Of a DNA stretch of 64,000 nt, positions 1 through 64,000 are shown in pieces. The translations under genes and the position numbers were made by a program. Source of the stretch: Filosporella fistucella (Eukaryota; Ascomycota; Leotiomycetes; Helotiales). The stretch is taken from contig JAQJZZ010000008.1 in the NCBI GenBank assembly GCA_030077755.1, positions 248,001 to 312,000 of the forward strand. The letters run 5' to 3'. How positions within the stretch are numbered: the stretch's first letter is position 1; every line of letters starts with the position of its first letter. The notes under the pieces were generated by a model. It was not told the origin of the DNA. It did not search any database and was given only the letters and a program-made list of their open reading frames with translations.

Positions 1-960
1 TAAGTTGCTAGGAGCCGGAGCAAATACAGATGTCGTGGGATTCAGTTGCGATTTCTCGTCCATAGCAGGAGAGAATTCCTCCGCCTCAGGATCTAAGCGT
101 GAGCGCATTCTGAACGTAAAAGGAACAGATTCGATACCATGAACTAAGCCATGGTCTTCACTTACCTCCGGCGAAATGTTACTATTCACCTCTGGCTTGG
201 CCCTCCCTTGTCTTCCTGGCGCCCCCGACGCCCTTGGTCTTCCTCGTCCTCTTGATCCGCACTGTCTTTTTTGACCTCCTCTTCTTTTGGAAGGTTGAGG
301 AATTGAAAGTTCAGGTGCGTTAGGATCTGGCTCGTTGCGTGCGCGATTTGGTCTTGGCCAACCTCTTCCTGCGAAAGATTGTGGGAAAGAAGGGTCAGGT
401 GGAGGAAAATCTGGGTCGATGAATACACTGCTTCGTTTTGGCCCTTCTGTTCCTCTGGAAGGTTGGTGATTGGATCGTTCGGATGGAAGGGGACCTGGAT
501 TGCTGGGTGCACTACTTGTTCTTGCCCCTGCACGTGCCGCTGGGGCGCCTCGACGTGCTTGACCTCTAGTTTGTGTAGATTCTCCGAGTCCTCGGGCATT
601 TCTCTGACCTCGTGGTCGCCGTGTTCCTCTTGGACCTCTTTGAGGGGCCGAATCCCACGTGATTGGGATACTCACTCCTCTAGCCAGGGCTTTCTCAACA
701 TTTCCATCTCCTGTGTCGGATGTTTGCGATTTCTTATCGTTTGTAAGCCTGGCTGCTCTTTGCAATGCTGGGAAATCGTGACCCTTGATTTCTCCTGGTT
801 CATTTAGTGGTGCGCTGCATTGGCGACAATGTTTGTTCTCGACCGGCACATGCTTTTCTGTATATTGAGAACAGCTCATTGATAGATTCAGAGGGCAAAT
901 TTCCCAATTCTTACGAGAGACTTCGCCACAGGCACATGAATGGGTGTAGAGTATGCACAT
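1..960 (-). CDS. Arg/Gly-rich protein with PAM2-like motif, 3' partial
   Basis: A reading frame open for 320 codons starts at the ATG at 960, the first ATG after an in-frame stop at 997-999, and runs off the left edge, so the C-terminus is missing. The N-terminus is Cys-rich (C2, C9, C11, C22, C30, C45, C48, the last pair as HCRQC), a pattern I have seen at the start of uncharacterised ascomycete proteins. A DFPAL motif lies at 62-66. Residues 100-245 are rich in RG/RGG-like and Pro/Arg segments, with an AT-hook-like RGRGRPR near 237-243. Residues 287-298 (SRLDPEAEEFSP) match the PAM2 consensus, which in other proteins binds the MLLE domain of poly(A)-binding protein. Inference: a nuclear or RNA-associated protein that contacts PABP. 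The function is otherwise unknown. A 137-codon frame in another phase at 186-599 is a shadow of this gene. Confidence 0.75.
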   Translation of the reverse strand, partial: MCILYTHSCACGEVSRKNWEICPLNLSMSCSQYTEKHVPVENKHCRQCSAPLNEPGEIKGHDFPALQRAARLTNDKKSQTSDTGDGNVEKALARGVSIPITWDSAPQRGPRGTRRPRGQRNARGLGESTQTRGQARRGAPAARAGARTSSAPSNPGPLPSERSNHQPSRGTEGPKRSSVFIDPDFPPPDPSFPQSFAGRGWPRPNRARNEPDPNAPELSIPQPSKRRGGQKRQCGSRGRGRPRASGAPGRQGRAKPEVNSNISPEVSEDHGLVHGIESVPFTFRMRSRLDPEAEEFSPAMDEKSQLNPTTSVFAPAPSNL

Positions 961-1779
961 GTTGCTTGTTTGTTCTCGTAATTGGGTACTTGTGAGTTAG
1001 TATGAGTGAGGAGATTGGATGTGAGAGGAGAAGTAAGGATGGTGAGCCGTATGACTATTTGATGGAGCGATCGGTATGTTGTTCTCTTGTTTCCAAAGTC
1101 GGGTTGCCATGATGATCAGATACAATGGGGTTGTACGAACAATGGAATTTGATTTTGCTTATCTCCAGAACAGATTATAATGATAATACTGCATGGAGAA
1201 CGGAACGAGATCCAAGTGATACTCCGAAGCCAGGATGATTGAATTTCGTATCATTGTCATGAGATACATTGTGCCAACAAAAGTACAAGAATCTCAAAGA
1301 ATTGGTATTTACAAGGCTTTGCACAACAGCGCCAATGTGCAAGAACAAAGAAAATTGGCAACAATGTCTCCCTAATCTTTGTTACACTCATTTGAGAAAA
1401 GCGGTTTCACTTGGGTTTCTGTACCCTGATCTTGCCAATACGATTCGGGTCTGACATTTCTTATCAATATATCGCGCGATAGTTAACTGACTGCCACATA
1501 CGACCATAGACTACAGAGAACTAGGGATCCCGTCCGCTCTCCCATATATAAACTGTAGATCGGCAGATTAGTAGTTGAGTGGGTGACCATCAGCGAATAC
1601 CTGCTGTTGTATGTTTTCTCTTTTTTGTTCATGTGTTTGTGGGCTTTGTGTGGTTTCTGCCGCTTGACATTAAAATTACTTTGGAGGGTGACGAGACATG
1701 GGAGGTTTTGCAGCCAAATACAACCCCATCAATTTATAAATCGGAAAGATGTAATAGAGCTGTATGAAGCTAGTGCATA
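961..1779. other. Intergenic, no supported gene
   Basis: Only short open frames without family features are present. A TATA-like catatataaa lies near 1543 on the plus strand, but no convincing gene follows it. Confidence 0.5.
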
Positions 1780-2438
1780 TCAGAAATTTTCTTTCCCAGC
1801 GGCGCCCACGAGGTCGGGACCAGCGAGAAAGGCGTAAGTGTAGTTTTTTGATTGATATTGTTTAACCAGAGTAGCAACTGTGTGTTCTGTCGAAATATTA
1901 TTGATTACTTGTATGACCTTTTCGGCATTTGCTAGTCTCGGGGCCACTTCAAAATTTCCCGGGATGATATAGTATCTTATAGAGAAGTCAAGGACGCAGT
2001 ATGGGTAGCTCTCGTTGATGCAGCCAGGAATGATCTCCCTACTGTACAAGGGGCCACCCAACTCCTGATCGGATATCTTCACAAATCGATCGTACTCAAG
2101 CTGAGATGGAGCCAGGTGTCTGATATCAAAATGAAAGAACTATGGATGTTAGCATAAACGCAACAGGCTCGAGGTGCTGCCACTAACCCAAGGATAATTG
2201 CGACAGTGCATGTGCAAACTGCAAGCCTTACTAAAGGCGAGGCCAAATATTGTCTTCGCTCTGTCCAACTCCATCGATACTTCGAGTGGCCATCGAAATT
2301 CTGTTCGCACAGACCCAGGACACTACAGTCGCTTGCAAAACCGGCTTCCCCTTCGCATGCGAGCTTGCTTAAATCTTTCCCGTACTTTGCCCATGCAAGA
2401 ACTCCTCCACAGTTGCCTACTCCAAATGAGGGCGGCAA
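1780..2438 (-). CDS. Possible small membrane protein, 5' end undetermined
   Basis: Two open blocks on the minus strand join through a plausible intron. The upstream block ends at 2188 with donor GTTAGT, and the downstream block runs 2119..1780 after an ..ATATCAG acceptor. The phase fits (GG|A). The joined product holds a Cys-containing N-terminal part, one hydrophobic segment (VRLAVCTCTVAIILG) and a charged part of roughly 110 residues ending KENF. No ATG occurs in the upstream block, so either a further 5' exon lies above 2438 or this is a decayed gene. I do not recognise a family. Codon pattern and splice fit are the only support. Confidence 0.3.
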
Positions 2439-3124
2439 GCTTTATCCATTTAAATCTGGCTATAGAGCCGTAGAAAACAGACACTGCCACGTGACATCCA
2501 TGGGCCTCTTTCTATGTTAGGGTTTTGAGTCTTGGAAGCGTAAATCAAGTGATGAACCGATAGCGTGGAGCCATTGATTGTATTAATTACTGTAAATGCA
2601 CACGTAACACTATAGCCTACTATATAAGTGGGGATGACTAGGCACGCCCGGAATGGACCAATCTCAACATTCCATATGCTCGCTTTACAGTTACAGTACC
2701 CTATGCATATTGTCTTTAATGTGCTCTCTGGCAATGCCAATCATCGAATCTGTCTTGGCTGCTTGCGTGCACCCAGAATACGCGGCCTTTGGAATGGTGC
2801 TCTTTCCAGATGTAGTAGTATTCGATGGCTATCTCTTTCTACTTAGATTATTAGTAACTATCAGGAGCTAGGAGGTACTTAGCTACCCCGATACCACCAA
2901 TTCTGGAGAGTGCAACACGATGTTGCGTCTTGAGTCAGGTATTGAGTTCTTGAATGATCCCCTTGCGACTGACGAATATTGGGTCTTTGTCAAAAAGCAC
3001 TGTAAACCTTGACAGCCTGGTTATCCTGACTTCACGAACGGGCTGAATAATTCCCAGATACACAATTGTATCATCGGTGGAGTGTTTTCTCTTCCTTATC
3101 AAGAAATATTCCAAAACTTGTTCA
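2439..3124. other. Intergenic, no supported gene
   Basis: No family-like frame was seen. The stretch probably includes the 3' untranslated region of the minus-strand gene ending at 3125. Confidence 0.4.
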
Positions 3125-5459
3125 TTACAGTCTTACACCTCCATGCTTCGTACCAAAGAAATCCTCAATTCCTCTCACAACTCTATCCTGAATATGCTCT
3201 CCCATACCACGAAAAAGCGGCAAGCGTACAAGCCGTTCACTTTCTTTCGTCGTAAACCGATCTTCCCCTTCAAATCTCCCAAACCGTTTCCCAGGCTCGC
3301 AGGCATGAAGGGGGCTGTAATGACACAAAGTAGTAATCCCAGTGCCCTTCATATATGCCACGAACTTCCCGCATTCCTCCGCATCTTTTAGCCTCAAGTA
3401 GAAAATATGCGCATTATGTCTACCCTCTCCTTCCACACCCGGTAATACCAGCCGTCCTTTCTCACCAAGACTTCGTAACAATACTTGATAGCGACTCCAT
3501 AGCCTCATTCTCTCCGCCATTATGCCCTCAGCACATTGCAGCTGACTCCAAAGATACGCCGCCTGAATCTCACTCATGCAGAAACTAGAGCCAATACACT
3601 GCCACGTATACACCTTTCTCCCACCCTTCAAAAACGCACTCCGATCCGTTCCCTTCTCCGCTACTAAATCCGCCTTGTCTCTCAACGACATATCATTAAT
3701 CAACACAGCCCCACCTTGACCCCCCGAAGTCACGTTCTTAGATTCGTGAAAACTGACACATCCAATGTGACCAATACTCCCAAGCGCTCTGCCCTTGTAC
3801 GTCGAAAGCAACGCTTGTGCTGCATCCTCCACAACCATCAGCTTGTGCTTTTGGGCGAGCGCCATGATCGAGTCCATTTCACACGCAGTACCCGCATAAT
3901 GAACTGGTACGATCGCTCGAGTCTTACTCGTGATGGCGGCTTCGATTTTAGTTTCATCGATATTCATGTTATAGGGTCTGATATCCACGAATACAATCGT
4001 GGCACCGCGGAGGATGAAGGCGTTGGAGGTGGAAACGTAGGTGTAGCTTGGCATGATGACCTCGTCGCCGGGTTGGATGTCTATGACTAGTGCTGCCATT
4101 TCGAGGGCGGTGGTTCCGGAAGCTGTTAGTGTTACGGGTCCGCATTGGAGGTTTTCCTGGAGCCATTTCTGGCAGTTGCGAGAGAAGGTGCCGGCGCCGG
4201 AGAGGCTTTCGTTCTGGATTGCTGTTCGTATGTTGGCCAGTTCGGTTTTAATGATGGGTGGGATGTTGAACGGTATGGCTTTGAACTGTTTTTCTGTTGT
4301 GGCAGCTAGGGTGCTCGCACCTTTCACTTCGGAGTTTTGAGTAGAGAGGAACCAGTCAATAGTCTTTTGAATGCCTTCCTCAAGACTGACAACTGGTGTC
4401 CAGTTTAATACCTCCCTAGCCAAGGTGATGTCAGGTTGTCTTTGGACTGGATCATCAACCGGCATTGCAGAATACGTGATAGGATCATCAAGCACTCGAA
4501 TTCTATTCTTCTTAACTAAATCCACCACAACACGTGCGAGGTGGTCGATCCGACAAAGAGAGTCATTTCCAATATTCATCGGTTGGCAATAATCACTAGC
4601 CATGAGTTTGGTAAGTCCAGAAATGCAATCCGTAACGTACTGAAAACATCGGGTTGCAGAACCATCGCCGGTTATATTGATAGGCTGGCACTTCATCGCG
4701 GCGGTAATGAAGTTAGATACCACGCGACCGTCTGAAGCTGGCATGCCAGGACCGTAGGCGTTGAATATCCGAGCAATACGAATGTCGATGATGTGGCCCT
4801 GTTGGTAGGCATAACACATTGCCTCAGCTACTCGTTTGCCTTCATCGTAGCAGGATCTTGGCCCGTATGGATTTACGTTGCCGAAGTAAGATTCGGGTTG
4901 TGGGCATACGAGAGGATTTCCGTAGACCTCTGAGTGGAGAAAGGATTGATGTTAATAAATATATTGACATTTGAAATATAACTGAAGAAAACTCAACATA
5001 CCAGATGTGCTAGAGAATAACAGTCGTGCGCCGCACCGCAATGCACATTTAAGCAAGTTTTCCGTGCCAACATAGCAAGTCCGCAGCGTCTTTATTGGGT
5101 CGCGCTGATAATGCTTTGGACTTGCTGGGCATGCCAAGTGGTAAATCTGATCAACATCAAGGTCGTTAAGAGGTTCTGCTATGTCCTGTCTGCCCAGTGA
5201 TCAGCTTTTGCGGCATCCATAGAAAACGGGTGTGAAAATCTCACCGAAGAATCGTGAGGTTCGGGGAGGCAATCAGGTGACTGATAGTGCTTTCCAGGCC
5301 ATTGACGAACGCATCTAGAAGGACCACATCGTGTCCTTCTTTGAGGAGATGATCAACGAGGTTAGACCCTAGGAATCCCGCTCCCTGTGTTTGATTTGAT
5401 TAGTGTTATACAACTGGATTCCTACGTTGAATACATACACCAGCTACTAGTATTTTCAT
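3125..5459 (-). CDS. Bifunctional UDP-glucuronate decarboxylase-like / WecE-like sugar 4-aminotransferase
   Basis: Exons 5459..5439, 5384..5245, 5189..5002 and 4929..3125 give 717 aa. Residues 1-310 are an extended SDR of the UDP-xylose synthase/ArnA-decarboxylase type: GGAGFLG at 7-13, TSE at 115-117 (the Ser-Glu pair used in catalysis in ArnA), YDEGK with Y144 and K148, and a conserved R near 210. Residues about 336-717 are a DegT/DnrJ/EryC1 PLP aminotransferase closest to WecE/RffA, with SFHESKN giving K514 as the probable PLP lysine and a YTW..GSS..MS..QAAYLW block. The two domains share one uninterrupted last exon, so the fusion is not an annotation artefact. Expected chemistry: decarboxylation of UDP-glucuronate to a 4-keto-pentose, then amination at C4. 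It lies head-to-head with the UDP-glucose dehydrogenase gene. Whether the first domain releases the ketone (ArnA-like) or reduces it to UDP-xylose (UXS-like) cannot be told from sequence. Confidence 0.9.
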
Positions 5460-6697
5460 GTTTCGGGTTGTATGTTGAGAACTCTGACTCTCTTTGAAAT
5501 TTGATGAGATGAAATTATTGATTTATTGATTTGAAACTTATCTCTAAGGAATGGTTTCAACATACGAGGGATGTGTCGCGTGCTCGCTTCCATGGGGTGA
5601 AGAGACTTTAATGTCTAGTAATGCCGGGGGAAGGGGGTGGGGAGGTGGGGGAGTTGGCCTGCACGCACGCTGGATCCTTATATCGTAGGGATTAAGTGAC
5701 CTGGGTCGAAAGCCGTGCTATTAACACGGGATTCAAGACAAGGGTTTAATCCGGCCGGTAGTGAAATTTAGTGCCCGTGTACAGTACGGCATTACCTTTC
5801 TTATTTAGTGCTACTATGGTGACCCGAGGCTAATTAGCCGATATATAGAATATTATTTACTATTTCCGTAAAGATCTAAAAAGTGACACGATTATAAGTA
5901 GGAACGAGATACTGGCAATTTATCTGACTAATCTACTACTTTGTACACATCCAATTAGAGTCGTCGAAGCATGTCATCCAATATCTCGTTTATAGCGCCC
6001 AAGCATCCCTAACCGGGACAAACATTTTGAGTCTCCCAAAGCGATTGGGCAGCTCGCGGGCGCCCTAGTACGGAGGTCCTGTGATTAATCTTCAAACTTT
6101 GAGATTGTTACCTGGATCTTACTCATGTACCGTCCACTGGCATTGCAGATGTTCAGCTGTTTGTGAGGTGCGGCGTGTTTCTTGGCAAGCTTGAGTGCAG
6201 ATAGCAGGTTTTTGAAGATTCGCAAGTATGCAGTACTTCGGTCGTTACTGGGTGGGAAAATTATCTCTACGCCTCAGAATATAGAATGATCTATATCGGT
6301 GACGTGGAACAAGGGGCTTCTCCCAATATCTTCCAATATCTCTCTTCTACCGGAGACACGGTAATTGACTCGTCGAGCACTCGAATGAGGTGTGCCCTGA
6401 GTCTACGTACGACGATTCAGCCAGACTTGACTAGGAGGGTCTTGGGACGGCATCCGTCAGCTTACTCTAACTTTTCTCTCGCGGATACCGCAATACGCAT
6501 AAATTAACCCGTCTTGGTTTGACGTGTTACGGAAAGCCCTTGATCAACAACCGCAATGATGGTTGAGGCTGAGTTTTTCGTGGGGGCTTTTCACGGCACC
6601 CACATTCTAATTTAGTTGTGCAACCATCTGAGGGGCGGCGGTCCTTACTAGTATTGATGTAGTAGTTGAGGTTCGGGGTACCTCCCTTCCCTTCAAA
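5460..6697. other. Divergent intergenic region of the nucleotide-sugar genes
   Basis: This is a 1.2-kb head-to-head spacer between the decarboxylase-aminotransferase gene and the UDP-glucose dehydrogenase gene. It could hold a shared promoter. It contains one copy of a dispersed repeat (about 5660-5895) and no supported gene. Confidence 0.5.
5660..5895 (+). repeat. Dispersed repeat copy A, inverted relative to copy near 12.2 kb
   Basis: The segment from gcacgc near 5661 through the tract ending near 5895 aligns with the reverse complement of about 12175-12415. The best shared block is gtgaaatttagtgcccgtgt. This copy keeps many C and G residues that are T or A in the other copy. It is probably the remnant of a transposable element. 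Confidence 0.75.
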
Positions 6698-8307
6698 ATG
6701 GCCGAAAACGAGGAGGAAGCAATTACAAAAATTTGCTGCATTGGAGCCGGTTATGGTAAGTCTCTCCAAGATAAAAAGGTTACCAAGTAACTACATGTAA
6801 AATACTGACATCTTGTAGTGGGTGCAACAACGAGTGCCGTTATGGCATATCAAAACCCCTCCGTGGATGTCGTTGTGGTCGACTCATGCGAAGCCCAAAT
6901 CCATGCTTGGAACTCCGGAAACTTTCCAATCTATGAACCTGGGTTGAAAGACATCCTTTTAGTTGTGGCTCGCTCTGGAAGCAGTGATGGTGATGCTCGG
7001 GGAGAAAGGAAAGCACGAAAAGCTTCCACCTCGAGTGTTGGAAATCTTGTGTTCTCAACCAACATCGAGTACGCGGTCCAGAATGCACAGTTGATCTTTG
7101 TCTGTGTCAATACGCCCACCAAAACAAGAGGCACCGGATCGGGGTTTGCAACTGATCTGCGGTCTGTGGAGGCTTCAGTTAACAGAATCGTGGATCTGTC
7201 GACAACAAGTAAAATTATTGTTGAAAAAAGCACAGTAACCCTCCTATAAGTTTTCCCTAGATGCGCAGCTGCTGATTTAGTGCCTAGGTGCCATGCGGAA
7301 CTGCAGCTAGGCTACAAGAACTCTTGGCTAGGAGTAATGGCAAAGGGGTAAAGCATGAAATTTTGTCCAACCCGGAGTTCCTTGCTGAGGGGAGTGCCAT
7401 CCATGACCTCCTTCACCCAGATCGAGTCATTATTGGCTGTGGAGATACAATAGCTGGAAAGCAGGCCGCAGCGAGACTTGCTTCCTTGTATAAAGCCTGG
7501 GTTCCAGAAAGCCGCATAATTTCTTTGAATCTCTGGTCTTCGGAACTTGCAAAACTCGCAGCTAATGCTCTACTTGCACAACGAATCAGTAGTATCAACT
7601 CGTTGAGTGCCATTTGTGAAGCTATTGGTGCTGATATTCATGAGGTTGGACAAGCGTGTGGCCTAGATCGACGCATCGGGCCAGAAATGCTCCGACCATC
7701 GATTGGATTTGGCGGGAGTTGTTTTGAGAAAGACATTCGGAGCCTAGTTTACCTCGCCGAGGGTCTTGGACTCAGAAGTGTTGCAGCATATTGGATGTCT
7801 GTGCTAGAATTGAACGAGTACCAGAAATATCGTCAAACCAGTCGCATCGTGGAGTTTCTACATCCTGCTGCTTGTAATCGAGTCGCTATTCTCGGCTTCT
7901 CCTTCAAGAAGGATACAGGGGATATTCGAGGAACGCCTGCATTGGCTCTTGTGAGGGATTTTGCTGATAGAGGCTTCCAAATAAACATATACGATCCTCG
8001 AGCGAAGATTGGAAGCATCCAGGAGATGCTTGACCGCGAGCTGCCACCTTCATCGGAACACAAGCTAACTGCCATATGTTCATCCGCTTTAGAAGCGTGC
8101 GAACAAGTCCATGCAATAGTCATTGCAACTGCATGGGACCAATTTCGGACACATTCGAAGGAAGAGACGTTAGACTGGACGTCCATAGCATGCCACATGC
8201 AAGAACCAAAAGTCTTGTTCGACTGCTGCAACGTAGTCAAAGCTGGGTATCTTAAGGGGTTAGGAATGAAAGTGGTAGAATTAGGCAGGAAGCGAGCGTT
8301 ACTTTAG
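6698..8307 (+). CDS. UDP-glucose 6-dehydrogenase
   Basis: Exons 6698..6755, 6819..7234 and 7288..8307 give 497 aa, the usual length for eukaryotic UGDH. The first intron splits the Rossmann motif, which becomes GAGYVG after splicing. The NPEFLAEG segment, the SELAKLAANA segment (catalytic Lys about 247) and GFGGSCF with the catalytic Cys at about 303 are all present. The family oxidises UDP-glucose to UDP-glucuronate with two NAD+, passing through a thiohemiacetal on the Cys. Here it would feed the decarboxylase domain of the divergent neighbour. The sequence resembles the eukaryotic branch rather than short bacterial Ugd, and it has normal fungal introns. An insertion of charged and Ser residues near residues 75-95 is unusual for the N-terminal domain. 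Confidence 0.93.
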
Positions 8308-8627
8308 ACATAAGAATAGAATAGAAAGAAGCGGTGCGTTACAAATTGATGAGTTGAACATTCACCAGATATCTATTCCAATTCTATAACACCACTAGCA
8401 CAAAGCAGCAATTTGATATGTGAAGTGACTTCTTCATAGCAGCTAAAAGTACCACGCTCAAAGCATTACATAAGCCTGCATCCTTGTTCTGCACTACATC
8501 GCCTTCCCCGAATATTTCTTCATCGTACACTCAAACTCAGATAAAAAAATAAGCACCACAGCACTTCACCTGTGAGCAAAAAATAAAGCCGCTACATCTC
8601 CACCGCGCCTTGTCAAAACCCTAAAAG
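8308..8627. other. Short spacer, promoter of the formyltransferase gene
   Basis: This 320-bp spacer separates two co-oriented cluster genes. It is A-rich immediately before the ATG at 8628, with no other signal recognised. Confidence 0.4.
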
Positions 8628-9524
8628 ATGTCAGCTGTCGTCTTCGCATACCATAACGTTGGCGTACGTTGCCTCTCAGTTCTCCTGGCACATGGCATCA
8701 ATATCAAACTGGTCGTCACCCATTCCGACGCCTCGAACGAGAATATCTGGTTCAGCAGCGTCGCCGATCTCGCAGCCCAACATGACATCCCCGTCGTAGC
8801 GCCGGAAAATCCTCATGATGAGGAGACTATGAAGCTCTTGCATGATGCCGCGCCCGATTTTCTATTTTCATTTTATTATAGACTCCTACTCAAATCCTCC
8901 ATCCTCCAAATTCCTAATAGGGGATGCTACAATATGCACGGCTCGCTCTTACCTCTTTACCGTGGTCGAGTACCCGTAAATTGGGCTGTGCTTCATGGGG
9001 AGACACAGACGGGAGCAAGCCTCCATGCCATGGTACCGAAGGCAGATGCTGGTGCTCTCGTGGATCAGATGGTTGTTCCCATTCTACAAAATGACACCTC
9101 CAAAGATGTTTTTGACAAGGTCCTGGTAGCATCAGAACTAGTTCTGCACCGTAGCGTCCCTTTATTACTTGCAGGAACTGCCAAACACATGGCCATGGAT
9201 CTCAGTCAAGGATCTTACTTTAGTGGCCGCAGTGCTGAGGATGGTCGTATAGATTGGGGGCAATCAGCACTGCAAATTCACAATCTCGTCCGCGCAGTGA
9301 CGCACCCTTACCCAGGAGCTTTTGCAGAGACGGTGAAAGGCCGATTGGTATTGTGGCGCACGATGTGTTGTGGTGAACTGAAGGAGATGCCGGGAGGACC
9401 TGCTTTATTTATGAGTAATGGAAAGATGTACTTAAGAGCTGGAGATGGTGGCGTTCTAAGGGTTTTGGAAGTTGAAGTTGACGGTGAGAAAGTGACGACA
9501 ATCGAGGATACCATACCTCTCTGA
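8628..9524 (+). CDS. ArnA-type UDP-4-amino-sugar formyltransferase
   Basis: Single exon, 298 aa, corresponding to the N-terminal formyltransferase half of bacterial ArnA. The catalytic residues N102 and H104 (within YNMHGSLLP) and D140 (within PKADAGALV) fall at the same positions as in E. coli ArnA. The FFSFYYR-like block and the C-terminal OB-like part are also present. ArnA N-terminal domains transfer a formyl group from N10-formyltetrahydrofolate to the 4-amino group of UDP-4-amino-4-deoxy-L-arabinose. Here the enzyme stands alone, while the decarboxylase is fused to the aminotransferase in a nearby gene. It has no intron and no mitochondrial targeting signal, so it is probably not mitochondrial methionyl-tRNA formyltransferase. 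The exact sugar substrate is inferred from the neighbours. Confidence 0.9.
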   Translation: MSAVVFAYHNVGVRCLSVLLAHGINIKLVVTHSDASNENIWFSSVADLAAQHDIPVVAPENPHDEETMKLLHDAAPDFLFSFYYRLLLKSSILQIPNRGCYNMHGSLLPLYRGRVPVNWAVLHGETQTGASLHAMVPKADAGALVDQMVVPILQNDTSKDVFDKVLVASELVLHRSVPLLLAGTAKHMAMDLSQGSYFSGRSAEDGRIDWGQSALQIHNLVRAVTHPYPGAFAETVKGRLVLWRTMCCGELKEMPGGPALFMSNGKMYLRAGDGGVLRVLEVEVDGEKVTTIEDTIPL

Positions 9525-9632
9525 TACGATCTGGATAATGGCTCAAGGTATAGTTTGTTTTATAACTGTTAAAATTACAATTGCTTCCTACTTAAAATAA
9601 GAAAAATATAGAAAATTAGCTCAGAATAGTAA

Positions 9633-11540
9633 CTAAGAATGCTCAGAGGCTGCCACAGCTGCGGCGATACTGCTGATTGTAGTCACGCTTTCCTCCATAT
9701 CAGCTTGTATAGCCTTCAAGCAGCCTTGAAACTTCCCTGACCCGGTCAAACACACAATAACCTTGTCCGCATGCCCAACGTACACGAGAGCAATCTGATC
9801 CAATTGAAAGACAAAAGCCTCACCAGCACGAATCGAATCGCCATGACCCGAACCCGTGAAATACGCCGGCTTCTTCATCAGCGCTGAGAGTGTTTTCAAC
9901 GCAGCAGACTTTTGCTCAGACTGCGGTAAAGCTCGAACACTGTTCGCAAGAAAGATCAGACCGAAACTGAATGCCGCACCCTCCCTGGTCCACTTCTGAA
10001 GTTCTTTGTATTTCTTCAGAGCTAGGATGAACGATTGATCAAGATTCTTGCTCGGCGTACAGCTACGCAGATCCTGGCAGAACTTGAGGGACTCCTCTGT
10101 CATGACGTAGTTTGCATTACATCTCCCGTCCGCGAAAGTGCGGACAGATGTTGGTTCAACGATGCAAATCGTCGAACTATCTTCCAAGCTTAGAAGTGCC
10201 TTCTGATAAGCTATCTGGAGTACGAAATTTAGAAGCCTTGATGAGCGAAGCAGATCAAGAGTATCAGTGTTCTGAAATAGTGTGAAATGGTGTGATTTTG
10301 TTGCCGAGTAAAGGGGAGGCGGCTGGTAAATTGTCATGGAATCTTCGGATGTGCCAAATTCGAGCTCTTCGAGCTTGACAGGCTTTGTGATCGTTCTTAT
10401 CGTCTCCGGGGTCTCCTTCAAGCTTTTGTCCAACATTGTCATCAATTGTCCAAAGGGGCCACCGTCTGCTGCCGCGTGTTCACCTCGGACAGCGATGGCG
10501 CCGCCTGAAAACACTGAGAAGCCTAGGGTTTTGTCCGCATAAACGTTGTACGGATCTGTCTTAGCTGATTTCAGTTGTGCTCTGTCACTATATGGCTGAA
10601 AAGAGTGAAGGGCCACCGAAGTGATTGCCGATTCGAGGTCATTCAGTGCAATAGCATGGGTAGAAAGGATCTTCTTCCTTCTTGCTGCCCACTCAACTCT
10701 GGTGCGTAAAGTGGACCAAGTCGCAATCGTAGACTGTGTTGGCTCTTTCTGAGGAACACTGAGTATACTCTCAATGTGATTTGCCAGCATGAGTGGTGGT
10801 ATTGGCCAGCCTCTAGAATCGACAATGTGGACTTTGTACGCTCGGCCTTTGGCCCATATTACCGCATGCGTTGAGCTAGGGTGTGTCCTGAGTTCATCGA
10901 TCACCTCTCCAGGAATTCGCGAGGTAGCAAAGATTTCAACCAGCTGCTTCGTCTCAAATTTCTGATTGGCGCCATAAGCCCGCACAGTCTTTGGTGAGGT
11001 GTACATGGCACCCAAGGTGTAAAGAAGTCGTGCAGTGGCGTCTACCTGGTTGTCTGTCGGTGAATGAATAAGCCAAGCCAGTGTCCCCTCACACAAAGGC
11101 CCTCGTTGCATGAGTAGTCCATTTTTGAACGCGTTCGTCGCCCATGCAGCTGATTTCTGGGTCGAATTCATATTTACAAACTTCTTGGCTGCTCGCAGGT
11201 AGTTTACCTCGGTTTCTCCGTCTAAAAAGTCAAGAGAGGAGACGAAGTTTCCTGGAACCTTTTCTCCATGATCGATAATATTGGCGTGCTGCTCATTGCC
11301 GAAGTTTTCAAGAAGATCCAGAACCATTGCGTTTTCTTTGGTCGCTTTCACGATGTCGTGATAGTTGGGGATGGGGTATTGAGGCAGGAACTTGTCATGG
11401 TCTGCAGACCTCTGCGCTAAAGTGGCTATCACACCTGGCCGTCTCAAGTCGTCGTGTATGATTGGAGAAGGAGTTTTCTTGTCTTGAGACAGCTCGAGGT
11501 TCTCCAAACGTGAAATGAGCGGGATAGACATAATGATCAC
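9633..11540 (-). CDS. Choline/carnitine O-acyltransferase family protein
   Basis: Single exon, 635 aa. The fold is recognised from the central catalytic segment GEHAAADGGPFGQ (H355 as general base) preceded by FSVFSGGAIAVRG, and from a C-terminal SVRTFADGR block where carnitine acyltransferases have a STRxFxxGR carnitine-binding motif. The FTGSGHGDS segment near the end also fits. No peroxisomal SKL-type tail is present (it ends EHS) and no clear mitochondrial presequence. The motif differences leave the acceptor open: carnitine, choline, or a cluster-specific hydroxyl. It converges tail-to-tail with the formyltransferase gene with only 108 bp between stops, which ties it to the cluster. Acylation of the formamido-sugar product is an inference. 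Confidence 0.85.
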   Translation of the reverse strand: MIIMSIPLISRLENLELSQDKKTPSPIIHDDLRRPGVIATLAQRSADHDKFLPQYPIPNYHDIVKATKENAMVLDLLENFGNEQHANIIDHGEKVPGNFVSSLDFLDGETEVNYLRAAKKFVNMNSTQKSAAWATNAFKNGLLMQRGPLCEGTLAWLIHSPTDNQVDATARLLYTLGAMYTSPKTVRAYGANQKFETKQLVEIFATSRIPGEVIDELRTHPSSTHAVIWAKGRAYKVHIVDSRGWPIPPLMLANHIESILSVPQKEPTQSTIATWSTLRTRVEWAARRKKILSTHAIALNDLESAITSVALHSFQPYSDRAQLKSAKTDPYNVYADKTLGFSVFSGGAIAVRGEHAAADGGPFGQLMTMLDKSLKETPETIRTITKPVKLEELEFGTSEDSMTIYQPPPLYSATKSHHFTLFQNTDTLDLLRSSRLLNFVLQIAYQKALLSLEDSSTICIVEPTSVRTFADGRCNANYVMTEESLKFCQDLRSCTPSKNLDQSFILALKKYKELQKWTREGAAFSFGLIFLANSVRALPQSEQKSAALKTLSALMKKPAYFTGSGHGDSIRAGEAFVFQLDQIALVYVGHADKVIVCLTGSGKFQGCLKAIQADMEESVTTISSIAAAVAASEHS

Positions 11541-12842
11541 GCTGATAGCAGTGCGTCGTTTAACTCTCCGGGTGTTGAGTGATAAATTATCGTTGGATAG
11601 ATTTGCAGTAAAGTGACGGCTTCGCGCGGATGTTTAGATATACGGGTCACCATGAAGCATATCGTGAAATGTGAATTGAGTGGAGCTTATGGAATATATA
11701 AGAAGTTATTTGACGAAGATGGCATACTTCAGTCAACTCAACTGCGGCGTATATCTCAAAATCCTACTTCGATACACCCCAACCTGACGCCCCGTACCTC
11801 GTGAAATCCCGTCAATCGAGTGCACGTACAAAATAAACTTAACGAGTTGGCCCGTTGTATCTTATGCCCTGATCCATCCTCTGTGCGCCTTACAGGATGG
11901 ATCCAGAATTGTCGTGTGAAGGTTGGGGGCCAAGAGTAACGAGGCGTCGCATTCACATCCTGACCTCCGTATCCTGAACCAGTAACATGTGTTCTCCTAA
12001 TTTTGTTCTTTCTTGGGTTGGCTATATCCGTCGACGCTGCAGTCACCCTATAGTACTGTAACATCGTGTGGCTCTGGCGTCCATTGGCGGTCCTTGCAAA
12101 GGATTAGACCTCACCTCAGCTGACTAGTCGGCTTAGAATTTTTGAAATAAAAAAATATTTTAATTTAGCGATATGCTTATCAGAGTAACCCTCCTTATCT
12201 CCTCTAATTTTTATAAAAGTATTAAATAATATTTGATATACTTATTAATTATATTTGGGTTATTATAATAATATTAGATAAAAACAGGTAATTTTATACA
12301 CGGGCACTAAATTTCACTATTAGGCAGATTTAACCCTTACCTTAAATCTGTGTTAATAGTATAGCTTTTAACCTAAGTCACTTAGTCCCTAATGATATAA
12401 AGATCTGGCGTGCGTTTGGGATAACTTTCCGTGAGTTCTCTTCGAGAAAATTTTGCAAACAAATTTAAGTCTTTACCGGGAGGACCGCCGCGAAAGTAAG
12501 AAGGCGTGGGAAGGCGTGGTACAGAGCCCTGGCAAGAAGGCGCTAAGACTGTCTCACTATAAGGAAGCAGGGGAGGCGATCTCAGGATGCGGCGCTGTCC
12601 ATATTGTTCAGCCCGCTTTGTCTCTTCAAAGTTCCTTTGCAGCCCTGAGGCAAACTTTCCTATGTTCCTACGGCGTATTCATGCAGTTCCCTCCGTGTAT
12701 AGAGCTGATGCAGTTGAGCTCCAAATAGAAACCCTATTCCATTGGTTATATCACCATCAAATTATGATTACACATTTTCAATTTAATCGCATGCATTTGA
12801 AACCTTCAAACTTGTTACTTTCCTACCAGACGCCAAGAAAAC
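11541..12842. other. AT-rich intergenic region with repeat copy B
   Basis: Head-to-head spacer between the acyltransferase and ABC transporter genes. The centre (about 12130-12410) is very AT-rich and contains the decayed repeat copy. Short frames near 12453-12904 show no family features and overlap the ABC transporter start. Confidence 0.5.
12175..12415 (-). repeat. Dispersed repeat copy B, AT-shifted (RIP-like)
   Basis: The reverse complement aligns along about 240 bp with 5660-5895. Where copy A reads cctgggtcgaaagccgtgct, this copy reads cttaggttaaaagctatact, and where A reads gtgacccgaggctaattagc this copy reads ataacccaaatataattaat. Nearly all differences are C-to-T or G-to-A toward this copy, as expected from RIP. 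Confidence 0.75.
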
Positions 12843-15800
12843 ATGTCCCCTTCATCACCATCTTCATCTCCCACCGCAACATCTGGAATCCTGTCATCAA
12901 GTGAAGCAGCAAGTTTGCAAGACCATAATGTCATTTGTGACATTCCAGATGAGGACAAGCGAGTCATATTTGAACGGCAAATAGCTGTCCGAAGCATCCA
13001 GACGAACTGGCTGAAACTTTATCGATACGCCACGGGTTGGGATATGGTATTCATCTGTGTTGCATCATTGTGCGCAATTGCTGGCGGCAGTGTGATTCCT
13101 CTCACAACAGTAAGCTTGATCTAAATCATTTTCTTAGAGTCAGCTAAAACGGTATTCAGGTCATCTTTGGGGAACTTGCTGGCAATCTTCAGTTGGTGGT
13201 GTCGGACGCCATCAGCCGTCCCAACTTCTTTCAACTGCTGCACAACACTGTTCTATACTCGATATACCTTTCAATTGGAATTTTCATACTGATATATGCC
13301 GCCACTGTCGGATTTATATACACTGGAGATCACATAGCATCCAAAATTCGAAAAGAATACCTAAGAGCCATTCTTCGCCAAAACATTGGATATTTCGATC
13401 GAGTTGGTGCTGGGGAGCTTACTGCCAGCATCACGAGTGATATCAACATCATTCAAGATGGCATATCCCAGAAGGTTGCTTTGACTATGACGAGTGTTGC
13501 AACTTTCGTCATTTCTTTCATCATTGGATTTACGAGATCTTGGAAGTTGACATTGATATGCTCATGCACCATATGGTCGATCGTCGCTGCCATGGGATAT
13601 GGCTCAAAAATTTCTATTGGCTACAAGAAGAAATCTTTTGAGGCATCTGCTGAGGGTGGAAGCTTCGCAGAGGAAGTTTTCAGCTCTGTGCGTAATGCCA
13701 CGGCGTTTGGAACGCAGGATAAACTGGCCAGACAACACTGCTCTTATCTAGCGATCGCAGAGCATTGGGGTTTCAGATTCAGAGCAGCATTAAGCACTAT
13801 GATTGGAATATTGTACTCCTTCCTTTACCTAAATTATGGACTGGCGTTCTGGGCGGGATCTAAGTTTGTTGTTGATGGAAGTGCTACTTTGTCAGACATC
13901 ATAACGATAATTTTTGCGATAATCATGGGATCTGCGAGCCTCAGTCAAATAGGTCCAAATTTCCAGGCGCTAGCGGCCGGTATTGCAGCTTCTTCTAAAG
14001 TGTATGCCACTATCGACCGAAGTTCACCACTGAACCCTACTACAGAGACTGGAACTCGACTTGCAAACGTCGAGGGAAAGGTGGAATTTCGAGATATCAA
14101 GCATATATACCCCTCCAGACCGGATACTGTGGTTCTACCGGGACTAAGCCTAGAGTTCCCAGCTGGGAAGATGACGGCGCTAGTTGGAGCTTCCGGCTGT
14201 GGCAAGAGCTCGATCGTGGGTTTGCTCGAGAGGTTTTATGAACCAGTGGCTGGAGCTATTCTACTGGACGGCCATGATATCACGGGGCTGAATCTACGTT
14301 GGCTCCGCCAACAGATGGCCTTAGTACAACAGGAACCTGTTCTCTTCAGTCAGAGCATTGCAGAAAACATTCGAAATGGATTGATCGGGTCAACTTTTGA
14401 GCATGAGCCAGAACAGCAACAACAGGACCGCATCATTCGTGCTGCAAAACTCGCCAATGCACACGGCTTCATTTCGGCATTGCCTGAAGGCTATGATACG
14501 TACATCGGAGAACGAGGCTTCCTTCTTTCCTCTGGCCAGAAACAACGAATTTCGATTGCTCGTGCAGTCATTGCAGATCCGAAGATATTACTTCTGGATG
14601 AGGCTACTTCAGCGCTTGATAATAAGTCTGAAGCCATTGTTCAAAAGGCGCTTGATGAATCAATCAAAGGCAGAACGACCATAGTCATTGCTCACAGGTT
14701 ATCTACTGTCAAGAAAGCAGACAGAATCGTTGTCTTAGAAAATGGTTGCATTGTTGAGCAAGGCACGCATGAGACACTTCTACACCATAGAGGGGTATAT
14801 TTCAATTTGGTTTCTGCTCAACTCTTCGTCGGTCATTCAGGAGAGGAAAGAGATGGAGATATTCTTTCACTAACGAGTTCAACATTGCCAAAGAAAGAGT
14901 TCAGGTTCCATGAGTATGAATTCGCGTTTGAAGATTTCGACCTTCCTGAACTTGACACAGATATGATCAGCATCAGTAAACAAAACTCGAGGGCAGTGGT
15001 GAATGATGAGAAACACCGTGTTATGCAAGCTTCAAAAACGCCACAGCGCCACCACAACCATCAAGAAGACGGGGACATACGTTATTCCCTATGGAGCATA
15101 CTCAAATTCATCCTTTCTTTCAATATCGGCGACGCGCTATACATGTGTTTAGGACTCATTTGCTCAATTGTCGTCGGGGCAGGTCAACCAGCACAAGGAG
15201 TACTTCTTGGGAAGGCTGTTGTCTCGATTTCCCTCCCACTCTCAAACAGCAGTCGACTAAGATCCGAGGTTGACTTTTGGGCACTTATGTATCTCATGCT
15301 TGGATTGGTGGAACTCATTGCGACAGTGGCCCAGGGAGTCGCTTTTGCGTATTGCTCCGAAAGGCTTATCTTCCGCGCCAAGGATCGAGCTTTCAGAACC
15401 TTTTTGAGGCAGGATATGGCCTATATGGACGAGAAGAAAAATGGAGCAGGATCGCTGACTTCTTTCCTATCCACCGAGATCAACCACTTGACGGGCATCT
15501 CAGGTATGACTCTTGGAGCATTGCTTTCGTCCGGAACCACCCTTTTCGCCGCAGTGTGCATCGCTTTAGCCATTGGATGGAAACTTGCTCTTGTAACCAT
15601 GAGCACTATTCCAGTCGTTCTTGGCTGTGGTGTCCTTCGTAGTTGGTCGTTGCGCCGCTTCGATGAAAATTCAAAGGCAGCATATCAAGAATCGGCCAAT
15701 TATGCTTGTGAGAGCATCAATGCAATACGAACGGTTGCAAGCTTTACCATGGAGTCAAAAGTCGATCAATGCTATCACAAACAGATCGCCAAGCAAGGTA

Positions 15801-16921
15801 GAACGTCTTTGAAGTCGAACCTAAAGACTTCAAGCCTCTACGCTGCGTCGCAGTCACTCATTGTGCTTTGCAGTGCCCTTGCATTTTGGTACGGTGGGAC
15901 TCTCGTCGGAAATGGAGAATATGGCCTTTTGCAGTTCACAGTCTGCTTTTTTGAGATAATTTACGGGGTTCAGACAGCTGGAGCGGTCTTCAGCTATGCC
16001 CCTGATATCGGTAAAGCCTTGAATGCCGGATCAGCACTCAAGAATCTTGAGGACAAACGGCCGGAAATTGATACATGGAGTACTGAGGGCATGAGAGTTG
16101 AGACTGTGAAGGGTGACATTGAGTTTCGAGAAGTTCACTTTAAGTATCCAGGGCGACCAAATGTGCCTGTCCTCCAAGGGTTAAATTTTACTGTAAAAAG
16201 TGGCCAGTATGTAGCAATTGTCGGCGCGTCTGGATGCGGGAAGTCGACTACCATCGGCATGTTAGAGCGCTTTTACAATCCAGTTTCTGGGAGCGTACTC
16301 GTTGATGGCAAAGATATCTCTCGTCTCAACGTCAACGATTATAGGTCTCATCTAGCTCTCGTACCCCAAGAACCTGTTTTATATAGCGGCACAATCAAGG
16401 AAAATATTTTGCTAGGTATTGATAGTGGCAATGTTAGTGAAGAACGAGTACTGCTTGCCTGTCAGCAAGCCAATATCTATGACTTCATTATGTCGCTCCC
16501 GTAGGTTCTTCACACTGCCCAAGAAATGTTCAAAACGCTTACAGGTGATCTTAGTGACGGCTTCAATACCGAGTGTGGCTCCAAAGCCATTCTTCTTTCT
16601 GGCGGACAAAAGCAAAGATTGGCAATTGCCCGCGCCCTTCTGCGTAACCCAAGGATCCTCTTGCTAGATGAATCGACGTCTGCGTTAGACTCCGAGTCCG
16701 AGAAGATTGTTCAACAAGCTCTAGATACAGCTGCGAAGGGGCGTACTACCATTGCAGTGGCTCACAATCTACGTACTGTCCAGAAGGCAGATATGATCTA
16801 CGTACTGGAGAATGGAGCTGTTGTAGAGAGCGGGAGGCATGATGAGTTGATGGCTTTAAATGGAGTATATACAGAGTTAGTATCATTGCAAAATTTAGCT
16901 CAGCCAGCTCGTTCGAATTGA
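12843..16921 (+). CDS. ABC-B (MDR/P-glycoprotein-like) full transporter
   Basis: Exons 12843..13109, 13160..16500 and 16555..16921 give 1324 aa, the standard length of a TMD-NBD-TMD-NBD exporter. NBD1 has Walker [10 protein letters not shown] at 432-440 and Walker B ILLLDEA with E570. NBD2 has Walker [10 protein letters not shown] at 1111-1119, signature LSGGQ at 1217-1221 and Walker B ILLLDES. The NBD1 signature is LSSGQ (545-549) rather than LSGGQ. H-loops are present (IAHRLST and VAHNLRT). The last intron was placed so that [10 protein letters not shown] is restored; a nearer acceptor at 16543 would give a stop. The family exports hydrophobic compounds through the plasma membrane. Its position beside the amino-sugar genes suggests export of their product, or self-protection. 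Confidence 0.92.
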
Positions 16922-17978
16922 GATTTGAATTTCAAACCAAGAATTATATGCCTCTTATAACTAATCGCCTTTTTATAAATCTAGAATTAAATATAATATC
17001 AAATAATATATTATTTCTCTAGCTCCTTGAGCGAGAGGAAATTCAAAGATACCATGCTAATACTTTTCAACCATGAAATGCAACTTTTCAAATAAAGTAA
17101 GAACACACGAGTCAAGGTATAAAGAGTCTCTTTGAGCCTCGATCACTTGTCTGCATGCGAGGTAGATCTTGGTGCACCTTCAGCCACTCAGATCCCACAA
17201 TGTGGCGGTGAAGCTGTGGCGCAACGCTTGCCAACCGACTTCCAACTTTCCAATCTCAATTTAAATCTCCATCTTCATCTTAATTCAACTCCATCTTTAT
17301 GACGTTCAACCTCTACTTGCAACAAAGATCAACACAAAAAGATGCCGACATCCAGTTCCCTTGTTCCTCTCCTTTACAGACCAGAAATGTCTCTTGCAGC
17401 TCTTCACGTACTCATTTCAAGCTATTGCAGTCTTATCGGAAAACTGCGCCGCCGTTAAATTAGACTCTCGTGTTTCCGCGCTTGTCTTTATCCATTCCAA
17501 GGAAGTATCGTGACTAACGATAATCCAACCAGTAAGGGCATTATCCTGATAGTGTCCGGAGGATAGCTCCAATTGAAGCAAAAGAAGACCCGTATTCCAA
17601 CAGGTCGGTTGGTTCTCGAACGGTTAAGTTGCACTAGAGCTGTGCATGCATGTGTTGAGTATCGACATCACGATGGCACGGACTTGACGATCTGATAAAG
17701 TTTGGTTTCTCCCATATTGTTTCTTTTGTTGGTGTCGTTGTCTAAAGTTTATTCACCATTGCACCTTCTCGTTTGGCGGCGATGGGTTGTGAGAAAATTT
17801 ACAACTTGGAGTAGAATTGCGTAGTCCTTTTGCAACAACAGCATTATTTGCTTAATTGTTTTGCGCTATATCTTAGAAAGTAATCATAGCTTTCAACTCT
17901 TCAACTGGCATTCACTTTCCTTCCTTTGCGATTGCCCCTCTTTGGCTATTACCTCGATTCCATTTGCCTCGGCGCATC
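16922..17978. other. Intergenic; AT-rich patch, then GH72 promoter
   Basis: About 16930-17020 is AT-rich (taaatataatatcaaataat type) and may be another decayed repeat fragment. The rest is pyrimidine-rich toward the GH72 start. No gene supported. Confidence 0.4.
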
Positions 17979-19838
17979 ATGTTTAGCCAACTGGTCAGCG
18001 CGGCATTGCTTGCCTTTGTTGCCCAAACAATTGCCCTTCCAACTATATCTGTCAAGGGATCAAAGTTCTTTGCAGATGGCAAGCAGTTTTTCTTGAAGGG
18101 TACGGATATTTTGGATGCTTTCAAACCCAGCTGACATCGCAGGCGTTGCATACCAAGGCACCCCATCTGACCCTCTCGTCGATACCTCACAATGTAGCCT
18201 CGACGCAAAAGCTATGCAATCAATTGGTACCAATTCAATTCGAGTTTATCATGTAGACCCATATGCCAATCACGATGGCTGCATGTCTGCTTTCCGCAAT
18301 GCTGATATCTATGTTTGGCTTGACCTCGATACTTTCAATACTACCGTCGAGCAAACCGACCCCGAATGGACGAACGATCAATTCTACGATTTTGCAAAGG
18401 TTATGGATGCTTTTCAGGGATATGATAATATTGGTGGCTTTTGGATCGGAAATGAGGTTATCAATAACGCAGGAGGATCTCCTTCTGCGCCATACATCAA
18501 AGCTTCGACAGCCGACATGAAATCATACATGAAGCTCAAGGGATACCGGCAAATTCCAATTGGATACTCTGCTGCTGATATCGCCGAACTTCGACCTATG
18601 CTACAAAATTACCTCTCCTGCGGTTCTCATCCAGAACAAAGTATTGACTTTTTTGGATTGAATTCATACGAGTGGTGTGGTGATGCTACATATCAGACAT
18701 CTGGATATGTTGGTCTTCAAGCTATGGCTAAAGGATACAATATCCCAATCTTCTTCTCGGAGACAGGTTGTAATGTTGGCGGTGAACGTACTTTCAATGA
18801 TCAAACTGCTATCTTTGGTCCTGAAATGATCGATACTTGGTCTGGAAGTATCATCTACGAATGGGTTGAGGAAACCAATCATTATGGCATTGTCACTTAT
18901 CCAGGAGGTCAGATTTACAGCGGCGCTCCGATTCCAATACAACCAGATTTCGACAACCTCTCGCAAGTTTGGAAGAATATCAACCCAAAAGGTGTTTCTG
19001 AATCAAGTTATAACCCCAGTCTCGATCCACCAGCTTGTCCACCAGCTACCAATGGATGGGGTGTTAATGGAGATGTACCACTTCCAACCCTTCCCGCTAG
19101 TGTCATTTCTGCTGCGGCTGCCAATATTTATGTCACGCCAACTCCTGGTCCATCTTCGACAAAAGGTGCAGATTCCAGTGCTGTCATTTCGCAATCCACC
19201 CTCCCTACTTCTTTGTCAGTGCAAGATGCAATCTCTATCTCATCTCATTCAACGTATGAGAGTTCATCTCAAGGTTTGGGTATGTTTCAATCAGTCTCAA
19301 AATCAATTTCTTCGGACACATCGGCATCCTTTCTCGCATTGATTGAGTCTACTCCTAACTATACTCCAGTCACTGCATTATCGGCAACCTCAAAAACTTC
19401 TGCCACAGGTAACGTAACTCACTATCACTTTCCATTCCTTTCCGAAATCCATGTCGCCAGACTGCTTCATAACTATAGCAGGCCTGGCTTCTAATTTCCT
19501 TTTCAGTACGCAGATCCGAAGAATCAAGCACTCTCTTCCCGAATCTGCTAGTACCTAATGACCGAATGTTTGCCCCAAAGACTAAAATCTTAGTAGCCAG
19601 CAATAACACGGCAGTGAATGCAACTGCGACAGCCAAGAATGCCGGATCGCCATCAACAACTTCATCTGCTCCGACATCTACAACTTCAAAATCGGGTGCT
19701 GCCCCTCGAAAACAAAATTGGGTGGATCATGTTATGATTATCTTTGATGAGTTCAGATCATTGAAAGGTTCTCATGCTCTCGCCGTCACGATTTTGCTCA
19801 TGGGAACATCACTCTTCAGTGTGATTGCTTTTTTATAA
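17979..19838 (+). CDS. GH72 beta-1,3-glucanosyltransferase (Gel/Gas family)
   Basis: Exons 17979..18099, 18143..19408 and 19507..19838 give 572 aa. A signal peptide covers about 1-20 (MFSQLVSAALLAFVAQTIAL). The GH72 catalytic domain follows, with the acid/base Glu at E145 (WIGNEV) and the nucleophile at E247 (FFSETGC). The conserved YEW and Cys residues are present. The family cuts and re-ligates beta-1,3-glucan in the cell wall. A Ser/Thr-rich stalk follows (about 340-550), then a hydrophobic C-terminus (HALAVTILLMGTSLFSVIAFL) that could be a GPI signal or a membrane helix. No X8/CBM43 module is seen. Intron 1 is only 43 nt with a CTGAC branch site. The reading frame immediately after the stop stays coding-like in the +1 phase; see the next entry. 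Confidence 0.9.
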
Positions 19839-20185
19839 TTACGATCCGGATTTGTTCCGGTGAACGCAGAAAGCGTCGTGGTATCGATGACGAGGGTAAT
19901 CATGGACGAGGTTTCGATTTCGATTTGTGTGAGGATACCATGGAAACTGGAACGCAATTTGTTTCTGCAGCTGCACGTGGAGGAATGTCTGAAGTCGAAC
20001 TGGTTTTGCTGAGAGCGCGGGAGAGAGAGCAGAGGAGAAAGGCTGGTCTGCCTGTCTCTATCAAGAGGGTTGTTCGTAAGAAGCCTAGGGGTAATCCTTG
20101 GATGGATATGACGACCTGGCCAGCTGCTCGTGCTAGGAAGTCTGCAGTTGATGTTGAGGCTGCGGTGCGCTTTCAGTTGGATTAG
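19835..20185 (+). pseudogene. Out-of-frame continuation of the GH72 terminal exon
   Basis: After the six-T run at 19829-19834 the GH72 frame stops within two codons. The alternative frame runs open to the stop at 20183-20185. Read as a continuation it would complete a longer membrane helix (..AFFIITIRIC), then a basic RRKRR stop-transfer cluster and a tail of roughly 105 residues with a highly charged helix (RAREREQRRK). This is what a real cytosolic tail looks like. It may be a one-base deletion in a homopolymer (biological or sequencing), a separate small gene, or noise. No start codon with good context precedes it. Confidence 0.45.
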
Positions 20186-20850
20186 ATTTCTTCATTCTTC
20201 ACTACGCAGTTTTAGACTGGATTTGTTTTCTTCATAATAATTTTGTGCTGTCGTGGTGTTTAAGTGAGTGCTAATGTGATTCGCTGTGATCTTAAGATTT
20301 TCCACAAACGTTACAACTCAATACATTATTCACCCAATTAGATCGACCAAGAGTCAAAGTACACTAATGATACTCATTTCACCACCCACATTTTCTAGGT
20401 TCATTTGCATATATATACATATACATGTACACTAGAATATTATCGCTACCTTACCTTTAGACTATAAATCTTGCCCTGCTTAAATATTTATCACGGACTA
20501 GACGCAGAAAATCAACTCCATTCGATATACTAGGAATTTCCATATAAACTCTTTCGGTCTTTGGAAGCAATCCCGAGGGAGCGCCAATTACATCAAAAAT
20601 CGTCGACCATATAGTTTTCGCTCATACTGAACACCAACACTCCTCTGTTCACAAGTCTGTATGTCATCCAGTCTCAATTCCAATCACTCCACTACCTCAC
20701 ATCCAAAAATCCCTTCCCGAGTACTTTTTTTTATTTCCAGAAAGCAAAGTTCCCGTACATCTCTTGTCTCCCATCACCTTTTCTCGTCACATCCTTCCTC
20801 TTCCCTTCATCTTGCTCTCCCACCTCTCCCTCTCCTTTCACAAAATACCC
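20186..20850. other. Convergent intergenic region
   Basis: 3' flanks of the GH72 and VOC genes. A CT-rich stretch lies at about 20650-20850. No gene supported. Confidence 0.4.
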
Positions 20851-21411
20851 CTACTCCGGCTTCGCACCATGAAACACAACTTCCCAATTCAATCCAATAA
20901 CAGGATCAATCACAAACGCACCATAGTATCCCGGATGATAGAATCTCAAACCCGGTTTCCCGTTGTCTTTTCCACCTGCTGCGAGGGCTTGGGCGTGGAA
21001 GGTTTGGACTTGTTTTTCATCTTGTAGATATTAGTATACCTTATTATACTCAAGATATATCTACTCTTTCTTGAATATACTCCTGCTTTTCCCTTCCTTA
21101 CCAGTCTCAATACATCACTTTCTCCCAGAGAAAAATACAAAATAATTCAAAGAAGAGGAAAAGAGGAAATACACACCAGTAGCAGCAAAAGCAATATGTC
21201 CTTTCCCCAACGCTTCCCTAAGCTCTTTACTATCGTTCTCCACAGTATTTAACCAGAAATCTGCATTCTTTCCATCGCCCATACCTACGACGTTTGGTAG
21301 AGGCCGCATCATTTCGTGGATGTTTAGGTGTGAGAGGGAGGTGGTTAGCCAGGTGACGAGAGGGTCGAGGGCGGAGGAGGGAACGGTGAGGACGTAGTGG
21401 TCTACTGGCAT
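20851..21411 (-). CDS. Glyoxalase/bleomycin-resistance (VOC) superfamily protein
   Basis: Exons 21411..21177 and 21020..20851 give 134 aa. The start MPVDHYVLTVPSS is the typical first strand of a fungal VOC protein. The second half after the 156-nt intron (DEKQVQTFHAQALAAGGK, then RFYHPGYYGAFVIDP, then NWEVVFH) gives the second beta-alpha-beta-beta-beta unit, ending with the metal-side Glu in WEVVFH. A single VOC module of this length acts as a dimer. The substrate is unknown; such fungal proteins are generally uncharacterised and resemble lactoylglutathione lyase-like enzymes. The upstream frame is open to 21780, but a TATA box at 21595-21604 makes ATG 21411 the likely start. Confidence 0.82.
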
Positions 21412-21594
21412 TTTGAAGTTTTGGGGGAGGTGGTGGGGTTGGTAGTGAGAGGTTGAGGGGATAGAAGGGAGGAGGAAGGGATGGGGATTAAATGTGGAAT
21501 TGGAGGAGGTTTGTTGTGGGGATTTGAGAATGATGATGGTGGTGAAGAAAGTATGTAGAGAAAGAAGATTCTCTCTCTGACAGCGGGACGGAGG

Positions 21595-21604
21595 CTTTAT
21601 ATAC
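21595..21604 (-). promoter_or_regulatory. TATA box of the VOC gene
   Basis: The minus strand reads gtatataaag here, about 185 bp upstream of the ATG at 21411. This leaves room for a leader of roughly 150 nt. Confidence 0.5.
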
Positions 21605-23926
21605 CTCTCTCCTCCTATCCTCTCCAAATTACCCCTCCAGCCTCTCACAACCTTATCTTCCCACCACCTCGTACGGCTTATTCCACAACTTACCTCAAAT
21701 CCTACCTCAAACCCACATATCACTAATCCAATTTTTATCCTACACCGACGGACAATCCTCCATTCCTCCCTCCGTTCCATATCTCAACTATCAATAAACA
21801 CGTATCTTGGAGACATGGACATCGGACTCCGACGCGTTACCTATCAGAGAATGAAAGAGGGGTAAAATTCGCGCCCGTGTCTGGGCAGTAAGCACGGTGT
21901 AATGTATCGCGGTGTCAGCTGATTACGTGACTCTTTCGCCGGTTACCGTTACCGTGTTGAATGGAAATTTGGTGTAGGTGTGCGCCACGGTTTCAGCTGT
22001 GCTACAGTATTAGGGTGATAGTACCTTACCGGTACCTTACAGTACCGAGTAGATGGTAAGATCTGATTGCACTGTTGACTGGAAGAATCAAAGAGGTGGT
22101 AAAGTGATTTATTTCTAAGCACCCACTAGGTAAAGTTCCTTACTCCTCAATGTCCGCTCCGAAAACAAAAATTCGGGCGGAGTTTGAGGATGTCCTTGTC
22201 CGATTTTGAGGGGAGTGTACGGAGTATCGAAGAAAGAGGAAGTCTCATATTTCCCCCCAAGTATTTGACATGTTTTCGGCAAGGGAAAGGGGAGTGTGAG
22301 CATGATGTTTATTTCCGTGGGTGAATTAGAGGGCGAGGAAATTGGTGGGAATCCGTGTGAAGAGGGACTTCTATGCTGTGCTATGAGCTGTCTCTATCTT
22401 GTTTGTTAAGCTTGTGATTGAAGTCAAGTTTGACAGGCATCAAAGTCGCTGTTTGGGTAAGATACAAGCTGCAGTGACCCTGGCTACAGCGTTTAACGTG
22501 ACTCGATAGCCTATAATTTAGCAACGTGTGCCCTGGAGCGACTGTGCTGTAACAAGCATTGGAGGCAGCTTACTCGTGAAGTCGTTGCAACTCGTGCAAT
22601 CGAATATTTATTTGGTGGAGAGTGCGAGATTTCATTCTGAAAAGATTTTGTACATATATCATAATCTAATTCTTAATCTTCTGAATCGCGTCGTGAAGTC
22701 TCGGTGTAGTCTCAATTGGATGAGAAGATTAATGTAAGTGGAAATTCCGTCAATATGAATTGTAACCACAAATCCAAGCCATTGAATAGTTGAGTATCTC
22801 TACATGTCATTAAACACTTCTTACGACAAAACCGGTACGTACTGCCTCGTGCTCTTTTCACGTAACAGCTCACTCGACTCACATTCTATTGAAATTGGCG
22901 AAGTGTGACAGTACCCTCAATGGCTGGAATTCGCAAGCTTGAGTTCGCTTTGGTATGTCTTTGGCATATCCTCGAGGCATTAAGGTTAAAATCAGATCCT
23001 ATAACATAACCTGGTAACTCATAACCACTAGCTTTCTTGCGATGAACCTACAGTGACCAAGTAGACACGTGACCGATTCCCGATTTTGTTGTTGTCTGGG
23101 ACAACTTGACGCTACATCTGCAAAGATTGTTTCCATTGATGCTTACCTTCATCAAAGAAAGTTTATATTATGCTTCAAATAGCATTCTATGCGAGAAACA
23201 CTCCCGCATTAAGGTCGCTCCCAAACCTAATTGTATGATCCTCTCAAACCACGTGGTTCGTGACACCATTTCCCAAGCATCTGTCACACCTTATCTCATT
23301 CGGAAGCGGCCGTTACAAAATGCAACACCAAGCAAACACTGCGCGACATCTCCTCCACAATACCCTCAAACCAAACGTCATTAACCTATCAACGCTGTCA
23401 CCCCGTTTCAAGCGCGCGATTGTTTCTCCTGGGCAAGTTTCAACCATGTCTCAGCATTACATCGGCAAGCGAGCCTTCCTTATCAACCAAAATGATAGGG
23501 TCCCCAAACCTGACCGTCTCAGAGTGACGGATATACTATTCTACCACGTTTATCGCAATTTTATGGTATTAGGCAGAGTTGGATTTGTTTATCGAGTTGT
23601 AGCAGTGAGATGAGGAATTGAATTAAGATCGCGAAAGATAAGAGTTTTTGGATTGAAAGAGACATGATCATCGTGGTGGAAAAGAGAGAGGAAAATCGCG
23701 AACGCGACGGGGAATGAGGATATAAACATTATTGTGAGTTGTTTGGAGTATCACTTAGTACCCAAGAGATGTTTATCTCCCTCAAATAGAGTGGCGATGG
23801 GACGAGACTGGTCTCAATCCATCTTTTGATTGTCCTTCATTCCGGAAGAGGCATGCTAATGGGGTGCAGATTTTCCATTTCAATTCTATCTAGTATCATT
23901 TATACTTTTTACAACTTTCCCCAGTC
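21605..23926. other. Long intergenic region, no supported gene
   Basis: Short frames only. About 21955-22050 carries several ttaccg/ggtacc-type repeats (for example agtaccttaccggtacctta). The last part is the promoter of the coiled-coil gene. Confidence 0.4.
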
Positions 23927-26900
23927 ATGGCGACTTGGGGAGCTTATTTCTCTTCTTATGTAAAGAAGACTGGACCGACGGCTGCGCCAGCGCAAGATGA
24001 GAAAGCTGGAGAGAAACAGGTTGTGACGGCTTCATCTATTCTAGCCAAGACATCGACACTCCAACAGGGTAAACCGGCTCCAAAGAAGCTGTATGAGCTA
24101 CCTAAGAAAGATGGAAACGGTGAGATTCAAAGATCTGCTTCCAATGCAGCGAGAGTGGCGAAGCTTTTTGGATATGCCAATTCTACTCCAGCACCAGAGC
24201 CGGTGATTGAGATCCCAGAACCGCCAGCACCGACTCCAAGGACGAAAGAGACATTCTTCGCGAAACTTGCGCCACCCGCTGAGCCTAGTGTATTACAAGC
24301 TTCAGGAAGAAATGCCTTCCAAGGATCCATTTCCACTGCACCCAGATCGCCATTACTTTCAACATTTCAACCCTCGGCGTCAACGGCGCAAAGGTCGCCA
24401 AGACTTTCTGCCTTTCAACCATCTAGTATATCTGCTCCAAGATCGCCTGGACTATCAGTCCCACAATCTCTTAATGTGGCTCCCAAATCACCATTGCAAG
24501 CAGCATTTCAGACATCTCCATTCCAAACTGCGAATCCCGTGACTTCTTCGGGAGTCAAGGATGGTTCTACTGCGAATGCGAAACCAAAGACGAAAGTAGA
24601 TGTTCTCTCTATGCTCGATTTCTTTGCGAATCAAGCAGATGGAACTATGGATGTTGTATCCGAAAAGGTTGTGGAAAAAGCACCTGTGATCTCGAAGCCA
24701 CCTGCCCATAAGAAGAATGCTAGTACGAGAGCAGCGAACTTACTTGTAAGTGCTTTTATTCTACGTGATGTGTCTTTACTGACTCCAATAGGATGATCTG
24801 TTAAATATGGACATGGGGATCGCCGCATCCCCTGCCCCTCCATCAAATGTGATTGCCAGTCCAGTAGTAAGTACCCAGGCTCTATTCCAATGAATTGACT
24901 GACGGAATTCAGAAATCCAAACCAACTCCGCCATGGGAACAAGCTGTTCCGCTCGTCGTTGCCAAATCCAGCGTACCAGAAGAGAAGATTACACCAGTAC
25001 CTCGAACCAACTCTGTACCTCTACCTCCAAGGATAGTCGCCACTCGAGCCATCGAGCGGAGCTCGCTCCCCCTCAAGGATCGCGAAACCAACAGAATCAG
25101 CTTCAAAGAGCGCATGCTAGCAATCGAAGCGCAATCTCAAAAAGAAGCTGATGCAGCACGTGAATCTGAGAAACTCCGTGAGAAGATGATCGAGTATGAG
25201 CGACAAATGGAGCAGATCCGAATGGATAAAGATAGGATGGATGCAGAGAGAGATAGGATGGAAGCTGAAAAAATGATGTTTGAGAAAGAGGCTGAAAGGA
25301 TCAGAGACGAGGAGGCCGCGATGCAACAGTTTATTAAGGATGTTGAGAATGCGCGAGACAGGGATGAGAGGGAAGCTAGAGAGAAGAAGGAGAAGCGGTT
25401 GAGAGAGGAGGAGGAAGAGAGGGCAAGGATTGAGATGGAGGAAAGAGAAGAAATGGAACGACTAGAGGAGGAAGAAAGAGCTGAGATGCAGAGGAAGGAG
25501 GATGAGTATCGAGAAAATCAGCGTCTACTGCAAGAAGAAAAGGCAAGGGAAGCTGAACGCCAACGAAAAGCAGAGGACGATCGCCGGATTCTTGAAAACC
25601 TCGGTATCGTCGACAAGAACGCACCAAAACCTGTCGTCAAGGAATCAAAAGCTGATAGATTAGCTCGACTAGAAGCCGAGCGTCTCACAGCTGAATTAAG
25701 GAAGTACGAAGAAGAAGTTGCGGAGCAAAGAAGACAATTCCTTGATGATGACTCATTCTACGGGTCAGAAGTTGAAAGCGTAGACTCTGAAGCAGAACGA
25801 GAAGCCGAAAGAGAAAGAGCCGAGAGAGCGGCTTGGCAAAAAAGACGAGCAGCCAAAGAGAAGGCTGCTCGTATGGAAGAAGAACCCAGGACTCAACGAT
25901 CCAGATACCAAGAAGATCGAATCGCCGAACAACAGCGCCGCGAAGCTGAAGAAAGAGAGCGATTGGAGGAAGAAGAAAGGATGGAGCGTATACGTTACGA
26001 AGAGGAGCAATACGCGCTCCAACAGCGTCGAGAAGAAGAAGCTCGTATCCAGGGTCTCATATTCGCGGAAGAAGCAGCCGCTGAAAGGGAAATGGAACGG
26101 ATAGCTGAGATGCGCAGGAAAGAAGATAGAGACAGATTAGCCCGTCAAACTTTCGAAGCAGAGCAATTTGCGGCTTCACAGCGTCGCGCGGAAGAAGCTC
26201 GGATCCAGGGATTAAGGGTAGAAGAGGAAGCTGCTGAGCGCCGAGCACAGGAAATTGAGGATGAGCGATTTGAGCGCGAACAGAGAGAAGAAAGAGAAGA
26301 GATGGAACGGATTGAAGAGGAGAGGCTAGCGAGACTTAGGATGGAAGAAGCGGAAGAGAGGGAGAGAGAGGAGATGGAGCGGTTTAGAAAGGAGAGTGAG
26401 GCTGAGATTGAAGCTAGGAGGAGGGAGGAAGAGGAATATGAGCGTTTTGAGAAGGAAGAGGAATTAAGAAAGGCGGAAGAGAAGATTAGGATGGCGTTTG
26501 CGGGATTGGCTAAGGAGAGGGGGGTTGATCCTCCTGTGTTACCGCCTCCTCCACCAGCGAAGAATACACCTATTTCGACCTCGACGCAGAATTCTACAAG
26601 AGGAAACATGGTCCGTGGGAATACAGTCAAAGGATTTGGAAATGGGATTCGTCCTGAAGCTGCCTCTAAACCAACGGATGGGTTTGAAACAACGTCGGAT
26701 CCGGATCGTTATCAGCCGATGGGGAGATATAATACTGTTGCTGGAAGCACACCTAGGAATGGAGGGGGATATGGAGGGATGGGTGGAGCGAACGGAGTGA
26801 GCGGAGCTGGATCAAATACTGGTCCAGCAATACAAAAAGCTAATTCAGTAGCTGTAAGACCAAATGTCAGGAACGGCCTTCCTTCTGGTCCGCGAGGTGG

Positions 26901-26952
26901 GTTTCCGGGCGGATTACCCAGTGGACCGAGGCCGAAGAGGGGGATGATTTGA
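23927..26952 (+). CDS. Long coiled-coil protein of unknown function
   Basis: Exons 23927..24745, 24792..24866 and 24913..26952 give 977 aa. Residues 1-300 are disordered and Pro/Ser-rich, with about four degenerate repeats of the type APRSPxLSxFQPS (about 137-205). A Glu/Arg-rich helix, probably one long coiled coil, spans about 358-831. Within it a 51-residue unit with EEARIQGL (near 674 and again near 725) appears duplicated. The C-terminus is Gly/Pro-rich with PPVLPPPPPAKN and several RGGF/PSGPR segments. No enzymatic motif or membrane helix is visible. A cytoskeletal, septal or scaffold role would fit the architecture, but this is inference. The start MATWGAYFSSYVK is the first ATG and is in good context. 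Confidence 0.85.
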
Positions 26953-28218
26953 GGGTTTGTGGTTTTTGGAGTTAGTATTGGATTCTTGGTTTGAAGTTCA
27001 GGAGTAGAGGGGATGTTGGATAAGGTGTTTGGGAATTGGATGGTGGGAATGGCGAATGTGAAAGGGTAGAGTAGATGAGAAGAATAGATAATGATGAATG
27101 AGAAATGAGGAAATATTTAACTCATGGATATTCTTCTATTTCGTGTGCGATTGTGCTGGGGTGATTGATACGGGACAATTTGGTGAAATGGACATGCATA
27201 TCACCCTACTGAAACATTTTACTTAAAAGCAGCATCAAGATACAGGCCATTCATCTAAATTCATGTACTAACACATACCTAACCTCAAGCTCCTCTAATA
27301 ATCTATCACGTGATAACAACCTAATTCCATCTTCAAATCCACCGTGAGATAATCTACCTATCATTCCGATACTTCCCCTTTAACCTTGATGTTGCTTCTT
27401 CTATATCACCTCTTATACGCCAAACCCTCCATTCCGTAAAGGGCATTATATAACGCAATCATCTGCAAGAAATATCACGTGCCATATCGCTTTCTAGGTA
27501 CCAACTCTCATTGCATTTCGCGCCACTTTCATACTTAGCATAAACACCTCCCTCTCTCTTAATTACCCAAACAACCACCTTACCTTTTACTCACTCACCC
27601 AATCAATCCACGCTCAAATCAATCTCAATCCAATGCATCCCTCTCAAACTCCACCAAAGCACCCAATGCACTGAGCGTAAAAATAAGCCTGCGCCTCTCG
27701 GCGCCTGCTTTTATGTCAGGCACGGTTTCAATATGTGGTCTTGGCATGCTTTGCCGCAGTGCATCGTATCCAGATAGAGATGTCAGGCAGATTTTACGAA
27801 GTGATTGGGTGAGAGAACGAGGTTTTTGAGGGGGTAGGGGACGGATAGGGTGAGGTGCGAGAGCGAGGAGTGTGTGGAAGAGCCGGAAAGTATGAGGTGG
27901 TTTGGTATAGCCGGGAATGGGGCTGTGGCCATGTTGGTTGTTTATTTCTTCTCTCGTGTGGATTTCTCTTTTGATTTTATTTTTTTGTTAGTTGAATGCT
28001 TGCTTTGAGATTTGTTCAGAATTGATATTTTTGTTTAAGGGGATTGAACATATCGTGATTTTTTATGTTGGAAGGCTGAAGATATATCGCGAAACGCCGC
28101 CACAGCTCACTCAACAGGATCTCATATCGCGATCCATCACCTCATCTCACCTCAATTTCTACCTTCTAATACAATTTATCGTCGTCGCTTTCTAAAATCC
28201 GAGTACCGATTCCGGAAA
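26953..28218. other. Intergenic, no supported gene
   Basis: Holds CACGTG-type sites (near 27306 and 27478) and AT/CT-rich stretches. No coding frame of note. Confidence 0.4.
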
Positions 28219-29058
28219 ATGGATTTCCCAATCTCAGCACGCGCTCGCTCGCCCTTTCGCAAACTCTGTCTCGTACCTATCTGGTGCACCGAACTATTCT
28301 TCCTCCCAATAAATGTCGTTACCCTTGGTCTACTCGTTGGAATAGAGAAGAATTCTCCTGCTGATGTGGTGGGAGGTTCGTCGTACACTGGTGTGCAAAT
28401 GTATGATTATCCCTTCCTTTCCTTACTCCACTTTCTCAAGATTATTATCCCTTGTGGAGTCTTCCATCATCGGCTCTAATTTCCGAATTCGGCGACTTTC
28501 ACTTCATGTTCAAAGATCGTATGGCTAATAAACCCGAAGATGGACTATACTCTCCTTACCAATCGCTCTTACATCGCTCATCATCGTCTGTCTTGAACTC
28601 GTTCTCTACTCTATGAATGATCTCTCTCCAGTTCTATTCCTCTATTTTTCAATCGCGAAAATAAGCATGTGGACCATTCCGGTTGCGTTGGATGTATCAG
28701 CAGTGTTTACCAAGTGGGCCAAAGAGAAATTTAATGGGATTTATCTGTATGTTGGGATGGGGCTAGTTGGAGCTGTCTAGTGAGTACTTTCCAGCTTTCT
28801 CTCTGATCTGTCTCTTGTTTCATCGACGGAATGCATCGATGTTTCCAAGCATTAATATCTCCAATCCTGTTTTGCATTCATGTTCCGATCCTCAATTCGA
28901 GCCAGCTTCAACTTGACGAGAAACAAACTAACACACCTAGCTTCGCATTCTTCCTAAGTCTCATCTACAGCCTCGCCGTATGGAAAGCCGACCGGCGGAG
29001 AATGAAGGGCTTCGCCCAACAATTCGGAATGGGTGATCGATCTCATTTCAAAGACTGA
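28219..29058 (+). CDS. Four-helix membrane protein, unknown
   Basis: Exons 28219..28400, 28540..28779 and 28941..29058 give 179 aa. Both introns preserve frame (AT|A and TA|C) and join hydrophobic segments cleanly. Four predicted transmembrane helices lie at about 17-42, 61-85, 88-112 and 127-160, with a short basic cytosolic tail (KADRRRMKGFAQQFG). Length and layout recall MARVEL-like or small tetraspan fungal membrane proteins, but no signature residues let me assign a family. No signal peptide is needed because helix 1 is near the N-terminus. Confidence 0.75.
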
Positions 29059-30480
29059 GTGCACCTTGTCTAACTCCGAGCTGTTGCAACTCGAGTCGAA
29101 AGCCAAGATATCTGGATCTCGACTTTCGATATTGGTTTCACTTCAGTCTGAGATTCACTTTTGAGCACTAGCTTAGGATGGGAATTGAAGGAAAGGAGGG
29201 ACCTCGGAGAAGGGACGGGTGCGACAGAGGAGGATAGGTTCTCGTCAGGTCAATCACCAAGATGTTGATTATGAGAATCATTATGATGATGAGAGCAACA
29301 TGGGGGGAAAATGCTGCAACTCCAGCTCATACTACCCCACTAGAATCGAAATGAAGCTCAGCCCCCTCAGCTGACAATATATACTGTCACTCATCACCTC
29401 ACGGGCCATTTGCAGATCGGAAGTCAACAATTTGGGTTTTGAAGGCTTCGTCGTCGCCAATGATTCGAACTGTTGTCGACATTCAAGACTGTCGTCAACG
29501 CCTTCAACTGTCGCCGATTCTCTCCGCCATCAACACTCTCACCAATCATCCCCACTCATCTGCGATTACCTTCAAATCTACCACCAACAATCACTTCTCA
29601 ATTCACCTGAGGTAAAAACGCCGGCACTGGGTGTGATAGAGACACCAAACTTGCAAGTCTTGGTGGTGGCGGCCGGGAGATGAGAGAAGAACAGAGGATT
29701 TTTTATTCATGGGGCGTCACCTCATGCCTGAAACTTGCACTCTATCTGCTTCTTGAGGTATTACAGCTTGATGATCGGAGGGCTGTGGCTCAGGCGGCAG
29801 AAATCTCTTTTTTTAGTGCGATTCCAGCTAGAAAGAGAAAAAACAGATCATATTAGCATTCATTCCCAAGTTTCTAAATTGAATTGACCTGAGTCAGACT
29901 TAATTGAAATCGCTCTACCCCTCTCTTGCTTGCTTGAAAATCAACATCACCCATTGTCTAAATTTACCTATCGAATGCACGAGAAGGTAAGGTTGAAACT
30001 GAGCAACCGACGGATATAAAATATCTCAAAACTTGGAATTTTTGATTCAATGTACAAGCCATCAACTCAATCCATAGAGTGCGACATGGGAGGTCGATAC
30101 ATATCATGAAGGTCACACGATGATGGATATCGTAATACCGAGACAATAGATTTTAACAAAGAACAGGATGGGGAGGAGAGAGGGTTCAGGTTTTAGGTTC
30201 AATATTCCCGTATTTCTTAAGTAGAATAAAGTGTTGAGCTGTTTTGGGGATGATAAATTAATATCTGTCATCAAGCCCTTCCGTTGTCGTCGGTACTCGG
30301 TAGGTCCAACTGTCGTCAAGAATTTCCCCTATCATCACCATATCAAATTCAACCCTAATCCCCAGCCTTTGAGCTCACTAGGAAGTCGCTTGCCATTTGT
30401 TGAAGAATTATCAGTGGTATGGCATATGTATAATGTCGTCTCGAGTCCGGACGACCTATTCTATCAGACGACGTCTGTAG

Positions 30481-30597
30481 AGGCACAGCCTAGGCCAGAA
30501 AGACTGGATGGAAAATGCTTGATGTGACTAACTAACTAGCTACCGTGCAAATAAGTGTAGGCTGAGAGCCTAGCCAAAGGTGGCTCTTGCCTAACAA
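30481..30597 (+). repeat. Dispersed repeat, inverted partner at 42207-42318
   Basis: Shares agactggatgg, aatgcttgatgt, ctaactaacta and caaataagtgtaggct in the same order with the reverse complement of 42207-42318, at roughly 85 percent identity by eye. It contains the self-complementary segment taggctgagagccta. Confidence 0.75.
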
Positions 30598-30680
30598 CGT
30601 CGCAGCTACGGGTGTACTTATTAACTACTGCTTTCTTTGGATATGGTAAGAAGATAACAAGTGTAAGGTGAGGTATATAT

Positions 30681-30721
30681 ACTTTTGCTCTTCCCTTTCA
30701 TAGTACAAGGAGAGCAAAAGT
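30681..30721. repeat. Perfect 11-bp inverted repeat
   Basis: acttttgctct at 30681-30691 pairs with agagcaaaagt at 30711-30721 around a 19-nt loop. It sits in the repeat-rich desert, so it may be an end of an old element. Confidence 0.6.
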
Positions 30722-32190
30722 AAATTATATAGATCCTCTATTCACTAACTTTGAAATTGTATTCATTTTATCTTACTCCAATTTCAAACTCAAAATTTAG
30801 CAACAATTTCAACTTCCGTCCCTCTTGAGAAGGAAGGCAGAATCCCAGCACCTGAATCGTCTGAGGAAGAACTATGCTATTGTACAAAAACGGCAAGCTG
30901 AATAACTTGAGGGTATGGATGCGGACAAGGCTACCTCTTTAATGAGTACAATGGAAGGATTTTGATACCTGCCCCGCGACACAAGGCTTTAAATTTGTAG
31001 GTAGAGATTATTGTTATACAAACAAAAGTCAGGAATTGGGCTTGAGCTTGGGTGATGATTACGAATATCTTTGGTTGAGAGAGTGTCCTCTAGGTCAGTG
31101 CTAGATACTTTGACTTGCCAGGTACTCTCACAAGAGGGTTGAATGATAAATGTGACAAGTGAAAATATATTATACTACTGTTACGAGGTATTTCCAACTA
31201 TTGTCAACATATCCAACCGTGACCGTCTATACCCTAACAACACCAGCCCCCTCCCTGATCTACTCCCTACCCCAAGAAAATCTCCATCCCACCACCTTTA
31301 TCCCACCCTACTGACTATTACCTCCACATCGAGTGCCTTCGAACCCTCCCTTAAGTCCTGAGAACCTTCCCGGCATGCAAACGACCACATAATCCATTCT
31401 GTGGTATTCTTTGTTTGCTAGTGAGTAGAGGAAGGGGGGGATGGGGGAGGGTTTATATAAGTCTGTAGAAGAGGCAGAGGAAGCTGAAGTAGTAATAGAG
31501 GGGTAAGAAAGGAAGGCTGAAATTGAATGAATTAAGAATGGTTTGAGTATTGAGATAGAGTTGGAATTTGAACTTTCTTAGCTATTACAGATGTATGTTC
31601 TCTTAATAGGTACTCATATATATTCTAAATCAAAAACATTTCTGATATCGAGCTTAGGAGATATGTCAATTGGCAAAGAGAAAAACAAAGTCATATCTTC
31701 ATATCTAAATACAAAATAGATATGTGGCGAGTACCTCTAACAGAATATGATCTAAGCTGCAAGATATTAACCTTCCTTCCAGCCTACATGTTCTGCGGCT
31801 TGCTTTTAATCAGATTCCCATATTGGTTATATGATCTCTAGAGAAAGCGTGTAAGCTATGTCGTTTGTAAAGATGAAGGAGGGAATCCTTGAGGTAACGT
31901 TGGGTTCTCTGCTTGTGTTGAGGTATACAGGAAACATCTACCTTCCCTGGAATTGGTATGCTTCATTCCGTCTTCATTCCTGGTTGGGCTTTTCTGCTTT
32001 GATACACAAGTACTATTTCGAGTACTATAGAAATCGAGAGTATATGAGCATTTGGTGTCAGAAGCCGGGGGTAGAAAGAGAAGAGAACTCTTCAATTTTG
32101 ATATCCGCAATTCTCAGATATGAAGTAGAGAAATTATTCCCCTCCACGCATCTCATCATCTCCTCCCTCTCTACCTCTCTCACAAGCCCC

Positions 32191-32913
32191 CTACTTCCGA
32201 CTCTTCCCTTCCGTTCCCCTTAAACTCTTCCCCTCCACCTCTCCGACATCCACATCTCCCTTCTCAACCACCTCAGCTTTCCCCTCCTCCCCAACAGCAA
32301 CCAACCGCCCAACAACCAAATACTTCTCCTCAAACCTCTCTTCCCACCCCCTAAGCGCCTCCATCTCATCCTCTCCAAGCCCCTCAAGCTTGTCCAACGG
32401 TCCCTCCAAATCCTCCGTCAACATCTCCTCATCAAAACTTCCACACGCTAATCCACGACTTGCATCTCTCCCCGCAAAATTAGCATAAGGACCACCTGGA
32501 CCATAGAAATTACGACCAGAAGAGACGTCGAAGACTCGGCCTCGGACAGAAAGGTAGACGGGAGTATTGTTTTGGCCGTTGAAGGGGAGGAGGGTAGGTG
32601 GAGTGAATGTTCTGAATACTGTTGATGGAGTGGGAGGTGGGAGAGTGGGTTTTGGTTTTGGACGCAGGGTGGTGTAGGTTAGGAGGAGGAGGAGGGAGAG
32701 GAGGATTAGGTTTATGGGTGTTAGGAGGGATTGGCTGTTTGGAGTCAGTATGATTGTTTTGATGGGGTTGTGAGGAAAAACTTACACTTCTGGTGAGGGA
32801 GTGGGTTTTGCGGCTTCTGTGGAGGGGTCAGTTGGTGTTTTGGAGATATAAGATTAAAGTTGATAGAGACAAGAAGATATACCTTGTGCCATTCTCTGCT
32901 CGACGTAATCCAT
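32191..32913 (-). CDS. Dap1/MAPR-like cytochrome b5-fold heme-binding protein
   Basis: Exons 32913..32883, 32816..32786 and 32734..32191 give 201 aa. The first two exons are both only 31 nt, so the gene is easily missed. One N-terminal transmembrane helix (about 24-44) is followed by a Pro-rich linker. The cytochrome b5-like domain has FNG, VYLSVRGRVFDVS and the MAPR signature FYGPGGPYANFAGRDASRGLA-type block. Y104 aligns with the axial heme-ligand Tyr of human PGRMC1 (Tyr113). Yeast Dap1 binds heme and supports the sterol 14-demethylase Erg11; the same role at the ER is likely here. The C-terminus is acidic then Lys-rich. An alternative start at M8 is possible. Confidence 0.87.
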
Positions 32914-33834
32914 CTTGTATCTGCTTCCTTCTCTTCTCTGCAATATCTACCCTCAATTCCTTGCGATTGTCGCTGTGTAGAAGATGTCCCGACGGGGACG
33001 TCTCAATTGAAGCTGATGAGCTCGAAGCTTGCGCTGCTTCCAAATTCGCGCCGATTGGAGATCAAGTTCTGCGATCGAGTACGCAGAATGCTGAAGTTGT
33101 GGATTTGACGGAAGCAGTGCGCAGTTGTTGGGTTGAAGGTAGAAGAATGTGACGTGAGATGTGAGACTTTGATGGAGAAGGTAGCCTTTGGTGGGCGCGG
33201 ATGTTTAGGGATGATTGCGGTGCCTGCGGGAGGGACGGGAGAGTGAATGCCGCCCGGAGACCGAGGGATTCAAGCTGGAATGAGTAGGGCACGTGTTGAC
33301 GCGAGGCTAACAGGATGTCAGAATAATTGTCTGCTGTACTTGTATGTTTATTTGTAGGAAAACATGACATGAATAAAAACTTTTAACGTAAGATGAAATA
33401 AGAGACAAAAAGAGCTGAATTATAGCTCTTCTTGTATGCTACTTTCCATGGTCTTGTCCCACTTGCTACCATCGCATGAGAATTGAGCTGTTTTCCTACT
33501 CTTTTCAATGCCCTCAATTACAATCCTTTCTGCATTGAGATTATATATTTATTTTTTAATTTTCCTCACAAACACAATTATCGCTCTTTCTCCTCCTTTC
33601 TCTTACCCCAGTCCATCTACTTGCTCAGCTCTATACGTCAAATTTATATCTATTTGTCTCCTCTTGTCTATACACCATCACAGAATCTGCTCTCTTCTGC
33701 CTTATCTTCCTGTCCTATATACACTCCCTTCACTCTAAACCTCTCCCTATATCTTCCATACATGCACTTCACACCTATATTTCCCCTACCCCATCCTTCC
33801 AGCCCTCTCCTATCCCATAACACATTTACTCTCT
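32914..33834. other. Intergenic, no supported gene
   Basis: Promoter of the Dap1-like gene and the 3' flank of the thioesterase gene. Strongly CT-rich on the plus strand from about 33550. Confidence 0.4.
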
Positions 33835-34687
33835 TCACAATTTCTCACTTCCCCTAGCAAATCCCCTCTCAACACTCACAAAAAGCGCCCTTCCCTCCGC
33901 CAAAACCTTTCCACCCCCATCCTCCACTGCCCCCCCTCCAAACATCTTCCTACCCTCTACTTTCTCGATCCAAGACCTACACAATATAAGTTGGGGGGTT
34001 CGAACAGGCGCTTTAAATGTGGTGTGTAGGTAGGCTGTCATTGTCGTTTTAGAGGGGGAGCGGATGTATTCAGCGGATGTGCCGATGATTTCGTCGAGAA
34101 GGAGGGAGATGGCTCCGCCGCTTGAGAGAGTTAGGATTGTGGTTTGAGAGTGGAGGTAAGAGGAAAGGAAAGAGAAGTGGGTGGTGGTGCTGTGATGTGA
34201 TGAATAGGCTGGAAAGAGAAAAGAGCGAAACATACTGTAAAGTCCCTGGATGTCCATTCAACCCATCACCTAACGCAATAATCGAGACAATTTCAATTCC
34301 TCCTTTCCCTCCTTCCCTCCCCTTCTCTCCCTTACTACTTCCCTCCTCTCCCACCACCAATTTCTCTTCCGCTGGAATAACCCTATAAAAGCTCTGCCAA
34401 ACTCCCATAGTCCCCTCGCTATTCAGCGTAACAGCCATGAAAGAATCAGCTGTACTTGCATGGCCTTGTCTCCAATTCCCTCCATTTCCCTCTCCTCCAT
34501 CTGCTACATCTGCTACATCTTTCCTTCTTCGAGAATCGTTATCGAACGGTATATATCCCTTTATAGCTGGATTCGTATATTTTCCCGTCCATGTATAGTT
34601 TTGCAGGTATTCTAGGGTCGAGGGAGGAATTGTAGAGGGCGTTGGATGGCGTGGTTGTAGATGGGAAGATGAGGGCGGTGATGGCAT
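33835..34687 (-). CDS. THEM4-like hotdog-fold thioesterase
   Basis: Exons 34687..34236 and 34120..33835 give 245 aa. Splicing creates TLHGGAISLLLDE, the family motif of PaaI/THEM4-type thioesterases, with H151 and D160. After it comes TAYLHTTFKAPVRTPQ, which matches the central strand. The N-terminal half is longer than in bacterial PaaI and contains a Gly/Glu-rich low-complexity insert (GEEGSSKGEKGREGG). The family hydrolyses acyl-CoA thioesters. The natural substrate and location are unknown; no targeting peptide is clear. Confidence 0.8.
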
Positions 34688-35474
34688 TGGGTAGGTTGGT
34701 GTGAATTGATTTGAAGATTTGTAGGAGAGAAGAATAGATAATAGAAGGAAGGGTAGCGCAGAAGGAGGAGAGAAATGGGGTAGACTAGGAAAGTATAATA
34801 TAGAAACGGGTTTAAATGCTCTTAGGAATTGAGATCATAGGACTCGATGAAGTAAGAATATTCCCAATAAACATCCTTCCCGTAGCAAACTATTAAAATA
34901 ACCATTGCGAGGACAGAGCATCACTATGGAGTAGATAAGAGAACCCTATAGATAGCCTCGGCACAAGTTGTCTCAGCCGATAAGCCTACATCACACACTG
35001 TAAATCCGGGGTTCAGCATCCAAGCCAAGACAGCCAAGACGGATGGCTTGGGATTAGCATCCTCGGTGTTGACTTCATGGTTACAATGTATTTTCATCAT
35101 CTATTTATTGCTTGGGTTTATATCAAATGTTTTTTAAGGATTTTTGGACGACAGTTTGTGTATGGTGCGAGATAATAGTGGGAGAGGGGAATGGGGGCAT
35201 GTATAGATTGCGACAGCAGAAAGTTTAGGTGCGAATCGTGAATTCAGGGTGGTGGGGTGGTTTTGGATGGAGGGATGGAGATAGATGGGTAGGGCTGAGA
35301 GACATCAAGTTGTTATTTCCTCTCTCCAATAGATCATAATAATTTAAACATGTCACATCAGAAAACTGGTGAACTGTCAATTCACAGAGCCATTGCAGGT
35401 GCCAAACTCCAAGCAGGAATGGGTTGGATTCAATCCTCATTTATTCTTGCTATTTCTCATTCCTATCTGCAGGC
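34688..35474. other. Intergenic, no supported gene
   Basis: Short frames only. Confidence 0.4.
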
Positions 35475-35990
35475 CTAGTAATCCTGTGCAACTTGCTCGT
35501 TGAGTCTCTTATGAGCATCATGCTTAGCACGTTCGCGGTCGATCATGTTAAGCTGTGAGAAGAATTAATATAGTTCCAGCCATAAGATCGGACATGATGT
35601 GGATATGAGATATGGGGAGGATTTTAAAAATGGTAGGAAAGGAAGAACATACACCTCTAGTCTCAAACTCGCGATCAATAAAAGCACCAGCTAAACCAGC
35701 GAGAATCTCCTTTGCTTCTGCATGGCTAGTAGGTTGTCCATTCTTACGGACGTGGTCTTCGTATGCTTTGGCAGCCTGGGGAAATTAGGATGAGAGTGTA
35801 GTGGGAGAGGAGGAAATACCTCGAATGCGGCGGCTCCCCCGATCAATTCGTGGGAGATCTTGGCTTTGTGCTCGTCGGGAGTGTTTTGGTACTGTTGATC
35901 ATTAGCAATGGGAGTGGATGAGGATGATGAAGAGGAATATACCTCTTGGTAGGCCTGAGCCTCGTTGCTTTCACCTCCGAACCATCCCAT
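35475..35990 (-). CDS. CipC-like antibiotic-response protein
   Basis: Exons 35990..35943, 35891..35820, 35775..35653 and 35552..35475 give 106 aa. The start MGWFGGESNEAQAY, the central HELIGGAAAFEAAKAYEDH and the end AQDY match the CipC family (first described as concanamycin-induced protein C in Aspergillus nidulans). All three introns are phase 0, so exon skipping would keep the frame. The function is unknown; family members are often abundant and stress- or host-induced. It is a small soluble helical protein without a signal peptide. Confidence 0.92.
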
Positions 35991-38234
35991 GATGAATATA
36001 TAGAGTTGTGAGTTGGGTGTTGATATAAGTGTAGTAGGCAGTCAAAAGAGTAATGCAGAGCGGTTAATGAAATAGCTTACAGAACAACGGGAGAAGAGGC
36101 ATTTATAAACTTCTCCCACGCCACTTGACGTAGCTGCATCCAGCTAGATCACCTAAAGACCACGTCCCTGAATGACTATGGAGGGGCAAGTGCGGGGTCA
36201 ATTGAAACCGAATCCGGGTCCAACATGAGAAAGATCCAATCAGCTGGGAAGCGGAGGGCGGAATGAAACTCTGCTTCTGAATATCTTTCATGCTGCTGTC
36301 GTGGCTATTCCAGAATAGAAAGTTGAGCTGTTTGACACGGCATAAGCCGAAATTTATGATCCATCGGACAGGTATTAGAAACTTGGCTGTGAGACAAGCT
36401 TCAAGAAGCTTCAGATAGAAAGCTTCAAAAGCAAAGCCTGGACGATACTTCAATCTGACCTTAGAGTTGAGCTGTCATCTCAACAACCCATTGCGTAAAT
36501 CTCACTCCGTAGCACGCAAGGGTACCTGACTATCCCCCAATACGAAGTGGGAAGCGGAAATCTCGAAGCTTCGCAATGGCAAGACTTAATAGGCATAGTA
36601 TGAGTATTGCCATGAATTCCCACTGGGTCGTCATGACTGCACCAGATCGCCCCGCCTTGGGTATCAAAGCTTAGCATAGTGATAGGCCAATGGTGTGACT
36701 TGAAAGTTGGACTGGCTTGCATAATCGAAGCTTGTTCAGCTGAAGCTGAGTAGGGGTGGGTCATTGATTGCCGTCCTCCGGAGCGGGCTTTGAGTGTAGA
36801 GGAAACTCAATGTACGATATAAGTTGTTCAGTTCGAGACTAGTCGTGTAAGACAGCTCTACCTTAAGAGCAGATTGTGTATAGATATGTATACATATATA
36901 AATGGAGTCAATTGACGCAACAAATAAATCCCAACATGTTGACCACATTGTCTCGTATTCGGTTGTAATTGCTAGTCGTGATTGTTGGTGAGAAGAAGTA
37001 GAAAAGTTGGAAGAATTTGCCGACCATTTGGGTGTTCTTATCGGTTCGCTTAATACGGGAAGCTGAAAGCTTATTTCTTATCGAAGTCTGGAATGTACAG
37101 TACTGTAAGGCGCTGACGTTGCAGCTGAAAATAGATGCAACGCAAGTTGCAGCAAAGGACATTATGGGAGCAGAAATGGCTATGGAATATATGTTGCTTG
37201 AGATTGACAGGGCTAAATAGAAGTAAAAGTATCCTCATCTACATAAACTATCATCCATATAGCAACATAGTCTCCCTTTGTATCGACTGACATTTCCCTT
37301 CTCAATACAATGTCACTCCGTCTTATTGCTGTTCAGTCTCGCCAGTCACTCGAAACCGCTCCGACCCAACTGAGACCACCGAGACCCATCCCCAATGCGG
37401 GTTGAGCCAATAATTCCAACTCCCATTAAAACCCCCAATTCCAAAGACAAACATATCTCTCCTTCATATCATCTTCATCTCAAAATAACCTCATCATTCG
37501 AATAATTAATCTACGGAAATTACACTTCAGATGAGGCTATTCTCCATTTAGGTAAGGATTCGGGTTGAGCCCAAGCTAAGTCTGACTTGAAACGAAACAA
37601 TCCCCTTCATTCGCGCCCTGACATCGATCTGGACAAAGAGATCAAAACCGTTGGTGTTTGTCAATCCAAAAAGAAATCCACAATTCTTTCCTCACTCTCT
37701 CTTCTCTTTTGTGCGCTGTCATCTAATTCTTCTATTTTGATGTTCTGCCGGCATGAACTTTTATTGGTTGTCAAGTAATCAACACGATACTCGACTCGAC
37801 CCTGAATGACCGCGATTGTTTACACCACAATCATTTCACCCACCAAATTTCTACCAACATCTAAAACCTCTCGTGACTGCGTCTCGATGTCACCCATTCA
37901 CTGATCCTTTTACCACAAATCTGCGAATGCTCCCTTGTACATTCACTCAAAAATACATCCAACTTCAATTCCAACGGCCTACATAACCTGAATCCTTCGC
38001 ACAGCCTCCTCGACCCGATTCACGACCAAGAACCTCAAAGACACAGTACACATTCATCTGAGCGTGCATCGATAATACCTTTGAATCACCTTCAAGTCGC
38101 AACAAGTCGCAGATATCTTCCTTATGAAATACCCAAAATTACGATAACCTGGAGATATCTACCTCGAGACATCCCCCACCCCGCATCCTTGCGAATATCA
38201 TACACTTCAAGCTTCAACCCCAATAAGCAGCATA
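35991..38234. other. Long intergenic region and 5' leader
   Basis: No supported gene. About 36390-36440 has clustered aagctt sites. From about 37800 to 38234 the sequence is rich in C and A with few G, typical of a long fungal 5' untranslated region of the gene starting at 38235. Confidence 0.45.
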
Positions 38235-40559
38235 ATGTGGAAGAGGCTCAATAATTCCAAAGGCGCACGCCTACCACCTATTGGGGAACCAGTACTTCAC
38301 GAGACAACACTTGATGAGAAATCGTATGGTGGTTTGGGCATATCTACACAACACACAGACAGGAATCGTGCACCTCCACGTCCACCTAGAGAAAGTATGG
38401 AAGGAAAGGGATTGCCCCGTCTGCCGTAGTAAGTGCAACGATTTCTTGGTAATTCTGCTTGGTATGATGGTTGGGATACTCTTGAAGCACGTCGGGCATC
38501 TGCATTATGCGCAAAGTCGAGGGTACCTAGTTGGCACCCACCAAAATCAGTTGACAGCCCCTCATTAACCATCAAGTCGTTACATATATACTAACCTTCA
38601 AAGTGACCAGCCGTCCCCAGAATACGAAGATACAAGATTTCGCCCGGCTTCATCACTTTACTCCCAGCCTTCTCCAAATCCCATACATACCCGGTTTCCT
38701 CGAGACTCATATGCGACTCCCGAATATCCTGTAGAAGAGGTATCTCCTCCAAGTTCCCCGGAATTTGATGCGCCGTTGAAGAATAGGTATGTCGTATTAT
38801 TCTACCTACCTTGAGCTCGCTTTGGAACTCCTATACAAACCACAACCTCAACTCGTCGTCAAAGACTATCCTGATTCATCTATACCCTACATAGATCCTA
38901 GAGTCATTAGTCAACTTCATCCCGCTTTCCCTTTATACCTACTGATGTTTGCCCCTCATGTTTAGAGAACGGTATTTGCTAACAGTCAATAGGAGCCAAT
39001 CTCAGGAAGAGGAGGTTTCTCCTATTGACGAAATGCCAGATGTATCGAAATTAGGATTTGGTGAACGACCTGGTTCGAGTTCAAAACCTTCGAGTAATAT
39101 TCCTATACTTCGACGTGAGAAGAGACGAAATCAGGTTTCAGCAACTGCCGCAAACTTAGCCAGGAAGGAGGTTGGTGATGGACCAAAAGGAAGAATATTT
39201 CATGAACCAAGATGGGATCCATATTCAGGAGAGATTACAACAAGTGAAAGGGGAAAACCGCAATCAGTAAAACCAGGACAATTTGCTCCTCCAGGACTTC
39301 GACCTGTTCATAAGGAGACTGGCATTGTTTTGGGAAATGATTCAAGTGTCAGTGCTACGCAAAAGCAACATACATCATTCAGTGACAGGGTCCGAAATTT
39401 CAAAAGCAAACCTACAGAGAAACCCGAATGGAAAGGAGCAACAGGTCGTACAACACTTGTATCCCCTGTTGCTGATCGATTCGATCTACCCCCTATCAGT
39501 GTCCCAAGGAAACAAGTTGCAGAAGTTCCTGAGATTACGATTCCTCGAAAGAGTAGCAAGCGTGTTACTTCGCCTCATTCTGGATCCTTTTCTGGCAACA
39601 GTACCCCTGTGACCATCGTCCGAAGTGGTGATGGTGAAACAAGCCCTGCATCGCAAGAGTACACTGACCCCACCATTCGTACCGTGCTTTCGCATCATGG
39701 ACGAGATAGTCCTCGTGGTTCTCCCATAACCATCACACCGGATCCTGTTGTTGTCAATCAATCTGCAGCTACGGACGTTCTTTCACGAGAACCTCATGAT
39801 CGCGCAGACGAGAATAAGTACAATCAGAAGTCTTATGATCCAGATCCAACATTCAGTAGAGAGGAATCACATTCAACATTAAAGCGCATCGAACGAAATT
39901 TCCGCGAAGCCTTTCAATCCGTTTCTCAACCTGCTACCATTCCTGAATCAGAACCTTACGAACAACCTCCTTCAAGATTCAGCGTAACAACCTATTCTCC
40001 CTCTGAACATCATCCTTCACCTCGTCCCTCAAACGATTACGATACCCCACCAATGCCATCCCAAACCTTCGATCCGGCATCGGTACTCAATCGCAAGCGT
40101 CCTAAAGTCAGCGAATCCCCTCGTCCAAACGTAGTCTCGAGAAAGGCTATCAATCCCGGCAGTCCGGTCTTCATCTCCATGGCTACAACAGTGCCTTCCA
40201 AGCGTTCTTCGAACGTAGCAAAGAACCTACCAATGTCGCCCGCCGAGGCTCAATCCCATGATTTAGTCACAAGTCTGCAAGCTCAACTTGACAATTTGGC
40301 GCATCGCCGCACGAATATCATGCGGTCTATCCGCCAAATGACAGAGTTGATGCCTAAAGACTCTGTACTCGTCACCGAGGACGTACGGAGGAAAAGGGAG
40401 GAGGAAAAGAGGAAAGTAGAGAGCCTGAGAGAGGAAGAAGCAGATATTAGGAGGGAGGAACACGAGATTGGATTGAGATTACATAGGGCGTGGAAGAGGA
40501 GGGATAAGGAGGCTGTGTATGAACCTACGGGATTATGGGTGAGGAGGGTTACGGGGTGA
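38235..40559 (+). CDS. Disordered protein with C-terminal coiled coil, unknown
   Basis: Exons 38235..38428, 38604..38786 and 38993..40559 give 647 aa. Both introns have GTAAGT/GTATGT donors and keep frame. Residues 1-520 are Pro/Ser-rich and predicted disordered. A more conserved-looking block around 175-215 reads KGRIFHEPRWDPYSGEITTSE and GQFAPPGLRP. The last 100 residues form a charged coiled coil (QAQLDNLAHRRTNIMRSI, then RKREEEKRK) ending PTGLWVRRVTG. Proteins with this layout occur in other ascomycetes, but I know no function. No membrane helix. Confidence 0.82.
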
Positions 40560-41718
40560 GTATTCTCCTTTCGGAGCTTGGAGAGGGGGAATGAGGGTTG
40601 ATGTTTTGTGCGTGGCTGTAGGATAGGGAAGAATTGGAGGATTTAGCAGGGTGTGGGTTTAGGGAGGCGTTTGGTGTTTGGTGTCTGTCTGTTTGTGCGC
40701 GTATGGTGGCTGGTTTTGAGAGATTTGGATAGGGTTTGTGTGAGGGTCGAAAGGGGTGGGGAGGTGTAGGATATACCTGTCTGTGTCTTTTTATAGGTGT
40801 TGGTTTAAGCAGGTTGGCGCATCTGACAGCGGGGTTGGGTTAGGGGTGCGGAGGGGAGGGGACTCTGTTTGTGTAGCTCATCTGGAATGCAGGTAGATTA
40901 TCTGATGGATGGAGAGTAAAAATCTACCCTTCATACAACCCCATTGTTAAAAACCCCTTCCTGATATGTTTCACGTCCTATCGCCTAATCCATCTGCCCA
41001 TCCTTCTAAACCCCGTTTCGACGACTCAAACCTCTTATTTCATCATTGAAATAGAGATTTTATTCTACTCTTTGAGCTATGTATTGTAGAATTGCATCTG
41101 GCTTGGTGTCAGAATACGTGAGTAGAAGATTTCGTAGTTGGGGACTGGATCTGAGGAGGAGTAGTACGGCAAAGAGAGCGTGGGCTAGAGGGAATCCCGG
41201 TTTCGATAGTGGCATAGAGGTGTCGAGATTCAGTTTCGAAGGGTTGTGAGTGAGGGAGTACTCGATTCTGGGATGATATTCAAGATATGTGTGTAGTCTT
41301 ATATTTTCTTGTAAGGGTTTGTGAGATTAGTGTACTCTATTGGCCTCTGACTTGAAGGTGAGTGCATGATTTATTTTATATGGGATCTTTGATATATTAG
41401 ACGTGATTGTGGTTAAGGGGGAGTGGGTGAGTGAGTGGTTAAGATGGTGAAGGTATGTGGGAGGGATGAGGGGCGTTGAATGGAAAAGTATCAATAGATT
41501 TATGGTAGCGGACTTTGGATTAGAATTGGGAATAAGAATAGCTTTGGGGTTTAGGATCGTTTATTCTGGTGTGTAGATAGTAAGCAAGTGAAATAATCAG
41601 TGCTTCGTTACTGATCGATTCATGGAATGAATGGAATCAGGTTTATTCCTAGAAGACAGGTATCAAGTGACAGGAAAAATGCGGATAGAAGCAAGCATAT
41701 TTAATTTTTTGAATGGTA

Positions 41719-41738
41719 GGGGGGGGGGGGGGGGGGGG
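41719..41738 (+). repeat. Poly-G tract of 20 G
   Basis: Twenty consecutive G, followed two bases later by GGGG. Such a run can form a G-quadruplex and is prone to length change. Confidence 0.9.
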
Positions 41739-42206
41739 AATGGGGAGGCATGTGATATTAGGTTCAATGGAGATTATTTATTGTATGTTTATGAAAAGAT
41801 CCTCATGTTCTCAATTTCACTTCTCATTTCGGTTTCACCTATCTCCCCTTTTATTCATACTTACATTAAAACCATTCCTGCTTCTTAGTGAAATGATAAA
41901 AATGAACGTCGTCGGCTTGAGTTCGAGTTGACGGGTTTGTCCACATCTAGCATTAGAAAGGGCACTGTTAGGAACCAAGGAGTTCTGAAGTTTGAGTTTG
42001 GGATGTGGACGGCTTGAGAGGGAAAGGAAGGAGTCGGAGCAAGAAGAAGAGGTGGAAGTAGGTGAGGGGGGATATAAAATCAGAGGACTCTTGAAAACAA
42101 AATATTTAACACTACAGGACATACTGATAGCTAGGTAACAGCGGAGGAGCTCGTGGCTTCTTCAAGAGTTTTGGTGGGGAGGTTGTTGGTATGGGATAAG
42201 GTAGGG

Positions 42207-42318
42207 TGTTAGACAAGAGCCAGCCTTGGGTAGGCTCTTAGCCTACACTTATTTGTACAGTAGTTAGTTAGTTAGCAACATCAAGCATTCCATCCAGTCT
42301 TTTCCCAGCCTACGCTTT
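42207..42318 (-). repeat. Dispersed repeat, inverted partner of 30481-30597
   Basis: The reverse complement matches 30481-30597. The palindrome gtaggctcttagcctac is complete here. Confidence 0.75.
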
Positions 42319-42427
42319 GTGTCCCTACATAGGGTAGGTATTGGAGGTTAGGGGGAGTGATGGTTTAGGTTGAGATATGTGTTGGGTAGGAGATCCTACG
42401 GATGCTAGGGTCGGGCTGAGAGAGAGA

Positions 42428-42549
42428 GTTGACGGGTGTGAAAGTTGACAGTGATGAGATTGATAACAGTAAAATTTGACGTCGGTGATGATTAACGGCG
42501 GTGAAAGATTGCGGCGGTGAGAACTGGCGGCGATAGAAGTTGACAACAG
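42428..42549 (+). repeat. Degenerate 15-17-bp minisatellite
   Basis: About eight units of the type gttgacagyggtgaaa, for example gttgacgggtgtgaaa, gttgacagtgatgaga, ttaacggcggtgaaag. The same motif recurs at about 43365-43460 and, on the other strand, at about 29430-29540. Confidence 0.6.
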
Positions 42550-44022
42550 TTTCGCCCTCTCAAAAGCTCCCATACTCTCATAACATAATTCAACTGAATC
42601 TCCCTCCCTAGATATAAGAAAGTCCTTCGAGTTCTATATCCTTGTCCTCCTACGTCGTGATCCAGACGAAATGTCGACCTTGAAAGTTGTGGATGGTCTG
42701 TCCTTAGAAGCTTTACTCAGGGGAGTTTATATAGTTATTGGTTACGAGCAGGAAGGAGCGAAATGAAGTTCATAGAGGTGAATTTTGAGAACAGATGTGA
42801 AGAATTGGGAGGAATGATTGAGTTTGGGATTGAAAGTGAGAAGAGAGTGATAGAGGAGTGGATATCTGGCTTTGGATATTGAGCTTGATTAATGCTTGGT
42901 GTGGGAGAGGAGCGGACTCGGAAGTTCAAAGTGGCCTGGGAGGAAATTCTAAACCTTGATTGCAATCACAGTCACAAAATTTGAGTTCGAGGTACACGTC
43001 ATTAGATCTGAATCATAACCTCACCTTGAGCTAAAGAAGAAAGAAGGAAGGAATTATACGAGTGGGCTTGGGGAGGAGCATACAAATACTTCATTACACT
43101 GTATGCCGAAATCATCAGAGTACATCCAGAAATTGGTCGAGTACTACATTCGTGAAGAGCGTAGTTTCATCGCATGATGATTAAAGGGCATGTTGGGGTG
43201 TGAAATTGCAAATTAAGTTTGGGAAAATTTGAAGATTAGGGGAATCAGGGGGATAGGTACAATGAAGGAGTTTGGAATAAAAAGTCATAGTGAGATGTAT
43301 AGAGTTGATGACTGTCATGTGTGTTGGCAAGAAAGAAAACTAGATAGTTCATAGTAACTAGAGTTAACGGCAATGAGAGTTGACAATGGGTGGATATGAT
43401 GGCAGGAAGTGTTAACGGCCGAGGAGCTGACGAAAGTAGTAAAAGTTGACAGCCGAAAGTTTTGATGATACATCGTTTGTAGCAATTCCATCTACAACAA
43501 AAGCAATAGTAATGACTTCGCTGTTACCCTTCCAAGTATCTCGAGACCGTGGATCTGTGTATTAATTGCCAGTAGGCCTTTCAGAGTGAGAATTTCTTGT
43601 GTTGCCTCTTAACTTGGCACAAAGCCAATTCCCTCTGCCCACGGAGGATTTCACCAAGCAAGCCATCGAAACATTGGTACAGGAAGCTAATTCGCTCGAC
43701 GATGGTAATTTATAAAGGAGCAGGTGAAGGAGAGCCTGAATTTGCACTGTGAACATGAGAGAGCGAGGAAGTGAATTGGAAAAAGTGAGGGCGTGGGTGA
43801 AGGTGATTTATTGGGTGATCCGAGAGGCTTGAGCGATGAAGGGAAATGGAAATGGAAGTGAGTGAGAGGATTTCTTGCCTGGAATAAGAAGCTTTGAGGC
43901 TACGTTTTGGAGATGACTCTAAGATCTTCCAATTCATTCAAGCGTGATATTGCTTCTTCTCCGCCAGATGTCTATACTCATTCCCACCCCGAATCGAATA
44001 GCTCGTGCTAAACCACCAACCC

Positions 44023-45927
44023 TCAATTCCTCAACTTATCAAGCACCTTCCCAAAGAAACTCATTTTCTCCCGCTCAGCCTTCTCTCTTTCCTCATCTTC
44101 CTCTAGCTTGATCAGCCGATCACCAAATTCCATTTCACTCAATCTGACCCAATGAGTCTTATTCCACACCTTGTAACCCACAAAAAGGATAACCCACGCC
44201 GGTATAGTGATGTAACTCGTGACAAACAATCTCCAATTCCATGGCTTCTCAAAAGCAGTAAAACCTTGAATAAACAAAATGAAAATGCAAAGTGCGAGAT
44301 TGAATCGATAAATCCAGATACTGCCCCAAGCCTTGAAAGGATAAGTGGAAGGATGAATCCCCTGCGCTTCTAATCCTGAACGTATCCGTAGATGCGTAAA
44401 TATAATGCCAATCCAAGCAATATAAGCAGCCGAGCCCCCAACAGAAGTAAGATACGAAAAGATCTTCCCAGCCGAGACTTTAATGTTCATCAATGCAAGC
44501 AATCCCCATGTAACACTCGTCAGAATCGACACATACGGCACACCCTTCTTCGACGTAATCGCAAAATACTTTGGTGCTCTACCGGAGATAGCAAGGGCAT
44601 ATAAAGCGCGCGATTGAACGTATATACACCCATTTGCAGCAGATATGAATGCGATGGTGATAAGCACGTTCACGAAATGGCCAGAGGATTTCCAGCCTGC
44701 GTTTGTGAAACCGATTGTGAAAGGCGAGGATGCAACTTTGGAGTTGGCGTTTAGGAGTTCTGGGGAATCAGAAGGACAGATTAGACCTTGGAAGAAGATG
44801 AGACCGAGGTAGACGAAAAGGATGCGGTAGATGACTGTGTTTACGCCCTGGAAATTTGTTAGGTTGTGTTGAGAGATTGAAGTGTGGGGTGGTAGGGAAA
44901 AGGAACGTACTCGTGGGATCGCTCGACGTGGGTTTTTCATCTCGCCTGCTGCTAGGGAAATGATTTCTGTTCCGACGTAGTATGCAGCAGCGAGGACGAA
45001 CACCTGGCCGAATCCATTGATGCCGTTGATTACGGGACCTAGCAAGTCAGTTACCGAGGAACCCTCAAGTATGGGAGAGAGATGAGAATGACATACCAGT
45101 TGGTGCTTTCCAATACTTGAAGCCAATGTAACCGTTTCCAAACGCGCCAACATTCACCAAAAAGGATATGAAGAAGCAAACAGCTAGAGAACAGATCTTG
45201 AACCACCCCATGTAGTATTCCAGCTCTCCGTATACGTTGATGCCAAGAGTTGAGAGGACGGAGAAGAAAGCCCAGAATATAAGAACCCAAGCCCACATTG
45301 GCATCTTCTCTTCTGGAACCCAGTATTGCAGAATCAGGATTGCGCCGTTCCATTCTGCGAGGTCAATCAGTTCTGCTTCCCGCTCTGGGTCTGCGATACA
45401 TACCACTTCCAAGGAAAACACTCCACATGAAATAATATAACCATGCCATTGAGAAAGAGAAAGCTGGATCGACGAATCGGGAAGCATGCTGCTGTCTTTA
45501 GTAATGAAATCTCCGCGGGCATGTTATGACTGACCTCGATAAAGCCACCTGCGATGGGAAACATTGTTGTCACCTCACCAATGCTCTGCATCAATCCCCA
45601 CACCGTGAATCCTGCATCATGTTAATACTGGACCCCAATATCCTAAATAATGTACATACCAACGATACCAAATCCAATCAATGCTCCAAGTGGCCCTGAC
45701 AAGAAAAGTGCATATCCAAATCCATAAAAACAGCTGGCTCCAATGACGCTCGCAAGGGAAATCAGGGATACATGTCTCCCTAACAGACCCCTTCTCAGGC
45801 CATCCTCGATGACGATGCCGTCTTGAACATCTTCATCGACATTCTCATGAATGACATTCTTGTCCACGGATCCTTCTTTGGAAGAGTAAGCTGGCGAGCC
45901 CATTTCAAGTCCAGATTTCTTGGACAT
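44023..45927 (-). CDS. Amino acid permease (APC superfamily, YAT type)
   Basis: Exons 45927..45660, 45611..45535, 45491..45404, 45354..45097, 45038..44911 and 44847..44023 give 547 aa, normal for fungal YAT permeases. About twelve membrane helices are seen. The first has the APC-type SVIGASCFYGFGYAL, where the canonical segment is ..IGTGLFLGSG.., so the substrate loop is divergent. The conserved ..YVGTEIISLAAGEMKNPRRAIPR block of helix 6 and its loop is intact, as is the ITSKKGVPYVSI block before helix 9. It imports amino acids or related amines at the plasma membrane; the substrate cannot be told. The charged C-terminal tail (EEDEEREKAEREK) is typical for endocytic regulation. Confidence 0.92.
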
Positions 45928-47059
45928 TTTTACTCAAGCCTTCAACGATGCAGGAACAAGCAGAAGAATACCAAGCAAAACACAAACAAAGTGCAGATCA
46001 AGAGTGATAGACATCTTATCTACTTCTCACCTCCGTTCTGCCCGCACATAAATCCCTCGGCCTTGCTCGGGACCGCAGATATCCCACTTGTCATAACGAT
46101 AAGAAGATAGGCAGTATCTGTATTCAGTATACTTTTGCCTGTTATCTCTATCATTCTAGAGATTTTCAGGAATGCATGAGCTGCGTGACAAATGATAAGA
46201 AATGTTACATCTGCCAGGGACCCCATTTTTGATGAAACCTTGTTTGCGGGGACGGGTACAAATGATTCAAGCTTTCGGCCAGTGATATTGATGTGAAATT
46301 ACCAGAGATGCTAGGCCGTGGCAAAGCTTGTGGATCTGGGCATTTCTTTGCCTTCTTTTGAATATGAAGACCCCATTGTTGAAGAGTGGATGTCGCTCGA
46401 AGAGTGATTAAGAGGGTGAGCGGAAAGTTGCGGGAGCTCCCTTGTGGATTGAGCGACGCGGCCTTCAGCGTTGAGAGACCTAGAAGTAGATATAGATCTC
46501 GCGAGATAGGAGCTTGAAATATGAGATCAGAAAGTATCGCAATGGTGGGGAGACACTGCACAAGATCGAACGCTGACATTCCAGGTTGAAGTTGTTCAAG
46601 AGTGTCAGCGCAGCCCGACACCTTTTGAATCGCATCACACGTGACCTGATATTTTGCAGTGAAAGTTTTCTCCATCGAAATAGAAAGCGTGTTCCAACTG
46701 AGATTCAGTCTTGAAGCCGATTTTAATTCATTTTACCTTCAGTATTTATGTAAGAATAACTGTGCTTGATAGGGCATACTCGCATAGGAGATATGTGTCA
46801 CGTGAGAAGTCCCGGATATACATTCACATATCTTCTCTTAGTAACTTTTACTTATCACCAGCATCTGTACTACACAACAATGATTGATCTCACTTGAATA
46901 TTTCGTATAGCTTTATATTTTTATTGATATTCATTCATAGCTAACTACCTAAAACTAAAGAAGACAGGCGCCTCGCATATCCTTCCCAATGTAACGGTAC
47001 AATCATAATACAATTTTCCATCGCAATCATCTTCTCCATCAAAACATTAAAACATCCAT
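45928..47059. other. Intergenic; one weak frame
   Basis: An ATG-started frame of 156 codons on the minus strand at 46205-46675 has no recognisable motif, and I do not support it as a gene. Otherwise this is the permease promoter and the 3' flank of the LEA-like gene. Confidence 0.35.
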
Positions 47060-50000
47060 CTACTTCTTTCCTGTCAATGACTCAGTAACCATACCAAGTC
47101 CAAGACCTTTCAAGATGCCCTTCAGACCCAATCCACCAAGAAGATTATCCAAAAGACCGCCGAGTCCAAGTCCGCTCAACAATCTGCCAACCAGACCCAA
47201 AACGCCTGCAAGTAACAAGCCAACGGCAGCGAGAATTTGACCAAGAGGCTCAGCAAGGAGACCCCAAAGAGGATTGAGTTCCTTCTTGGCATGTGGCATG
47301 CCAGCAATCTTCTTCTTTGCGTTGTCGATGGTAGTTTGTACATTGCCTGTCAACTCCTTCAGGACCTCTGCGAGGTGATGCTCTTCTGGAGTAGCTTCAC
47401 GGGTAGCAGCCTTTTGCTTTGCGTTGGCAGAGATACGTCCGTCTGGATCGAGACCACGGATAACACCGTTGGCTTCTGATAGAATTTGTCCACCTTGCTC
47501 GATGAGAGGTTTGACAGTATCGACGAGCTTCTGTTCATCAAGCTCATCCTTTGGTTTACGTTCAGCAACATCAATTTCCTAGAAATTTGTTAGTATGTGT
47601 GTTTGATCAATTTTAAAAGATACATACCTCGGTGATTTGCTTCAGGACAGGATTGATCTTGTCGAGAGATTGTTGAACACAGAAAGCCATTTGCTTAGCA
47701 AGCTTCTTGTCCATCTCTAGTGCCTTTCTCTCCTCGCGCTCCTCTTCGGTTTCTTGTGGCTCCTCTGGTTCTGGCTCAGCCTCTACCTCTGGCTCTGGCT
47801 CAGGCTCAGGAATGTCCTCAATAAGAGTCACATGTCCGATGACTTGATTCTTCTGGTTGTAGACATCTCCATCCTCATCAATCTCTTTACCAGCGCACTT
47901 GGTGACTTCGCCTTCAGTCAGCTTGGCAATGAGATCACCATTCTCGTCGACGACATTACCCTCACGGTTGACCTTTCGGCCAGCGACAGGGCTGTGAGGC
48001 TTGACCTTCTCTTCCTCCTCCCATCTTTCGGCCTTACCAAGAGTGTTACCATTCTTGTCCAAGACATCTCCATCTGGATCAACCTCCTTGCCGTAAAGCT
48101 TCTTGGCATCACCTTCAATGAGACGACCGATAATGACTCCCTTGGAATCAGAGACCTTTCCATCTTTGGTCACCTTTGGTGAGTCAAAGCCAGAGAATAT
48201 ACCCTCCTTCTGACCATCACGCTCGCTCTCAGGTACCAACTCAGCTTTTCCGACGACGTTTCCGCCCTCGTCCCAGATTTGACCGTTCTTGTCACACATC
48301 TTTCCTGCAAGCTTCTTTGGGTCACCCTCAACGAGACGACCATAAATGCCTCCATGAGAATCAACAACATTGCCGACCTTGTTGACGCGCTTGCCAGCCA
48401 GAGCTGACATGTCAATCTTCTCTGGTTCTGGGGCATCTTCTTCGATCCATCGCTCAGCACGGCCGAGAACGTTACCAATCTTGTCGACGATTTCACCATC
48501 TTTGTCAATCTTCTTGCCGACGAGCTTCTTGGCATCGCCCTCAATCAGTTTGCCGACGATTTGACCCTCGTATAGAATGTTACCATGCTTGTCGCAAATA
48601 GCATCTGGGAAGTCTTCGAATGGACCGTCAGATGATTCATCACGGTCGTCAGCTCCAAGGAGTTCGGCGGTGCCGATAACCTTTCCAGAGTCTGAATATA
48701 TCTTTCCTTGTGCGTCGCACTTCTTGCCGATGAGTTTGGCCAAGATACCGGTAACGACACGTCCGAAGAGCTTGCCATTATCGTCAACGACGTTTCCGGC
48801 CTTGTTGACCTTCTTGCCGTCGAGTTCAGAGAGGTCTTGAACTTCCTCCTCTTCTGGAACGATATCCTCCTCTTGATATCTCTCAGCCTTTCCGAGGACA
48901 TTGCCGTTCTTGTCAACAACATCTCCATCGGCATCGACTTTCTTCCCTTCCAATTTCTTGGCATCACCCTCAATCAGCTTTCCCACAATCTTGCCTTCGA
49001 AAATGACATTGCCATCTTTGTCGAGAACGCTGTCTGGGAAATCCTCAAAAGGAGCGGATGGCTCAGCCTCACGTTCATTTTCTGGGAGAAGCTCGGCTCT
49101 GCCGATAATCTTTCCGCTGTCATTCCCTTCATTATGTTAGCCGACACTTGGTTGAGTGATAAACTGGGAGTTTGACTTACAGATGTTACCCTCGCCATCA
49201 ACCTTCTTTCCGATCAACTTCTTGACGTCACCTTCAACCAATTGGCCGAATGGGTTGCCGTTCTCATCAACAATCTTTCCAGCCTTGTTGACCTTCTTGC
49301 CTTTGAGAATGGACAAATCTGGGGTCTCAGGGATAGGATTTCCTTCCTCATCCAACTTCTCTTCGATAGGATTTCCATCTTCGTCCAATTTTGGCTCGAT
49401 TGGCTTTCCGTCCTCATCGAGTTTCTCTTCAATTGGGTTGCCATCAGCATCTAGCTTTGGCTCGATTGGCTTGCCATCCTCGTCGAGTTTCTCTTCGATA
49501 GGGTTGCCATCAGCATCTAGCTCTGGCTCCAGTGGCTTGCCATCCTCGCCCAACTTCTCCTCAATTGGGTTCCCGTCAGCATCCAACTTTGGTTCTTCTG
49601 GGATCGGGTTTCCATCTTCATCAAGCTTCTCAGTGATTGGCTTTCCATCTTCACCCAACTTCTCGATCGGATTTCCATCCTCGTCCAATTCAGGCTCAGC
49701 TGGAATGGGGTTACCATCCGCGTCCAGCTTCTCTTCAATTGGTTTGCCGTCCTCACCTAGCTTCTCGATTGGGTTTCCGTCTTCATCCAACTCTGGTTTG
49801 TCTGAAATGGGATTTCCTTCCTCGTCAAGCTTCTCCTCGATTGGATTCCCATCGGCATCCAACTTGGGCTCATCTGGGATTGGATTTCCGTCCTCATCGA
49901 GTTTTTGCTCGATTGGGTTACCATCCTTATCCAGAGTCTCCTCTCCTGGAAGCTTCTCTCCAGCCTCGTCCAACTTGTCTGCTGGGATTGGGTTTCCGTC

Positions 50001-51281
50001 CTCATCTAACTTCTCCTCTCCTACACTACCCAACTTGGAACCAGCCTCATCCACCTTCTCTCCCTCCTCAGGAAGGGTGCCGATGGCGCTCTGTGGCTTA
50101 CCAGGTAGTTGAAGGTTCTCCTCTTCTGGGCTGAGTTGTGAACCCTCAAGGTTCTTCTTTGATAATTGAGAACCCGCTTTGCTCTCACTCTCGATGACTT
50201 TATCGCCTTCAGGGAGTTGAGATCCAGAAACGCTGCCACCCTCAAGCTTGGAGCCGACATCGCTGCCAGCATCCAATTTCGAGCCAGCCTTGCTTCCAGC
50301 ATCCAGCTTGGATCCAACCTGCGACCCAAGATCGCTCGCGCCCTCAGCCTTCTTCAGTAGCTCAGGCTCGATGTTAGCTTTACCGATTGTGCTGCCGCTC
50401 TCGGCTTTGAGGTTACCTTCATCATCGATATCTGTGATGGCAGTGCCGACGAGGTCTTGTGGTGACCCCTCTGCGAGTTTGCCGATGACTTCACCAGTCG
50501 CGTTGGTGACATCTCCATTGTCTTGAACGCCGAAAGGTGCAGCGAGTTCTGGTGTCTTGACACCAGCTACTCCCTCATCTTCGACATCCTTGGTTGATGT
50601 GGCCTCTGGCTTCTCGATACCTTCTGTGGCGCCTGAGATTGCCGATTTGGCCGACTTTGCTCCCGATATTTCAGACTTTGGCGCTTGACTTTCATTATCT
50701 TTTGTTGTACTCTCATTGAGATCCGCCTTGCCGATAATGTTTCCTTCCTCATCAAGAACATCACCTTCTTGATCTACCATGCTCCCCTCCAACTGTGAAG
50801 CCTTCTCACCCTCGACATGACCAACAATGTTGCCTTCATCATCAACAACGTTGCCATCATGATCAACGCTACCCATTGGGATAGCCTCAGTTCCTTCCTC
50901 CTCCTCTTCTTCTTCTTCCTCTTCTGCGCCTGCTTGGCTCTCATCTGCCTCAGCATTGGTGATTGTTTCAAAGTCACCTCCATTCGATTCCGCTTCTGTG
51001 CCGTTGTGAATGGATTTTGTTTGGATATCTACCCGTCGGATTAGTATCGTTGTTTCCTCAATTCGTTGGACGTCTTATGCAATGGTGAGTCCAACTCGTC
51101 ATTTGGGGAAGTCTGTACTCTCAGGAAATGGAATCATCAACATACCCCCAGTTTCTTTGTCATCTAATTGACTTGTATCTGCTTGTTCTGGACTCTTCTT
51201 TTTTGAGCTCTTTGGTGATTCAACAGCGCTGGCATCACGTTTTGGCGTGGCCGGCATTTTCTGTGTTGCGATATCCGCCAT
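47060..51281 (-). CDS. Large DUF3659 / LEA-like repeat protein
   Basis: Exons 51281..51146, 51028..49181, 49126..47628 and 47578..47060 give 1333 aa. The N-terminus is Lys/Ser-rich, then an acidic run of ten Glu. Residues about 97-200 and 620-1120 are DUF3659-type units of the form LxGKKVDxDGxVxDxxGNVxGKAE, about nine paired units. Between them (about 385-618) lies a tandem array of 14-17-residue units such as KLDEDGNPIEE. The C-terminal 172 residues form a separate conserved block ending in a Gly/Leu-rich hydrophobic stretch (about 1264-1325) that may associate with membranes. Fungal proteins of this class are called LEA-domain proteins and are linked to desiccation or stress protection, largely without experiments. 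Long open frames on the plus strand here (for example 49156-50112) are antisense shadows of the repeats. Confidence 0.88.
49310..50010 (-). repeat. In-frame coding repeat array (LDEDGNPIEEK type)
   Basis: Roughly fifteen units of 42-51 nt encode variants of LDEDGNPI followed by EEK, PEEP or EPK. The length stays a multiple of three, and both other strand frames stay open through the array. Confidence 0.8.
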
Positions 51282-53018
51282 GTTGGCGATTGGATTCCAA
51301 AAGTAATACGCAGCTTGGAAACCGATATGGTGATAACGAGGAGAATTGGGGGATGATATGATTGGTATTGGGAATGTGCTTAAGTACGCACGTTTATTGA
51401 TTGGAATAAAGGTGCGATTTATTTCCTAACTTTTTTTGCTGAAGCTCTCAGGTTATATCAGGAAAGCAAATTACCTCCATACTCAAAGCTTCCAACGACG
51501 TCATGAGAGAGCTCCAGGCTGCAGGAACCAAGACCCTCTGACCAGGAAGGAGGAGCTATGATCCAAGAAGAGAAAGTACTCTTACATCACACCCCGTTAG
51601 AAACATCTTGATCGAGATGAAGCAACGAATCTAGCATCATTCTCAGCACCACTTCCCCATGGAACAGGCTCCGAAGAGCATGGAACATGGAGCATGGCCA
51701 TATGGTGATTGAGTGCTGCACGATTTCCATGTGAGATGCCGTGTACAAGGAACATTTCCGGATTTCTGAGCTCCTTCAGCATTGAAACGGCTGCATAGTT
51801 CTTCATAGTTTGCAAATAAACTTGTGACTTTGTTAGAGACTCGTCAGAAGAGCGGGGAACTAACAGAGAGATCGTCGCAGCCACACATGTGCACAAGTGT
51901 CAACGGTGCAGTGACGATCTGGGTAATGGTGGGTGGGTAGTGGGTAGAGGTTGGCGGCGGGCGGGTGTGTGAGAGCTATTAGCACTGGGCACCCTAGAGT
52001 AAGAAAGTTGGGGCTTGAAGTTTGCCACCCTCGGACCCTGGAGCTGCCAAGTTTGGTGTGGCTGACCGCTGAAACTAACCACTAAATCGACCCCACTGTT
52101 GCATTTACAGGGAGCGGTAAATCTTGCCTTGGTGGGTGAGCACGCTAGAAGCCCTTCTATTTCAGACGCTATCCTTTTGCGGTATATTCTCTCCTCTTCA
52201 ACATCCCGTACCCCAATTACCAACTTCGTATCACCTCTTCACCAGCCACATCAGCTCCAGTGCGTCAGGATATTGTTCAATACTTGTTTTCCTTCAGAGT
52301 TTATGCACCTGTTGCGACATTCCGTGGGTCTAGATTGACGACGATCTTCTTCGTAGGATCCCCCGTCCTGGTCTAGTGGCTATTTGCTATCTGATCGGAT
52401 GCACGAGGTGTTCAAACAGGCAACTCATATTTCCATGTAAGCTGAAAGCTTTGCAGGAATACAGCACTTAGTTTGGTACGTTTAGATATTGGAATATTCA
52501 AACTGGTAGCATTGGATACAGCTTGCAAAGTTGCGCTATTGGGTTGTCGATGCAGAGCTGTAGCTGGGCCATCAGCTTACTTGAGCAATAATCTCTATCA
52601 AACAGCTCCATAAAATATCCCGCGGCTGCCGAGCGTCATGGCAATTGGAGCTATGTGGGATTTCACATGGAACTTGCAAGGCGGAGACGCCCCGCTGCAG
52701 CCTGCCCCAATATCCCGAACCACATCTCGATCTTGTAAGTACAAGGTTTCAAATCAGCTTCCAGGTTTCTTAGCCACTTATGACACATAAGCTACCCCTC
52801 GAAGAAAGAGCTCCTATGAGGTAGGATTTCCACAGTGCTGTCATCATACCGAATCCCCCAGCCATTTTTATCACAGACCACCAGGACCCTGAAACCAGGC
52901 AAAAGAAAGACTCTTAGAAAATCGACGTCAACACTCAATTCTGGATATAACCACTGTCATCTCGACATCTTTTTGGTTGGTTTTTGGCCTAAAGATCGCC
53001 GTGAAATATATTTCCAAT
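51282..53018. other. Head-to-head spacer between the two LEA-like genes
   Basis: 1.7 kb, no supported gene. Probably contains both promoters. A cccct site near 52795 could be a stress-response element, but a site this short is expected by chance. Confidence 0.45.
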
Positions 53019-55277
53019 ATGTCTGTACCAAGAACTCCAAAAACTCCGCTCGACTCTGCTGAGAAGAGTGCTCCTACACCAAAAACTGGATCAATTAAGA
53101 AGAAAATTCCCAATGGAGATACTCCAACCCCTACCAAAAAGAAACTACCAAAGCCAGCCCAGGATGCTACATCAAAGCTTCCTTCAGAGGCCCAAGACAC
53201 ACCATCTCCTACTCAGACAAAACCTTTGAAGAAGAAGATTCCCAAGGAGGTTCCTAAGGATATTCCAGAGAAGCCACAACAAGCTCCTTCAGTTTCCGAT
53301 GTATCTCAAGCTCCAGAAGCTCCAGACACGCCTACTCCAAAGAAGAAGATAATCAAGAAGAAGAAGCCGGAAGCTCCTTCGGAGACACCTGAGCCGCCAC
53401 AAACACCAAAAACGCCTAAGGCGCCTGAAGCACCTGTTCAACCACCACCTCAGCCCGATTTTGAGAAAGCAAAGTCTACTCCCAAGCCAGAAACTCCTGA
53501 ACAGCCTCAGAAAAAGAAAATCATTAAGAAGAAGAAGCCAGCTCCTCCGCCAGAGCCTGAGCCAGAACCTGAACCAGAAATTGAGGAGGAATCCGAGCCT
53601 GAGCCTGAACCGGAGGTTGAGGAATCTGAACAGGAAGAGGAGCACCCAGATGAGGAGGAAATTGAGGATGAGGACCACGATGATAATGAGGAGGAAGAGC
53701 ACGATGACGACGAGGAGGAGCAAGATGAGGAGCAGGACGGAGAATCAGAAGGCGAGGAGGAGGGAGAGGATTGGGATGAGAATGATTCGGGAGTCGGAAT
53801 TGAAGATGCTCCAAAGAAAGCCCAAGATACCACTGCCGATTTGCCAGACAAAGCTACAAAAACTGCAAAGGGAGCTTCGGACTCTGCCAAAGGTGCCGCT
53901 GATGGTGCGCAAAAGAAGTTGAAAGATACCACCGATTCTGCTCAAGATACTGGGAAAGGCGCCTCCGATCAAGTGCAGGATGCTGCTAAGGGAGCCACTG
54001 ATAAAGTGTCTGATTCTAGTAAAGATGTGCAGGACAAGACATCTGGACTCACCGACAAGCTCCCAGGCACTGACTCACTTCCTGGCAAAGATTCACTCCC
54101 AGGTACAGATTCTCTCCCAAGTAAGGACTCTTTACCTGGTACCGATAGCCTGCCAATTGGCGGCGGAGACAAAAAGAAGAAATCTAGTCAAGGCGCAACC
54201 GATAAAGCATCCAAAACTGGCTCTGATGCAGTTGGCGGTGCGAAGAAAAAGGCTGGTGGCTTAACTGGAGGCCTCACTGATGGAGCTGGAGATAAGGTCA
54301 ATGGTGTCAAAGATACAGCCACCTCAGCAGCTGGTGATGTGCAAAAGAAAGTCGGAGATACTGCAGGTGATGCACAGAAGAAGGCTGGTGATACTGCAGA
54401 CGACGCTCATAAGAAAGTCGGCGATACTGCCGACTCAGCCAAAAACTCACTTCCAACTGATACTCCAGATACTTCGGATGTCGCCGATAAAGCTGGAGAG
54501 GCCAAAGACAAAGCTACAGGTGCGGTAGGAGATGCTACTAGCAAGACCGACGATCTGACTGGTGCTCTCGGTGGTCTCACCGATAAACCAGAAGGCATTT
54601 TTGACGATGTATCCAGCAAAGCTGGTGAAGCCACCAAAAGCGCCGCCGATACTGCTTCAGGTGCCGCAAAAGGGGTTACTGATAAAGCCAGCGATGTCAA
54701 AGATAAAGCTGGAGATGCTGTCAATGGCGTCAAAGACACAGCCGAGAAATCCACCAAGGGCACCACGGACAAAGCTTCTGGCCTCGCAGATACAGGCAAA
54801 GATCTCGCTGGTGGTGCAACCTCCAAATTCGATGATGTCTCAGGAGGAGCTACAAAAGGAGTCACCGACAAGCTAGGTGATCTCTCATCCCTCGCAGGCA
54901 ATAAAATCGATGACAATGGCAACATTCTCTCTCCCGCTGGTGATATCATCGGCAAAGCCAGCGGAGACGTATCTTCCATCGCAGGCAAGAGCCTCAATGA
55001 TTCCGGCGAGGTCGTTGACGAGTCCGGCAAAGTGTTAGGAAAAGTGAGCGAACTCACAGACCAAGCTGGAGACATCAAGAAGAAAGCAGATGATACAATC
55101 GCTAACATTCAATTACCTTCTGATGGATCAATGCCCAAAGTTGATACCGTAGCAGCTCAAGGGGGAAGCAAGACTCAGGGCGGACCAGCGAATGGAATTG
55201 AGATTAGTATGCAGACAACCAAAGATGGAACGACGACTTTGACGATTAGAATTCCAGGCAGCTTTCGACAAGACTAG
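53019..55277 (+). CDS. LEA-like protein with group-3-type repeats and DUF3659 unit
   Basis: Single exon, 752 aa, start MSVPRTPKTP (ATG 53019). Residues 1-180 are Pro/Lys-rich with several KKKI(I)KKKKP blocks. About 180-265 is extremely acidic (PEPEPE and EEEE/DDDE runs). About 270-640 repeats DKAxGxxDxAxxKxxD-type 11-mer-like units, as in group 3 LEA proteins, interrupted by a (G/S)(T/K)DSLP array (about 350-380). Near 640-690 two DUF3659-type units occur (GNKIDDNGNILSPAGDIIGK, then GKSLNDSGEVVDESGK). The C-terminus ISMQTTKDGTTTLTIRIPG is distinct. Such proteins are disordered and hydrophilic; a desiccation-protection role is inference. It shares the DUF3659 unit with the divergent neighbour. 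Confidence 0.88.
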   Translation: MSVPRTPKTPLDSAEKSAPTPKTGSIKKKIPNGDTPTPTKKKLPKPAQDATSKLPSEAQDTPSPTQTKPLKKKIPKEVPKDIPEKPQQAPSVSDVSQAPEAPDTPTPKKKIIKKKKPEAPSETPEPPQTPKTPKAPEAPVQPPPQPDFEKAKSTPKPETPEQPQKKKIIKKKKPAPPPEPEPEPEPEIEEESEPEPEPEVEESEQEEEHPDEEEIEDEDHDDNEEEEHDDDEEEQDEEQDGESEGEEEGEDWDENDSGVGIEDAPKKAQDTTADLPDKATKTAKGASDSAKGAADGAQKKLKDTTDSAQDTGKGASDQVQDAAKGATDKVSDSSKDVQDKTSGLTDKLPGTDSLPGKDSLPGTDSLPSKDSLPGTDSLPIGGGDKKKKSSQGATDKASKTGSDAVGGAKKKAGGLTGGLTDGAGDKVNGVKDTATSAAGDVQKKVGDTAGDAQKKAGDTADDAHKKVGDTADSAKNSLPTDTPDTSDVADKAGEAKDKATGAVGDATSKTDDLTGALGGLTDKPEGIFDDVSSKAGEATKSAADTASGAAKGVTDKASDVKDKAGDAVNGVKDTAEKSTKGTTDKASGLADTGKDLAGGATSKFDDVSGGATKGVTDKLGDLSSLAGNKIDDNGNILSPAGDIIGKASGDVSSIAGKSLNDSGEVVDESGKVLGKVSELTDQAGDIKKKADDTIANIQLPSDGSMPKVDTVAAQGGSKTQGGPANGIEISMQTTKDGTTTLTIRIPGSFRQD

Positions 55278-56089
55278 CGGATGAATTTCTTATATACGGT
55301 TTTTGTTTGAATACAGAGAAGGAAGGAAAGTTATGATTTATGTATGAGCTTTCATTTGTTTTTGGTGGATTTAAAAGTGTACCTAATAGTCTATACAATT
55401 GATGCTTTGTCCAAATATCTCATCTGCATGCCCTCACCAAAATCTAATATTCCATAACATTCCCATTCATCTGCACCACAGAAATTCTCCTATCCCACCT
55501 TCCAAATGGTGAACTTCTCATGGGATTTCACATGTCTCTCACCTAGACTCCCCGAGCTCCTACAGAAATGACGTACCCCCTTTCTCCCCTCTATCTCTTC
55601 CCAGCACCCAAACCAGTTTCAGCCACTTCTTCAGCAACTCACTTAGCTCCCCATCACCTCCCCATCCAAGCTCCAGCTCTCACACCAGCCACGCAAGCTG
55701 CTCTCCTCTCCCCCTGCCATACATTCGCCACACTACAACCTTCACCAGGATTACCCGCACCACGGCGCGATCAGGGTGACATTCCGCAGAAATGTGGGAT
55801 AAAGTTTGCAGATTACGCAATGACCAAGTTACATTCTTTCTTCCCTGAATCCTGGTTGGAGATCTGTGGCTTGAGCTTACGGGAGGGACCCTGTGGCGGG
55901 GAGGGGAATGATGTAGGTGGTTTGATGGATGTTTACTTTTTTCTGTGGGAGATTGTTGGGTTTTTGCGATAAGGAAAGAATATACTTGATACCTTGATTG
56001 ATCTGCAGAATTGAAGATCTATCATATTGAGAGGAAAAGAAACGAATTATTGATTTACTGTGAAATCTCAAACTTTTGAAGCCGGCGAG
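55278..56089. other. Intergenic; one weak frame
   Basis: A 134-codon frame at 55568-55972 (plus) is Pro/Ala-rich with no motif and is not supported. The rest is flanking sequence. Confidence 0.35.
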
Positions 56090-57689
56090 ATGAGTGAGAT
56101 TAAGACTCTGTTGCTGTGTTTTATACATGGATTCAAAGGGGATGAAGAGACCTTTTATGAGTTTCCTTCTGTGGGTATTTCTACTTCTGTCTTCACCGAA
56201 TAGGGCTGATAATAAGATAGGATTTGAAGAATCAGGTCAAAGAAAGGAATCCGGGGTTAAATGTTGAGTCGAGAGTATATCCCAAGTACGAAACGAAAGG
56301 AGATTTGGCTGGATGTGTGGAGACGTTCAGGGACTGGTAAGTGTTTGGGAACTTTCGAAAAAGGACGAAAGAAAGGTTTTAACATGGAGGAATAGGTTAC
56401 AAGACCAGGTCACCGATCTCGAGCGCGATGCCGCAACTCCATCAGCGATTCTCAATCCATCCGTCAGCGTAATACTCGTCGCGCATTCTATGGGGTAAGT
56501 TCTCTTCTTTTCACCTTGGTTTACAAACAATACCAACCATTTCAGCGGCTTTGTAGCAGCAGACACTCTATTCACTATTCTCTCGAATCGTCCTCAAATT
56601 GCACACCCGCCTAACCAAAAACTGCTCTTCCCACTTGTTTCAGGTCTCATATCCTACGACACACCATACAACGGTCTCTCACGCTCCATGTTCGCCTACG
56701 GAGCTTTCTCACAGTACCAAAATCTATCTTCAGCATGGAATCTTCTCTCTACTGTCGGCTCAACATTCGGAAGCTCAACTGCTGTCTCAGCAGCTGGTCA
56801 AACAGCTTCGTGGGCACGTTGGCAAGCTCTCGCTTCAAGAACAGGTACATATGGTGCGATCGTCGCTGGTGGAGTAGCTGTATACATGAATCGAGATTAC
56901 ATTCGTGAGAGCTTGGGAAAGATTAATCGAGAGAGCATCAAAAACATAAATTACCGCGAGAGTGTCACTTCGGGAGTCTCGCAGGGATTAACATATGTTA
57001 GTAAGGAGAGTATTGGAGAAGGCTTCGCATGGCTTGCAGGCCACCTAAAGTTCGTCGGCGCACTGATGAAGCAAGCGCAACTTACAACCAGATTGGAACG
57101 TTTGGAGCAATTAGAGGGTATTGGGAGAGTCAATTTCTATACTACTCTCGGACAAAACGGGTATTGGACAGGTGGATACTTTGTCCCGAAACGAATGTTC
57201 TGTGCTGTTCCTACCGAGAAAGAGAAAGCATCATGGTGGATAGAATGCGTTAATAAGAAAGCTAAGAATGAGATTGAAGCCCATTGTCGCATGTTTAGGA
57301 GAGAGACAAATGAGGGATATGATGAGATGATGGCAAAGTCAGTAGAGTTGGTGGGAAAGTGGGTGAAAAATGATCCAAGGAAAGTTAAGGATGAGTATAA
57401 ACCGACAAGAGAACAGTTGAGTAGAAGGCAAAGCGAAGCTCAGCTTTGGGACGATGATGGGAAAGTGCTGAAGCCCAAAATGGGAGATGAGGATGCGGAT
57501 CAGTTGCAGGCTATATTGAGATGCTCCGAAATGCCACAGGGGGAAGATGGGGGAGTCGATGAGGAGGAATTAAAGAAGGCTACGCAAGTGCCGTTGCCTG
57601 TTGATGATGAGGTTGTCAATAATGGGAAGGTGGACAATGGGGGGTTGGAGAAAGCTGCTGAGGTTCCGCTGCCTGCTGGAGATTTGTAG
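56090..57689 (+). CDS. DUF676-like serine hydrolase (alpha/beta hydrolase)
   Basis: Exons 56090..56170, 56221..56336, 56396..56494 and 56546..57689 give 479 aa. The N-terminus has the oxyanion-type HGF motif (FIHGFKGDEETF, residues 11-22). The nucleophile elbow AHSMGG is rebuilt by splicing, with S97. SYDTPYNGLSRSMFA follows, as in fungal DUF676/lipase-like proteins. A Gly/Ala-rich segment near 185-205 (GAIVAGGVAVYM) may be a membrane-contacting helix. The C-terminal 100 residues are acidic with two copies of a KATQVPLPVDD / KAAEVPLPAGD element. The catalytic Asp and His cannot be assigned with certainty. Expected substrate: a lipid or other ester. Confidence 0.88.
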
Positions 57690-57873
57690 ATGTATTTTTG
57701 TGCGAGCGGTTGTTTTCTGGTTTCTGATTTTTGATATCACTTCTTGTTTATGGTTTAGATAGCAGTAATAGCCTTTGTAATTCATTCTAGATTCAGATTC
57801 GCAGTAAGATTAAACATGGTATCAATATCCTAACTCCTCTCTCCTTGTCTAGGTATCCATTCACCACTGAAAA

Positions 57874-58234
57874 TTATCTACTCAACAGTCCCTTGTCAAC
57901 CAAATCCCCGACTGGTTTGCCGACGCCGTTTGCTCCGAACTGATTGCCAACTGTCTCACCAACAGAGCTCTGAATCCCGTCAATATCTTTGTTGCCTGTG
58001 ACTTCAGTCTTCTTTAAGGTATCTAGACAAGCAGATGTTAGAAAGCCGACTCATTTTCTAGAAGAAGCAGTGGAAAGTTAACATACCTTTAACCCCGTAA
58101 CTAGTTCTATTCTCTCCAAACCATTTCAGATATGTATCCTCAATCCATCTCATCGTAGATTCATAATAGGTATTCCTCTTCTCTCCATCAGGATTCACCT
58201 TATCGACTTCTGATCTGATACCAGTAGGATCCAT
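57874..58234 (-). CDS. Small conserved-looking protein, 98 aa
   Basis: Exons 58234..58087 and 58022..57874 give 98 aa. The single 64-nt intron has a GTATGT donor and keeps frame (AAG|AT). The product starts MDPTGIRSEVDKV, has a WIEDTYLKWFGENRTSYGVK block and a Gly-rich C-terminus (VGETVGNQFGANGVGKPVGD). I recall similar short uncharacterised proteins in other ascomycetes, but no function. It is soluble, with no signal peptide. Confidence 0.75.
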
Positions 58235-59023
58235 TTTTAGATTTCTGATTGGTTGTTTGGAAATTGCGTGAGGGAGGACGATAGTCGGGTAAAGTTGTAA
58301 GGAGGAAGATGGGTATGACGGCACAGCTTATGTTTTGCTAAAGCAGAGATCTTCTACAAGTTGAAAGATATACACATCCTGCATCCTATTTCCTGTTTCT
58401 TGAATGATATGACGTCGTGGAGTCAGCTTGTGAGTGTGCAGGCAGATATGGTGTGGCTGGTGACTGGGCGTAGAACCAGGGAGTTGGAACTTGAGCTGCG
58501 AAACGTGTCGAGGATGCCTGTGCTCATTAGTTTGATTTAGACTGGGGCATTCTGGAGCGATAGAATAAGCAAGTGGATGCCTTTAAGTGCCCGCTGAGGA
58601 AACTTGTGTGGGTCAGGGATCAGACGATCGAGATTTTGGGGGAGGTTCAGAGGAAGTGATTATTGGTTGCCTTTTACCCAGTTTTTACCGCCATTTTCTG
58701 GGTCTTCTCTATGTTTTCTGAGATGTTTTGTAAATCATCCACGTGCTGAAATAGTCAGAGGTTACTCCAGATTCTCAGTGAAAACCAAACCTTCCGTTGT
58801 TGCCATCAGAGTCCTGGAGGGGATTGTGGTCTTTTCTTCTCCTTAGAACTTGCGAAAAGCTTGGAACTTACCCACAAGCCAAACATCGTGAATTTAACAT
58901 GCTCTAACTATCTGTGAAAAAAATGCAAATCCCTAATCGTCCATATCCTTTGGTATCTCATCCCTATTCCTGCGCCATTTTCATGCCATCATTCCAAACT
59001 CCAAACCCAGAATGTGCTTCAAA
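58235..59023. other. Intergenic, no supported gene
   Basis: Short frames only. Confidence 0.4.
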
Positions 59024-59751
59024 CTACATAATGCAATCCCCTTTTCTCATCCTAATCTCCTTCCTCGTCAACTCAACTTCCATGATTCTCTCCGTGAGAG
59101 GTACCTTCTCCTCCAGTCCATCGTCATCAAAATCGAAATAAAGCGCCCAGATTCCCTCCTCTTCCTCTACAACAGTGAATCCCTCCCAACCGTCAAACGT
59201 TAAGCGCCTATCAATAGGACTAACATTCCATGGGCCAACATGATTCCCTTCTGCATCTACCTTCAAGCCATATTTAACTTCATATGTTTCTTTGTCTACG
59301 TATATCCAGTTGAGTTGTGGTGGATCGTCTTGAATTGTAGAGACGTAACCTTCGCCTCGGCGACCCCATTTACTGCCTGGATAGGGGAAAAAGTACCCAG
59401 CCAGTTGATGTCCTTGGTATGCGACGTTATCGGAGCCTTCATCTGGTAGAAATTTGGATTTAGGGTTCACATTCGTTACGTAGAGCTGTGAAGCGTTGTG
59501 TCAGAGAATTCAAAGTTGTGACATGATAGTGTAGAAGAGGCATCATCACTTACTTTGTTATTGCGGAGGACTACCGTACCACCATGGATATCTCGACTTT
59601 TACGTGAAGGATCATTGCAAGAAACAAATAGATTTGCTTTCCGACTTCTATGCTTCTCTCTCGAATTTTGTTTCTGACCTTGCTGTACCGCTTCTGTTGT
59701 GCCTATGATGGCTGGACAGGCAGCAATAGATGTGATTATACCCAAAGGCAT
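59024..59751 (-). CDS. Conserved ascomycete protein of unknown function
   Basis: Exons 59751..59554 and 59485..59024 give 219 aa. The donor is GTAAGT after NNK and the acceptor precedes LYVTNVNP. The core has YQGHQLAGYFFPYPGSKWGRRGEGY, then PPQLNWIYVDKETYEVKYG and RRLTFDGWEGFTVVEEEEG, ending WALYFDFDDDGL. This resembles proteins annotated only as hypothetical in Pezizomycotina. No signal peptide or membrane segment. The function is not known. Confidence 0.8.
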
Positions 59752-60960
59752 GATGATGAGTGTTGCAAGAAAGAGCTCAAATGGAATGAATCAACAAGCA
59801 GAGAGTTAGCTTTGCTTGTAGGCGTTTCGCGTCTCTCATTTCAAAGTTAGGATCCAACATAGAAGACGGCTGAGATGCAGCGTAGCATCACTTCAAAATT
59901 ACATCATTCCTATTCAGAGATGCAGGGACTTCTTGGACCCAAAATAATCCTCAGTGCTCCCGAGACAATTTGGTACCGATTCAGCCAACAGGAGATATCC
60001 ATGTGGAAACCACAGCATAACTCACTTTGTGCACCTACCAAGATACACACGATGTCACACTAAGTCATAAATGTCACTGACATTTATTTACCACATCCAG
60101 TCTAACGTGACTCGACCACCTGGAAAAATTGATCACGACTTGCCATTTCGGTGCCTTCGATATTGAGGTGACTTCATCACGACGTTGATACAAGGGGTTG
60201 AAGGGGGTGAGTGGGACTAGGGTAGGGTGTCAGGATGGGCATGCCTGTCTTTACTCCACGGCCGAAGTTCCAGCCAGTCGGAGTGGAGACGCTAGGTGTG
60301 ATGTCTCAGAATCCACTGTGGATAATACTGAGATTACCAGCACCTTCTAAACGAAGAACAATATGATCCAAATCAGGCTGTAAATATAGTTCATGGCCTG
60401 TAAGGTTGCACTAATGCGTTCATGCTGCTTGAGGTTACCATATATTCAGACTGGATGTGTGATTTGAAGCCGAAGCGATGCATAAACAGCCACATTGAGC
60501 AGACGAGAGGGTTCCCCCTCCATCAACTGGGCTGAATGCGGCCCAGATGTAGAATGACGCAAATTGACAAGGAAAAGTGGAAATGAGGAGACCGTGCAAG
60601 CAGAGTTCGCCAGATCGTGAAGATCGGCCGCCTATCTGAAGCATAGACCTGATAACCACAATCAAGTTTATGGATCCATATGATGGCAGAAAGCTTCCCC
60701 GGACATGGAAAGCAGGTTGCTGACTTTGAAATGTGTCGTAAGGGTCCACTGAACAGCGTCATAATTGTTCTCCCAGCCTTGTTCTGTGTTTCGACGTCTT
60801 CCATAAAAGAAAGCGCATTCTGAAAGTCTGGATCTTTTCATATCATCTTCTCATCAACACAAATCAAAACACAACTATTGCTTCATTACCACCTACACCA
60901 CCTGATTCCCGTTGTCCATCACCAGTTTTATCACTCAAACAAAAATCACCTACAACAATC
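59752..60960. other. Intergenic, no supported gene
   Basis: Overlapping short frames at 60435-60804 on the minus strand show no motif. Confidence 0.4.
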
Positions 60961-61473
60961 ATGTCTGACCAGTACGACTCCCACACTCTACTCGGTCAGA
61001 GGAAGTCTCTAACTTGTCTACAGAGAGAAGCAACAAACGCTCCAAGAGGACAACGAATATGAATATCAATCTGAGTCCGACGAAGCACCAGAGCAACAAG
61101 TAGCACCACCTCAAAAGCAAGGGCAACGTACCATGCAACGAGCCCGTCAACAACGTCAACAACCACAACAGAATCCTCTTCCACAATACGCACCCCAGCA
61201 AGAGCAAAACATGGTACCGATGGACCAGCGCATGACGGGCAGCATGGGCGGCCGAACCGGCGCCATCCGCGAATCACGGATCAAAGACCGCCCAGCGCCA
61301 AAGGAGGAGCGTGACAGCAGTCTGAAAATCAAGATTGAGCTTGATCTCGAAGTTGAGGTAGATTTATATGCTAGGGTCAAGGGAGACGTTACCATAGGCC
61401 TGATGTAGTAACTGTTTGTTAGGTCGACCTCTACGCGAGAGTCAAGGGAGATGTGACGATTGGGTTATTGTAG
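60961..61473 (+). CDS. Small Gln-rich protein with duplicated terminal exon
   Basis: Exon 1 is 60961..60971 (ATGTCTGACCA, 11 nt) and intron 1 ends at 61023. Exon 2 begins at 61024. Two endings are possible. Reading on through 61358-61408 gives 131 aa ending VDLYARVKGDVTIGLM. Splicing out 61358..61422 and joining 61423..61473 also gives 131 aa, ending VDLYARVKGDVTIGLL. The body is Gln-rich with little structure (QQVAPPQKQGQR, RARQQRQQPQQNP). A charged beta-type C-terminus follows (KIKIELDLEVE plus the motif above). A similar C-terminus is found in the gene at the right edge. The function is unknown. Confidence 0.8.
61358..61473 (+). repeat. Tandem duplicated 51-nt terminal exon
   Basis: Copies 61358-61408 and 61423-61473 encode 16 residues plus stop. 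They differ at 15 of 51 positions, 14 of them synonymous; only the last residue changes (Met or Leu). The first copy begins GTAGAT and so doubles as a splice donor. Confidence 0.85.
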
Positions 61474-63384
61474 GGTAGACTTTTTGCAGCCCGCTCAACG
61501 CGCTTTTTCTTGACTCGTTTTGCTACTTTGTGCCTACAGGGTACATTTTTACTTTGTACTATTTTCTGGGATTTGAAATTTGGCGGGTATAAATGTACTA
61601 TTAGATATTACGAGCATGCCAAATTGAGCTGTTCAGAAATGAATGAGATGAAGAATTTCGGGTATGACTTTTCCCAAACTTCGCCTGTGGTGGTAACCTT
61701 GCAGTTGCAGCTTTGTGGCGTTCGTATGAGACCCGTTTCTAACTCGGATGACTTGTCCGTGACGCACACATGGGCAGGAAGAGAGCGGAGAGGGTGTGGA
61801 CAAGGTACTTTCATGTCTCCGAGCCCGTCTCGTGTCTCTTGGACTTGCATGTTGCCTGCATTTCAAGGTGTCGCAGCTGGAGACCAAGTCGTAGTGGTTT
61901 GACAAGGCTGGACAGTACCGCTCGAAGTTAAAATCTGGGTTGAGTAGGTCATTCCATGGTCATAGTTTCATACAGCCGAGCCCCTTTTCTTTGCGCACAA
62001 CTCCTGTACGTTCGGAATTCCGGGGGTCATCATCACAGGTGGATACTTCTCACTCACAGCATTTTCTGTGATGAACGATGTCGTCGGACGTCGAGAATAC
62101 TTAGCGGCTTGCTCGGTCGCTTAGTAGTCCAACCGTTGAAGCGAGCTGATCCTAACGACAAGGGAGAACTTGCTATGATCCTAACCGCACTTGTGTGGCC
62201 GTGCAATCCAGCCTCTAACGAATGGCGAGGGATTCCCGGGATAACTTCTGTTTCAAAGCAACTCGTTTCCAGGATTTAACCATACACCGGCATAAATGCC
62301 ATTGTGCTGGCAACCGACATCGACGATTGCCATGATGACATATATCATTGGCAAAGTGTTAGAATTATGAGGTATATGTTCCGCTTTTGCTGTACTTTGT
62401 TGCAAACTCTGAACATGCTGTCTCATAAACGTGGTAAAGAGCCACGTAAGTGTGGTGGAACCACGATCCCGCCCCTGAGAAAGGTTGCATCCCACTCTGC
62501 ATTCTACGATTCTTCCCTCTTCGACCAGCGGTCGACCAGCGGAGGTGCATCCTTGGTAGAGGAGCACACACCTCAGAGTTACCCCACATTAGACGACCCC
62601 TCCAACAGAAGAAAAGTGTCCCGCTCCAGCCGCTTCCACGATCCCGCTTTCAGGTTTTTATCCTGGAATTGCATAACCGGCCGAAAGCACATGGCATGGG
62701 ATCCCATCTTCATCAAAGTTTTCTGTACTTCAGAGTAGTCGCGAACAGGACTTTGTTTTGCCCATTACCCTTTTGATGCGGAAAAATTGCTGCTTATTTC
62801 ATGACTTAATGCCAGCAAGGATATATGCGGGTCTGCCAGGGAAGTCAATGAACTGGCTTTTTAGTACAATTCAGCCTTCCTATAAGAGTCATATTATGAT
62901 CTTCCAAGGTTGCTAATGTTTCATGTAAAGTATATATGTTCATTTTGGGATGTTAAGTGCACTGTAGCGATTGATAGGTGATGGTCGTGATGCGAGGTGT
63001 GCTTACCATTGCATGCGAAAACGGAGGTCACCCGATTTCATTTCATATATGAAGTTATATAGGTTGTTAAGCGCTGAAGGGAAGTCGTCATGCATGTGCA
63101 GCATCAGATTTGGTGGTGGTGTGTAGTGTTGAGGCCTTCGATATCCGCCGGCAGTCAATCCGGGAGATACTGCAGGGCAGCCGCAACACTTCAAAATGGT
63201 ATCTCGGATTTTGGTGCATGCACTTCACGAAAATTACGATAGATGAATAAACCGAATCATTTTACTGCAAAGTTGTACAAATATTAGATCATAGTTGGGT
63301 TTGTCTTTACAATTATTCTCTGTCATCCACCAGCACCGAAACTCCCAGCCTTTACCTCAAGACACCAAAACACCACAACACAAC
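61474..63384. other. Intergenic, no supported gene
   Basis: Several overlapping frames of 60-145 codons on both strands (61510-62776) show no motif and no splice-compatible continuation. Confidence 0.4.
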
Positions 63385-64000
63385 TCACAAAAATGTAATG
63401 GTAACATCTCCTTTAATCTTAGCCTTCAAGAATATTTCCACCATCAAATTTAAATCCAGTCGTATAGACATAGGTTTCTGTTTCGGTTCATCATCAGACT
63501 CTTCATCTGTAGTTTCTTCCTCAGAACTGCTTTCCGCCTTCTTCTTCTTTTTGGATTTCTTCGATTTTTTTTTCGTCTTTTCTTTCCTGGTCTTGCTCGA
63601 GCTTGCGCGCACGTTTATAGGTCGCCCTCCAGAGGCTTGTGCCTTCTTGATATTGAATGCTTTGATTCCTGTCTCGAAGGGATTCGCGTCGCGATGAGGT
63701 AGTTCGGGTGACTGAGTTGGAGGTATGTCTTCTGGGTTTGGAGAGGGTGTAGAGGCGCAAGTTGGACAGATGTTATGTGTTGTTTCTGGTTTCTTTGGGG
63801 GGTTGTCGAGTCCTAATGCTGAAAGATCATCTTCTGGCTCTCGTTCTGGTTCCGGGACAGGTGGCATTCGACTTTTTCTTTCATTTGTAGTGCTGGTTTT
63901 TCTTCCACCTCGTTGATATTTTCTTCGACTTGCGCCAGCATTCTCGGAATCAGACTCTATGTCTGATCTATCATCTTCAATATCGTGAAGTGTAGTCGCG
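63385..64000 (-). CDS. Lys-rich protein with KGDVTI C-terminus, 5' partial
   Basis: The frame is open from the right edge to the stop at 63385, at least 204 codons, so the start lies outside the window. It opens with a charged Ser/Asp/Arg-rich part, then PVPEPEREPEDDLSALGLDNP, an ICPTCAS segment with one CxxC, a Lys-rich block (about fifteen Lys in KKKSKKSKKKKK context), an acidic Ser block, and ends IRLDLNLMVEIFLKAKIKGDVTITFL-like. The last 25 residues resemble the C-terminus of the gene at 60961-61473. The basic block would fit nuclear location. The function is unknown. No duplicated terminal exon is seen downstream. Confidence 0.75.
   Translation of the reverse strand, partial: ATTLHDIEDDRSDIESDSENAGASRRKYQRGGRKTSTTNERKSRMPPVPEPEREPEDDLSALGLDNPPKKPETTHNICPTCASTPSPNPEDIPPTQSPELPHRDANPFETGIKAFNIKKAQASGGRPINVRASSSKTRKEKTKKKSKKSKKKKKAESSSEEETTDEESDDEPKQKPMSIRLDLNLMVEIFLKAKIKGDVTITFL

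Follow-up and report, generated by a model that had tools for sequence, protein, structure and literature searches.

Background

The chemistry of 4-amino-4-deoxy-L-arabinose (L-Ara4N) is regarded as a signature of Gram-negative bacteria, and formylated amino-arabinose is otherwise known from the bacterial lipid A modification route. This arn system comprises Ugd, ArnA or a split formyltransferase together with U4kpxs, ArnB, ArnC, ArnD and ArnT. A second C4 aminotransferase, WecE/RffA, is the dTDP-Fuc4N aminotransferase of enterobacterial common antigen synthesis, with dTDP-4-keto-6-deoxyglucose as its classical substrate, a role that is also given in the family description. UDP-glucuronate decarboxylases of the UXS type, including UXS1 and its bacterial counterparts, usually run through to UDP-xylose. 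An aminopentose is also incorporated in calicheamicin, by way of a UDP-glucose dehydrogenase (CalS8), a decarboxylase (CalS9) and an aminotransferase (CalS13), which are actinobacterial and unfused; to our knowledge no N-formyltransferase takes part in this route. Among the matches listed from the open-licence literature, the portions of text available contain no fungal pathway leading to a UDP-Ara4FN-like sugar. In the same portions, the aminopentose literature concerns Actinomadura and Streptomyces, and the match for a cluster with UXS and an aminotransferase concerns Xanthomonas.

Results and discussion

A five-gene locus in Filosporella fistucella

The genome of F. fistucella (45.77 Mb, 19 contigs) carries five adjacent genes at positions 3125-16921 of the window, the 64,000-nucleotide stretch analysed here, which lies on a 4.6-Mb contig. 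These encode a fusion enzyme, a UDP-glucose dehydrogenase (UGD), a formyltransferase, an acyltransferase and an ABC-B exporter, and the original prediction of five such genes proved correct in their existence, completeness and coordinates. All five open reading frames have a start and a stop codon and contain no internal stop codon once introns are removed, with canonical GT..AG introns of 50-72 bp occurring in three of them (fusion, UGD and ABC-B exporter). The introns, the length of the contig and the fungal-type flanking genes led us to reject contamination of the assembly. The fusion and formyltransferase genes are 3.2 kb apart, and rough arithmetic suggests a probability of about 1e-6 that the fusion gene would by chance have both the formyltransferase gene and any of the four UGD-like loci within 10 kb. 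The cluster probably directs the synthesis of UDP-4-deoxy-4-formamido-L-arabinose by means of UGD, the fused UXS-WecE enzyme and the arn-type formyltransferase.

The formyltransferase is of bacterial origin

The formyltransferase (8628..9524, + strand; 298 aa, no intron) is a stand-alone protein of the ArnA (UDP-Ara4N) type, with Formyl_trans N and C domains, and is one of six places in the genome matching Formyl_trans_N. It passes the cut-off of NF005414, a model named only 'formyltransferase' (413.9 bits; cut-off 316), whereas its 281 bits against the model for full-length ArnA fall below the cut-off of 777, because it contains one of the two domains that this model covers. Proteins of the Nevskiaceae are 65-66 % identical to it, and in a tree of 99 rows it groups with two of these (support 100/99), nested among bacterial arn-type formyltransferases. 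From this nested position it follows that the gene was acquired from bacteria by horizontal transfer. The split-type arn formyltransferase is a homologue of the fungal enzyme, with that of the Nevskiaceae the nearest. One Nevskiaceae copy (L011) is part of a six-gene operon, the products of which have ArnT, ArnB, ArnC, formyltransferase, U4kpxs and ArnD, in this order, as their best NCBIfam matches. ArnB-like and decarboxylase-like matches both occur on the retrieved DNA in 68 of the 80 loci covered, within 5 kb in 67 of these.

The fungal protein retains 67 of the 68 columns near-invariant among 87 bacterial relatives, and N102, H104 and D140, presumably the catalytic residues, line up with those of ArnA. 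Family score, tree and residue conservation therefore all back the ArnA-type label originally given to this gene. Against proteins in the PDB, the score for ArnA (207 bits) far exceeds those for the GDP-4-amino-4,6-dideoxymannose enzyme (88.5), WlaRD (53) and VioF (34).

A fusion of UXS-type decarboxylase and WecE-type aminotransferase

The fusion gene (3125..5459, - strand) has four exons (5439-5459, 5245-5384, 5002-5189 and 3125-4929) and encodes a single protein of 717 aa with Epimerase and DegT/DnrJ Pfam domains. Residues 1 to about 314 form a UDP-glucuronate decarboxylase of the UXS type, and residues from about 335 to 708 a WecE-type sugar C4 aminotransferase. The fusion itself had been correctly recognised as joining a decarboxylase-like enzyme to a C4 aminotransferase, but the equation of its halves with the ArnA decarboxylase and ArnB does not hold.

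For the decarboxylase half, the best PDB match is UXS1 (330 bits; a chain we take to be the human enzyme), as against about 84 bits for ArnA, and the scores of 83.2 and 78.6 bits against the ArnA and U4kpxs NCBIfam models remain below the cut-offs of 777 and 294. T115, E117, Y144, K148 and R210, which we take to be the UXS active-site residues, are all present in the UXS alignment. This half scores about equally against bacterial and UXS1-type eukaryotic proteins, with the nearest bacterial UXS about 50 % identical, and departs at 34 of 138 columns near-invariant among 30 bacterial UXS. The likeness to UXS thus extends to the active site, although the C-terminal aminotransferase of the fungal protein should divert the keto intermediate.

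The aminotransferase half passes the cut-offs of TIGR02379 (WecE; 544 bits, cut-off 434.85) and NF008687 (539.4 bits, cut-off 375) and does not reach that of the ArnB model (187.7 bits, cut-off 631). Within the PDB it matches WecE at 482 bits versus 61 bits for CalS13; although the calicheamicin route likewise combines UGD, decarboxylase and C4 aminotransferase to supply an aminopentose for a natural product, CalS13 thus belongs to a different aminotransferase branch. Identity with WecE-family proteins reaches 59 %, and K514 in the motif FHESKN, presumably the PLP-binding lysine, lines up with FHETKN of WecE. In the WecE tree the fungal branch lies inside the family, with its exact position not settled and a long-branch warning attached. 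Unlike WecE/RffA, the fungal half is joined to a UDP-GlcA decarboxylase and has no dTDP-glucose dehydratase partner, and of the 144 columns that do not vary among 20 WecE proteins it keeps 120 and changes 24. Five of these changes (T437N, E521Q, R540A, D555K and R636C) also affect positions more than 90 % conserved in 58 ArnB-like rows. There is no sign of convergence on ArnB, as an ArnB-type residue occurs at none of the 41 columns that separate WecE from ArnB, and only 2/24 of the changed invariants have shifted towards it. Given the changed invariants and the lack of a shift towards ArnB, the aminotransferase has a predicted rather than a proven substrate, and it may have lost some of its function.

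The WecE affiliation, with no movement towards ArnB, would also fit a fusion that acts on another nucleotide sugar, such as the 4-keto-6-deoxyhexose of classical WecE, with the formyltransferase formylating the resulting 4-amino sugar. This is improbable, as the aminotransferase shares one polypeptide with a UXS-type decarboxylase whose active-site residues are conserved, the adjoining UGD supplies the substrate of that decarboxylase, and the formyltransferase is far closer to ArnA than to the deoxyhexosamine formyltransferases in the PDB comparison above.

Among the matches listed from its own genome, viral contigs, phage records, plasmids and bacterial loci, no fused relative of the UXS-WecE protein could be recognised. 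At E <= 0.001 the fusion gene is the sole place in its own genome that matches the protein, and a single pattern match among the viral contigs was not confirmed. The 96 phage records matching the fusion query are all below 60 % identity; those listed include a record of 2.7 kb that matches over 80 % or more of the query and resembles a piece of a bacterial ECA operon. Plasmid matches numbered 1424 records, in 27 of which a single place extends over 80 % or more of the query; among the matches listed, three places exceed 90 %, and each of these carries the annotation of two distinct genes, rffG/rfbB and rffA. Similarly, a bacterial place spanning both halves (G141; 32 % identity) reads as two adjacent genes.

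A proposed route to UDP-Ara4-formyl-N

The UGD gene (6698..8307, + strand; exons 6698-6755, 6819-7234 and 7288-8307) encodes a UDP-glucose 6-dehydrogenase of 497 aa with UDPG_MGDP_dh N, central and C domains, and is one of four matching places in the genome. In the route we propose, UGD would convert UDP-glucose to UDP-glucuronate, which the UXS half would oxidise and decarboxylate to a UDP-4-keto-pentose. The WecE half would capture this intermediate ahead of its reduction to UDP-xylose, and PLP-dependent transamination would yield UDP-4-amino-4-deoxy-L-arabinose. The amine would then be N-formylated with N10-formyl-tetrahydrofolate as donor, giving UDP-Ara4-formyl-N. Substrates, keto-sugar hand-over between the halves and stereochemistry are here inferred; the hand-over has to be assumed because the decarboxylase is of the UXS type, which usually ends at UDP-xylose. 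WecE stereochemistry predicts the L-arabino amine, the form accepted by the arn formyltransferase.

The order of the chemistry is therefore that of arn, as originally predicted, but a step-for-step match does not extend to gene-for-gene equivalence, with a UXS-type decarboxylase and a WecE-type aminotransferase, fused to one another, in a eukaryotic host. By our count two of the three enzyme labels for the sugar genes needed correcting. The different origins of these parts indicate a rebuilt route. An ArnD query found no match in the fungal genome at E <= 0.01 (run without a positive control), and an ArnC query gave two weak matches (best E 2.9e-7).

The acyltransferase, the exporter and the fate of the sugar

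The fourth gene (9633..11531, - strand; 632 aa, no intron), originally described simply as an acyltransferase, can be specified further as having the choline/carnitine acyltransferase fold (Carn_acyltransf domain). Its motif EHAAADG lines up with EHSWGDG of CPT2, with a His that we take to be the catalytic His of carnitine acyltransferases. It has RCNAN instead of the RTETI of CPT2 and V instead of Y, positions that presumably form the carnitine-binding site, and by this alignment the residues of that site have been lost. Searched against the genome, the protein has no second match with E <= 0.001. Carnitine-acyltransferase (cAT) domains linked to fungal PKSs pass the acyl chain to a sugar or polyol, and so likewise employ this fold outside carnitine metabolism; the protein here is, by contrast, stand-alone with no PKS beside its gene. 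The fifth gene (12843..16921, + strand; exons 12843-13109, 13160-16500 and 16555-16921) encodes a full-size ABC-B exporter of 1324 aa with two ABC_membrane stretches and ABC_tran.

The altered acyltransferase and the exporter together suggest that the product may be an acylated, exported glycoconjugate. With less certainty than for the preceding steps, a glycosyltransferase encoded elsewhere would move the sugar to an acceptor, the carnitine-acyltransferase-like enzyme would acylate the conjugate and the ABC-B pump would export it.

A repeat of about 205 bp occurs as copy A (5663..5865, + strand) in the divergent fusion/UGD intergenic region and as copy B (12217..12415, - strand), inverted relative to A, in the divergent acyltransferase/ABC region. 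The copies are 73 % identical, have no third matching place in the genome, and differ by 38 transitions and nine transversions. Read from A to B, 32 of the 38 transitions run towards A/T, a RIP-like bias that disfavours a common regulatory element; a RIP-mutated duplicate or transposon fragment is more likely on this pattern. A common promoter word across three intergenic regions was limited to one 8-mer, with no 9- or 10-mer. Both this RIP-like repeat and the several altered invariant columns of WecE and UXS would suit a silent or decaying relic of horizontal acquisition, now functionless, but with five complete genes, canonical introns and a formyltransferase that has kept nearly all its near-invariant columns despite long divergence, we regard decay as a shade more improbable even than action on another nucleotide sugar.

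The original reading had noted that the window shows no glycosyltransferase, deformylase or PKS/NRPS, and within the extent examined this proved true of the window and of the adjoining 40 kb on the left. Open reading frame lists were inspected by eye, with Pfam applied to 20 flanking frames so chosen; the motif scan covered PKS, NRPS and P450 signatures, and glycosyltransferases were judged by eye and Pfam. No PKS or NRPS core enzyme was recognised in these two stretches by a scan that may miss short exons, and such an enzyme may be encoded elsewhere. The lack of a recognised scaffold synthase nearby, and a GH72 cell-wall glucanosyltransferase gene to the right of the cluster, although such genes are common, would accord with a sugar attached to a glycan of the fungal surface, a sphingolipid or a glycoprotein and not to a small molecule that is secreted, in which case the acyltransferase and the ABC pump would be unrelated neighbours. 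This seems unlikely, as the stretch has no recognised gene for a glycosyltransferase or for polymer export, the acyltransferase is single in the genome at the threshold used and altered in its carnitine site, it and the ABC gene directly adjoin the three sugar genes, and both divergent intergenic regions carry the repeat found nowhere else.

Nectrisine, a fungal metabolite of the 4-amino-4-deoxyarabinose type, is made by a route that includes a GMC oxidoreductase-type gene. Its occurrence in fungi, and the lack of a recognised glycosyltransferase here, would be compatible with a free 4-amino-4-deoxy-pentose or nectrisine-related iminosugar as the product instead of a glycoside. However, nucleotide activation and N-formylation would serve no purpose for a free iminosugar, and no GMC oxidoreductase-type gene was recognised by eye, which makes this the most improbable of the products considered. 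With somewhat less than even probability, the fungus makes and uses N-formyl-4-amino-4-deoxy-L-arabinose, through the bifunctional UXS-WecE enzyme, which would couple decarboxylation directly to transamination, and the arn formyltransferase, in order to export an acylated glycoconjugate that bears the aminopentose and would belong to a class as yet undescribed in fungi.

Conclusions

If the proposed route is correct, a bacterial sugar pathway would have been re-invented in a eukaryote, with one step obtained by horizontal transfer and the others drawn from UXS and WecE parts. It would bring to light a sugar donor new for fungi, and the fusion would represent a natural link between two steps via a keto-sugar intermediate. 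The locus would also serve as a genome-mining handle for fungal products bearing an aminopentose.

Organisation of the gene cluster

The window represents positions 248001-312000 of a 4.63-Mb contig, within a genome of 45.77 Mb in 19 contigs. Gene models built from the DNA confirm the five adjacent genes of the original prediction at 3125-16921, which encode a fusion enzyme (717 aa; - strand), a UDP-glucose 6-dehydrogenase (UGD; 497 aa; + strand), a formyltransferase (298 aa; + strand), a carnitine-acyltransferase-like protein (632 aa; - strand) and an ABC-B exporter (1324 aa; + strand). When checked, all five models incorporated an ATG start and a stop codon with no inner stops, and seven introns of 50-72 bp with GT..AG ends are spread over three of the genes. 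The short introns point to a fungal genome, as do the flanking genes, among them those for an amino-acid permease and a GH72 glucanosyltransferase. Two long repetitive ORFs occur further to the right, one with DGD/DKNGNVLG-type repeats discerned by eye (47063-51074; - strand) and one in which DUF3659 was detected (52893-55274; + strand). At a distance of some 26-28 kb to the left of the window, neighbouring ORFs on the - strand (1667-3689 of the left-hand locus L009) contain SIS/GKRP-like and BadF-type kinase domains and look like a bacterial-type MurQ etherase and amino-sugar kinase in one gene.

Each of the cluster's two divergent intergenic regions contains one copy of a ~205-bp repeat: copy A at 5663-5865 and copy B, inverted relative to A, at 12217-12415 (73 % identity). 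No third copy was found in the genome at E <= 0.001, using a search which skips very common words. Of the 47 substitutions from A to B, 38 are transitions, 32 of them directed towards A/T, a RIP-like pattern as would be expected of repeat-induced point mutation. The repeat forms a physical connection between the cluster halves, but is not good evidence for co-regulation.

Three further UGD-like matches occur elsewhere in the genome (C12:1476402-1477268, C15:87616-88425 and C4:1871164-1871463; the matched part is 55, 49 and 37 % identical, respectively), and the cluster UGD is thus probably an extra copy.

Origin of the formyltransferase

Both formyltransferase domains were detected with Pfam, and the protein scores 413.9 bits against the NCBIfam model NF005414 (cut-off 316) and 281 bits against the full-length ArnA model. 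Its top PDB match is the ArnA formyltransferase domain (207 bits), followed by methionyl-tRNA formyltransferase (119 bits). A pattern scan of 84,980 bacterial and archaeal species, each represented by one genome, was built on six query peptides and thus favours near relatives. It yielded 95 relatives and 80 were retained; the closest, from Stenotrophobium and another Nevskiaceae genome, share 65-66 % identity. Matches are present in 52/398 genomes of an evenly drawn Pseudomonadota sample (E <= 1e-60) and in 3/85 genomes of the order of Stenotrophobium (E <= 1e-80). In the fetched DNA, both an ArnB-like and a decarboxylase-like match accompany the formyltransferase at 68/80 loci, lying within 5 kb at 67, while neither is found at two loci; at several loci the sequence stops close to the gene. 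In Stenotrophobium, the locus comprises six consecutive ORFs with best NCBIfam matches to ArnT, ArnB, ArnC, formyltransferase, U4kpxs and ArnD, in this order, with the cut-offs exceeded solely by the formyltransferase and U4kpxs.

Of 106 matching loci, three short alignments, the fungus's own locus and four identical rows were excluded from the tree. Among its 99 rows, the fungal protein joins the two Nevskiaceae proteins (100/99, in a bootstrap not fully settled), nested within bacterial rows. After removal of 11/99 rows, namely the identical own copy and more distant or odd rows, it retains 67/68 columns near-invariant in 87 bacterial rows. The GC content of the fungal gene is 0.50, whereas three of the closest bacterial genes have values of 0.56-0.68. 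Taken together, the family score, Nevskiaceae identity, arn-type loci, tree, retained columns and GC content show that this is an arn-type gene acquired by horizontal transfer. Judging from the base composition the transfer is old, and the protein has remained under constraint.

A fusion of UXS-type and WecE-type enzymes

Residues 1-314 of the fusion enzyme match UDP-xylose synthase far better than ArnA (330 bits to UXS1 versus about 84 bits to ArnA). T115, E117, Y144, K148 and R210, the catalytic residues of UXS, are all present, and the half deviates at 34/138 columns near-invariant in its 30 best bacterial matches. Relatives with 37-53 % identity occur in 118/398 sampled Pseudomonadota genomes (E <= 1e-50).

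Residues 335-708 score 544 bits against the WecE-type model TIGR02379 (cut-off 434.85) and retain the PLP lysine K514. Counting against a simple reading, 24 of the 144 columns that do not vary among the 20 best WecE matches are altered, and the ArnB residue is found at 0/41 columns separating WecE from ArnB-like rows. This half therefore derives from WecE, being neither an ArnB nor converged on ArnB.

With most of the fusion as query, matches were obtained in 58/398 sampled genomes (E <= 1e-60). Fifty-seven cover the aminotransferase half (41-59 % identity); the remaining one spans both halves at 32 % identity and was rejected as a fused relative, as it reads as two genes. Neither the viral contigs, nor the sampled genomes, nor the phage and plasmid matches listed contained a recognisable fused relative, and no second gene in the fungus's own genome matches the fusion (E <= 0.001). 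Both halves are matched at 45 % in a 2.7-kb phage-collection record filed as Salmonella phage (OR851131.1), which is probably host DNA, considering its resemblance to rffG and rffA as found in plasmid records from Salmonella.

Proposed pathway and fate of the product

The chemistry of the originally proposed Ara4N-like route stands, while two of its three family labels do not, the decarboxylase being UXS-type and the aminotransferase WecE-type. UGD would supply UDP-GlcA, from which the UXS half would form a UDP-4-keto-pentose en route to UDP-xylose, with the attached WecE half capturing its ketone. The known WecE reaction gives a galacto-configured (axial) C4 amine; axial C4 amination of the pentose would yield the L-arabino configuration, which is what an arn formyltransferase accepts. 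The formyltransferase would then produce UDP-Ara4-formyl-N. The unfavourable transamination is presumed to be pulled forward by formylation in bacteria. The sequence establishes the genes, their domains, their linkage and the transfer, while the substrates, the hand-over of the keto-sugar and the stereochemistry are inferred.

A search of the fungal genome with the Stenotrophobium ArnD, run without a positive control, gave no matches, while ArnC gave two weak matches (best E 2.9e-7), conceivably reflecting a dolichol-phosphate-mannose-synthase-like gene. As in the original prediction for the window, no PKS, NRPS or glycosyltransferase was recognised, nor any P450, in the window and the 40 kb to its left, where short exons can be missed. 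This is based on ORF lists inspected by eye (36 ORFs left of the window, minimum length 120 aa; 29 ORFs within the window beyond position 16000, minimum length 150 aa) and Pfam analysis of 20 flanking ORFs picked by eye, on which the glycosyltransferase result relies. It is also based on a scan for motifs characteristic of KS, AT, ACP, A-domain and P450, which found nothing.

The catalytic histidine motif is preserved in the acyltransferase, but a carnitine motif of the RTET type is missing, and nothing else in the genome matches this protein at E <= 0.001. Together with the ABC-B pump, this altered enzyme would suit an acylated, exported conjugate. The cluster can best be described as a chimeric form of the Ara4N-formyl branch in a fungus.
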